Below are positions 1 through 64,000 of a stretch of DNA of 64,000 nt, one piece after another (within the stretch, counting starts at the first letter, position 1; every line of letters starts with the position of its first letter). The stretch is from Glandiceps talaboti. Its lineage: Eukaryota > Hemichordata > Enteropneusta > Spengelidae. A program made the position numbers and the translations under genes. Where the stretch lies: contig NC_135563.1 of assembly GCF_964340395.1 (NCBI RefSeq), forward strand, positions 2,492,001-2,556,000, written 5' to 3'. The notes under the pieces were generated by a model. The model saw only the letters and a list, made by a program, of their open reading frames with translations, ran no database searches and was not told the origin of the DNA.

Positions 1-314
1 CTTCAATGATGACACTGTTATTATCTGATGATTGTCTGCTATCATACAAACTACTAGTGCTGCTGTGTACACTTTGATGTCCGTCCTTTGATGCAATCTC
101 TGCTACGATAGTTCCAGTATCACATGTGTCTTTGAACACACTTTCTGCCATGATAATACCAGTGTTCTGTTGTGCTGAATTACTCTTCATATCTCCTTCA
201 CAGTACACTTCCTTTGAATGCTCACTTTTCAACTGAGATGCCTTCTGTCTTGCTCCTGAAAAATTGTCCAGTGAATGAAATTCATCATCATTGCCATCAT
301 CGTCATCGTTGTCG

Positions 315-361
<47 letters not shown>

Positions 362-991
362 TAAGTGACTTTGTTTCCTTTCATTTCTTGCATCAGACAC
401 TAGCATACATTTCATTTTCCCTTCTAATACTTTGTTTGCCTCGTCGTGTTTCCCAGTTTCATCGATTCGTTCAGTGGTAAAATTCTCTTTATCTATATCT
501 TGAAGTTGACAATTTGGATATACCCCTGTATATGCTGCTTGTGCTTGGCAAAGTTCCTTTTTAACAATTTGCTTTTCAAATGCAGCTGGTGGGAGAAGAA
601 TTTGATGACCAACATTATAAGTTGGCCTTGGGAATCTTGCAGTACCTTGTTTTTGAGTTCCATACAGATTATATGTTCCTGGATTTTGATATTTCTGATC
701 TTGTTTTTCCTGCATAGTGTGTAATTTTTGGTGTTGTTTCTGCTGCAGTTGTGAAGTTTCCTCTTGTTGGATCTCATCATCTGATAGAGTTGTATCACTT
801 GAAACATCACTACTACTGCTACAACTACTACTACCACTACCACTACTGCAACTACTGTTGCTGGTACCAGAACTGGGATCAAACCGTGCTGCAATCTGGA
901 TTTTAGTGGGCAAGGATCCAGATCTACTTTGAGCTTCATTTGAGACAGGACTGCCTCTTCCAAAACCTATGAGAGGTAAATCATTCATCAT
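1..991 (-). CDS. First coding exon of an unrecognised acidic, Ser-rich protein (partial)
   Basis: One minus-strand frame stays open for 330 codons from an ATG at 991 to the window edge. An in-frame TAA lies 15 bases upstream of that ATG, and a second ATG follows directly. A pyrimidine-rich splice acceptor ends at 1031 (T-run, then CCTAG), so the exon starts at 1030 with about 39 bases of 5' UTR. The protein begins with a GFGRG motif at residues 9-13. A Ser/Gly/Cys-rich stretch follows at about 40-66, then Gln-rich sequence at about 75-95 with SDDE-type acidic sites before it. Residues 211-227 are 17 consecutive Asp, followed by more acidic sequence and Ser-rich sequence to the edge. No catalytic domain is visible in this part, and I do not recognise the family. 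It looks intrinsically disordered. Biased but varied codons and the splice acceptor argue for a real gene; the remaining exons lie to the left. Confidence 0.7.
301..361. repeat. GAT/GAC trinucleotide run encoding poly-Asp
   Basis: A nearly pure ATC (plus) / GAT (minus) repeat sits inside the left-edge exon. It is in frame with it and encodes the 17-residue Asp tract. Its length is probably polymorphic. Confidence 0.9.
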
Positions 992-1985
992 GGCCAAGAG
1001 ATGTTATGTCATTCTGTTTTCCCTGAGGATCTAGGAAAAAAAACACAAGAAATGGGAAAACTTGGGAATAATGAAATACTGAGGGAAAGATGTAATATTT
1101 TAAACTGTTCATAAAAGTGTATCATGATCTTCAAATTAAAACGTCAACCATATAACTTTTAAAAACTACATAACATTTAAATAAAAATAACAACAATTGA
1201 TTACATGTAATGACTTTTCTGAATGGAAAAATGTTCATGGTTGGCAGCTTAGAACTCGGGACAGTCACATTACCAGAAACAGTCTTTTTTTTCATCAGTT
1301 TTGACTAGACCATCATGAAGTTACAGCCCTGAACTTTGAAGTGCACAAATCAGGTTGCTTAACACACTGCTAAATTATGGTTATCATGTTGAGACTAAGG
1401 GGTAGACCATTCAATATCCTGGGGGGGGGGGGGGGGCTTGGAAGATTGGTGGAGAGTCATTATTTTTTTTCCCACCCGCTTGCCTAAGAATTATTTTTTC
1501 TCTCCTTCGCCTATGCTGGCAACTTTTTTTTTCTTTGCTTCTTCGAGATATCCGGATTTTTTTTTACATCAATGTTGAACACCTACTTTTGTTGCCACAA
1601 TTTTCTGTTTCTGTTCTATCACACACATATTTTATTTAGAAAACTACATATTTCATACATGTTTGATTTTCAATGAAATAAACATCACTGACAGTATGAT
1701 GACACACTGAAAATACAAATCGGAAACTTGATTGGTGAGCTCAAACATTCAGATAGACCAGTCAGTTTCTCCAGCTTGGGGGGATGGGTGGATGTCAGTG
1801 TTTTTTTCCATTGGGCCGACAAAAAGTCACTGACCCCTCTGAATAAAGTTTCATAGCCAATTTTCAGGCTATTAACAGACACTGTCAGACAATAATTTGC
1901 AAACTTTAAAAGACAGCTCTAACAATTGTAAAAAGCAACTACACATGGTTGATACATTTTTTAAACAAGTCATTGAGAATGACAT
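992..1985. other. 5' UTR, upstream intron and dispersed repeats
   Basis: 992-1030 is 5' UTR of the left-edge gene; beyond that lies its upstream intron. No other gene is seen. About 1400-1570 holds an 18-base G run with flanking T-rich sequence. It is repeated inverted at about 10,700-10,870, sharing the context AGACCATTCAATATCC versus GGATATCAAATGGTCC. About 1760-1860 (CAGTCAGTTTCTCCAGC ... GGGCCGAC ... AAAGTCACTGACCCC) matches about 50,175-50,270. Confidence 0.6.
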
Positions 1986-2852
1986 AGTCCCCGCTATAAT
2001 TGGGTTTTAAGGAATTATCACTACTCTGATCACGCAACAACATTTGTGAACCTAAAGAAAACAGACTTAGATATGTTGTGTGTGCTTGTTGGACATGGAA
2101 TATATAAAGGATTGGTTGGGTATGGGGGATCATATCACGATGAAAATGGAGTCTGAGTTATGGCTTTGGACATGGAAAATTCACAAACAAAATGGCTGCC
2201 AGGCAGCCATATTGGATCGTATCACGACGAAAATGGATATGCACATGTATGTCATAGAACGCTGTCCTAATACCAACTTTGAATGAGATCTGTTCAAGCA
2301 TGTCTGAGTTATGGCTTTGGATATGGAAAATTCACAAACAAAATGGCTGCCAGCAGCCATATTGGATCGTATCACGACGAAAATGGATATGCACATGTAT
2401 GTCATAGAACACTGTCCTAATACCAACTTTGAATGAGATCTGTTCAAGCATGTCTGAATTATGGCTTTGGACATGAAAATTCGCAAACAAAATGGCTACC
2501 AGGCAGCCATATTGGATCGTATCACAATGAAAATGGATATGCACATGTATGTCATAGAACACTGTCCTAATACCAACTTTGAATGAGATCTGTTAAAGCA
2601 TGTCTGAGTTATGGCTTTAGACAGGGAAAATTCACAAACAAAATGGTTGCTAGGCGGCCATATTGGATCGTATCGTAAAACAAATTGACGTGCATATGTA
2701 TGCCATAGCATGTTGCTGCTGTACCAAGTTTGAAAAAAATCGGTCCAGGCATCTCTAAAAAACGGCTGCGGACGGACGGTCGGACGCACAGACACACAGA
2801 CAGACGGAACCCAATCCATAAGTCCCCGTTCCGGACTTCGTCTGCGGGGACT
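1986..2852. mobile_element. MITE-like element with AGTCCCCGC ends and four 150-bp tandem units
   Basis: The ends are AGTCCCCGC (1986-1994) and GCGGGGACT (2844-2852), a 9-bp inverted match. Between them lie four direct copies of a 150-151 bp unit, with ATGGCTTT at 2160, 2311, 2461 and 2611. A GGACGGACGGTCGGACG-type stretch follows near 2770. The last 32 bases form a hairpin with an 8-bp perfect stem (AGTCCCCG/CGGGGACT, 2821-2852). Minus-strand open frames through the units are translations of the repeat and not genes. No transposase is visible, so the element is probably non-autonomous. I saw no clear target-site duplication. Confidence 0.55.
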
Positions 2853-3020
2853 AATAAAGTTTCATAGCATCTTGACAGTAAGAGGTGGAGGGAAGAACTT
2901 TGATTTGAGGCTTGGACATGTCTACCTCTTATGAGGGGTCATAGGGGTCTCCCCTAGAAGCTTTTGAAGTTTATTACCAATTTTGGTGAATCTTATTGTT
3001 GGTTTAACGAATGGGTGGAA
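2853..3020. repeat. Dispersed repeat with CTAGGGG/CCCCTAG-type palindrome
   Basis: The series AAAGTTTCATAGCATCTTGACAGTAAGAG ... GGGGTCTCCCCTAGAAGC ... AATTTTGGTGAATCTT is seen again in part at about 10,140-10,330 and in the 50.5-51.6 kb array (the stretch is quoted in pieces). Confidence 0.6.
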
Positions 3021-3712
3021 CAACGTGAGAATGGTCCATAACATGTGATGTCGCATTGACCAATCACGACTGAGAGTTGAGTACGCGGTGTGTTATAAAG
3101 CTGCCTGTGGACCATGTTATCTCTGAAACAACTCTTAATAGGAAGTGGTGTCCTGTTGTTTTGAAAACACTAAGTCAAGTTTTACATCTAAAATCTATCT
3201 TATACAAATTACAATCAAATTAATCTGACTGTATAGTTACATAATGGCTCTCACACACTAGCCTGTCCAGGGCTGTAAACAGAATGTTGTACGCTCTCCT
3301 CACCAAAACTAGACAGGCTTTCTGAGCACTGCTTATCAATAGAAAACAACATATCTACTCTACATGTACTTGCTAGTATTCAACTAAAATACAGCAACAG
3401 GCAGCTCAGTGTGTTGATCTCTAAATAGCAGCAGACAATGTTTATGTCTACACAACCAAAGAAACCAGAGTAGTCTCAGTGATCACTGTTGATTGTAGCT
3501 GGCAACTCTTGGTGTTATGGCTTCTATCTATCAGATGTAATTTGACCCATAAAACAGTATAGGCATAAGTTTGAATTTCTTGACTAGTGTTAGTACTTTG
3601 CATGTAACCATTCCTCTACCATCATTGATCAGCTCTTTAATTTGTTTACTGTATTTATCTGATAAAGCATTGAGTGTTGACTTCAGGAATATCATTGTTG
3701 ATTAATTTTATT
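3021..3712. other. No gene seen
   Basis: AT-rich sequence without a supportable open frame, RNA gene or clear repeat structure. Confidence 0.5.
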
Positions 3713-4170
3713 GAGACTGTAGGCACTAATGTGACATCCTCTACTCTCACATTGTGAGTTTCTGCTACACTAGTGTAAAGACTGTAGGCACTAATGTGCC
3801 ATCCTCTACTCTCACATTGTGTGTTTCTGCTACACTAGTGTAAAGACTGTAGGCACTAATGTGCCATCCTCTACTCTCAAATTGTGAGTTTCTGCTACAC
3901 TAGTGTAAAGACTGTAGGCACTAATGTGCCATCCTCTACTCTCAAATTGTGAGTTTCTGCTACACTAGTGTAAAGACTGTAGGCACTAATGTGCCATCCT
4001 CTACTCTCACATTGTGAGTTTCTGCTACACTAGTGTAAAGACTGTAGGCACTAATGTGCCATCCTCTACTCTCAAATTGTGAGTTTCTGCTACACTACAT
4101 GTACATTGTAGTGTAAAGACTGTAGGCACTAATGTTCCATCCTCTACTCTCAAATCATGTCTTTCTACTG
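3713..4170. repeat. 65-bp minisatellite, seven copies
   Basis: AGGCACTAATGTG recurs at 3786, 3851, 3916, 3981 and 4046, exactly 65 bp apart, with flanking copies at about 3720 and 4124. The last copy carries an extra ~13 bp containing ACATGTACATT. Copies are very similar, which suggests recent expansion. Confidence 0.9.
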
Positions 4171-6129
4171 CTGCAGTAACATACTAGTATTTAAAGTCAA
4201 CACCAGAAAAGTATTTTCACTTACAGTCTGCAAAGAAAAATATACTATCAGTGTACTCTTTTCAGTGTTCAGGTTCAGTGTAACCGTGTAACCGTGTGAC
4301 AGTGTAACCTACAGCTGTAATGGACAATTTCAAATTACAAGTTATTCAAAGTGCAATGTTTCATGTTTTTTGTGTATCGATAAATGTTGTGGTTATTTTC
4401 CTGATAAATCAACTAGTGAGAAGTTCAACTAGCCTGTATATCAATTTACATGTAAATAAGACCATATAACTAATTGTTGTTGCCTTCATTAGTCTAGCTC
4501 CAGACAGGGTCCGTATCATATTCCGTACTAGAATACATAGTGATGATGTACATGTAGTACAGAATATAGTCCCTGTAGACTAGCTTTTATTGAACATCTT
4601 CCTAATCCAAGTGTAAGGATTTATAGGAAATCAAAAGTACCAGTCCATATTTGTTTCTACATGGTTTAAATTCAAGATATTTACACAAACCTACAAAGTA
4701 TAAACAAGCGCTCTTTATTCTAGGCTACAGTCAATCTGCTTCCCCAAATTGTCATTATGTTATATTTAATTAGACAACACAGAAGTAGGGATGAGTGTGA
4801 CTTCAGAAAAGTCTGGTGAGTCTACACTCATGATATCACAGACTTATAGTTATATGTACTATTGGAAACCAATGTTCAGACCACTACCATGACAATGGTA
4901 CTATACTGTTCTGAAGTCACAATAAGTAGTCAGTCTTTATGTAATCAACAAGAACACATCATGAATTATGAGGACATTTTTAGGACATGTGAACTGATAC
5001 TGTTTAGTAAACTTTGAAACTGTGACAAAATATGGCGTTACAATGTAGGTCTTTAATCATTATGTGATCAGAGTGGCAATGAAAGAATAGCACAATGCAA
5101 TGCTACAAAAAAAAAGATGTTGATACCCCTCTTCCCATTCATGAGAAATGACTAATTAATTTTCTTCAAAGTCAATATTACCATTATAAATTTACAGTTA
5201 ATGAGTTATTATAAGAAAATGCTTCCTCGGTGATGTCTGTTCAGAGATACTTGAATATGTGAAACACTAACTTTTGAGTTAAACCACACAGCCACAACTT
5301 TTAGTCTAGTGAATTTATTCACAATATAAGATAAAACCACATGTATTGCTCACTACATACATATACACATGTACATGTACATGTATATATTGTATGGAAA
5401 ATTACTCAGAATTTGTCCCATTTATTTTGACATGAGTTATAAAACATCAGTGCTATAATAGTAAATTCAACTTGAAAACTGACTGATTACATGCAGACTA
5501 GCATACAATGAAAATAATTAACCATCTTGTCATCATTGTCAACTTTGTTTGATACGCAGTGAATTTGAAAACATAACAAATGATAAAGATATGAACCTTC
5601 CTGTCAACGAGAAGATTTCGGAATATAAACTTAACTTTACAATCTTTCCTATATTGTTTTGAACATTTATTTCCAGATGCATTGGTATTTACTGAAGATA
5701 GCTGGCATGTACATGCAATTTAGTAATTTAAGATATACATGTACATGTACATAATGTATAATTTTGCCTTCTTATGTAAAGTGAAGTGAGTAAATACACA
5801 GTTATTATATGAAAATATGAATGAACAGTTTGGAGAACATTCTTGGAACTGTATAACAAAGATAAAAAAATATTTGAAATTGTGATTTTGTGAACAGCTC
5901 TATCACTAGTCTACATGGCAATAAAACCCATAGAAGTTTCAACTGGATAATATATTGGGTGCCAAAAATATAGCCAAAGGCTATTTAATATGAAAGTTAA
6001 CCCATTTTTGTATTGACACCTCTGATAATGCACCAGTCACAATTAATGCTTCAAACAACTGTATATATAGTCAAAGAATTCAAATTTGATGCCTGCTGTT
6101 TTATGGGTCCTAGTACATCTGATAGATAG
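4171..6129. other. No gene seen; AT-rich with ACATGTACATGTA words
   Basis: No supportable coding region. Short self-complementary ACATGTACATGTAC-type runs occur near 5370 and 5735. They recur across the window and look like a genome-wide simple-sequence bias. Confidence 0.5.
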
Positions 6130-7069
6130 ATGGTTTCAAGCAAGATGGCGACCTGTGAGTTTGGTGTCGTTTGTGCTCTGCTTCCTTTTTCGATATTAGC
6201 TAGTTTCGGAAACCACAACTTCGTGAAAGTTTGTGTACCCAGTGAATATGACCCACCCACCTTGGAAGACTTGTACATTAAGAAGAATGTTGCAAACACA
6301 AGCTTGTCAGTGCTCGAAAACTTTGTACCATTTCATCACGATAAAATCAAAGGTAGGCCAAGATCAAGAACGTCAACAGCTGTGTCCGCACTTTGGTATT
6401 ATCTTCTATTGTCACTGATATGCAGTGGAGATGTTCACAGTAACCCAGGTCCTGTTAAATGCCCATGTGGCTATTGTTCAAAATGTGTTCGGTCGAATCA
6501 AAGGGGGATTTGCTGCGACACCTGTGATATATGGTATCCCACAAATTGTGTTGGCATATCTGTGACTGAATACAAGCACTTGTCGGAAGATAAAACATCT
6601 GAATGGCATTGCATATCCTGCAGTCTCCCACCTCTGACAGACAGTTTCTTTAAAAGAAGCTGGAGATGGAATACTTGCCTTTGATATAACTGAATTGAAT
6701 GAATCCATGTATGATCCTGTACCCGAACTGGCATTTGCAACAGTGTCACAGAAGGGACTTAAAATTGCCCATCTAAACATAAGAGGAATTCAAGGAAATA
6801 AAGGTTGCAAGATTGATGACATACGTCATCATATGAGATCTCAGCCCTATGACATTCTCTCACTATCTGAGACACTCCTTGACAGCTCCGTCGCCATATC
6901 TGAGATTGTTATACAATATACATGGAAGAGACCGTCCAAACCATGGGGAAGGAGTGTGAGCATACACTTCTAAATCGTTACAAACTGTAAATAGAGAGGA
7001 CTTGCAGATGATTGGTGTTGAATGTTTATGGATTCAACTAGACATCCACAGGTCAAAATCCTGTCCAAT
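6130..7069 (+). pseudogene. CR1-like non-LTR retrotransposon, 5' part (2A-like motif, PHD finger, start of endonuclease)
   Basis: The first open stretch (6130-6684) holds a hydrophobic segment ending in GDVHSNPGP (codons 100-108). It is followed by a PHD-type zinc finger with spaced Cys pairs and a closing WHCISC. A one-base insertion in an A-run near 6650 shifts the frame. The next frame (from about 6650 through 6695-6973) continues into an exonuclease-endonuclease-phosphatase domain with LKIAHLNIRG and the SLSETLLD segment carrying the catalytic Glu. A second frameshift and a stop follow near 6935-6960, but homology continues (AYTSKSLQ ... ECLWIQLDIHRSKSCP) up to 7067. There the reading is broken by a DNA transposon. 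In the family this protein would carry endonuclease and reverse transcriptase for target-primed insertion. The copy is dead: frameshifts, stops, an insertion and no RT domain. Confidence 0.8.
6427..6453 (+). other. 2A-like motif GDVHSNPGP in the retrotransposon ORF
   Basis: The nine codons read G-D-V-H-S-N-P-G-P and directly follow a Leu-rich segment (YYLLLSLICS). The consensus 2A peptide has D-V/I-E-x-N-P-G-P; here His replaces Glu. In CR1-like elements of several marine invertebrates a motif at this position mediates ribosome skipping or acts as a signal sequence. Activity of the His form is not established by the sequence. Confidence 0.7.
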
Positions 7070-7236
7070 AGAGTATTTTCCGTCTCGCGGCAGATCTCGC
7101 GAGATATGCAAATAACCTAGCAACGGTTGCTACGGAGGTCAAGCTTTGCGGAGTGGCCATGTTGTTCATATGAAAGTCAATGCATTAGTCTGAAAAAAAT
7201 ACTACCGTTTGTGACCATCTACAATCCTAAGTCATC

Positions 7237-7314
7237 ATGGAAGACATTGAAAAATTGAAAGTACACGAACTAAAGAGCATGTTGCGAAAATATAGCGTGT
7301 CAACATCAAGTTAA
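7237..7314 (+). pseudogene. SAP-domain-like N-terminal fragment inside the DNA transposon
   Basis: A 25-codon frame from ATG 7237 reads like the first helix of a SAP DNA-binding domain (KLKVHELKSMLRKYSVSTS) before a TAA. A one-base shift continues with basic residues (VKRKIRQ). SAP domains bind AT-rich DNA, so this may be the remnant start of the element's own protein. The match is short and made by eye. Confidence 0.35.
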
Positions 7315-7746
7315 AAGAAAAATACGCCAGTGTCACACTGTCATTATATTTCCGAACTGACTGTCATTTCTGGGAATACGTTGTCAGTGCCAAACTTATG
7401 CAGCATACTAGATGGCTATAATATTTCAATCTTGAGAAATGGTAATTCATGACAAGCAAAATCGAGTAGTTTTGATTATTAGTACACATGTACATGGTGG
7501 AAACATTTCCCGTCACCAATATTCAATATAAGTATATTAGAATGCAATGCACATGAAGTGTGGCGTAGTACTACTACACATCCACCAGCCGTAAGCCCTT
7601 ATGAACCGTTGACATTTACGCTGTTGACAAATACGGACGAAAGCTAAAAGTCTTACACATTTTTAGAGTGCCAATGTCCCGTTTCGGTCCTAGAGTTCAG
7701 AATTGAAAAGTTCTTAATTATCGTCACAGATCGGGAAATCATAGTC

Positions 7747-7946
7747 AGTTCCTGACAATCGTATTCCGATTTTACCACATGTTATCTTCATACAACAATA
7801 TCTACCAGTCTAGTTCCCAATGACCGTATTCCAATTTTACCCTACCTTAATAACGTAGAGTAAAATCGGAATACGGTCGTCATGAACTAGACTAGTACTG
7901 TATGAAGATAACTTAGAGTAAAATCGGAATACAATCGTCAGGAACT
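7747..7946. repeat. Two-tier inverted repeat (hairpin) inside the DNA transposon
   Basis: The outer arms AGTTCCTGAC-AATCGTATTCCGATTTTAC and their complement end at 7946 and include the shared GTTATCTTCATAC. A second inner pair, around TGACCGTATTCCAATTTTAC and GTAAAATCGGAATACGGTCG, nests within. The motif CGTATTCCGATTTTAC therefore appears four times, two in each orientation. Confidence 0.8.
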
Positions 7947-8738
7947 AGAATTGGGAATCACCGGCGATGCGTGAAACACGTGTACGTGTCAGCCATGTTT
8001 ATACTTGAGTTCGATGAACATGTTGTAGAACTCATAGTCCAAATTCGTAAAATAAAAACGACATAGTATCTCTAAATTTTAATTTTAAATGCATATATAT
8101 AGCTCATTTATAAATGTATATGATAAAATCAAAGACAGCGAAAAAATTCTCAACCGATTTCAAAGTTTTTAGCGGACCCTGACGAATTTAGCTGACGAAT
8201 TACGGACTAAGAATTACATCATTGCCAACTATTAACAGTGATCGCGTACACGTTGTTGTGTTGGTTTTTAGACGACGCTACGCGACGTATAAAAAGTCTA
8301 TGGAAAAGTTATGACATTGTATCAAATTTTAGACGTTGTTTAAAAATAGGAATACAATATTCGCGACCTGACATGCAAGTTTTCAACCATAGGGCCTGCG
8401 ATCCTCGAGTGGATCCAACTCTAGTAATATTTTCAAGTTCATGTTGAAACTGTCAATCTCAACCGCTCTTCATCTGCGCCCAGACGGCCAAAAATCACCG
8501 TCACGTCTGACGGCTAGTTATGAATTTCACATACGCACATCGTTTTTACAACCATACTTTAAAAGTTTGCTTCCCTTGATCTATCATACCATGGAAGTAT
8601 ACTTCCATGATCATACGTATTGCACTGTACGTGACGTCGAGAACAATGGTGTTGCTAAGCGGTTGACACTTCAGCTTGACCACCCGAATGTGGTTGCTAT
8701 GCACTCAATGGCGTCTCCCGCGAGACGGGTAATGGTCT

Positions 8739-9168
8739 ATTGGAAACATTTATCGCCCTCCTTCAGCAGACATTGACTACCTTGAATGTGTGGAAAAATG
8801 TATTTCAACAACTTGCGATGAAGACAAGATTCTCTATATTCTTGGGGACTTCAATATCGATTTAAAACCAAACAAAACAAAATGTTTAGCAAATTGTCTC
8901 GCTAATTTCTGTAAGGTTTTTCAATTAAGAAATCTAGTGAAAGACATCACCCGTGTAACTGATAGCTCAGAAACTATTATTGATTTAATTCTGTGTAATG
9001 ACCAAGCTCATACATCTTAAACCATAGTTCTTTCCATCGGTCTAAGCGATCATCGTCTGGTGTATGCCATTTGTAATATACAGAAAGTAAAGTATGTACC
9101 AAAACAGGTGAAAACTAGATCTTTCAAGAATTTCAATGCATCTCCAGAAGTTCTGCGATCAAAATAGC
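8739..9168 (+). pseudogene. CR1-like element, continuation of the endonuclease domain
   Basis: Reading resumes after the inserted transposon with IYRPPS, then YILGDFNIDL (the GDFN motif), DLILCND and, past a stop at 9018, SDHRLVYA (the SDH catalytic motif). RSFKNFN follows. These are the ordered C-terminal motifs of the endonuclease in CR1/L2-type elements. Homology ends near 9168, where an unrelated dispersed repeat begins. No reverse transcriptase follows, so the copy is truncated at its 3' side. That is unusual, because target-primed insertion normally truncates 5' ends; a later deletion or insertion is likely. Confidence 0.8.
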
Positions 9169-11998
9169 AGCAGGGCTCGAAATTAGCGGTAGTCTCGCGT
9201 CAATTGACTACCAGTTTTTCCAAAATGATTACCAAGTTCGAAAACTGGTAGTCATCCTTGACTACCACGAAAATCCTGGGGAAGCCAACCCATCGTATGT
9301 ATGGAAGGCCTGCTGACAAGTTGGTGATGTAGCGTGAGCGCTGGACTCTAAAGCTACATGTGATTAGATACATTTATGTATGGCTGGCATGTTTGATATT
9401 GCTTACTTTGTAGTCAATAACAATAGCTTGGTAAAATAAACAAAATAAATGTAGCTTATATGTGATGTTACAAATGCCATAACGTCTACTCAAACGCAAC
9501 ACTCTTGATTTCATGACCATTTCATTGTCTTTTCCATGTCACACAGTTGCGATCAAAATGATACAAAACTTTGGAAAATATACGGAATAAAATCATTCTC
9601 CCACCACTAATCGCGAATGTAATGGTATTTTACAACAAGGCATTCAATACTATGATACAATGTACCTCAATTTAGTGGAAGGATGGAAATTTATGTCGTT
9701 TATCGAAGCCCTTAGCAGAGGAGACAAATCCTAGACATAATCAGAATGACTTCCTATGTTTATAGATAGTAACAGATAAGATTTGACAGGACATGCCTTG
9801 GCGCATACCATTTCTCTCTAGGGTTGGGTCATAGCATGGTGACCGTGTGTATTTTTTATCGTATGACGTTTTATCTTTTACAAAGTAAATAATAATAAAG
9901 AGCATAAATGCTCAGATTTGATAGCATTTGTGTTATAAGTTTGACAAGCAACCCACACACCCGAAATGGAATGAGCCACTAATCATTACGGGTAACTCTA
10001 CACTTCACACTGTTATTGATTCAGTGAAATAAACTACAACATGGAAAGTACGTAATTTTGCTGTGTGACTAGCGATTTAGTTAGTGTTTTGAAGTTTATT
10101 TCTGTCAATCTCTCAGTCACGTCCTGTATATATAATTGAGGCCAGTAACTGTTTGGGGTTCTAGGGGGTGTCCCCCTAGAAGCTTTTCAAGTTTTTTTTA
10201 CAAATTTTGGTGAATCTTCTTGTTGGTCTAACGAATGAGTGGCCTCTGGGGTGATGGAGTCCAAGGTCCCCCCTGCCATGTAGTTTCTTGTTTCAATTTA
10301 GGCAATTTTTAGGTTATTCATAGCCTCTGATATATGTATTGCCAAGCATCGATATAATATAACATTTTTAAATAAGTGTTCCATGTCATAAAAGTGGGCC
10401 TGAAACATTGGTATAGGGGCATTACATGGCATGTTCTGTAACTAGTGTGGTAGCTAAGGTAATACATGTATTATATGTATAATTTCATGTATAGTTATGT
10501 TTGAACCCTTACATGAAGTAATATTTAAACCATTTATTAAAGAAACAGAGACAAGAACAAATATATATATATGTACCACAGGCTAACGAAACTGACTGGT
10601 CCCTGACATGTGTTTGAAACTGTTTGTCATGATTTGACAAGTGTCCTGGTTGGAGAGGTACGAGCAGGTTGAACAGTATACTCGAACCAGTGCATCATTT
10701 CCCTGCCAAGATATTTTTTTTTCTAGCAGCAGTGGTCCATCTTTTTTTTCCCATCACCCACTCATATCCTGATTTTTTTTTTAAAGCGAATCCACTTGGC
10801 ATCTTTTTTTCCCCCGAAATCTTCCAAGCCCCCCCCCCCCCCCAAGGATATCAAATGGTCCACCCCTAATAGAAGTTCAGAACTTGGACTTTGGACATTT
10901 TTACACTTTGGCTACTGTATGTGTGGTACTGCTTGCAGACGGTACACGGGTCTAGATTACTGCCATGACCCACGAGACATTGTCAGAATCGAGTCCCGAA
11001 TTACTCCGTACGTGTAGGTGTAGTGACAGTTCTAACTTCTAGTTGTACTATACTGTGTCGAAATTTGCAAACGTAATCATCGCTCAAAATGCTTCGCAGA
11101 AACCCTGAATAGTTCGATAATTTAACAGTGTACCTTACCTTGTGTGTTCTTTGTTCAATCACACAGGATTGCTTACAAATTGGCACAGGAACGAACTGGT
11201 CACACGGTCAAGCCTGTCACTTCGATTTTCAAACAGCAACTAGTGACCGCCATGTTGAATTTGACACAAAGTTTTGATTTCCTAACACCATCGCATGAGG
11301 GCTCTGTCAGATGCATCCAAAACTTCCGATCGCAATATACACTTTGACAGACTAACAAGCATAGGGGCGTCTGATATTTCATAGTTTGTTGTTTTCCATG
11401 TTTACAGACTAAATATAACATCCTTTTGACTATATATTCCTACCTGTAAGGAGAAAAGTTAATACTAGTATAGAGACTGATACATTTGTAGCAGCAGGAT
11501 TCGTACGATATTTTCCTAAGAAAAACGACAATCTAAGCAATAATACGTGCCCCTGTGCTCACGAGCTATTATATTATATTATATTTTTTGTAGTTCAATG
11601 CAGTTTCGGTATTTTCTGGTTAAGATGGAAGCAGATATCTTCAAGTTTCTTTCCAAGGACAAACGACATTGCGAAATGTCGGTTCAAACCACAGGGGTCA
11701 ATACGAATAAATGATTTTTCCCGTGATTTTCCAGATTGCTAATATTGTTTTCTCTATTTTTCAAATAAAGTTTTAAATATTACCATCATAACTGTCGCAT
11801 CCTCTGACTGTCTTTTACTATTTCTGACCATTACCACCGTTTTATCTTCAGGAGTTTATCAACTTTTGCATTAACTAGTGCAAAGCTAACCCTAGAACAA
11901 ACTATCGTCCACTGTCTATGAACAAACTCACGGGCTATTACAAGCACAAATTATCAGTTATGTAAGCCTAAGCTCGGACATTGCCCTTACCAGTGTAA
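9169..11998. other. Degraded dispersed repeats, no gene seen
   Basis: About 9175-9300 is a GGTAGTC/GACTACC-rich repeat that starts GGGCTCGAAATTA and is related to about 35,828-35,925 (GGGCTAAAAATTA). About 10,105-10,130 (CTCTCAGTCACGTCCTGTATATATA) occurs inverted at 36,175-36,205. About 10,140-10,330 is the CTAGGGGG-palindrome repeat. About 10,700-10,870 is the T-run/poly-C repeat also seen inverted at 1400-1570. The rest holds no supportable gene. Confidence 0.55.
10161..10179. repeat. Palindrome CTAGGGGG-TGT-CCCCCTAG
   Basis: A perfect 8-bp stem with a 3-base loop, embedded in a dispersed repeat. Sister copies lie at 50,569-50,587 and 50,808-50,826. Decayed copies lie near 2,941 and 51,034. 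Confidence 0.85.
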
Positions 11999-14900
11999 AT
12001 CATTGTCTATCATTATATCTATCTATCATTATACCTATCTATCATTATACCTATCTATCATTATACCTATTTATTATTATACCTATCTATCATATATCTA
12101 TCATTATACCTATCTATCATTATATCTATCTATCATTATACCTATATATCATTATATCTATCTATTATTATATCTATCTATCATTATACCTATCTATCAT
12201 TATACCTATCTATCATTGTACCTATCTATCATTATATCTATCATTATACCTATATATCATTATATCTATCTATTATTATATCTATCTATCATTATACCTA
12301 TCTATCATTATATCTATCATTATACCTATCTATCAGTATACCTATCTATCATTATACCTATCTATCATTATACCTATCTATCATTATATCTATCTATTTA
12401 TCATTATATCTATCTATCATTATATCTATCTATCAGTATATCTATCATTATATCTATCTATCATTATATCTATCTATCAGTATATCTATCATTATACCTA
12501 TCTATCATTATACCTATCTATCAGTATATCTATCATTATATCAATCTATCATCATACCTATCTATCATTATACCTATCTATCATTATATCTATCTATCAT
12601 TATATCTATCATTATATCTATCTATCATTATATCTATCATTATACCTATCTATCATTATGCCTATCTATCATTATACATATCTATCATTATACCTATCTA
12701 TCATTATATCTATCTATCATTATATCTATCATTATACCTATCTATCATTATACCTATCTATCATTATACCTATCTATCATTATATCTATCTATCATTATA
12801 TCTATCATTATACCTATCTATCATTATACCTATCTATCATTATACCTATCTATCATTATACCTAACTATCATTATATCTATCTATCATTATACCTATCTA
12901 TCATTATATCTATCATTATACCTATTTATCATTATACCTATTTATCATTATACCTATCTATCATTATACCTAACTATCATTATACCTATCTATCATTATA
13001 CCTATCTATCATTATATCTATCATTATACCTATCTATCATTATATCTATCATTATATCTGTCATTATATCTATCATATACCTATCTATCATTATACCTAT
13101 CTATCATTATATCGATTTATCAGTATATCTATCTATCATTATACCTATCTATCATTATATCTATCATTATACCTATCTATCATTATATCTATCATTATAT
13201 CTGTCATTATATCTATCATATACCTATCTATCATTATACCTATCTATCATTATATCGATTTATCATTATACCTATCTATCATTATATCTATCATTATACC
13301 TATCTATCATTATATCTATCATTATACCTATCTGTCATTATATCTATCTATCATTATACCTATCTATCATTATATCTATCTATCATTACATCTATCATTA
13401 TACCTATCTATCATTATGTCTATCATTATACCTATCTATCATTATATCTATCATTATACCTATCTATCATTATATCTATCTATCATTATACCTATCTATC
13501 ATTATATCTATCATTATACCTATCTATCATTATACCTATCTATCATTATATCGATTTATCATTATACCTATCTATCATTATATCTTTCTATCATTATACC
13601 TATCTATCATTATATCTTTCTATCATTATACCTATCTATCATTATACCTATCTATCATTATACCTATCTATCATTATATATATCATTATATCTATCATTA
13701 TACCTATCTATCATTATACCTATCTATTATTATATCTAACTATCATTATATCTATCTATCATTATACCTATCTATCATTATACCTATCTATCATTATACC
13801 TATCTATCATTATAACTATCTATCATTATACCTATCTATCATTATACCTACCTATCATTATACCTATCTATCATTATATCTATCATTATACCTATCATTA
13901 TACCTATCTATCAATATATCTATCTATCATTATACCTATCTATCATTATACCTATCTATCATTATACCTATCTATCATTATACCTATCTATCATTATACC
14001 TATCTATCATTATATCTATCATTATACCTATCTATCATTATATCTATCATTATATCTGTCATTATATCTATCTATCATTATACCTATCTATCATTATATC
14101 TATCTATCATTACATCTATCATTATACCTATCTATCATTATGTCTATCATTATACCTATCTATCATTATATCTATCATTATACCTATCTATCATTATATC
14201 TATCTATCATTATACCTATCTATCATTATATCTATCATTATATCTATCATTATACCTATCTATCATTATACCTATCTATCATTATATCGATTTATCATTA
14301 TACCTATCTATCATTATATCTTTCTATCATTATACCTATCTCTCATTATACCTATCTATAATTATACCTATCTATCAATATATCTATCTATAATTATACC
14401 TATCTATCAATATATCTATCATTATACCTATATATCATTATATCGATTTATCATTATACCTATCTATCATTATATCTATCATTATACCTATCTATCATTA
14501 TATCTATCATTATACCTATCTGTCATTATATCTATCTATCATTATACCTATCAATCATTATACCTATCTATCATTATGTCTATCATTATACCTATCTATC
14601 ATTATATCTATCATTATACCTATCTATCATTATATCTATCTATCATTATACCTATCTATCATTATATCTATCATTATATCTATCATTATACCTATCTATC
14701 ATTATACCTATCTATCATTATATCGATTTATCATTATACCTATCTATCATTATATCTTTCTATCATTATACCTATCTATCATTATACCTATCTATCATTA
14801 TATATATCATTAAATCTATCANNNNNNNNNNNNNNNNNNNNNNNNNNNNNNNNNNNNNNNNNNNNNNNNNNNNNNNNNNNNNNNNNNNNNNNNNNNNNNN

Positions 14901-17900
14901 NNNNNNNNNNNNNNNNNNNNNTCATTATATCTATCTATCATTATATCTATCTATCATTATATCTATCATTATACCTATCTATCATTATACCTATCTATCA
15001 TTATATCTATCTATCCCTATACCTATCTATCAGTATATCTATCTATAGATCATTATATCTATCTATCATTATATCTATCATTATACCTATCTATCATTAT
15101 ACCTATCTATCATTATATCTATCTATCATTATATCTATCTATCATTATATCTATCATTATACCTATCTATCATTATACCTATCTATCATTATATCTATCT
15201 ATCACTATACCTATCTATCAGTATATCTATCTATCATTATATCTATCTATCATTATATCTATCATTATACCTATCTATCATTATATCTATCATTATACCT
15301 ATCTATCATTATACCTATCTATTGTTATATCTATCTATCATTATACCTATCTATCATTATACCTATCTATCATTATATCTATCTATTGTTATATCTATCT
15401 ATCATTATATCTATCTATCATTATACCTATCTATCATTATATCTATCTATCATTATATCTATCATTATACGTATCTATCATTATACCTATCTATCATTAT
15501 ATCTATCTATCATTATATCTATCTATCTATCTATCATTATATCTATCTATTGTTATATCTATCTATCATTATATCTATCTATCATTATACCTATCTATCA
15601 TTATATCTATCTATCATTATATCTATCATTATACGTATCTATCATTATACCTATCTATCATTATATCTATCTATCATTATATCTATCTATCTATCTATCA
15701 TTATATCTATCATTATACCTATCTATCATTATACCTATCTATCATTATATCTATCTATCACTATACCTATCTATCAGTATATCTATCTATCATTATATCT
15801 ATCTATCATTATATCTATCATTATACCTATCTATCATTATATCTATCATTATATCTATCTATCATTATATCTATCATTATACCTATCTATCATTATACCT
15901 ATCTATCATTATATCTATCTATCATTATATCTATCTATCATTATATCTATCATTATACCTATCTATCATTATACCTATCTATCATTATATCTATCTATCA
16001 CTATACCTATCTATCAGTATATCTATCTATCATTATATCTATCTATCATTATATCTATCATTATACCTATCTATCATTATATCTATCATTATACCTATCT
16101 ATCATTATACCTATCTATCATTATATCTATCTATCATTATATCTATCTATCATTATATCTATCATTATACCTATCTATCATTATATCTATCTATCACTAT
16201 ATCTATCTATCACTATACCTATCTATCATTATATCTATCTATCATTATATCTATCTATCATTATATCTATCATTATATCTATCATTATACCTATTTATCA
16301 TTATACCTATCTATCATTATATCTATCTATTGTTATATCTATCTATCATTATACCTATCTATCATTATACCTATCTTTTGTTATACCTATCTACCATTAT
16401 ATCTATCTATCATTATACCTATCTATCATTATACCTATCTATCATTATACCTATTTATCATTATACCTATCTATCATTATACCTATCTATCATTATATCT
16501 ATCATTATACCTATCTATCATTATATCTATCTATCATTATACCTATCTATCATTATATCTATCTATTGTTATATCTATCTATCATTATATCTATCTATCA
16601 TTATACCTATCTATCATTATATCTATCTATCATTATATCTATCATTATACGTATCTATCATTATACCTATCTATCATTATATCTATCTATCATTATATCT
16701 ATCTATCTATCTATCATTATATCTATCATTATACCTATCTATCATTATACCTATCTATCATTATATCTATCTATCACTATACCTATCTATCAGTATATCT
16801 ATCTATCATTATATCTATCTATCATTATATCTATCTATCATTATATCTATCTATCATTATATCTATCATTATACCTATCTATCATTATATCTATCATTAT
16901 ATCTATCTATCATTATATCTATCATTATACCTATCTATCATTATACCTATCTATCATTATATCTATCTATCATTATATCTATCTATCATTATATCTATCA
17001 TTATACCTATCTATCATTATACCTATCTATCATTATATCTATCTATCACTATACCTATCTATCAGTATATCTATCTATCATTATATCTATCTATCATTAT
17101 ATCTATCATTATACCTATCTATCATTATATCTATCATTATACCTATCTATCATTATACCTATCTATCATTATATCTATCTATCATTATATCTATCTATCA
17201 TTATATCTATCATTATACCTATCTATCATTATATCTATCTATCACTATATCTATCTATCACTATACCTATCTATCATTATATCTATCTATCATTATATCT
17301 ATCTATCATTATATCTATCATTATATCTATCATTATACCTATTTATCATTATACCTATCTATCATTATATCTATCTATTGTTATATCTATCTATCATTAT
17401 ACCTATCTATCATTATACCTATCTTTTGTTATACCTATCTACCATTATATCTATCTATCATTATACCTATCTATCATTATACCTATCTATCATTATACCT
17501 ATTTATCATTATACCTATCTATCATTATACCTATCTATCATTATATCTATCATTATACCTATCTATCATTATATCTATCTATCATTATACCTATCTATCA
17601 TTATATCTATCATTATACCTACCTATCATTATATCTATCATTATACCTATCTATCATTATATCTATCATTATACCTATCTATCATTATACCTATCTATCA
17701 TTACATCTATCATTATACCTATCTATCATTATATCTATCTATCAATATATATATCTATCATTATACCTATCTATCATTATATCTATCATTATACCTATTT
17801 ATCATTATACCTATCTATCATTATATCTATCTATTGTTATATCTATCTATCATTATATCTATCTATCATTGTACCTATCTATCATTATATCTATCATTAT

Positions 17901-18205
17901 ACCTATTTATCATTATACCTATCTATCATTATATCTATCTATCATTATACCTATCTATCATTATATCTATCATTATATCTATCGTTATACCTATCTATCA
18001 TTATATCTATCTATTGTTATATCTATCTATCATTATATCTATCTATCATTGTACCTATCTATCATTATATCTATCATTATACCTATCTATCATTATACCT
18101 ATCTATCATTATATCTATCTATCATTATACCTATCTATCATTATATATATCTATCAAGTTATATCTATCTATCATTATATCTATCTATAATTATATCTAT
18201 CTACC
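11999..18205. repeat. 6.2-kb TCTA-derived satellite (12- and 16-bp units)
   Basis: The whole stretch is built from CTATCATTATAC and CTATCTATCATTATAC-like words (12 and 16 bp), mixed with TATATCTATC variants. Rare variants mark higher-order copies: CTTTTG at 16,375 and 17,423, and CTACCATT at 16,391 and 17,439, give a 1,048-bp repeat distance. ATTATGTCTATC recurs at about 13,416, 14,140 and 14,576. The plus strand almost lacks TAA, TAG and TGA, so all three frames stay open for hundreds of codons. Those open frames (Tyr/Ile/Ser/Leu repeats) are artefacts. The true length is unknown because of the internal gap. Confidence 0.97.
14822..14921. other. Assembly gap (100 N)
   Basis: Exactly 100 N, the usual placeholder for a gap of unknown size, within the satellite. 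Sequence on both sides is the same satellite, so the gap is most likely unresolved repeat. Confidence 0.98.
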
Positions 18206-18246
18206 AAAGACAAATAATAACTATGACTGGTTGAAGTTGTTCTTGA

Positions 18247-18618
18247 GTGGAACTCTTGATAAAAATGAAATTGAAAGAGTTAGATAAATATCTTGATGAG
18301 CGTTATTTACCAAAACAGAGAAAATTAAAAAGAGAAAAATTAGACATAATATCCACTAACATAATAGGAACACTAGAATTTAGATCTAGAAAAATGACTG
18401 CAAATGAAATTAAAACTAATATCATGGAAATGAGTGAAACAGATATTTGTGACTCTGAGACTGAAAGTGACACTTCTGTAATGCATGTTCTAGGCAGTGA
18501 TGGAGACAATTGTGATACTGATAGCTCAGAAAGTTCATGTACTGATGATAACACTGACTGTGATGAAACAAGTCTTGCACATCCTCGCAGAATTGCAGAT
18601 CGATTTATGTTGCATTAA
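18247..18618 (+). pseudogene. C-terminal remnant of an unknown mobile-element ORF, acidic tail
   Basis: A 123-codon frame directly abuts the satellite. It has a basic helical part (KYLDERYLPKQRKLKREKL) followed by an acidic Ser/Asp/Glu-rich tail ending SCTDDNTDCDETS and a short basic end. Just upstream, another frame (SGTLDKNEIERV) reads on sensibly if one base is shifted near 18,284, so the ORF is broken. A related tail (DISDSDCDETSPTQ ...) is encoded inverted at 51,932-52,189, and both are followed by the same poly-C 3' region. Two copies with a shared 3' end mark a repeated element, not a host gene. I do not recognise the family. Confidence 0.5.
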
Positions 18619-18790
18619 ATAATCATGGGTTTTTTTTCATGACCCCCCCCCCCTAGCAAATTGTGAATTTTTAGTTGTGTGTGCTAGCTAAGCCCCCCCC
18701 CCCCATTTTTCCTGGGAAAAATTGATGCCCCCCCCCCGAAAATCCTCCGCTCCCCCCTGGAAGTAAAATCTGGACACTCCCTTAATACTA
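18619..18790 (+). repeat. Poly-C-rich 3' region shared with the element copy at 51.6 kb
   Basis: Three C-runs of 9-13 bases are separated by AAATTGTGAATTTTTAG, ATTTTTCCTGGGAAAAATTG and GAAAATCCTCCGCTCCC. The same order, inverted, lies at about 51,630-51,740. A distant relative of the last 40 bases (CCCCCTGGAAATTAAAAATG ... ACACTCCCTAA) lies at about 58,430-58,475. Confidence 0.75.
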
Positions 18791-20039
18791 TGTTAGTAAT
18801 TGGTTAAACCCAACATGAATATTGATAACTTCTTGAATACGCATTTGAATTTACCTCGAAGAAATGACAGATAACGTAGGCACTTTTCGCTCCTGGTAAC
18901 ACCCATGCAATGCGTAAATATAACGTTCAGACGTTCGTTTCTACTGTCGGGTAGGTTGTTAATGGTTGAGGGCAACACGCTCTACGCACGACTTGATGCA
19001 GGAGAGACAATAAATTGCAAGATGATTCGAGGTGCATGGCTTTTGATATATTAATATTGATAATGTTAGGCATACTTATGGTACTTTTTGAATGAAATAA
19101 AATATATTGATAAAGTTTAAAGAAGAACTCCACAGTCTCTGAGTCTAGTACATACAAAATGTTAATATAACATAACAACAAAAAATTGAAGGATTAAAAT
19201 AAAAATGAATTTAAGAATAAAGGTTCTACGAACTCCAAACGTAATTCCAATATATACATAAACAAGATTTGAACATGTTTTTCTCTTTTGTAATGCATAT
19301 TGGGAAGGTTACTTGTTAAGTGGACCTGAAAGTTGAACTCCAAATCGTCCAATCAATACACTTACTCATCGGTCGAACCTCAGACCACTCAAATGATCTA
19401 CAGTGGTCTGAGATTATACTGGAGAGCAAATAATCGAAACTTTTGTAACCTCTCACGAAACGGAATTTTTATCGAAGACATTTTGTTGAATTATTACAAC
19501 TGCAAAGATTTCTAGTTGTAATATATTTGTTCATATGTGTTTGCGAAATCGTTGTTAAACAATTTTCATGTAATAGTTGTGTAGAAACATTCCTCTGTAG
19601 CATCTTTATTCCAGTCTCACAGAGGATAAGTTTTTCCCTACACCTCTTTCTTCTCTTCAACATTTGTAGTCGTTATCTCACTGTCATCACCACAATATCG
19701 TTCTCAATAGTGACTTGAATCTGTCACTTTATTTGAAAGCCTGATTAGTTGTTCATTACACTTCAATCCAACAAACATGTTTGGTGGTCTGTTGAGATTA
19801 CACATACACTGAAATCAGTATCGCCCTCTATCTTGGACAACATGGCATTGCTTTGTGTAAACTTCCACAAGGTATAACGCGATTATGATTTCGAAAGACT
19901 TTACTACAGTAATGCAACAGTTGGGAAGACATGGAAAATATTTTGAAAAGTCAAACATTCGTAATAGTTAAGATATGAGAACAAGGGTAGCATTGAGTAA
20001 TTCTTAATTGCATTATAAAGGAGCGAATCGAGTATAGAT
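18791..20039. other. No gene seen
   Basis: AT-rich sequence. One notable inverted repeat (19,379-19,412) is listed separately. No supportable coding region. Confidence 0.5.
19379..19412. repeat. Inverted repeat CTCAGACCACT ... AGTGGTCTGAG
   Basis: An 11-bp perfect stem with a 12-base loop. The arm word GTGGTCTGAG(G/A)TT also occurs at about 37,034 and 54,039, and as its complement at about 27,341, so it may be the end of a dispersed element family. Confidence 0.7.
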
Positions 20040-20844
20040 ACTGTTCTGTGTTTTGGAATCTTGTCTTCTTGCCAGATTCTTATTGTTTTGCAATCTTCCT
20101 CCTATCACCATTATCTTCTCCATTTTTACTTTAACATCTTCAGCTGTCAGAAATCTTTTCTGTTCATCCAAAATAACATGTTCTCCCTGTGATATCTTTT
20201 TTCAACTTTTGTTCAGCGGTGCTCTCTCTTAATTAATGTTTTCCTTTCGTCTTCTAGTTTTTCTTTCAAGTTCACAGCTTTTATCATCTTCATACTTATT
20301 TTTTTTGCTGCTTTAGCCAAAGAGATTCTGGTGAAGTAAGTTCATCTCTTGTCGTTTCACGAACTTGTTCAATGTCTCTACGTCGAACTTCTGTTCTCTC
20401 TTAATATCACACAATCGTGCTTCTACTTTATTTTCCATTTTTTCCAGCTAAATTTCACGCCTTTCTTGACATTTTTCCTTCTTAAGTAACTTTTCAAACC
20501 ATGCGTGAAGTCGGTTTGGTTGTTCGTTGATACCCCAGTTTCTTTTTGAATTCAGCATCCTGTCTCTAATTCGTTTTCTTTCTGTCAAATTTTCTTTTCT
20601 TGCATCTAACAGAAGCTTCCTTAATACATTTTTTTCTTCCCGATTTTCCAATTCTTCTTATTTCTTCATAATCATTTGCTGTTCTCTGTCCAATTAATTT
20701 GTTTGCATGTTCTTTTAAGCGCTCCTTTGATGATGCTAAATGCGGTTCTTTTTTGCCAAGACACTTTTCTTTTAGCGCGATCACGTTTACCTTTTCTATA
20801 ATAATGGCATAACATTTCAAACCATCCACATTATCGAAAGCCAT
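20040..20844 (-). pseudogene. Frameshifted coiled-coil pseudogene
   Basis: On the minus strand two overlapping open frames (20,844-20,566 and 20,651-20,448) join through a frameshift near 20,650. They give a continuous, highly charged Lys/Glu/Arg-rich helical sequence: it starts MAFDNVDGLKCYAIIIEK, passes HANKLIGQRTANDYEEI, then EEKNVLRKLLLDARKENLTE and LHAWFEKLLKKEKCQERRE. Further coiled-coil-like sequence continues to about 20,040 in shifting frames (RRDIEQVRETTRDEL, MKMIKAVNLKEKLEDERK, LDEQKRFLTAEDVKVKMEK) with stops. The lack of introns plus several frame breaks suggests a processed pseudogene or a dead retrocopy of a coiled-coil protein, perhaps cytoskeletal. I do not recognise the parent gene. 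Confidence 0.5.
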
Positions 20845-21349
20845 AGACTACTTGAAAATTGTGTTCAATACCCTGGAATTTTACTCGAGTCAATAGATTA
20901 TGCAACTGTAGGGCCGCTATTTATTACCTACACTTCATCTTATATTTTGGTAGACACACACATTCGCTTGGCTATTGACTGCCTCATAATTAAAAGTATG
21001 GTAGAAGTGTACAGTTTTGCAACGTACAAGGTAAACGACTGCTCCTTGGGTCTGTCCGTCCGTCCGTCCGTCTGTCTCCCTCCCTGCCCCCCCCTCCCGC
21101 CCCCCTCTCTCTCTCTCACTCTCTCCCAGGTTGTTTATGGCAGTTTCTGGGTTTTTTTGTTATTTAGTACTTTAGAGCAAGTGTGTATGTGGGGCAATTC
21201 TCATTTGCCTGTTCATGATTGGCTCTGCAGTTGTCTTCATTGAAGTAGGGATGGTTATTTTGTGTTTTCCACAGATAACTAACATATTATACTATATTTG
21301 TCTGTGGTTTCTCCCCCGGATCTGCAGACATGGGCTGGACAAACACGCG
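20845..21349. other. No gene; GTCC-type simple repeat at 21,050-21,075
   Basis: A CTGTCCGTCCGTCCGTCCG run followed by C- and CT-rich sequence (about 21,046-21,125). It resembles the GGACGGACGG segment of the MITE-like element near 2,770. Nothing coding is supported. Confidence 0.55.
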
Positions 21350-21358
21350 AAAAAAGAA
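21350..21358. repeat. Left target-site duplication AAAAAAGAA
   Basis: A nine-base direct repeat adjacent to the GGGTGACCC end; the partner is at 26,657-26,665. Confidence 0.85.
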
Positions 21359-24300
21359 GGGTGACCCTAAAACGAATGACAACCTGAATGACGGAAAACG
21401 AATGACAGCATTTCTAGGTGGTAAACAGTGGAATGACACCCTTTTCTACATTCAGTTAGTTGAATGACACCCTCTGCACTGTATGACCAGTGGAATGACA
21501 GCCGCCACTCTATAAAATAAGTGGAATGACAGCATTTTTAATGCTTTAGAACTGGAATGACAGCATTTCTAGGTGGTAAACAGTGGAATGACACCCTTTT
21601 CTACAATCAGTTAGTTGAATGACACACTCTGCACTGTAGAACCACTGGAATGACAGCCGCCACTCTATAAAATAAGTGGAATGACAGCATTTTTAATGCT
21701 TTAGAACTGGAATGACAGCATTTCTAGGTGGTAAACAGTGGAATGACACCCTTTTCTACATTCAGTTAGTTGAATGACACCCTCTGCACTGTAAAACCAC
21801 TGGAATGACAGCCGCCACTCTATAAAATAAGTGGAATGACAGCATTTTCAATGCTTTAGAACTGGAATGACAGCATTTCTAGGTGGTAAACAGTGGAATG
21901 ACACCCTTTTCTACATTCAGTTAGTTGAATGACACCCTCTGCACTATAGAACCACTGGAATGACAGCCGCCACTCTATAAAATAAGTGGAATGACAGCAT
22001 TTTTAATGCTTTGGAACTGGAATGACAGAATTTCTAGTTGGTAAACAGTGGAATGACACCCTTTTCTACAATCAGTTAGTTGAATGACACACTCTGCACT
22101 GTAGAACCACTGGAATGACAGCCGCCACTCTATAAAATAAGTGGAATGACAGCATTTTTAATGCTTTGGAACTGGAATGACAGCATTTCTAGGTGGTAAA
22201 CAGTGGAATGACACCCTTTTCTACATTCAGTTAGTTGAATGACACCCTTTGCACTGTAAAACCAGTGGAATGACAGCCGCCACTCTATAAAATAAGTGGA
22301 ATGACAGCATTTTTAATGCTTTAGAACTGGAATGACAGCATTTCTAGGTGGTAAACAGTGGAATGACACCCTTTTCTACATTCAGTTAGTTGAATGACAC
22401 CCTCTGCACTGTAAAACCACTGGAATGACAGCCGCCACTCTATAAAATAAGTGGAATGACAGCATTTTTAATGCTTTGGAACTGGAATGACAGCATTTCT
22501 AGGTGGTAAACAGTGGAATGACACCCTTTTCTACATTCAGTTAGTTGAATGACACCCTTTGCACTGTAAAACCAGTGGAATGACAGCCGCCACTCTATAA
22601 AATAAGTGGAATGACAGCATTTTTAATGCTTTAGAACTGGAATGACAGCATTTCTAGGTGGTAAACAGTGGAATGACACCCTTTTCTACATTCAGTTAGT
22701 TGAATGACACCCTCTGCACTGTAAAACCACTGGAATGACAGCCGCCACTCTATAAAATAAGTGGAATGACAGCATTTTCAATGCTTTAGAACTGGAATGA
22801 CAGCATTTCTAGGTGGTAAACAGTGGAATGACACCCTTTTCTACATTCAGTTAGTTGAATGACACCCTCTGCACTGTAAAACCACTGGAATGACAGCCGC
22901 CACTCTATAAAATAAGTGGAATGACAGCATTTTCAATGCTTTAGAACTGGAATGACAGCATTTCTAGGTGGTAAACAGTGGAATGACACCCTTTTCTACA
23001 TTCAGTTAGTTGAATGACACACTCTGCACTGTAGAACCACTGGAATGACAGCCGCCACTCTATAAAATAAGTGGAATGACAGCATTTTTAATGCTTTAGA
23101 ACTGGAATGACAGCATTTCTAGGTGGTAAACAGTGGAATGACACCCTTTTCTACATTCAGTTAGTTGAATGACACCCTCTGCACTGTAAAACCACTGGAA
23201 TGACAGCCACCACTCTATAAAATAAGTGGAATGACAGCATTTTCAATGCTTTAGAACTGGAATGACAGCATTTCTAGGTGGTAAACAGTGGAATGACACC
23301 CTTTTCTACATTCAGTTAGTTGAATGACACCCTCTGCACTATAGAACCACTGGAATGACAGCCGCCACTCTATAAAATAAGTGGAATGACAGCATTTTCA
23401 ATGCTTTAGAACTGGAATGACAGCATTTCTAGGTGGTAAACAGTGGAATGACACCCTTTTCTACATTCAGTTAGTTGAATGACACCCTCTGCACTATAGA
23501 ACCACTGGAATGACAGCCGCCACTCTATAAAATAAGTGGAATGACAGCATTTTCAATGCTTTAGAACTGGAATGACAGCATTTCTAGGTGGTAAACAGTG
23601 GAATGACACCCTTTTCTACATTCAGTTAGTTGAATGACACCCTCTGCACTGTAAAACCACTGGAATGACAGCCGCCACTCTATAAAATAAGTGGAATGAC
23701 AGCATTTTCAATGCTTTAGAACTGGAATGACAGCATTTCTAGGTGGTAAACAGTGGAATGACACCCTTTTCTACAATCAGTTAGTTGAATGACACACTCT
23801 GCACTGTAGAACCACTGGAATGACAGCCGCCACTCTATAAAATAAGTGGAATGACAGCATTTTTAATGCTTTACAACTGGAATGACAGCATTTCTAGGTG
23901 GTAAACAGTGGAATGACACCCTTTTCTACATTCAGTTAGTTGAATGACACCCTCTGCACTATAGAACCACTGGAATGACAGCCGCCACTCTATAAAATAA
24001 GTGGAATGACAGCATTTTTAATGCTTTGGAACTGGAATGACAGCATTTCTACGTAGTAAACAGTGTGTCATTCAACTAACTGATTGTAGAAAAGGGTGTC
24101 ATTCCACTGTTTACCACCTAGAAATTCTGTCATTCCAGTTCCAAAGCATTGAAAATGCTGTCATTCCACTTATTTTATAGAGTGGCGGCTGTCATTCCAC
24201 TGGTTCTACAGTGCAGAGGGTGTCATTCAACTAACTGATTGTAGAAAAGGGTGTCATTCCACTTTTTACCACCTAGAAATGCTGTCATTCCAGTTCTAAA

Positions 24301-26656
24301 GCATTGAAAATGCTGTCATATCACTTATTTTATAGAGTGGCGGCTGTCATTCCACTGGTTTTACAGTGCAGAGGGTGTCATTCAACTAACTGATTGTAGA
24401 AAAGGGTGTCATTCCACTGTTTACCACCTAGAAATGCTGTCATTCCAGTTCCAAAGCATTGAAAATGCTGTCATTCCACTTATTTTATAGAGTGGCGGCT
24501 GTCATTCCAGTGGTTCTATAGTGTAGAGGGTGTCATTCAACTAACTGAATGTAGAAAAGGGTGTCATTCCACTGTTTACCACCTAGAAATGCTGTCATTC
24601 CAGTTCTAAAGCATTAAAAATGCTGTCATTCCACTTATTTTATAGAGTGGCGGCTGTCATGCCACTGGTTTTACAGTGCAGAGGGTGTCATTCAACTAAC
24701 TGATTGTAGAAAAGGTTGTCATTCCACTGTTTACCAACTAGAAATTCTGTCATTCCAGTTCCAAAGCATTAAAAATGCTGTTATTCCACTTATTTTATAG
24801 AGTGGCGGCTGTCATTCCACTGGTTTTACAGTGCAGAGGGTGTCATTCAACTAACTGAATGTAGAAAAGGGTGTCATTCCACTGTTTACCAACTAGAAAT
24901 TCTGTCATTCCAGTTCCAAAGCATTAAAAATGCTGTCATTCCACTTATTTTATAGAGTGGCGGCTGTCATTCCAGTGGTTCTATAGTGTAGAGGGTGTCA
25001 TTCAACTAACTGAATGTAGAAAAGGGTGTCATTCCACTGTTTACCACCTAGAAATGCTGTCATTCCAGTTTTAAAGCATTGAAAATGCTGTCATTCCACT
25101 TATTTTATAGAGTGGCGGCTGTCATTCCACTGGTTTTACAGTGCAGAGGGTGTCATTCAACTAACTGAATGTAGAAAAGGGTGTCATTCCACTGTTTACC
25201 ACCTAGAAATGCTGTCATTCCAATTCTAAAGCATTAAAAATGCTGTCATTCCACTTATTTTATAGAGTGGCGGCTGTCATTCCAGTGGTTCTACAGTGCA
25301 GAGTGTGTCATTCAACTAACTGATTGTAGAAAAGGGTGTCATTCCACTGTTTACCACCTAAAAATGCTGTCATTCCAGTTCCAAAGCATTAAAAATGCTG
25401 TCATTCCACTTATTTTATAGAGTGGCGGCTGTCATTCCAGTGGTTCTATAGTGTAGAGGGTGTCATTCAACTAACTGAATGTAGAAAAGGGTGTCATTCC
25501 ACTGTTTACCACCTAGAAATGCTGTCATTCCAGTTCCAAAGCATTGAAAATGCTGTCATTCCACTTATTTTATAGAGTGGTGGCTGTCATTCCACTGGTT
25601 TTACAGTGCAGAGGGTGTCATTCAACTAACTGAATGTAGAAAAGGGTGTCATTCCACTGTTTACCACCTAGAAATGCTGTCATTCCAGTTCCAAAGCAAT
25701 TAAAATGCTGTCATTCCACTTATTTTATAGAGTGGCGGCTGTCATTCCACTAGTTTTACAGTGCAGAGGGTGTCATTCAACTAACTAATTGTAGAAAAGG
25801 GTGTCATTCCACTGTTTACCACCTAGAAATTCTGTCATTCCAGTTCCAAAGCATTAAAAATGCTGTCATTCCACTTATTTTATAGAGTGGCGGCTGTCAT
25901 TCCACTGGTTCTATAGTGTAGAGGGTGTCATTCAACTAACTGAATGTAGAAAAGGGTGTCATTCCACTGTTTACCACCTAGAAATGCTGTCATTCCAGTT
26001 CCAAAGCATTGAAAATGCTGTCATTCCACTTATTTTATAGAGTGGTGGCTGTCATTCCACTGGTTTTACAGTGCAGAGGGTGTCATTCAACTAACTGAAT
26101 GTAGAAAAGGGTGTCATTCCACTGTTTACCACCTAGAAATGCTGTCATTCCAGTTCCAAAGCAATTAAAATGCTGTCATTCCACTTATTTTATAGAGTGG
26201 CGGCTGTCATTCCACTAGTTTTACAGTGCAGAGGGTGTCATTCAACTAACTAATTGTAGAAAAGGGTGTCATTCCACTGTTTACCACCTAGAAATTCTGT
26301 CATTCCAGTTCCAAAGCATTAAAAATGCTGTCATTCCACTTATTTTATAGAGTGGCGGCTGTCATTCCAGTGGTTCTATAGTGTAGAGGGTGTCATTCAA
26401 CTAACTGAATGTAGAAAAGGGTGTCATTCCACTGTTTACCGCCTAGAAATGCTGTCATTCCAGTTCTAAAGCATTGAAAATGCTGTCATTCCACTTATTT
26501 TATAGAGTGGCGGCTGTCATTCCACTGGTTTTACAGTGCAGAGGGTGTCATTCAACTAACTGAATGTAGAAAAGGGTGTCATTCCACTGTTTACCACCTA
26601 GAAATGCTGTCATTCGTTTTCCGTCGTTCAGGTTGTCATTCGTTTTAGGGTCACCC
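21359..26656. mobile_element. Giant foldback element: two inverted arrays of 155-bp units
   Basis: The left arm (21,359 to about 24,065) holds 17 full 155-bp units plus a partial one. Unit starts step by exactly 155 (21,399, 21,554, 21,709, 21,864, 22,019 ... 24,034). At about 24,066 the array switches to its reverse complement and runs to 26,656, with a loop of only about 40 bases. The outer ends are identical inverted copies beginning GGGTGACCCTAAAACGAATG. The element is flanked by the 9-bp direct repeat AAAAAAGAA (21,350-21,358 and 26,657-26,665). No protein is encoded. A 9-bp duplication is typical of Mutator-like and Drosophila FB elements (family knowledge), which suggests mobilisation in trans. 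Confidence 0.92.
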
Positions 26657-26665
26657 AAAAAAGAA
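26657..26665. repeat. Right target-site duplication AAAAAAGAA
   Basis: Immediately follows the inverted GGGTCACCC end of the foldback element; identical to 21,350-21,358. Confidence 0.85.
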
Positions 26666-27117
26666 GACCGACGCGAGGGTATATTAAGTGATGGCCTATT
26701 ACAAGTGTAATACAGCCATGATGTTGTATAATAATGTATTGAGAGTAAATTGGATATTGAAGACAATTTTCAAGTACTCTATGGTTTTCGATTATGTGTA
26801 TGATTTGAAATTTTATGCCACTAAATGGCCTCCTATATGGCCTTATTTTTATAAGTGCTTACCGTGGGAGGGAGACACCCCTCCCCACTAGCTATCATGG
26901 GGATGCTGTTTCTGCCCAAAATCAACATTGAAAGAGATAACCCTGCTGACTAAGTATTTCCAAGTAAAGGTTACAGCCCAATAAACATGTGAGACCTTTT
27001 TTGCAAAACCACATAATATACTTGTAAAGAAATCTCTCAGTGTAATAATGGATGCCGCTGAAGTTGATTTCCACTGCGGTGTTAGTTTGATGTAGTGTGC
27101 CACATTGAACATCTCTG

Positions 27118-27154
<37 letters not shown>

Positions 27155-27742
27155 GGGGGGGGGGTTACTGTATAATTACACATTAAAATATGTGTGGGGG
27201 GGGGGGGCTATGACAATTCTTGGGTTCATATCGGGGGAGACCTTTTTTGAGAGTGCGGGGGGGGGGGCTTCGAAAAAATATTTTCTCCCCCTCCCCATCG
27301 TACATTCTGACCCCAGCCCAATGCCAAATAATTCGCCTAACCTCAGACCACAACGGGAGGCCTAACCACTTTGTGTGTAGATCGACGCCACATCCGAAAC
27401 CGCGAAAAACATCGTGTTACATGTCGTGTCGTAAACACGGAAGTCCATCTCATCTCTACTGTACTGTTCTGATCAGGGCCACGTGTAGTTTTCGCGGAAT
27501 TACATAATCTGTGCGATCCCTTTTAATCACGTGATCTTCCATTTCGTTCCTTATTGGCTAAATAACTGAGGTCGTAGTACAACGCATCGGATCGTGGAGG
27601 GCATGGTCGATCAGCTGCGTCTCCGATACAGATCGCGAATTACACAAGGGTGACGAACGGGACCTACTTTACTATATCACACTTTTGATATGATTTTGTT
27701 GGACGTTTAAGCAAGTCGCTAGTAACTGATCGATTGAACATC
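26666..27742. other. Upstream region and 5' UTR of the mitoferrin gene
   Basis: Contains a (GT)n run at about 27,120-27,151, followed by three G-runs of 9-14 bases (27,152-27,270) that could form quadruplexes. A CCTCAGACCAC word lies at about 27,341. About 27,500-27,742 is less repetitive and presumably carries the promoter and 5' UTR. No TATA box or other element can be assigned with confidence. Confidence 0.45.
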
Positions 27743-27871
27743 ATGATGTTGGAAGAAGAGGACATGTACGAAAGCTTGCCGAGCACAACCCATGTATCGA
27801 CTCACATGATGGCCGGGGCTATGGCCGGTATCATGGAGCATTGCGTAATGTACCCGGTCGACTGTGTCAAG
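27743..27871 (+). CDS. SLC25A37/SLC25A28-like: Mitoferrin exon 1
   Basis: Codons 1-43, from ATG to GTC AAG, followed by the donor GTAAGC at 27,872. It covers the acidic N-terminus and the first transmembrane helix with PVDCVK. A TTG-started upstream extension of three codons is not favoured. Confidence 0.93.
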
Positions 27872-30800
27872 GTAAGCAATCTATGTACAGAATGGTTAAA
27901 TCGTTTAAAAATACTAAACTATAGATCCGGAGTACATGATCACTAAACTCAGCGAGACGAGGAAAGAGCACATTACTACAACGGTACTGTACGTACGTAC
28001 ACTAGTCACATACCCCGTAGACTACACACGTCGGAGGAATAGTAGTATCTGTATTAAAACACGGGTAGTGTTCTCTACACCTTTTATACTGTAATTTTAG
28101 ATAAAAGAGACGTTTCAAACACATGTTCTAGTTATTGTGAACGTAACAGACGACCAAACTTTGAAAGTTGAGTGGGATTAGATACCAATGTCATCTCATG
28201 TTGAAGCAAGATGGCCGCCAAACATTCAGTGCATTTACGCAATGTAATACCATGTTACAATACTACTGTGTGTACTAATCGCGACACAGGCACTCGAATC
28301 AATGTGTATGATTTAAAAAAAAATGTGTAGTGAATCTCTTATTCAGATACATTTCCCCCCCCCCCCCCAAATAATACAGATTGATCCGAGTGCCAGTGAA
28401 TCGCGACATCGCAGTGAGCTTACACACAGTCATAGATCGAACTCCGCCTGCAGTAGTAGACTGTGTGAAGGGTTTAAAGCTTTCAACAAATCGGTTGAAT
28501 CCGTTTGAAATGTGTACGTCGCGCTGGGGTCCGATCAGTTTGACCTTTACCCTATCAGATACGCTATAACCTTGGAACGTGTACCTTCAGGTACGCCCCT
28601 GATGACCAAGCCAAGATGAGCTCCAATGACATAGCATTGACATGAAGTTGCATACAAGTCCACGTAGTTTCCATACCATTCACCTGCACATCGCACAACA
28701 TGCATGCATGTGCGCACGTGACACACACTCACAGTATGCAATGTGTGATATGTGTAAATGCACATATGTGTTTACATATATATATATATATATAGGAACA
28801 TGTACATACAATGACACAAATACATACATATATGTACTGTACACATACATACGTACGTACGTACATACATACATACATACATACATACATACATACATAC
28901 ATACATACATACATACATGTACAATGTGTATATCATAAGCTGCAATGAATAGAATAAAAGCTAGTTTCTCATAAGTACTAATTGTCCTTTACTAAAACAA
29001 TGTTTCCAGTTACAGGAAGTTATGTGACCCTACAGAACCATTCTTATTATATTTACAATTTGTTCAAATAATTTGCAGCAGGATGCTGGCATGTTGTAAC
29101 TTGCCTTACATGTACATGTATGTATTGTTGTCTCTGTGTACATCTGATCATCTTCCAATTGTTGTGTTCATAGCAAAAGTTTATGATACTTCTTTTCAAT
29201 TAGTGTACTACAATGTTATAGGTATACATAATGAAAAAAAGAAGACTTTCCATAATTATTCAGTATGATTTTATTTTAACCATACGCATTGCTGCAAAGT
29301 GGGTGAAACCTTGATCATTAAAAGTGCAGGTATATAAATGTCTGTAATATGCATACATTGTAAGGTCAATTTCAAAACTGTAGTGACGGTACTGCAGTGC
29401 ACAAGTTAAGTTCCATGACTGGATAACGGTGTTAAACTTTCAACTTGACAGAGACACATTTGCAAAAGTGTTTGATACAAATTTTATATCATTGAACAGA
29501 ACTGTAATGTACATGTATGTATAAACCATGAGATTATTTTAAGATTTTCTTGAGCGATGTCACAGTATTCTCCCTGAACAAGGCAACAGGGGCACAGCAC
29601 CCTCTTGTAAATTCTTGGCGCCCCCTTGCAAGTTTTGACGAAAAAAAAAATGAATTGAATATTTTTTCAACAAATGGGGCAAAACGATTTACTTCTCTTG
29701 CAGTTCCGCTACGATCTCATGGTCGCCATTTTGGAAAGTCAAATATCTCGGTAAAGCAGCTACTAATGTCAAACTTCGTGCAAATCACATTTATGCATAC
29801 TTTTTTCAAACTTGTCATTCATTCTATAGCTTTCAAACAGTCAACATGTCTTCTCTTCTCCTCTGAGGAGAACAGAAGTGAGACAGGTTACTCAGCTGCT
29901 ATGCATAAAGGCAAAGTTATCTTCACCCTTATGTGTTGGACTTTTGTTTGTTTTGGTAGTGGTATGGTGATGATGCAATAAAGCTTTTGAAAATGGATTT
30001 CATTTTGTAGTAAACACTACAACTGTCTTGAAATATCTTGAAATTTGTTGCAATTTTTTACAGAAAGTTGAAGATTTTGTTTTGTTACACTCTTTCAGCA
30101 TTTGTGTTAAAAAGAGCTATTTGAGCAACTATTTAGGACAAACTATTAAAAAACTAACTTTGACATAGGTAAATTTGGCTTAATTCTGTCACTATTTAAA
30201 CATTAAGATATCAAAACTCACTTTGACACTGCAGTTGTGTTGAAATATTTCACATGATTAAAATGGGTTAAAATGGCTAAAAAAAAGTGCCACCAAAAGC
30301 CACCATTTCAAGATGCAAATTTCAAAAGCTCCTAGGCAGGTGGGGGGGTCACATCCCTCCTGACCACCCCCAGAGTGTTGCGCGCATGCATTGCTTTGCT
30401 CTGCTCAGCAAGAATTACCCCTTCTTTTGACAAAATCCTGGGGAGAACACTGATGTCATACATGGTGTACATTTGTACATACCTGTGAACCATGTATTCA
30501 CCCTCACAGCATGCAGTGCAACCGTAAACTTACATGAATGTGTATTTGCTACTAACTTAGTCTATGAAGTTCAAAAAGAAAAGTTTCAGATTTATTGAGA
30601 TTGAAATGGTGACAAGATTGTATGAATATGTATCTGGAGGAAGTTTTCAGCATAGACTATTTGCCAATGGGGTATATTTACAACGTAGTTCCCAATAGGC
30701 ATTGCCCGTAGGGAACTTACACTTTGGGTTCCATCCGTCCGTGTGTTCACCCTCATATCTCTGGCATGCATCCACTGATTTCAACAAAACCTGGCATAAA

Positions 30801-33800
30801 GGTAGCATAGTGTACTTACAAATGTAAATCAACACAAACTTTAGGTTGACAAGTTGAATTTTGCAATTTGAGTAAGGTCTACTAATTAGGCATTCAGTTT
30901 TATCAAAATGATAAAAGTTTTGAATTTTATTAATTTGAATATTATGCTGACTCTATGTATGTCATACAGATATAAATCAGGATACTGGATTTCACTTCTA
31001 CTTACAATGTACATGTACATGTATGGTAGTCAGGTGTATCCAATTGAATTGTTTCAACTCCAATTTTCTATTGATGTCCATTGGTTTTAAACTGACTGCA
31101 ATCGGATAAATTTGGTAGTCTACGGTTGATTTTAGTCCTGATTAATTATTACTAATACTACGTTAAATATTTAGAAGCAAGGGTAATGTTATTGTATCTG
31201 TTCTCACTAACTAGCAAGTGATGATAAACTAGTTAAAAGTGTAATAAATATAAATATAGGACTTAATTAGGATGACTCTTGTTTTCCATATTTCTTGACG
31301 GAAAATTGTATTTTTAATTTCTTACAGACTAGAATGCAGAATCTGAAGCCACATGCCAAGGCTAATTACAGAAATATTGTCCATGCATTTGGTACTATCA
31401 TGAGAGAAGAAGGCATTTTTAGAACTGTACGTGGGGTTAATGTTGTAGCCTTTGGGGCTGGACCCTCCCATGCCCTCTATTTTGCTTCCTACGAGAAAAT
31501 AAAAAAGGAGCTGAGCAAGAAGCCTGGACAAAATCCTTTAGCAAATGGTAAGTATCTTGTGTAAATTAACAGATACCATATATACTATGTACTAACAGTA
31601 GTGTTTGTTAAATGTATTCCAACCACTGTGTAGGTACTAACTAAGTGGTGTAGTCTGTAGTCATGTATTCCAACCACTGTGTAGGTACTAACTAAGTGGT
31701 GCAGTCTGTAGTCATGTATTCCAACCACTGTGTAGGTACTAACTAAGTGGTGTAGTCTGTAGTCATGTATTCCAACCACTGTGTAGGTACTAACTAAGTG
31801 GTGTAGTCTGTAGTCATGTATTCCAACCACTGTGTAGGTACTAACTAAGTGGTGTAGTCTGTAGTCATGTATTCCAACCACTGTGTAGGTACTAACTAAG
31901 TGGTGTAGTCTGTAGTCATGTATTCCAACCACTGTGTAGGTACTAACTAAGGGATGTAGTCATGTATTCCAACCACTGTGTAGGTACTAACTAAGCGATG
32001 TAGTCTGTAGTCATGTATTCCAACCACTGTGTAGGTACTAACTAAGTGATGTAGTCTGTAGTCATGTATTCCAACCACTGTGTAGGTACTAACTAAGGGA
32101 TGTAGTCAGGTATTCCAACCACTGTGTAGGTACTAACTAAGTGATGTAGTCTGTAGTCATGTATTCCAACCACTGTGTAGGTACTAACTAAGCGATGTAG
32201 TCATGTATTCCAACCACTGTGTAGGTACTAACTAAGCGATGTAGTCATGTATTCCAACCACTGTGTAGGTACTAACTAAGTGGTGTAGTCTGTAGTCATG
32301 TATTCCAACCACTGTGTAGGTACTAACTAAGTGATGTAGTCTGTAGTCATGTATTCCAACCACTGTGTAGGTACTAACTAAGCGATGTAGTCTGTAGTCA
32401 TGTATTCCAACCACTGTGTAGGTACTAACTAAGCGATGTAGTCTGTAGTCATGTATTCCAACCACTGTGTAGGTACTAACTAAGTGGTGTAGTCTGTAGT
32501 CATGTATTCCAACCACTGTGTAGGTACTAACTAAGCGATGTAGTCATGTATTCCAACCACTGTGTAGGTACTAACTAAGCGATGTAGTCATGTATTCCAA
32601 CCACTGTGTAGGTACTAACTAAGGGATGTAGTCAGGTATTCCAACCACTGTGTAGGTACTAACTAAGTGGTGTAGTCTGTAGTCATGTATTCCAACCACT
32701 GTGTAGGTACTAACTAAGCGATGTAGTCATGTATTCCAACCACTGTGTAGGTACTAACTAAGTGGTGTAGTCTGTAGTCATGTATTCCAACCACTGTGTA
32801 GGTACTAACTAAGTGGTGTAGTCTGTAGTCATGTATTCCAACCACTGTGTAGGTACTAACTAAGTGATGTAGTCTGTAGTCATGTATTCCAACCACTGTG
32901 TAGGTACTAACTAAGCGATGTAGTCTGTAGTCATACATATTCGTATAGAAACTGATGACATGTGGGTGACATATTACATGTAGTTGTGATGTCACCCTGT
33001 TGTCTTTGTTCAGTGCAGTGTTGGTATTTTATGTTACATGTTTATTTTGTGGTATATTCTTTGGTATATTCTTTGTGTTGTTAGTGAAGGTGTTCTATAC
33101 AGAGTAAGGTGATGATTATTGTAATAAAACTAAGTTGAATTGGAATACATAATCATGTAAGTTTATTTCAAGAAATCATTATTTTGGCAGCCATCTTGTA
33201 TTATAAAATTTTCATAATTTGACCTCTGACATTGACAATGTATGATGTCATCACATAATGACTTAACAGTTTTGAACAAATTGTTTCAAACTGTGGTGTA
33301 ACGCTTGACATGGTTCTTTAGTGACCCCCATAACATCATGTGCATTTATGTACATTTGAAGTCAAAGGTCAATTGGCCATTGTCAAGCTTTCATGCAAAA
33401 TGACTAATATGAAGAGTATACATACATATTACTTTGTGTTGTGGTAGTGATGTACAATAAATCAGTGTAGATGACATGAGTTGTGTCTATAGCTAACTTT
33501 TTGGACTAGATAAGAGATGAACAGACCCATTGCTAGTTACTTAGCAAGTGCTATCTTTAAAAAAATTAGTGAGACATACTGGGTATTTCATATTGATATA
33601 CATGTTACATGTAGGTCCAATATATTTCAAGTAAAGGCAGTAGAGCATCATATCCATTTTGTTGGTGGGGCTTGATAGAAATATTAATTAATATTAAGAA
33701 AACTTTTAAAATAGAAACATTATACAATGTCTATCAACAGAAATGTGATTTTAACACTATGTAAGTTCATCATCAAAATGTAGCCCTGACATGGTGTTTT

Positions 33801-36800
33801 AATTTTGTCAATAGTGTGATTGTTAGTGTCTGGACAAAATATACACATGCTATACTGTAGAACAGGACAGTATGAATTCCAGGCTACAAATAGCCATTCA
33901 CATTCTATACTGTAGAACAGGACAGCATGGATTCCAGGCTGGCTACAAATTGCCACGCTATATTGTAGAACATGACAGTATTCCCATTTTCAAATAATTG
34001 TCAATGTTGTTTTCTACAGTATCATTGTTTAATAACCAAATACACTGCAAAATTCCAGACAAAGTTTTCAACAAACCTGATGTTTTAGTTATTTCTATGA
34101 AGTACAGTGAATGAAAAGAAATCCATAGCATGATACATGTATGTTTGCATTGTACTGGTTCAATGTGAATTGTTTTTGTTAAGTCATGATGACTATACAC
34201 ATGTACATGTACCTGTGATTGTTACTCAGTTGGGGAGAGATGAAAGAATGTACACATTGGATTACCATGATGGTATAACGGTAAATTTATGATAATACCG
34301 TTTAAGATGTCATCATGTTACATGTATGGTCACATTTAACCTGGAGAATAGAAAATATTTTGAAAGTAATATTCCACATAATTCCATCTGTCCGTGTGGT
34401 GTAGACAGGAATCTCTGAAAATTACTTGTCAGAAGTGGAACTACTTGTCTGAATCAGCCATCTGAGGCAGATCCAGATGTGTACAATGTATGTATCAAGC
34501 TGTTATACAAAATATTACACTTTATTGGTACATCCATCCTTTATGTGTATTTCACATTCTCACCTTCAGAGCTGATATTTCTTCCATGACACTGCTAAAT
34601 AACGATGTGTCTTGGACACTGCTAAATAACGGTGCATCTTGGACACTGCTAAATAACGGTGCATCTTGGACACTGCTAAATAATGATGTGTTTTGGACAC
34701 TGCTAAATAACGGTGTGTCTTGGACACTGCTAAATAACGGTGCATCTTCGACACTGTTAAATAATGGTGCATTTTGGACACTGCTAAATAACGGTGCATC
34801 TTGGACACTGCTAAATAACGGTGCGTCTTGGACACTGCTAAATAACGGTGGTGTCTTGGACACTGCTAAATAACGGTGCATCTTGGACACTGCTAAATAA
34901 CGGTGCATCTTGGACACTGCTAAATAACGGTGTGTCTTGGACACTGCTAAATAACGGTGGTGTCTTGGACACTGCTAAATAACGGTGGTGTCTTGGACAC
35001 TGCTAAATAACGATGTGTCTTGGACACTGCTAAATAATGGTGTGTCTTGGACACTGCTAAATAACGGTGCATCTTGGACACTGCTAAATAACGGTGCATC
35101 TTGGACACTGCTAAATAACGGTGGTGTCTTGGACACTGCTAAATAACGGTGGTGTCTTGGACACTGCTAAATAACGATGTGTCTTGGACACTGCTAAATA
35201 ACGGTGGTGTCTTGGACACTGCTAAATAACGATGTGTCTTGGACACTGCTAAATAACGGTGCATCTTGGACACTGCTAAATAATGGTGTGTCTTGGACAC
35301 TGCTAAATAACGGTGCATCTTGGACACTGCTAAATAACGGTGCATCTTGGACACTGCTAAATAACGGTGGTGTCTTGGACACTGCTAAATAACGGTGTGT
35401 CTTGGACACTGCTAAATAACGGTGCATCTTGGACACTGCTAAATAATGGTGTGTCTTGGACACTGCTAAATAACGGTGTGTCTTGGACACTGCTAAATAA
35501 CGATGTGTCTTGGACACTGCTAAATAACGATGTGTCTTGGACACTGCTAAATAATGGTGTGTCTTGGACACTGCTAAATAACGGCTATATAGATTTTGTT
35601 GTGGTTAAAATGCAAGGATTAGAAAAATAATTTCATTTGTCAAACTCTGTGGGTGGTCGATTTAAAGAACAGCCAAATTGACAGAATTATTACAGGATTA
35701 TCAACTGCTATCCATTACATGTGCCTTTATTTGTATTGTAGAATGACTTGGCATATTTTACCTATTGTACTTCAGTATTGACAGTGTTGATAGCAGTGTG
35801 ATCCATACATGAATTATTACCTGGACAGGGCTAAAAATTAACTTTTTTAGTTGGTAGTCACTTTGACTACCACTTTTTAAAACTGGTAGTCAACAGGGAA
35901 GTTTTGGTAGTCATTATTTTTTCAGCATTTAATAATTTATGCATAAACAAAACATTAAGTAATAAACATCTTTTTTTCATGAAATTTGAAACCTCAAACT
36001 GACACAAATTTTGGCATAACAGGTACATAATAAAGATACACATATTTTACATTCATTCAGTCACACACACATGTATACAGTACATGTACACACACACCCC
36101 CCCCCCCCCCCCCCCCCCATCCATCCACCCACAAACACACACACCAAACAGTTACTGGCTTCAAACATATATATATATATATACAGGACGTGACTGAGAG
36201 ATTGTGTGATTTTTGTGTGATTTTTGTTAACACAACTGAACTGTTGTTGATGTCAGGGGGTTGAAACTTTGGGTCGGCCAGATAATGAAAAACAGAAAAA
36301 AAAGAGTCGGGTGACCCTAACGAATTGAAGTACGTCAGACAACAATTTAGCATTTCATGATCATCAGATTTGTTAAATTTTACAGTTGAAGAAAGATCAA
36401 TACTGGCAATCATGAGTAAAAATACCCAATACCATACTGAACTTCAGGCTCCTTTACTTAGTTGAAGTTTTTGCTACACTGTGAACATTTTATTGTTACA
36501 TATTCAACAATGCGAATCTCGTTGTTGTATTCAGAATTTAAACCATATTCAATGGAAATGCGATACTAACAATAAATTACTGTATGATACAAAGTTGAAA
36601 CAATATGAACTCGTAGTTTATATACTTCCAGGTAGTTTGTATTCTACAAATACTGTGTTGTAAATTAGAACAATGCTCATAAATAGATAATTGTAGGGCA
36701 ACTGTTCTTCTTTCGACATATGGCACACTTCCTACTTTATTGGCCATGGAGAATATCATTGAAATTTTATGATAGTCAACGCCATAATCGTACAAACAGA

Positions 36801-39800
36801 GGCTACAGACGTGACACTGACAGAAGTTCTATCTATCAACACTTCATTTCCATTCTTATTGAAAATGAATGCGAATGAGTTCACAAATGATGATAGACGC
36901 AGTGTCGCTGTTCACTTCCTTCATTGACGGTATTGAATAGAATCTCTTGAAACACCAAAACAAAGGGGTGATGAAAGCAAATAAGTGACACCTTGATACC
37001 AAAGGAAAAGCTGCGTTGCTAGTCTGTTCTTCCGGTGGTCTGAGGTTATACATGTATCAGCTGGAATCTGTGTTGTCAAGGTCCTGTTTCTTATGGAGAT
37101 TCCCTATGTCTGTTACCAGCTAGGTTTCCCTATATTGTATGTCTGTTACCAGGATTCCCTATGTCTGTTACTAGCTAGGTTTCCCTATATTGTATGTCTG
37201 TTACCAAGATTCCCTATGTCTGTTACCAGCTAGGTTTCTATACCTTGTATGTCTGTTACCAAGATTCCCTATGTCTGTTACCAGTGAGGTTTCCCTATGT
37301 TGTATGTCTGTTATCACTATGTCTGTTACCAGCTAGGTTTCCCTATATTGTGTGTCTGTTACCAAGATTCCCTATGTCTGTTACCAGCTAGGTTCCCCAA
37401 TATTGTATGTCTGTTACCAATATTCCCTATGTCTGTTACCAGCTAGGTTTCCCTATATTGTATGTCTGTTACCAAGATTCCCTATGTCTGTTACCAGCTA
37501 GGTTTCCCTATATTGTATGTCTGTTACCAAGATTCCCTATGTCTGTTGCCAGCTAGGTTTCCCTATATTGTATGTCTGTTACCAAGATTCCCTATGTCTG
37601 TTACCAGCTAGGTTTCCCTATATTGTATGTCTGTTATCACTATGTCTGTTACCAGCTAGGTTTCCCTATATTGTATGTCTGTTACCAAGATTCCCTATGT
37701 CTGTTACCAGCTAGGTTTCCCTATACAATGCATTGTATGTCTGTTTACCAGGATTCCCTGGTCTGTCTCCATGGTCCTCAAAGTCAAACCCTAAATAAGT
37801 ACTGGTGACCTAGTTTGTTGACCTTTTAACTTACAATGTATTAAGTATGTTGACCTCATTTTATGACATGTACCCACCCATAATGTTCTTTTTGTAACCC
37901 ATGACTTACATACATGTACTAGTGAAATATCAATACCAAACTTAACCTACAAATACTACAATATCTTGTGTGTATTTTAACATTGTCCATTTTGTTTGTT
38001 CTACAGCAATGGCAGGTGTAGTAGCAACATTTATGCATGATGGCGTCATGACACCGATAGATGGTAAGAAATAAATACATTCATCATTAGGTATTGATCT
38101 ATTTAGTATTGAGGAGACATCCAGATTATTGATGTATTTCATTGTTCTCCCCACCCTGATTAGTACTGGTAGGCACCATGGATCTATTATTGAAATATAA
38201 AATAGATCCATGTTGGCACAAACCAGGTCTTCATGACATTAACAAAATGATTAATGTGATACCTGTCCCTTTTATATATGAAGTATACATTTGTTGATGT
38301 CTTATATTCACCTCTGTCGATATCTATTAATTAAGTGAATATTGATGTTAATCAACACTTTGTATAATATATGGTTGGGGAGAATCATTGGTGAGCAATG
38401 GTCATGTACCATGTTTGCAGTTGTGTCTGTACTTTTGCTTGTCATACATGTACCATGTAGAGAAAAGGAGAAAAGGAACAAGCCTTCAACTTGTAACTAA
38501 TCATCACATTTTGTACTATGTAGATATCTCTTTGCTTTGTCTAGTCTTCAATCAGAATGTAAAGAGGATTGATTGCTTGGTTCATTCATGAATCAAATAT
38601 AATATTTATTTGGTTAAGGAGAGTGACTATAAATTATTATCCTAAAATTACTATAAATTGCATTGAAAATGGAAGTAGAATTGTGTATTTGCATAACAAA
38701 ACAATACCTTAGTAGTGCTAAATGTATTCTCTTCTTTTGGGGGACTTTTGGTTTTAACTGTTCTCACTTTTGGGGGACTCCTCGGTTTTAACTGTTCTCA
38801 GTTTTGGGGGACTCCTCGGTTTTAACTTTTCTCAGTTTTGACTTTCTGTTGAATATGTGTAGCTTAGTCAACCTCTTTGCATTGCCAGACTAATGCTAAT
38901 GTATTTGTATGTACCCTAGAGGTGCTAACAGTGTATTTGTATGTACCCTAGAGGTGCTAACACTACAGTGTATTTGTGTGTATCCCAGAGGTGCTAACAG
39001 TGTATTTGTGTGTACCCCAGAGGTACTAACAGTGTATTTGTGTGTACCCCAGAGGTACTAACAGTGTATTTGTGTGTACCCTAGAGGTACTAACAGTGTA
39101 TTTGTATGTACCCTAGAGGTGCTAACAGTGTATTTATATGTACCCTAGAGGTGCTAACACTACAGTGTATTTGTGTGTATCCCAGAGGTGCTAACAGTGT
39201 ATTTGTGTGTACCCCAGAGGTACTAACAGTGTATTTGTGTGTACCCCAGAGGTACTAACAGTGTATTTGTGTGTACCGTAGAGGTACTAACAGTGTATTT
39301 GTGTGTACCGTAGAGGTACTAACAGTGTATTTGTGTGTACCCTAGAGGTACTAACAGTGTATTTGTGTGTACCCCAGAGGTGCTAACAGTGTATTTGTGT
39401 GTACCCTAGAGGTGCTAACAGTGTATTTGTGTGTACCCCAGAGGTACTAACAGTGTATTTGTGTACCCTAGAGGTACTAACAGTGTATTTGTGTGTACCC
39501 CAGAGGTACTAACAGTGTATTTGTGTGTACCCTAGAGGTACTAACAGTGTATTTGTGTGTACCCTAGAGGTACTAACAGTGTATTTGTGTGTACCCTAGA
39601 GGTACTAACAGTGTATTTGTGTGTACCCTAGAGGTACTAACAGTGTATTTGTGTGTACCCCAGAAGTACTAACAGTGTATTTGTGTGTACCCTAGAGGTA
39701 CTAACAGTGTATTTGTGTGTACCCCAGAGGTGCTAACAGTGTATTTGTGTGTACCCCAGAGGTACTAACAGTGTATTTGTGTGTACCCCAGAGGTACTAA

Positions 39801-41997
39801 CAGTGTATTTGTGTGTACCGTAGAGGTACTAACAGTGTATTTGTGTGTACCGTAGAGGTACTAACAGTGTATTTGTGTGTACCCTAGAGGTACTAACAGT
39901 GTATTTGTGTGTACCCCAGAGGTGCTAACAGTGTATTTGTGTGTACCGTAGAGGTACTAACAGTGTATTTGTGTGTACCCTAGAGGTACTAACAGTGTAT
40001 TTGTGTGTACCCCAGAGGTGCTAACAGTGTATTTGTGTGTACCCTAGAGGTACTAACAGTGTATTTGTGTGTACCCCAGAGGTACTAACAGTGTATTTGT
40101 GTGTACCCTAGAGGTGCTAACAGTGTATTTGTGTACCCCAGAGGTACTAACAGTGTATTTGTGTACCCTAGAGGTACTAACAGTGTATTTGTGTGTACCC
40201 CAGAGGTACTAACAGTGTATTTGTGTGTACCCTAGAGGTGCTAACAGTGTATTTGTGTGTACCCTAGAGGTACTAACAGTGTATTTGTGTGTACCCTAGA
40301 GGTACTAACAGTGTATTTGTGTGTACCCCAGAGGTACTAACAGTGTATTTGTGTGTACCCCAGAGGTGCTAACAGTGTATTTGTGTGTACCCTAGAGGTA
40401 CTAACAGTGTATTTGTGTGTACCCCAGAGGTGCTAACAGTGTATTTGTGTGTACCCCAGAGGTACTAACAGTGTATTTGTGTGTACCCCAGAGGTGCTAA
40501 CAGTGTATTTGTGTGTACCCTAGAGGTACTAACAGTGTATTTGTGTGTACCCCAGAGGTGCTAACAGTGTATTTGTGTGTACCCCAGAGGTGCTAACAGT
40601 GTATTTGTGTGTACCCCAGAGGTGCTAACAGTGTATTTGTGTGTACCCCAGAGGTACTAACATTGTATTTGTGTGTACCCTAGAGGTACTAACAATGTAT
40701 TTGTGTGTACCCTAGAGGTGCTAACAGTGTATTTGTGTGTACCCTAGAGGTGCTAACAATGTATTTGAACAGAATTGTAACATGTTTACTAATCTATGTT
40801 GCATGTTGCTTTATACTCCTGATATTTCCGTTCGTTCAAGAGATCAAATTTGTGAAAATGTTGTATATTTTGTTCAATGGAATGGAAGTGACATGGGTGT
40901 GAAATCAAAATAGAATTTTAATGATAACTTGTTAAAGTACTAGTCTGGAGTGTCAGTTAGCCTAGTCCAAGGATTTCAACATTTTATAGAAAGAATTTCA
41001 GTTTAATATGGATGATGAAGTCTCGTTATGTGTGAAGGTTTACAAAATTTGCCATTTCATGCCGTATTGACAACATCTGTCAGAATTATATTGGCCATTT
41101 TGAATTGAAAAAACTTGATACAATTTTATTTACCATTTGTGGAATTTGCGCTATGACCATAAATTGTTTGGTGATGTTGTCCAAATTTGACATGTACCGA
41201 TACAATACATGTACATGTATATGTATACCAACAAATGATAGATGGTCTATACTGCACAAATGTACCTGCTTCATATCCAAAATGGAAATGATAACACTGT
41301 AGAAAATTAGCATTGAGTGAATGCCAACAAATACAATTGTATACAGTTCTTGGCTATGGAATTTCTTCAAACTGAAATTGTTGCCTTTTTTTGTACTAAC
41401 TATTCTTGTTTTCTTTCTTTTGCATATTGTCCTTGATTGTTGGAATCTACTTACTATTGAATCTTGTGATTTGGAACTATCATCTCCAAAACAGTCATTA
41501 AACAAAGAATCCAAGTTTACAGCAGTCCTCACAAAGGTGTGATGGACTGTATCAGGACTATATACAGGACCGAAGGCATACGTGCCTTTTATAGAAGTTA
41601 CACAACACAATTGACTATGAATATACCTTTTCAGAGTATACATTTTATGACTTATGAGTTCAGTCAAGAAAAACTGAACCCCAAAAGAGAATATTGCCCA
41701 ATGACTCACATAATGTCTGGTGCCATTGCTGGTGCTGTAGCTGCTGCTATTACAACGCCGCTAGATGTGTGCAAGACATTATTGAATACTCAGGAACGAT
41801 GCATTGTCTCCAGAGTTGAATCAGATACTATCTCTGGTATGATGAATGCATTCCGGACTGTCTACCAATGTTGTGGATTTACAGGGTACTTCCGTGGTGT
41901 CAGCGCAAGAATAATCTATCAGATGCCTTCAACTGCACTATCTTGGTCTGTCTATGAGTTCTTCAAGTTTTTCATCAACGAGCACAAATTATACTAA
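27743..41997 (+). CDS. SLC25A37/SLC25A28-like: Mitoferrin, mitochondrial iron carrier (four exons, complete)
   Basis: The joined exons are 27743-27871, 31328-31547, 38007-38063 and 41495-41997. They give 909 bases, a 302-residue protein plus stop. All introns are GT-AG, with phases 0, 1 and 1. Three mitochondrial-carrier repeats are complete, each with its PxD/ExxK/R signature: PVDCVK (38-43), PIDVIK (133-138) and PLDVCK (224-229). Mitoferrin-specific segments include [49 protein letters not shown] and [17 protein letters not shown]. The His residues linked to iron transport in yeast Mrs3 appear conserved (H33, H91, H185). In the family the protein imports ferrous iron across the inner mitochondrial membrane for haem and iron-sulfur synthesis. 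At 302 residues it lacks the longer N-terminal leader of vertebrate forms. The start is the first ATG of MMLEEED; a second ATG follows at once. It is intact and probably functional. Confidence 0.95.
27872..31327 (+). other. Mitoferrin intron 1
   Basis: A 3,456-bp intron. It holds a poly-C run near 28,354, a (TA)n at about 28,779-28,795 and a TACA/TACG run at about 28,844-28,918. A possible dispersed element lies at about 29,550-30,460; its ends (TCACAGTATTCTCCCTG and CTGGGGAGAACACTGATG) are roughly inverted. A GGTTCCATCCGTCCG fragment lies at about 30,725. No gene is seen within. Confidence 0.7.
28844..28918. repeat. TACA/TACG microsatellite
   Basis: A tetranucleotide run in intron 1, mostly (ACAT)n with an (ACGT)n start. 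Open frames through it (Tyr/Val/Cys/Met or Thr/Tyr/Ile/His) are artefacts. Confidence 0.95.
31328..31547 (+). CDS. SLC25A37/SLC25A28-like: Mitoferrin exon 2
   Basis: Follows the acceptor TTTCTTACAG and begins TRMQ, continuing VK without a shift. It carries the matrix helix and second transmembrane helix ([19 protein letters not shown]). It ends in LAN plus one base before the donor GTAAGT. Confidence 0.95.
31614..32934. repeat. 51-bp minisatellite in mitoferrin intron 2
   Basis: About 27 copies of TATTCCAACCACTGTGTAGG + TACTAACTAAGTGGTGTAGT + CTGTAGTCATG, with shorter 44-bp variants lacking CTGTAGT. Because 51 is divisible by 3, one minus frame stays open as a 17-residue repeat. This is not a gene. 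Each unit carries TACTAAC. Confidence 0.95.
34587..35584. repeat. 27-bp minisatellite in mitoferrin intron 2
   Basis: About 36 copies of CTTGGACACTGCTAAATAAC + GGTGCAT, with GGTGTGT and GGTGGTGT variants. It keeps frames open on both strands (9-residue periodicity), which is an artefact. Confidence 0.95.
37094..37750. repeat. 55-bp minisatellite in mitoferrin intron 2
   Basis: About 11-12 copies built on TATGTCTGTTACCAAGATTC and CCTATGTCTGTTACCAGCTA + GGTTTCCCTATATTG, with some half-units. It ends about 260 bp before exon 3. Confidence 0.93.
38007..38063 (+). CDS. SLC25A37/SLC25A28-like: Mitoferrin exon 3 (57 bases)
   Basis: A very short exon after the acceptor TTGTTCTACAG. It encodes [19 protein letters not shown] in phase 1 and ends at the donor GTAAGA. 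It supplies the start of the second carrier repeat, and without it the signature PIDVIK would be lost. Confidence 0.93.
38064..41494 (+). other. Mitoferrin intron 3
   Basis: A 3,431-bp intron, more than half of it a 32-bp minisatellite. Before that, about 38,735-38,840 holds three copies of a TTTTGGGGGACTCCTCGGTT-like unit. The stretch after 40,770 is unique and shows no gene on the plus strand; the minus-strand frame at 41,086-41,709 is antisense to exon 4. Confidence 0.75.
38898..40764. repeat. 32-bp minisatellite in mitoferrin intron 3
   Basis: About 58 copies of GTGTATTTGTGTGTACCCTA + GAGGTACTAACA, stepping by 32 bp (for example 39,064 and 39,096). Variants include CCCCAG/CCGTAG and GTGCTAAC. 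Each unit holds TACTAAC or TGCTAAC, and a CCYAG about 22 bases downstream. Confidence 0.96.
41495..41997 (+). CDS. SLC25A37/SLC25A28-like: Mitoferrin exon 4 and stop
   Basis: The acceptor CCAAAACAG precedes TC ATT AAA CAA, completing the split Val codon to give [15 protein letters not shown]. The exon holds the rest of repeat 2 and all of repeat 3, ending HKLY and TAA. The first in-exon ATG (41,539) is not a start. An ATTAAA at 42,281 is a possible but weak polyadenylation signal. Confidence 0.95.
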
Positions 41998-43577
41998 ATG
42001 GAAGACAGATTGAAACGACATTGTACAAAGGTGTATAGGAGCTTTAGTAAGAGTTCTTTCAGATATCTACGCTATAGTAGAAACATGCAATGATCACTGA
42101 ATATCTATGTATCATACACATTTTATGTTCCCAATAGCCATTTAGATAGATAAGAAACAGATTTTACACAGAACGCTCATCACAAATATGAACAACACCA
42201 CACCCCTCCCGACAAACAGGCACTGTATGTGCACACATGTCTCAAGGGGAACAACCATGCAAGCAGACCTGCTAGTTTCAATTAAATCGAAGTATACACA
42301 TGCTTGTGTCAAAATTCTGAGCCTGCACTGTGATGATATTTGATATCTTCTTTGTTCCAGTGATGTATTGTGTGTGCCTGTGTATCAGTTGGGGTCGGCT
42401 AGTAATTGTTTACCTTTGTAATGAGTGGTCTGTATCAAGTGTGTTTCTTACCTATCTAAATCCTTGGTGCGGAACATAAAATGTTTCAAACACAGTCTCT
42501 TAGCAATCATTCCTTGTTCCTCCTGGAAGTGATAGCACTTGCATAACTTTACCATATATGAAATTCAACCAATAGGGACTATACATAAACAACCAATAAG
42601 AATGAGTTTTGTAGGTGTTTCACATTTTACTGTGTAGTTAGCTTCAAAAGCAATGAAATTCACTGCATGTCTATTTTTACATTGGTCATTTTTGTTAGCC
42701 ATGTTAGAATATACATATATACCTTTATGTTCTGGTTGACTATTAAAATAGGGGTTCCTTTTTTTGAAATGGGAAAGTTGAAATTGAGAGGTGGAGTTTC
42801 AGAAGTCTTGCAAGTCAAGCTGTTATGGAAAAAAAAGTATATCAATATCATAAATTATTGAAAAATAGAAAGATTTCTACACAATTTGTTTGATGTTTGA
42901 CAAATTTAAAACCTGAATACAGTCATAAACTGTCAGTACAGGAAAATGAGACTCACATTATTATCAGGAGGAAATATACAAAATCTTAGTATCATTGACT
43001 CTATCTCAAGGCTTCTTCACTAATACACACAATCTTAGCATCATATCAGCAATCATTTTCTTATTTTAATCATTTAAAAAGAGAGTGTATGTTAGGAACA
43101 TAATTGTAATTTGTCACACACATTTACAACAATGTAATGTATATATAGCTTAATTTAACCTACGTTGAATCATCAAGGAAAATAGCTACAGTTACTTTTG
43201 AAATTAGTTGAAAGATTATGAGTTTTTTGCATTGGCAGCTGTGTGATATAGGTATTATTGCCCATGATATCTCACAGCATGACATGGTCGAGCGGATTAT
43301 GTAAATAGTTTATTTCCGTATCACGCAGACTAACTTCATTGTGTATATTTCACAGTAGTTAATGGCCATATTTTTGCTAAGGTTTGGGAACCCCGGTAAC
43401 AGAAAGGGGGAAAGAGGTAAAACTGGTAGTGCTTCGCATGCAATGTATCATAGTTTAGGTGGGGAACCTCGGTAAAATGATGTGGGAACCCCGGTAGATT
43501 TTACCTACTTACCGCCCTTAAATATTATTTCATGGGAGTTAATGGTCATATCACACAGCTGACATCATTGTGTATAT
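41998..43577. other. Mitoferrin 3' flank, no further gene seen
   Basis: Starts with the presumed 3' UTR. About 43,385-43,500 repeats GGGAACCCCGGTA-like words three times. No coding region is supported. Confidence 0.5.
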
Positions 43578-43985
43578 TTCATGGGAGCTAATGGCCATAT
43601 CACACTGCTGACATTATATATACAACATGGGAGTAAATGGCGACATTATATATACAACATGGGAGTAAATGGCGACATTATATATACAACATGGGAGTAA
43701 ATGGCGACATTATATATACAACATGGGAGTAAATGGCGACATTATATATACAACATGGGAGTAAATGGCCATATCACACAGCTGACATTATATATACAAC
43801 ATGGGAGTAAATGGCCATATCACACAGCTGACAATATATATACAACATGGGAGTAAATGGCCATATCACACAGCTGACATTATATATACAACATGGGAGT
43901 AAATGGCCATATCACACAGCTGACATTATATATACAACATGGGAGTAAATGGCCATATCACACAGCTGACATTCTGTGTATGGCA
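43578..43985. repeat. Minisatellite, 32- and 47-bp units
   Basis: Repeats of ATTATATATACAACATGGGA + GTAAATGGC. A short form joins directly by GAC; a long form inserts CATATCACACAGCTGAC. Confidence 0.93.
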
Positions 43986-44329
43986 TGGGAGACTCACGTC
44001 AGTACTAAACTACTGGTCTGTGACAGCTAGATCAAAAGATTTAGGCCATGCCTTGAACTTGTGATTAGAAGTCCAAACAGAGGTCATTATTCAAATTATT
44101 GTTAAGAAGCTTGATGAGGCTAAAAAACACAACATATCTTACAGTCAAACAGCCAGATATTCTTGTATGTATTATTTAGTAGTTTATGCATTTTTGTGTA
44201 TACGATATGGGAGTTGTCACTTGTCATGAAAGAGAACACCCGCAGGTTAAAAAAGAAGATACATATCGTAGTAAAATGTCATTATCACAGACATACATCA
44301 GTATGTATACATGTATGATATAGGACACA

Positions 44330-44880
44330 GCAGGACATCATTGTGTACATGATGTAGGAGTTAATGTCCACATTACACAGTATGACATCAAAGGAGTTAA
44401 TACCCATATTACACAGCATGACATCATTGTGTACATGATGTAGGAGTTAATGTCCACATTACACAGTATGACATCAAAGGAGTTAATACCCATATTACAC
44501 AGCATGACATAATTGTGTACATGATATAGGAGTTAATGTTCATATTACACAGTATGACATCAAATGAGTTAATACCCATATTACACAGCATGACATCATT
44601 GTGTACATGATATAGGAGTTAATGTTCATATTACACAGTATGACATCAAAGGAGTTAATACCCATATTACACAGCATGACATCATTGTGTACATGATATA
44701 GGAGTTAATGTTCATATTACACAGTATGACATCAAAGGAGTTAATACCCATATTACACAGCATGACATCATTGTGGACATGATATAGGAGTTAATGTTCA
44801 TATTACACAGTATGACATTGTGTACATGATATAGGAGTTAATGCCCATATTACATCATTATGTACATGATATAGGAATGA
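44330..44880. repeat. 86-bp minisatellite
   Basis: ACACAGCATGACAT recurs at 44,411, about 44,497, 44,583, 44,669 and 44,755, 86 bp apart. It alternates with ACACAGTATGACATC and GATATAGGAGTTAATG blocks. Confidence 0.92.
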
Positions 44881-48389
<3,509 letters not shown>

Positions 48390-48424
48390 CCCACATCAGA
48401 TTATTAGATTGCAGTTAGCCATGA

Positions 48425-48985
48425 AATTGTCATACAGAAATGTATGCATGTGAGGCGAACGGCCGAGTCTTATACATACAGAAATGTGAGGTGAATGGCT
48501 GACAGTTTTATACACACAGAAATGTATGGATGTGAGGTGAATGGCTGACAGTTTTATACATACAGAAATGTGAGGTGAATGGCTGACAGTTTTATACACA
48601 CAGAAATGTATGGATGTGAGGTGAATGGCTGACAGTTTTATACACACAGAAATGTATGGATGTGAGGTGAATGGCTGACAGTTTTATACACAGAAATGTG
48701 AGGTGAACGGCTGACAGTTTTATACACAGAAATGTATGGATGTGAGGTGAATGGCTGACAGTTTTATACACACAGAAATGTATGGATGTGAGGTGAACGG
48801 CTAACAGTTTTATACACAGAAATGTATGGATGTGAGGTGAATGGCTGACAGTTTTATACACAGAAATGTATGGATGTGAGGTGAACGGCTGACAGTTTTA
48901 TACACAGAAATGTATGGATGTGAGGTGAATGGCTGACAGTTTTATACATACAGAAATGTATGGATGTGAGGTGAATGGCTGACAG
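48425..48985. repeat. Minisatellite, about 30-47 bp units
   Basis: About 13 copies of GAAATGTATGGATGTGAGGT + GAATGGCTGACAGTTTTATA + CACA, with shorter copies lacking GTATGGAT. Open minus-strand frames through it are artefacts. Confidence 0.93.
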
Positions 48986-49217
48986 ACTTGCATACATGAT
49001 GATACTAACTACATGAGTACATGTGTACATAGCTTATCAACAAACTAAGAATTATGATGTCCAACGCTTCTATTTGTTTGAAATAAGTCAATAGGTTTCT
49101 TCACTCTAGTTTATGTATCCAAGATGGCCATGCTTATCAAATTCATGAAATGCATCATGAGACAAAAATAATGCAAAATAAGTTCACTAGGTTTGAGATG
49201 ATCGTATTACATATATG

Positions 49218-49440
49218 TCAATTCTCACATGATTGGTTGCCGAGTGTTAGATTATCACTCAAAAATTCACATCCTGGTACCAATTGACCTTTGACATGCC
49301 AATTCTCACATGATTGGTTTCTGGGTGTTAGGTTATCACTCAAAATTTCACATCCTGGGACTGATTGACCTTTGACATATATGTCAATCCTTGCATGATT
49401 GGTTTCTGGGTGTAATGTTATCACTCATATTAAATAGTCA
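49218..49440. repeat. Three degenerate ~80-bp tandem copies
   Basis: ATTCTCACATGATTGGTT ... TTATCACTC ... CACATCCTGG ... TTGACCTTTG recurs three times with moderate divergence, so the array is older than the neighbouring minisatellites. Confidence 0.85.
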
Positions 49441-49687
49441 AAATGGCACATCTTGGGGCTGATTGACCTTTGCCATAAAGCAGAGAATATTTTCCATGGA
49501 CAATTTTCTTTCCAATCATAACTTTTCAGGATGGTTTATTTTCCAAGTTTCAGCCCAAGATAAATTCTTTTGGTATGAATTTATGCTTTGATGTTCTCCC
49601 ACCAATGTTGCTGACAAATTCTTAAAGAGTTTTTTTTCCAATTCTCCAAATAATGTGATGTACATTTAAATGTCATGGTTCCTCTAG

Positions 49688-50175
49688 TGTTGCTGTATTG
49701 TGATTCTGCTACACTCATTCTAATGAGTACAGTGTTGCTGTATTGTGATTCTGCTACACTCATTCTAATGAGCACAGTGTTGCTGTATTGTGATTCTGCT
49801 ATACTCTCATTTTAATGAGCACAGTGTTGCTGTATTGTGATTCTGCTACACTCATTCTAATGAGCACAGTGTTGCTGTATTGCGATTCTGCTACTCTCAT
49901 TCTAATGAGTACAGTGTTGCTGTATTGTGATTCTGCTACACTCATTCTAATGAGTACAGTGTTGCTGTATTGCGATTCTGCTGCACTCATTCTAATGAGC
50001 ACAGTGTTGCTGTATTGCGATTCTGCTACTCTCATTCTAATGAGTACAGTGTTGCTGTATTGTGATTCTGCTACACTCATTCTAATGAGCACAGTGTTGC
50101 TGTATTGCGATTCTGCTACTCTCATTCTAATGAGCACAGTGTTGCTGTATTGTGATTCTGCTACTCTCATTCTAA
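49688..50175. repeat. 45-bp minisatellite
   Basis: About 11 copies of GTGTTGCTGTATTGTGATTC + TGCTACACTCATTCTAATGA + GCACA. The 45-bp unit keeps frames open on both strands (15-residue repeat); these are not genes. Confidence 0.95.
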
Positions 50176-50460
50176 GGGACCGGTCAGTTTCTCCAGCCTG
50201 GGGGGGGGGGGGGGGGGGGCAGTGGATTCTTAAATCGGGCCGACAGAAAGTCACTGACCCCCCCCCCCCCATCTGTAAAACCCAAAACAGGCTGACCCCC
50301 CTATCACTTACTTTTAAAACATGATGACCCCCCCCCATATATGATATTCGCATGAGTGACAGGTATTTTTTGATCGTGACTCAGTGTGGACTTCTTGACT
50401 GTCTTGCATCTACTTTATAAGATCCCGGGTTAGCACTATCATAATTATAATTATTGACTA
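50176..50460. repeat. G/C-tract dispersed repeat
   Basis: CGGTCAGTTTCTCCAGCCTG followed by an 18-base G run, CGGGCCGACAGAAAGTCACTGA and C-runs. It is a copy of the sequence at about 1760-1860. Confidence 0.7.
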
Positions 50461-50485
50461 CACAGGGTAAATATATTTGAAAAGG

Positions 50486-51600
50486 AGTTTAATAGCATCT
50501 TGACAGTGAAAGGTAGGGGGAAAGCTTGAGAAGGGAATATGTACAGCTGTTATGGGGGGGGGGGGGTCCTAGGGGGTCTCCCCCTAGAAGCCCAGGAGGT
50601 TTTTAACTCTGAAAAGTCAATTTTGAGACTATTCAGACATTTTTAGAAAATCATTTCCAAGCTTTACAAGACAGCACCAACATGTAAAAAGCAACTACAT
50701 AAGGTTGAAATATTTTTGAAATATAGTTTGATAGGATCTTGACAGTAAGAGGCAGGGGGGAGATCTTGAGACTGGGATGTGTACACCTCATGGGGGGGGG
50801 GGGGGTCCTAGGGGGTCTCCCCCTAGAAGCCCTGGAGGTTTTTTCCCTGAAAAGTCAATTTTGAGACGATTCAGACCCTTTCAAACAATAATTTCCAAGC
50901 CTTACAAGACAACACCAACATGTAAAAAACAACTACATAGGGTTGAAATACTTTTGAAATATACTTTGATAGCATCTTGACAGTAAGAGGGGAAGAGCTT
51001 GAGACTGGGATATGTCCACCTCATGCGGGGGGTCCAAGGGGGTCTCCCTCTAGAAGCCCTGGATGATTTTTACTCTTAAAGCCAATCTTTAGGCTATTCA
51101 GACCCTTTCAAGCAATAACTCAATCCATGCTTTACAAGACGTACAGCACCATCAAGTATCAGAAACTATTCTTTATAACTTACATAGGGTTGAAATATGT
51201 TCTTAAAAAGTTAAATGGCATCATTATATACATGTAGTAAAGGTCAGCACATCTAATGGTAGTATCATTGGTAGGGGAGATTTGGAGATTAACGCAATTT
51301 TAGACTATCTTGGCAAACATTTCACATCTTGAAAAGACAATATCATCTCAAATTAGAATAGGGTGAAAATATTTAAGAAAAGTTTAATACCATTATGACA
51401 GTGAAAAGGTTGTTGGTGCATCTGATTGTTGGTTGAATGCATGAGTGACCTCTGGGGGTGAGGAAGTCCTTGGGGTTTTCCCCCTGGCAGATATGGAGTT
51501 TTTTGCTTGAGATACTAAGGCAATGTTTAGGTTATTCATAACCTTTGAGGTAATATTTCCAAGCTTCGAAAAGCTAACCTAAATGTACGTTTTAAATGAG
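50486..51600. repeat. Five degenerate ~240-bp tandem units with CTAGGGGG palindrome
   Basis: Unit starts (AGTTTAATAGCATCTTGACAG-like) lie at about 50,486, 50,725, 50,963, 51,209 and 51,381. The better-conserved units contain the palindrome followed by AAGCCC, then TTTGAGACTATTCAGAC and TTTACAAGAC. Single units of the family lie at 2,853-3,020 and 10,140-10,330. Confidence 0.85.
50569..50587. repeat. Palindrome CTAGGGGG-TCT-CCCCCTAG
   Basis: A perfect 8-bp stem with a 3-base loop, preceded by a long G-run. An identical copy lies at 50,808-50,826. Confidence 0.9.
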
Positions 51601-51629
51601 TTTCCTATATCACACAGTTTTAACTTCCA

Positions 51630-51931
51630 GGGGGGGGGGGGGGGGAGGATTTTCAGTGGGGGGTCACCAATTTTTCTCAAGAAAAATTAGGGGGGGGGGG
51701 CTAAACAAAAATTTCACTATTTGTTAGGGGGGGGGGGGGGGCACAAAAAAAACACCTAAACCTGAATGTCAGGATGGACAAGTGCCAGATATGTATATAA
51801 AATAAAATATAAGCAAAACCCAACACTTGACTGTGCACAATGTCCTACAGAAGTAGCATTTAACATGGATTGATGATAAAACAGTGCACAAACCTATTAA
51901 ATCACAATATTTGTATTCAGTGAAACAAAAA
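51630..51931 (-). repeat. Poly-C 3' region of the second unknown-element copy
   Basis: On the minus strand this is the same block order as 18,619-18,790: C-runs separated by an AAATAGTGAAATTTTTG-like spacer, a TTTTTCTTGAGAAAAATTGG-like hairpin and GAAAATCCTCC. It lies just downstream of the related acidic-tail ORF. Confidence 0.75.
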
Positions 51932-52189
51932 TTAACCGGCGACTCTGCCACTTCTCAAGGTAACTTTCCCATGAAATTGTGTAGGACTTGTTTCATCACA
52001 ATCACTGTCTGAGATATCAGCCGTGCTTGAAGTTTCAGAGTTATCAGAAAAACAATCATCACTGTCTATAACACCTATTATAGCATTTTCACTTTCAGAG
52101 TCACTACTATTTGTATCACTGTCAGTACTGTTGATGTTAAATAAAGTAAAGTTGAAACATGTGCATGTTTTGAATCTAAATGGGAACAC
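51932..52189 (-). pseudogene. Second copy of the unknown element ORF tail (acidic)
   Basis: An 85-codon minus frame whose second half is acidic and Ser-rich (STDSDTNSSDSESENAIIG ...). It ends SDCDETSPTQFHGKV-TLRSGRVAG. It matches the tail at 18,500-18,600 in composition, order and the DCDETS motif, and has the same 3' poly-C region. The first part of the open frame probably lies outside the original coding sequence. It is a truncated copy of unknown family. The LRSGR end resembles the basic C-termini seen in various transposon proteins, but I cannot assign it. Confidence 0.5.
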
Positions 52190-53075
52190 TGTCTACTACA
52201 CTATTTTTGGCACAACTGGAACTGTCGAGGTTCATTGTGCCTACATGTATGTCATCAAACAGTGTGCATGAGTGTGTAAATCAATGGGACTGATTGATTT
52301 GATATTTGGTATGGACATTACTTATAATGTTATCAACTAAACATAAACCTTCTGTAACAGTTCCTACTTTTCAAAGTGTGAGGTGATATTTAATATTCAC
52401 TTGGTAGAATTATTTTAATTCTGAAATTAAAGTTTGAAGAGATGTTTTCACCATGGTAGGGTTCAAGTATTATATGATAGCTTTTGTGAGTTTGAATTAA
52501 ACACAAAATTATTCACAGGTGCTGGGTGAGGAATGTATTCATAACAAGCCATGCATTCATAAAAATATTATTCAACCCTTTGAAGTGATACATGTACTGC
52601 CCCCCCCCCCTCAGCGCACCAGTTTACTCTCTTGAAATATAGTCCAGAAGTGTTTTATATTTTGCGTAGAGATAATATGAATACTTATAATATAGGAAGG
52701 GTCTTAATATGTATTTCAATCTTAAATAACATGTTTTCCATTTGCACTGCAATTAAAAATGTTTCTAAAATGTGTAATTTATGAAGTGTTTAAATTAATA
52801 ATAAATGATTGTGTGACCATGCACCACTGCAAATTAATCCTAAAATTTGAATATGTTCACATGGAAAAAAGTTTCCTCATGGTGCAATTTTGCACTATTT
52901 TTTTCCAAACCTGTGATAAATAAGTAATATATATATATATATTTACTTGTTCATATATTTGCTAATTCATTTATGTCAGTGATGGGCTAAAAATCCAAGA
53001 AAAAGTGTAGCCAGACCAGTAGTCTATTCTGTCACCCCTCAGTTGTAAGTAGACATCCTGTCAGCCAATTTAACT
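52190..53075. other. No gene seen
   Basis: AT-rich sequence with a 10-base C run near 52,600 and a short TA run near 52,930. Confidence 0.5.
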
Positions 53076-53081
53076 TATAAT
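53076..53081. repeat. Left target-site duplication TATAAT
   Basis: Directly precedes the TACGGTGG end; the partner is at 58,137-58,142. The sequence is AT-rich, so some chance of coincidence remains. Confidence 0.7.
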
Positions 53082-53099
53082 TACGGTGGACGAGAAGGA

Positions 53100-53500
53100 C
53101 ATTTCCGCGCTCTCAATGATTGGGCGTTCAAAGCAATTTCCGCGCTCTCAATGACAGAGTTCAAAGCAATTTCCGCGCTCTCAATGACTGAGCGTTCAAA
53201 GCAATTTCCGCGCTCTCAATGACTGAGCGTTCAAAGCAATTTCCGCGCTCTCAATGACAGAGTTCAAAGCAATTTCCGCGCTCTCAATGACTGAGCGTTC
53301 AAAGCAATTTCAGCGCTCCCAATGACTGAGCGTTCAAAGCAATTTCCGCGCTCTCAATGACCGGGCGTTCAAAGCAATTTCACCGCTCTCAATGACTGGG
53401 CGTTCAAAGCAATTTCCGCGCTCTCAATTACTGGGCGTTCAAAGCAATTTCCGCGCTCTCAATGAACGAGTTCAAAGCAATTTCACCGCTCTCAGATGTC
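53100..53500. repeat. 35-bp tandem array, left arm
   Basis: About 12 copies (33 or 35 bp) with TTTCCGCGCTCTCAATGA as core. Variants TTTCAGCGCTCCC and TTTCACCGCTCTC also occur in mirror order in the right arm (57,760-58,120). Confidence 0.93.
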
Positions 53501-53881
53501 AGACATTTCCGCAACAGAAACGATTTCTCTGACAGAAGCGATTTCCCAGACGTACAGAAGTGGAATCCCCACAAGTCACGTGTTATTAGTGACCCGGAAG
53601 TACATGTAACTGGTAAAAATTGTGGACACAGTGACGGTGCCTGTGTGTACACATTGTCATTGATAACTACAGTAGGTATTGTCAGAGATAGCTATAGTAA
53701 CAGGTATTGTCACAGATAACTATAGTCACAGGTATTGCATCCATGGCCAGAAGTCATATATTTTGCAGGAAATACATTTTTACATTTAACTCATGCACGT
53801 TTTACATTTTTTAAAACAGAAGTTAGAAATCATTTGTTACATTCTCTGACTGCACGAAATACATTCTAAGACCGGGCGGAC

Positions 53882-55763
53882 GTCTTCGTTAATATCCCGT
53901 CGATCATCGGGCATGACGTGGCACATTAAATCGATAGCCCCACTTTGAGTACGAGGAATTTACACATAGGGTATAATAAACTATCATGTCAGAATACTGG
54001 TTTAATGATATTCTAAGCTCGGCAACCTTGTGTTCATAGTGGTCTGAGGTTTAACACAAACGTATAGTAATGACTATGTTACGTCGATTCACCCAAAATG
54101 TGCTGGAAAGGGGTAGGGGTTTTGTGCGAAGTGCCGTCTTAAGTATTAAGATCAAGGGTCTCGAGCTCTGTAAGTTTTTGTGTGTGTGGAATGTATAGAG
54201 TTTGGGTTTACCGTTTGGATTTGGAAGTCTCAGCAGAGTCATCTTATTTTATTTTACACAGTCTAGTTACGCAGCCGGCCCCTCCCCATCCCCGTCTAGG
54301 TAACAACACAAATATATTTAAACTGTATAACATCGTCGGTATGACATCACAATAAATACATTTGATTGAAAAAATAATGCCGACGATAACTCACTACCTA
54401 AAAACAATTCTTGTATAATGTACAAACAACCGTCACTGTATGGGATGGATGGCTGGTGTCACTTAGTCATGCAATATGCGCCAGAAACGAGGTCCCACCC
54501 CAAACATCTGATTACAAATTTACAATTTATTTGTACATTTAGGACGTCCAAAAGGATATGTTCATATTCCAACGCTATCTGTTACTTGTTGTCTTTGCTT
54601 TCCTTTGATCTTCGCTTTGATATCATTTTTAGTAAACAACCTGCAAACTTCATAGAAACTGTAGATAGTACGAGTAAAAGGTGTCCCTAACTTTCCAGTA
54701 AAACGTTGAAACGTGAAACGTTGTTTGTGGTTTGATTTTGATTGCGTTTCAAAAAACGAAAGTTCGAATTTCGATATCAACACCTAAAACACTAAGTTCC
54801 AAATTCACATGTAATTTCAAATGTTGATTGTTTAAACACGTATTCATGGTTCGAAATTACGTCAGAAACGAATCACATCATATCTGGATAGATTGGGATT
54901 TCACTTGGACGTCGTTAGTCACGCACCTAGTCAGTATGCAGACAGAGTATCGAGGATAGACTTCACGTGTTGTCATCAGAATGTTGAAACAACTATTCCA
55001 ACATTGGTTGCAGTCAGTATATATGAAAGTTATCAAGAAATTGATATTTGTGTAAGATGAAAGGACTATGATGTTGTGATTATTGGTAACAGGACACTAC
55101 ACTACATGACTACGCCCCCAGACAAACAACCCGTAGGATAAATGCCCCCAATCACGCCTACAAATACACATACACTTTCATTTCAAACATGCTGATAAAG
55201 ACTGAAATATTGATAATGAAATGAAATTTTAGAAAAAACGACGTGCGATAAACATGGGATTTGATTTCTAAATAAACAGTTATTAACTCATAAACAGGAC
55301 CACTTTCGACCATGCCCTAGTATGTAATTATCCCACCTGAGGCCTTTCTCCGAGGGCATTTTTTTCGGGGGGGGGTGCCCTAGAACCGTCATTATTATGT
55401 TAAAGAGAAAAAAATAGTGTGACGAACTCGTGGAAAGTACACGAAAAACTCTGATATTTAACACCTAATAAAACACTAGAATAGATTGCCTACGCCGGAA
55501 AGCTAATAAGTGGTAGCGTTAGCAAGCCTTCGATAAGCGTGAAAAACCCTCTCCGTCACACCAAGCTGTTCGATTGACCTTGTGTATGGCAGAACATACA
55601 CTATATAAACTTGAGTACAGACACATTCGCCAAGCCAGCGTCTCTAGACTACGGCACAACCCAAGAAACCTGAAATATCACGACCAACTCGTGAAAATAA
55701 ACGCCTCAACCTCACGGAGGCATACTAGAAAACGTTTCCCTAAAGGAAGAAGTAGGTTTTAAC

Positions 55764-55851
<88 letters not shown>

Positions 55852-56223
55852 AAGAAAAGTGTTGCTATAGCTACCTGACCAAGACTCCACCCCTCAGCAA
55901 CTGACTGGCATATGAAAAGTGTGTTTCGAATAAAACACGGGATATCTAGACCTGAAGTACTGGGAAAAATCAGACGATCCAAATACAGGCACCCGGGGCG
56001 TGACACCCACAAGCTTTCCGCAACAACTATCTGTGACAATACCTGTTACTATAATAGTTATCTCTGATAATATCTGTTACTATAGCTATCTCTGACACTA
56101 CCTGGTACTATAGTTATCCCGGACAATGCCTGTTACTGTTACGGCATTAAATCTCCCAATACTAGAATGTATTTCGTGCAACTCTAGAATGTATTAAATG
56201 CATTTATTACAAGCTCCCTGGAC
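53882..56223. other. Internal part of the second foldback-type element
   Basis: No convincing ORF. A GTGGTCTGAGGTT word lies at about 54,039, a GA microsatellite at 55,764-55,846, and a third set of CTGTTACTATAG repeats at about 56,030-56,140. The 62-codon frame at 55,574-55,762 is basic but unrecognised. Confidence 0.5.
55764..55846. repeat. (GA)n microsatellite
   Basis: About 80 bases of nearly pure GA; the minus frame of Ser-Leu repeats is an artefact. Confidence 0.97.
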
Positions 56224-56274
56224 CGTCCGCCCGGTCTTAGAATGTATTTCGTGCAGTCAGAGAATGTAAAAATA

Positions 56275-57334
56275 GCGCAAATATTGCGTTGCCGCACAAC
56301 TTCATGTTCAGGGCAATGATAGATATATAATTTTTTGAAGATTTAAAGTTGTAACCAAAACAAAATTTTCATACCTAATTTCCATCATCATAATCCAGCC
56401 ATCCTATGTTGGAAGTGTACAAGACAAGTATAGCAACATCCTAATCAAACTTTAAAGGGATGTGTCTACAAGGTTTTGTACTTCTTTATTTTTTTAAATC
56501 AATTTGGAACCAAGTCATACCAATGTAACGGGTTTATCTTTCTTGGTTGTCTTATTGTAATATTGTAAAAGCTAGTTTATATGGGTAGGTGATGAAACAG
56601 CTGTCTTACAATATATTACATAATCCAGTCATAAACCAAACTGGCCATGCTACAGGCTTTACCACCAGAGGAAATAGTAAAGTAAACATTATTTAATTAA
56701 CAATGTACTGTTCTCATATCACTATTAATGAGGACAAATCTACACATTCTCAACAAAGTTAAGCTCAATCTACTGGGTAATTTCAGAGTTGAAGATTTTT
56801 GAGGAAAAGCAATGACAAAGAATAACACTTCTAGAAACATCTCACCAAGTTTCAAACTCATTCACTTAGTATTTTTTGAGATATAAGTTTTTGACCAAAA
56901 TTCACATTTTTACACCTTAATTCCATATCACTCATGGAATCATGGTATGCTTAACATATCTTCGTCCATACATCCCTAAATGCATTTCCATTAAATTTCA
57001 GCCCAATCTGCTCAGTGGTTTTGGAATTATAGATTTTTAACCAAAAAGACACATTTTCAGCCCTAATTTGCATATCACTGATGGAATCATCATGTCATGA
57101 ACAAATCTTACTTTACACCCCCTAAAGAATGTTCCCACCAAATTTCGCACCAATCTGCCCAGTAGTTTCTGAGTTTAAGTTTTTTGACCAAAAATCACAT
57201 TTTTTTTACCCAAATCACACACCTGTGATGCGATCATTTTGATTTGAACAATTTCCCAACTAGACACCCAAGGTAATGTAACCCACCAAATATCATGGCA
57301 ATCGGTTCAGCAGTTTTTGACTTTAAGTTGTTTA

Positions 57335-57391
<57 letters not shown>

Positions 57392-57445
57392 CGGGCGATG
57401 CCTATAGCACTACTGAACCTCAGTTCAGTTGTGCTAAAAAATTAT
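56275..57445. mobile_element. Repeat inserted in the right arm of the second foldback-type element
   Basis: The right arm's homology to the left arm breaks at GAGAATGTAA and resumes at ATTTCTAACTTCTG. The insert contains degenerate ~165-bp tandem blocks (CACCAAATTTC.CACCAATCTG ... AGTTTTTTGACCAAAA ... TTGCATATCACTGATGG), then (CA)n at about 57,341-57,387. It ends with the hairpin AGCACTACTGAAC/GTTCAGTTGTGCT (57,406-57,435) and an A-run. Orientation and A-rich end suggest a non-autonomous retroposon-like or MITE-like repeat. No coding capacity. Confidence 0.55.
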
Positions 57446-58136
57446 TTCTAACTTCTGTTTTAAAAAATGTAAAACGTGCATGAGTTAAATGTAAAAATGT
57501 ATTTCCTGCAAAATATATTACTTCTGGCCATGGATGCAATACCTGTTACTATAGTTATCTGTGACAATACATGTTACTATAGCTATCTCTGACAATACCT
57601 ACTGTAGTTATCAATGACAATGTGTCCACAATTTTTACCAGTTACATGTACTTCCGGGTCACTAATAACACGTGACTTGTGGGGATTCCACTTCTGTACG
57701 TCTGGGAAATCGCTTCTGTCAGAGAAATCGTTTCTGTTGCGGAAATGTCTGACATCTGAGAGCGGTGAAATTGCTTTGAACTCGTTCATTGAGAGCGCGG
57801 AAATTGCTTTGAACGCCCAGTCATTGAGAGCGCGGAAATTGCTTTGAACGCCCAGTCATTGAGAGCGGTGAAATTGCTTTGAACGCCCGGTCATTGAGAG
57901 CGCGGAAATTGCTTTGAACGCTCAGTCATTGGGAGCGCTGAAATTGCTTTGAACGCTCAGTCATTGAGAGCGCGGAAATTGCTTTGAACTCTGTCATTGA
58001 GAGCGCGGAAATTGCTTTGAACGCTCAGTCATTGAGAGCGCGGAAATTGCTTTGAACGCTCAGTCATTGAGAGCGCGGAAATTGCTTTGAACGCCCAATC
58101 ATTGAGAGCGCGGAAATGTCCTTCTCGTCCACCGTA

Positions 58137-58142
58137 TATAAT
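58137..58142. repeat. Right target-site duplication TATAAT
   Basis: Directly follows the CCACCGTA end of the element. Confidence 0.7.
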
Positions 58143-58642
58143 AGTCTTTATTTGTGATTTTATGAGTGTCCATGATTCAACAACTTTGTGCACTGGTTCA
58201 ATTTTGAAGTAAGTATAAATATGGAATAAGTTAATACATGTAGCAACTGCTGGCAAATCTATGTGTTGCTGTATGTGTTTCATCTGTGCGTATTTTTGTT
58301 AGTGGTTTCAGGGGGGGGCCATGAAATAAAAACAAGAAGTCTTGGGGGGGGGGGGGCAGATAATTGATACCAGTTTTTGTAGGGGGGGGGGGGGGCACCA
58401 ATAAAAATCCCTTGCTTCATTAGAAATCCTCTGGCCTCCCCCTGGAAATTAAAAATGTACACTCCCTAATGTTTTTTTAGGCAGAGATATACAGGATAGT
58501 TAAAATTTTATCACAAATTGACCATTGAAATCAGTGAAGAATATCTTAGATCGTATTGTTGTTGAATGTTGTAAATGTGGAGTAGTACATATAAAATTGA
58601 ATAAAAAGTACAAAATGTATTCAGAGAAAAAAAAAACATGTG
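58143..58642. other. G-tract dispersed repeat; no gene
   Basis: About 58,310-58,475 has G-runs of 7-14 bases and ends GGCCTCCCCCTGGAAATTAA + AAATGTACACTCCCTAATG, similar to the end of the poly-C region near 18,750-18,785. Confidence 0.6.
58627..58636 (-). terminator. Pol III terminator of tRNA-Lys
   Basis: Ten consecutive T on the transcribed-sense (minus) strand just downstream of the tRNA 3' end. Confidence 0.85.
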
Positions 58643-58715
58643 CGCCCAACGTGGGGCTCGAACCCACGACCCTGAGATTAAGAGTCTCATGCTCTACCGA
58701 CTGAGCTAGCCGGGC
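58643..58715 (-). tRNA. tRNA-Lys-CTT: tRNA-Lys (anticodon CUU)
   Basis: A complete 73-base cloverleaf on the minus strand. The acceptor stem GCCCGGC pairs with GTTGGGC (including G-T pairs) plus discriminator G. The D arm is GCTCAGTCGGTAGAGC, the anticodon loop CTCTTAA has CTT at 34-36 (complement at 58,680-58,682), and the T arm is CGTGGGTTCGAGCCCCACG. The A box (TAGCTCAGTCGG) and B box (GGTTCGAGCCC) are intact, and there is no intron. A run of ten T follows within about 17 bases (58,627-58,636 as A on plus), a strong Pol III terminator. The sequence is nearly identical to vertebrate tRNA-Lys(CUU). Confidence 0.98.
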
Positions 58716-59289
58716 TGCTGAAGGCAAAGTTAAAATCTTTAACTAAAAACAAAACATATCCAATCCAAAAATGGCGCGAACCTGAGATATATTTTTTCCT
58801 GATGATTTGTAAAGTATTTACAGTTCACATATATTTTGCAGTGTCTTATTTCTTCATTTTTTTCACGGAAGACAACAGCTGTCATTGATAAATGTCCCAT
58901 ACACACGGAATCGACATCGACAGTACAAATTCAGATAAAATAGGATGACTCATGAATGTATTCATCCTTGTAATTTTAAAGATTAAATAGAAAATCGAAA
59001 ATTCCTGACACATTTTTTCCATAGATTGAAACATGAGGAAACACGTGGTTGAAACATCGGCAGTCATGATACGATGTCGACATGGCGCATGTGACATGAC
59101 GGACTTGCTTATTATAGCCTGCTTATTATAGATCAAAGGCCATTGCACATGCTCAGTCTGACACAGGTATCAAACCTGAGCGTGGTGGTCGATGGTCTTC
59201 GAAAATCTGAAGAATCATAACATTTCCAAAACACGGGCTTACTTTATCAATGCCGCAAATATCCAGGACTTAGTGTTGTGAAGACAGAC
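58716..59289. other. Intergenic region between tRNA-Lys and the BOD1-like gene
   Basis: Divergently shared upstream region; it presumably holds the BOD1-like promoter and 5' UTR. GCTTATTATAG is tandemly doubled near 59,107-59,130. No other gene is seen. Confidence 0.5.
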
Positions 59290-59409
59290 ATGGCGTCATC
59301 TTCATCCCAGGTTGATCCAAACATCGTCGATGGGCTGGTTAATCACGTAAAGTCAGCTGGATTGTTCGACCAATTTCGTCGAGACTGTCTGAATGATGTT
59401 GACACAAAG
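59290..59409 (+). CDS. BOD1-like: First exon of a BOD1/FAM44-family (Shg1-domain) gene, partial
   Basis: From ATG 59,290, 40 codons run MASSSSQVDP ... IVDGLVNHVKSAGLFDQF ... RRDCLNDVDTK to a phase-0 donor AAG|GTTTGT. The segment LVNHVKSAGLFDQFRRDCL followed by DVDTK is the hallmark of BOD1 and BOD1L, which share the Shg1 domain of the Set1/COMPASS complex. BOD1 inhibits PP2A-B56 at kinetochores to allow chromosome biorientation; BOD1L acts with SETD1A in fork protection (family knowledge). The next exon (expected to start PAYQNLRQ-like) is not seen before the window ends, so this cannot be assigned to BOD1 or BOD1L. A Ty3/Gypsy element in reverse orientation lies downstream, apparently in the first intron. 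Confidence 0.85.
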
Positions 59410-59606
59410 GTTTGTAAAATTACTACAGTCGTCTGCTGCCAGTAAGCATGCAATGGCGCGGGGTGTAATATTGTATTGTATACTAATATAAAGAGGCCAT
59501 TTTCAAACACACCTGATAGTATCGAACAAATTGTTGAACATACAAATACAATTGAGGACGTCAGCATGGTGGGTGGTACTTACAGATATGACACCACTAA
59601 ATTTTC

Positions 59607-59639
<33 letters not shown>

Positions 59640-59646
59640 TAATAAT

Positions 59647-59681
<35 letters not shown>

Positions 59682-60041
59682 CAACAGTTTATTGTGAACG
59701 AGTGATGTTATATTGTTTAAGATACACAAGTAACATTGTGATGCTATTTCGATATTTGCTACATGTATTATTGCGTACAATATTTGCAAGATTTGTTAGT
59801 CTTCTTCAGCAAATCGAATTATGCAGTAAGCAAAATTATAAAATACCTAGTGATAATGCTGTGCCATGATTCGCTAGAATCAGTCACGTGATAGGAAATT
59901 AGAATGACTATTTCCCTAGGGAAATAGTTCCATCAACTTTTACATGGTCACGTGACCACCGCACATTCACAGCATGTCAAAATGGCAGCTTCTGACGATG
60001 TCGTCTGCCACCGCTAGTTCACAGCATGAGGTATATTATAA
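59410..60041. other. Presumed intron 1 of the BOD1-like gene; AAT repeat
   Basis: Contains an (AAT)n run at about 59,608-59,680 and a perfect 20-bp palindrome at 59,908-59,927. No exon is recognised. Confidence 0.5.
59908..59927. repeat. Perfect 20-bp palindrome CTATTTCCCTAGGGAAATAG
   Basis: Fully self-complementary. The half-site CTATTTCCC recurs at the centre of the neighbouring 192-bp palindrome. Confidence 0.9.
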
Positions 60042-60233
60042 AACACATATTGACTGGCCTATATTCGGGCTATAGCACTCGTTCATTACCCCCTCGTGAC
60101 TGTGAGTTGCCAGAATCACATACTATTTCCCTCGGCCTTTGGCCTCGGGAAATAGCTTGTGATTCTGGTAACTCACAGTCCCTCAGGTGTAATAAACGGG
60201 TGCTATAGCCCTCATGGCCAGGCAATATGTGTT
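60042..60233. repeat. 192-bp imperfect palindrome
   Basis: The left arm from AACACATATTG through GGGCTATAGCAC, GACTGTGAGTT and CCAGAATCACA to CTATTTCCC mirrors the right arm with roughly 85% match by eye. The centre is the short CCTTTGG region near 60,140. It looks like a foldback MITE. Its right end lies only 7 bases from the Gypsy LTR. Confidence 0.85.
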
Positions 60234-60239
60234 CACTAT

Positions 60240-60418
60240 TGTTATGGCCTATGATCAGTCTATAGTTACTAAATGCTATAACTATCACTGAGACGACACA
60301 TCAGACTTACACAAAGTACGCCATCTTTATTATAAGGTGACCTGACGTCATCAACAACATTATACATGACCTTTGACCTATGACTGTGACTTCATACATT
60401 AACTCATATATACTAACA
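60240..60418 (-). mobile_element. 3' LTR of the Ty3/Gypsy element
   Basis: On the minus strand the LTR starts TGTTAGTATATATGAG directly after a polypurine tract and ends GGCCATAACA, giving TGTTA ... TAACA inverted tips and a length of 179 bp. AATAAA (complement at 60,326-60,331) sits within TTATAATAAAG, which could serve as TATA box and/or polyadenylation signal. An alternative end at 60,230 (AACA) is possible. The 5' LTR is beyond the window, so the boundary cannot be confirmed by comparison. Confidence 0.7.
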
Positions 60419-60431
60419 TCTCCCTTTTTCC
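60419..60431 (-). promoter_or_regulatory. Polypurine tract (plus-strand primer site)
   Basis: GGAAAAAGGGAGA on the minus strand, immediately before TGTTAG of the LTR. This is the expected position for the reverse-transcription primer site of an LTR element. Confidence 0.8.
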
Positions 60432-60753
60432 AAGATTTGTATTTGTAAACATCTGACTTTGACATTATACAGTGTTTTGTTATTGCATTGTCTTTGGCAA
60501 TTATGTCAAATCAGAGTAAGGGTTATTGCATTGTCTTTGGCAATAATATCAAATCTCAGGCGAGTCAGTAGACTATACTGTAACGTGTTCATCAAAGCAT
60601 ATGATATGAAATCAATACTGTACAGTCAATAATTGTTCATTGTTCTCCGAGTCTTTATATCTTTATATGGTCCGTACTTACAATTGACAGTTGCATGCAT
60701 AACTGTACATTTATATAGTTGAACACAAACTATAACTAAGTTTAAACTTCAAT
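60432..60753 (-). other. Ty3/Gypsy 3' untranslated region between pol stop and polypurine tract
   Basis: About 320 bases with no ORF; ATTGCATTGTCTTTGGCAAT is repeated twice (about 60,485-60,545). No env-like gene is present, as expected for a non-viral Gypsy element. Confidence 0.6.
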
Positions 60754-63700
60754 TTAGACAGTAAAGTCTTTATACTTGTGTGGTGCAACGCTTTGCCTCC
60801 CACACCTTGTGGTTACTACTTTTGTTACTGGTGTTGAAACCAATGGCTTAGAGTCAATGATATTGTCTTTACATTTAGCTGTTGTGATGCTGGTTGACAT
60901 ATCCCTTTGTCCAGATGAGGGCGCTGTTGTGGAAGACTGTTTCACAGTGTTTTCAATTTCTGACTTTACAGGATGAGACATTGTTGTTTTCTCAAACTTA
61001 CTGGGTGTTATTTGTGTTGTATGATTAGGTTTGACATCACTATGATCTGGTCGTAGAAATTTCCTATTTCTTCGATACAGTTTACCTTGTTCTGACTCTA
61101 TCAAGTATGAACGCGTGCCAACCTTTGCTACACACATTCCTTTCTCCCATGGTTCTCTATGTCTTATCGGCTGTAATCTCACCGAATCCCCTATCTCCAA
61201 TGCTGGAAGTGGCTTAGCATGTTTGTCATATGCTGCTTTGGCTTTCTGACGTTTGGTTATGATGTTGTCATAAACACCATCAACAATTTGTGGTTTTAGT
61301 AATGGTTCAGATGTTGGTATAGTGGTTCTTGTCCTTCTGGACATCAGTTTTTGAACTGGACTTGAACCATATATATCAGGTGTATTTCTCCATTCAAGCA
61401 AGGCTAATTGTATGCACTTACTATCACGTTTAGCTTTCTTAACAAGCTTCTTAGCAATCTTCACTGCTGACTCTACCTTGCCATTACTTTGGCTGTGATA
61501 TGGCGAAGTAGTTGTGTGTTTAAACTCCCATTCGCTAGAAAAAGTGGAAAATTCATCACTGATGTATTGCGGACCATTGTCTGTTACCATATCCGCTATT
61601 CCATGTCTTGCGAAATGAATCTTGGTAGTATTGATTATAGTAGTAGACAAAGTGTCATTAAGTAAGTCTATCTCAAAATAATCACTGTAGTAGTCAACGG
61701 TGACTAGATAATTTTCTCCATATAATGTGAAGAGATCTTGACCGACCTTCGACCATGGTGTGCTGGGAATTTTATGTGTCATTAATGGTTCCTTTTGTTG
61801 TTTGGCTAGGAAGTCATTACAAATTCCACATGACTGTACTTTGTCCCTAATTTCTGCTACCATACCTGGCCAAAAAAGAACGTCACGAGCTCTCCTCACA
61901 CAAGCATCCGGGCCTAAGTGGCTAGAATGCGCTCTCGCAATCATCTGTGATCGCATACTAACTGGAATAATTACCTTCATCCCCTTGTACAAAACACCGT
62001 CTTGTACAGTGAGTTCATCTCTGAAATTCCAATACTCTAGGATGCAAACTGGAACGCTATCTCTCGAGTCTGGCCATCCTATCATAACTGTACTCATTAA
62101 AGTTTGCAATTGTGCATCTGCATTGGTGCACGACTTTACTTGCTGGTGTGTGCCTTCAGATAAACGCATATATTCTACCTGATTGATCTCAGCAATTTCC
62201 TGAAACAATTGCTTCTCTCTATAAAGCTGGAATATCTGGTAATCTGGTGTGCTTTCCTCCTTGATGTCTGCATATGTACTGGGCTCGTAAGCCCTGCTCA
62301 ACATGTCTGCAATGAACATCTTAGATCCTGGTAAGTACTCAACATGTAGGTTGTATTTCTGCAATCGAAGCAGCATTCTCTGAAGCCGTTTAGGCGAAGA
62401 GTGTATTGGTTTGGTGAAAATCGGGACCAAGGGTTTGTGGTCTGATCCAACTGATATAGATTCTCTACCATGCAAATACTGGTCAAACCTACAGCATGCG
62501 AATACTATAGCCAAACATTCCTTTTCTATCTGCGCGTATCTGCGTTCTGTTGCTGAGAGTGATCGAGATGCGAATGCTACTGGCTGTCCACACTGTAGTA
62601 ATGTAGCACCTAGTCCCGACTCTGAGGCGTCACACTGAATCGTAACTTCACTTTGTACGTCGTAGTACTTGAGTAGTGGTGCTGTGCTGATAAGCTGTTG
62701 TATGGTGGCAAAAGCTTCTGCTTGCTGGCTTTCCCATATGAACTCTATATTCTTCTCCATTATCTTACGCAGAGGTTCACAAACTTCAGAGAGTTTGGGC
62801 ATGAACCTAGATAAGTAGTTGATACATCCAAGCAGGCGCTGTACTGCCTTCTTATCGCTTGGTGGTGGCATATTGGTAATTGCAGACACCTTCATAGGAT
62901 CTGGCTTCAATCCTTCACTGGTGAACAGCTGACCCATAAAGGAGACTTCCTTTTTCCTGAGTCTGAACTTCTTCTTATTCAGCTTTAGATTAGTCTTGCG
63001 TGCTCGGTCTAGAAGTTTCATCAGATTTTTGTCATGATCTCTGACTGCTTCTTCCATTGTGTTTCCACAACCGTAGCACAGAATGTCATCGACTATGGCT
63101 TCTACGCCATTTAATCCAGATAATACCTCATTTTGACGACGCTGGTACTCCTCAGGAGCACTGCTGATGCCTTGTGGCATTCTTAGGTAACGATAACGAC
63201 CATACGGCGTCCAAAATGTAGTCAGGTGAGAGCTCTCTTCATCTAACTTTATCTGGAAGAAACCATCTTTGGCATCCAATACTGTAAATACCTTGGCATT
63301 TGCCAGTTTGGGCAACAGTTCGTCCACTGTAGGCAATTGGTATTTTGGTCTCTTAATCGCTCTATTCAAGTCTCTTGGATCCAAACATACTCTTAGCTTA
63401 TTTGGTTTCTGTACTGCTACAAGGCTGCTGATCCAGTCAGTTGGTTCTGTTACCTTGGCTATGATGCCTTGTTTCTCCATTTCATCAATTTTAGTCTTTA
63501 GCTTCTCCTTCAAAGGCACTGGTACTCGACGTGGAGCATGCTGAACTGGCTGAACAGTAGGATCTACCTGGATATGATATTCACCAGGTAAACATCCCAG
63601 TCCTGTGAATATATCTTTATATTCACGCATAATATGCTCAAATGATACAGGCTTGTATTCCTCTCCTTGTATCATATTCACTGACTTGGTAAGCTGAAGT

Positions 63701-63999
63701 GACAACCATCCATTCCTAATGCAAGTGTTGCCATCTATAATGGGCCATGGTGCTTGCCTTAGAATGTCAAATGTTGTGCGATGTTTACAACCGTTGCTAT
63801 GTCTAACAGTCAACGTGTATGTACCCAATGGAGTAATCACTCTACCATCATACAGCTTGATTTTGCCTTTCGGCGGATCCAATTTCACACGACCTATTTG
63901 CAAAATGTTCTGTAGATCTGTGTATGACATGGCACTACATGTCGCTCCAGAGTCAAGCTGTACAGAGACTGTAGATGGATATGCTGTGTGAAATGTTAA
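60754..63999 (-). CDS. pol: Ty3/Gypsy retrotransposon Pol (protease end, RT, RNase H, integrase), partial
   Basis: An uninterrupted minus frame enters at the right edge and ends at 60,754. The protease active site DSGAT lies just inside the edge (about 63,940-63,954). Counting from the first Met at 63,930, the reverse transcriptase spans about 115-330 (LDAKDGFF at 218-225, RMPQGISSAP, VDD at 280-282). RNase H follows (D434, E471, SDHKP, D542). The integrase has a HHCC zinc finger (H668, H671, C701, C704) and a D-D35-E core (D746, D784, E820). A C-terminal basic tail contains LRPDH. All catalytic residues are present with no stop or frameshift, so the copy is young or recently active. It resembles the animal lineage often annotated K02A2.6-like. 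Gag and the 5' LTR lie outside the window. Confidence 0.93.
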   Translation of the reverse strand, partial: LTFHTAYPSTVSVQLDSGATCSAMSYTDLQNILQIGRVKLDPPKGKIKLYDGRVITPLGTYTLTVRHSNGCKHRTTFDILRQAPWPIIDGNTCIRNGWLSLQLTKSVNMIQGEEYKPVSFEHIMREYKDIFTGLGCLPGEYHIQVDPTVQPVQHAPRRVPVPLKEKLKTKIDEMEKQGIIAKVTEPTDWISSLVAVQKPNKLRVCLDPRDLNRAIKRPKYQLPTVDELLPKLANAKVFTVLDAKDGFFQIKLDEESSHLTTFWTPYGRYRYLRMPQGISSAPEEYQRRQNEVLSGLNGVEAIVDDILCYGCGNTMEEAVRDHDKNLMKLLDRARKTNLKLNKKKFRLRKKEVSFMGQLFTSEGLKPDPMKVSAITNMPPPSDKKAVQRLLGCINYLSRFMPKLSEVCEPLRKIMEKNIEFIWESQQAEAFATIQQLISTAPLLKYYDVQSEVTIQCDASESGLGATLLQCGQPVAFASRSLSATERRYAQIEKECLAIVFACCRFDQYLHGRESISVGSDHKPLVPIFTKPIHSSPKRLQRMLLRLQKYNLHVEYLPGSKMFIADMLSRAYEPSTYADIKEESTPDYQIFQLYREKQLFQEIAEINQVEYMRLSEGTHQQVKSCTNADAQLQTLMSTVMIGWPDSRDSVPVCILEYWNFRDELTVQDGVLYKGMKVIIPVSMRSQMIARAHSSHLGPDACVRRARDVLFWPGMVAEIRDKVQSCGICNDFLAKQQKEPLMTHKIPSTPWSKVGQDLFTLYGENYLVTVDYYSDYFEIDLLNDTLSTTIINTTKIHFARHGIADMVTDNGPQYISDEFSTFSSEWEFKHTTTSPYHSQSNGKVESAVKIAKKLVKKAKRDSKCIQLALLEWRNTPDIYGSSPVQKLMSRRTRTTIPTSEPLLKPQIVDGVYDNIITKRQKAKAAYDKHAKPLPALEIGDSVRLQPIRHREPWEKGMCVAKVGTRSYLIESEQGKLYRRNRKFLRPDHSDVKPNHTTQITPSKFEKTTMSHPVKSEIENTVKQSSTTAPSSGQRDMSTSITTAKCKDNIIDSKPLVSTPVTKVVTTRCGRQSVAPHKYKDFTV

Positions 64000-64000
64000 A

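Follow-up and report, generated by a model that had tools for sequence, protein, structure and literature searches.

The element at positions 21359-26656 of the window, the 64,000-nucleotide stretch of Glandiceps talaboti DNA analysed here, is most probably a foldback with a deleted interior that belongs to a Mutator-like (MULE) family; being non-autonomous, it would be moved in trans by the transposase of rare full-length relatives. The whole element (C16:2513359-2518656) consists of two arrays of a 155-bp unit which face each other and are bounded by inverted tips of 41 bp. The SWIM and C48 domains, a MULE match that is weak but well placed, and the 9-bp duplications speak for a Mutator/FB-like source, as the sequence-only reading had proposed. 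The mobilisation in trans that it also proposed is supported by larger relatives which carry coding DNA between or beside the arms. The MULE type of the transposase is partly established.

Structure of the element and its family in the genome

TRF analysis of the window reproduced the proposed foldback coordinates and the facing 155-bp arrays, with 17.2 copies at 21400-24065 and 16.5 copies at 24065-26615. The target-site duplication AAAAAAGAA, which has no strand, is present on both sides (21350-21358 and 26657-26665). The window alone would be compatible with a 10-bp duplication, AAAAAAGAAG; this was rejected, as the longest exact duplication is 9 bp in the 24 perfect pairs among 28 other pairs of tips, which fix the length. 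The left tip (21359-21399, forward strand) starts with GGGTGACCC and contains GAATGAC motifs spaced 12 and 14 bases. The right tip (26616-26656, reverse strand) is inverted and differs from the left one at 1 of 51 bases, so that the two are not identical, as had been claimed.

The left arm (21400-24063, forward strand) comprises about 17.2 units with one GAATGACA per 31 bases, and the right arm (24064-26615, reverse strand) about 16.5 units. The foldback had been called near-perfect; the two arms are about 96–97% alike. A spacer of about 40 bases between them does not exist. The arrays abut near 24063, in a central junction without strand (24035-24073) which has a 21-base core. At the junction the left arm ends 31 bases into the unit and the right arm 76 bases (17 and 74 by a stricter rule), and the apparent 40 bases arise from approximately this phase difference.

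We searched the host genome (590 Mb) for other copies. The 20-base tip has 213 exact matches and its reversed control none, which places the element beyond chance and agrees with its earlier interpretation as a mobile element rather than a chance inverted satellite. When at most three mismatches were allowed, a 26-base tip pattern gave 316 matches, again with none for the control. Among 100 tips listed of the 213, all opposed pairs not more than 8 kb apart were evaluated (28 pairs). The 9-bp duplication is perfect in 24 of these, has one mismatch in two and two mismatches in one, and is absent from one. The 24 perfect duplications represent 23 distinct sequences, one being common to L030 and L031. 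Three longer pairs (15.0, 16.2 and 27.3 kb, the first and last with 5,000 N inside each) all have a perfect 9-bp duplication. In three small copies the second tip has diverged; among these, L041 and L048 carry a perfect 9-bp duplication and L043 lacks one. An empty site, for which a search had also been suggested, was partly seen, but the match is inexact and leaves 5 bp unaccounted for.

Helitrons, which lack both target duplications and inverted ends, were ruled out by the 9-bp duplications and the inverted tips. Duplications of 8–11 bp characterise the MULE superfamily, and the family studied here falls within this range. Muta1 is also described as making 8- or 9-bp duplications (PMC5225508).

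Larger relatives and their genes

Several copies have in common a middle region of about 3.3 kb with the same borders between array and middle. This middle is also present in the 27.3-kb copy on C8, which contains 140 exact motifs in its left and 262 in its right array. The C8 copy has a 422-residue frame with an Ulp1/C48 protease domain (PF02902, 2e-15). A PHD-like end of this gene is weak (PF00628, 14.6 bits at a cut-off of 24), and the gene runs into the 5,000-N gap (C8:22162725-22167724). To the left of this gap, the C8 interior gave no Pfam match in its three forward frames. By eye, a fragment resembling a LINE and a nested element that has inverted ends were also recognised in the interior.

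A second copy of the C48 gene (97%) is located at C7:14141215, 5.5 kb inside the tip at C7:14135734; this copy is known from one tip and the gene region. The two genes have the same orientation relative to a tip. Upstream of the C7 gene is a SWIM finger (PF04434, 20.7 bits at a cut-off of 19.6), a domain which is common in MULE groups though not universal. A MULE match at C7:14139847-14140131 covers profile positions 2-97 of 99 and has the position and strand expected of a putative transposase domain; its 25.4 bits are below the Pfam cut-off of 27.6, its E value for the genome is 0.008 and the smaller part of its letters was read. Within the SWIM part, the frame changes at a short tandem duplication. 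As the C8 gene ends in the gap and the C7 copy has this frame change, no intact transposase can be presented; of the full-length relatives for which a search had been suggested, coding DNA was found between the arms or adjoining them, and an intact enzyme gene was not.

The C48 protein had no match at E 0.001 among 5.8 billion proteins. PF21056 has 13 matches in the host genome, none of them at the C7 or C8 gene. Stronger MULE matches number 31 in the genome, and the 20 on C1-C7 are all, by eye, more than 20 kb away from the tips listed. Two further loci were rejected as sources of the enzyme. L049, a MULE-C48-PHD gene of 778 residues with a minisatellite upstream, has neither GAATGACA nor a tip, no inverted array within 9.5 kb and no useful similarity to the C48 gene; L050 has a single GAATGACA and no tip.

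It is also conceivable, though we consider it unlikely, that an unrelated transposase moves the family, such as a P-like enzyme of the kind known from Galileo, and that the SWIM/C48 gene is carried along as a nested passenger. Galileo differs in its P-superfamily THAP transposase and in a shorter target duplication. It resembles our family in its long ends with internal tandem repeats, which are described as holding transposase-binding sites (footprint and EMSA; PMC3688188), and foldback ends arose in several superfamilies according to the same source. The nested sequences and the lack of an intact transposase among those read would fit such a passenger; a foreign MULE could conceivably be nested in the C7 copy. 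Against this stand the MULE-like duplications (24 of 28 pairs), the occurrence of the C48 gene at two loci in one orientation to the tip, and the SWIM and MULE matches directly upstream of it at C7.

Repeat arms and comparison with known systems

The unit length of 155 bp had been correctly recognised, but not its substructure: each unit consists of five 31-bp repeats starting with GAATGACA. Their order, 1-2-3-4-5, is kept in 3401 of 3405 neighbouring steps, when only repeats with an exact motif 28–34 bases apart are scored. The 31-bp step continues across the 155-bp blocks without separators. The mean share of minor alleles is 0.4% within the motif and 3.2% in the rest of the unit (rank test, p 1.2e-4, the units not being independent). 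Variable columns were not significantly rarer in the motif (0 of 40) than elsewhere (9 of 115; Fisher p 0.11). The arms look like arrays of transposase-binding sites, a role which we infer for the motif.

Long MULE ends have been discussed as giving rise to hairpin RNA and to siRNA (PMC6446971), and the long arms could have been kept by selection for a hairpin or double-stranded RNA, in host silencing or self-regulation, instead of transposase binding. We regard this as improbable, since a hairpin requires neither a constant motif nor a maintained 31-bp phase, and both are found.

A close architectural likeness is to Drosophila FB, which is described as having inverted arms of blocks with five distinct 27–31-bp repeats each, a 9-bp duplication, a middle region and block numbers varying between the sides (PMC7642927). 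FB blocks end in CTC, whereas the 31-bp steps found here have no CTC separators; FB has end sequences of 467–479 bp, in contrast to our 41-bp tips, and differs further in that a transposase-like gene is tied to the Glandiceps foldback family. A paper cited in PMC7642927 calls FB-NOF non-autonomous in its title. The MULE-related Rehavkus is reported with a 9-bp duplication, a minisatellite and a PHD finger in its transposase (PMC6446971), to be compared with our PHD-like end below the cut-off. The 9-bp duplication and the minisatellite are features of our family too; in it, unlike Rehavkus, the arrays are inverted and on both sides. The Mutator/foldback element Tm1 of root-knot nematodes is described as having composite ends that contain tandem repeats, and duplications of mostly 9 bp; many of its copies lack coding capacity, and one kind of copy has a Phantom-type MULE transposase (PMC3169594). 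Its repeat is about 14 bp long and its asymmetric outer motifs 7 bp, instead of 31 × 5, and it has FLYWCH instead of SWIM and C48. Tetris, a non-autonomous foldback, likewise has 8–10-bp duplications and arms in which the arrays grow, but it has a 220-bp repeat, and no transposase was found for it (PMC4079207).

Central junctions and history of the array-only copies

Among 33 sequences searched, which include L031 and L036, the 21-base core of the window junction occurs in one other copy, L024. In the junction and unit counts, L031 (a duplicate of L030) and L036 (middle present) were left out. The junctions are identical in L018, L021, L026 and L039/40, with L014 differing by one base; further groups are L016, L022 and L023; L027 and L033; and the window copy with L024, one base apart. 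Within each group the members occupy separate genomic sites with differing target duplications, indicating that array-only elements moved as such. Unit types are also common within the first three groups. As L027 has unit types in common with L028 and L013 despite unlike junctions, sharing of units is by itself no marker of descent.

Microhomology at the junctions showed no overall excess (Mann-Whitney p 0.69; 25 junctions, junction-spanning units kept out of the reference set). An overlap of at least 2 was found in 12 of 25 (p 0.23) and of at least 4 in 7 of 25, compared with 12.7% in controls (p 0.03). This is not convincing, and we do not claim microhomology.

In the window copy, units of the same number were no closer across the arms than in random pairing (p = 0.33, 10,000 permutations), no unit type is common to both arms (11 and 13 types), and a 3-unit (465-bp) higher order is restricted to the right arm. 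An inverted satellite or assembly artefact is therefore hardly credible: inverted arrays do assemble poorly, and some run into long N stretches (L037, L047), but the arms are not mirrored in register, 9-bp duplications occur at many sites and shared junctions at separate ones. Only 13 of 21 copies have arms which resemble each other more than they resemble the units of the remaining copies, which indicates no strong homogenisation between arms.

For the favoured MULE foldback, the candidate transposase from rare full-length relatives would recognise the tips and, we infer, also the GAATGACA motifs phased at 31 bp. The element would be excised and inserted at a staggered 9-bp cut, in a cut-and-paste manner. 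Pieced together from two degraded copies, a full-length element would run from a tip and an array through the MULE/SWIM/C48/PHD-like gene and the middle to the second array and tip. Loss of the interior would have joined the two arrays, and the resulting array-only elements would afterwards have been mobilised themselves. Each arm may lengthen and shorten independently by whole 155-bp units, probably through unequal exchange.

Foldback elements lead to inversions and instability, and the mobilising enzyme is seldom known. Here, one genome contains a graded series, from foldbacks made of arrays only, through copies that have the 3.3-kb middle, to a 27-kb copy in which a C48 gene is found, accompanied by a candidate MULE-type gene. 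The five-by-31 block together with the 9-bp duplication could tentatively be seen as an ancient and functional arrangement of one MULE branch, common to Drosophila FB, in which a SWIM/Ulp1/PHD-like transposase loads on sites three helical turns apart. The recurrence of five repeats of about 31 bp per block with a 9-bp duplication allows a direct test of the site spacing and of a common origin with FB. If the arrangement proves to be of this kind, the Glandiceps family would reveal the enzyme lacking in FB-type elements, and also how array-only foldbacks derive from a 27-kb coding element.

Structure of the foldback element

The element at window positions 21359–26656 consists of two oppositely oriented arrays of a 155-bp unit, with about 17.2 copies on the left and about 16.5 on the right, enclosed by 41-bp inverted tips beginning GGGTGACCC. 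The facing arrays and the sequence duplicated on both sides, proposed in the sequence-only reading, were recovered at these coordinates; the target duplication outside the tips is AAAAAAGAA. Two details of that reading had to be corrected: the arrays adjoin without the supposed spacer of about 40 bases, and the tips, described as identical, differ at 1 of 51 bases. The arms are about 96–97% alike, and no stop-to-stop frame of at least 110 codons occurs in the element.

The 155-bp unit is composed of five repeats of 31 bp (mean likeness of the five consensus repeats 59% versus 26% when shuffled), each consensus starting with GAATGACA. With the tips counted, the left side has 87 exact motifs and the right side 81. 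Their spacing is 31 bases in the arrays, apart from three 62-base steps in the right array, where a motif is altered, and 12 and 14 bases inside the tip.

A folded read or a fresh inversion of a whole arm should leave unit n of one arm matching unit n of the other, and this pairing is absent (p = 0.33). The two arms have no unit types in common (11 and 13 types), and a 3-unit order is present in the right arm only. The element is a genuine inverted structure. Long N runs start in the arrays or interior of L037, L047 and L059, stretches elsewhere in the genome (5,000 N each in L037 and L059; the run in L047 is truncated where its stretch ends); such elements probably break this assembly.

The window contains a second, unrelated foldback (53076–58143) with 35-bp arrays, arms of about 700 bp, a 3.6-kb middle and tips TACGGTGGACGAGAAGG. 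It is flanked on either side by TATAAT, by eye a possible 6-bp duplication. Its 27-base tip has 40 genome matches (19 + 21; control 0), forming 14 opposed pairs 3.0–5.2 kb apart, one 0.46 kb and two about 31 kb apart. Further features are an array of a 16-bp unit that spans 6.2 kb and is interrupted by a 100-N gap (12006–18203), a long frame resembling a Ty3-type retroelement polyprotein by eye (60757–63999), a frame that looks by eye like the first one of a LINE and weakly matches PHD (6130–6970), and a mitochondrial carrier match (41470–41994).

Genomic copies and turnover of the arms

The search for other copies by their tips, proposed from the sequence alone, was productive: in 590 Mb (47 contigs, with the window at C16:2492001–2556000) a 20-base tip gave 213 exact matches (reversed control 0), and a 26-base pattern with up to three mismatches gave 316 (control 0). 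Among the first 100 listed of the 213 matches, 28 opposed pairs lie no more than 8 kb apart, delimiting elements of 447 to 7,625 bp. All 28 sequences were examined. The 9-bp duplication is perfect in 24; two others have one mismatch, one has two (in a short repeat) and one has no duplication. Three more widely spaced pairs, at 15.0, 16.2 and 27.3 kb, likewise have a perfect duplication; two of them are among the matches listed for the 20-base tip and one comes from the 26-base pattern. The 15.0- and 27.3-kb lengths each count 5,000 N, and the 16.2-kb element is arrays throughout. An empty site, also anticipated, was found in part: the joined flanks of copy L027 match two element-free sites, L048:3748–4000 and window 51613–51481 (78%), but only approximately, because the junction leaves 5 bp unexplained.

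Two copies are atypical. L015, with +,−,+,− blocks and no duplication, was probably rearranged between two elements. L042 is a probable old relative: its left arm is typical, its interior resembles a LINE by eye, and its right side has expanded from a 31-bp repeat that has diverged.

The central junctions vary, with 25 distinct sequences in 31 copies. Identical junctions unite L018, L021, L026 and L039/40 (L014 is off by one base); L016, L022 and L023; and L027 and L033. Members of each group lie at different places with different duplications, so array-only elements moved in that form. Within each of the three groups, members share unit types, and those of the first also share runs of units. 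L027 has even more in common with L028 and L013, which have other junctions, than with its own group; therefore, junctions and arms do not always travel together. The window junction recurs, one base off, in L024 only (33 sequences searched), where 4 bases are missing immediately beside it; the arms are otherwise turned over, with one common unit type, present in other copies too. Arms gain entire units block by block, an example being L039/40, and the repeat order 1-2-3-4-5 is kept in 3401 of 3405 scored neighbouring repeats (neighbours with unchanged motif).

Large relatives and a candidate enzyme gene

A middle of about 3.3 kb is common to the larger relatives L036 and L037/38. A 931-base piece of it occurs at 90% or above at no fewer than 10 loci, itself counted (40 of 346 candidates scored). 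Four middle loci were examined, in stretches ending before the second tips. Arrays flank the middle on each side in L052, L053 and L054, whose right border is also that of L036; L036, L038, L052 and L053 agree at the left border, which is altered in L054. In L055, seen on one side, the right border differs. Judged by frame length, the middle shows no transposase. In L036, a nested element (about 1357–2896) has inverted ends of about 40 bp (GGAGCCGTCATTATTTACGG...) by eye and a frame with KVKELDKYL, similar by eye to a stretch in the frame at window 18247–18615.

The 27.3-kb copy on contig C8 (duplication TTATGGCGG; 140 exact motifs left, 262 right) contains the middle and, before it and after the 5,000-N gap, a 422-codon frame with a Ulp1/C48 protease domain (2e-15), ending in a cysteine-rich PHD-like stretch (weak match, 14.6 bits versus a cut-off of 24). 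Elsewhere in the genome this gene has a single further full copy (97%), at C7:14141215–14142471, as well as broken pieces (66–76%) on C16 near 17.86 Mb. The C7 gene lies 5.5 kb inside a tip (C7:14135734) on the same strand, a coincidence we estimate at about 0.4% from 213 tips per 590 Mb. The 600 bases before it encode a SWIM finger, preceded by a match to nearly the whole MULE domain (C7:14139847–14140131; 25.4 bits; E = 0.008 for the whole genome). With 14 of the 45 genomic MULE matches between E 0.001 and 10, we put the probability of a chance match on this strand of this 1.4-kb stretch on the order of 1e-5, and predict a MULE domain here with moderate confidence. Comparison with tips covered the 20 of 31 stronger matches on C1–C7; none is near a tip among the matches listed. 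The expected full-length relatives with a transposase are represented by parts, namely the C48 gene, the SWIM finger and the candidate MULE match; the relatives examined in this genome yielded no intact autonomous copy. Elsewhere, L049 (C7:2093000–2099000) has a 778-aa frame with MULE and PHD domains, C48 just below cut-off, a SWIM-like motif by eye and a minisatellite immediately upstream; it looks Rehavkus-like.

Proposed mobilization and affinities

These parts and the relatives suggest that the tips are acted on by a MULE-type transposase, which rare full-length copies would supply. The interior was perhaps lost through incomplete repair after excision, a route of interior loss in other transposons; the junction microhomology expected under it did not emerge from the 31 copies analysed. 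Within the unit, the GAATGACA motif varies least (mean minor-allele share 0.4% versus 3.2%; rank test p = 1.2e-4 on 690 units, which are not independent). Because three helical turns take up about 31 bp, putative sites would all face one way. Tandem repeats in Galileo ends are reported to contain transposase-binding sites, and the same report suggests specificity from such arrays, an idea it calls untested for Foldback and Phantom elements (PMC3688188).

Drosophila FB is described with mirrored blocks of five distinct 27–31-bp repeats, 9-bp duplications and a middle region (PMC7642927). The design is the same here, whereas separators and ends differ; the likeness noted is one of design, and the family is not filed as FB. 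Rehavkus, reported to have a 9-bp duplication, a minisatellite and a PHD finger (PMC6446971), is also near in design. The foldbacks Tm1 (PMC3169594) and Tetris (PMC4079207) were placed in Mutator by their authors. Titles and abstract openings from part of the foldback and Rehavkus literature gave no account of this family, a weak negative. The window element is best regarded as a foldback, non-autonomous and with FB-like 5 × 31 arms, that belongs to a MULE-type family. It is a known kind of element in an unusually informative form, with large relatives and a candidate enzyme.
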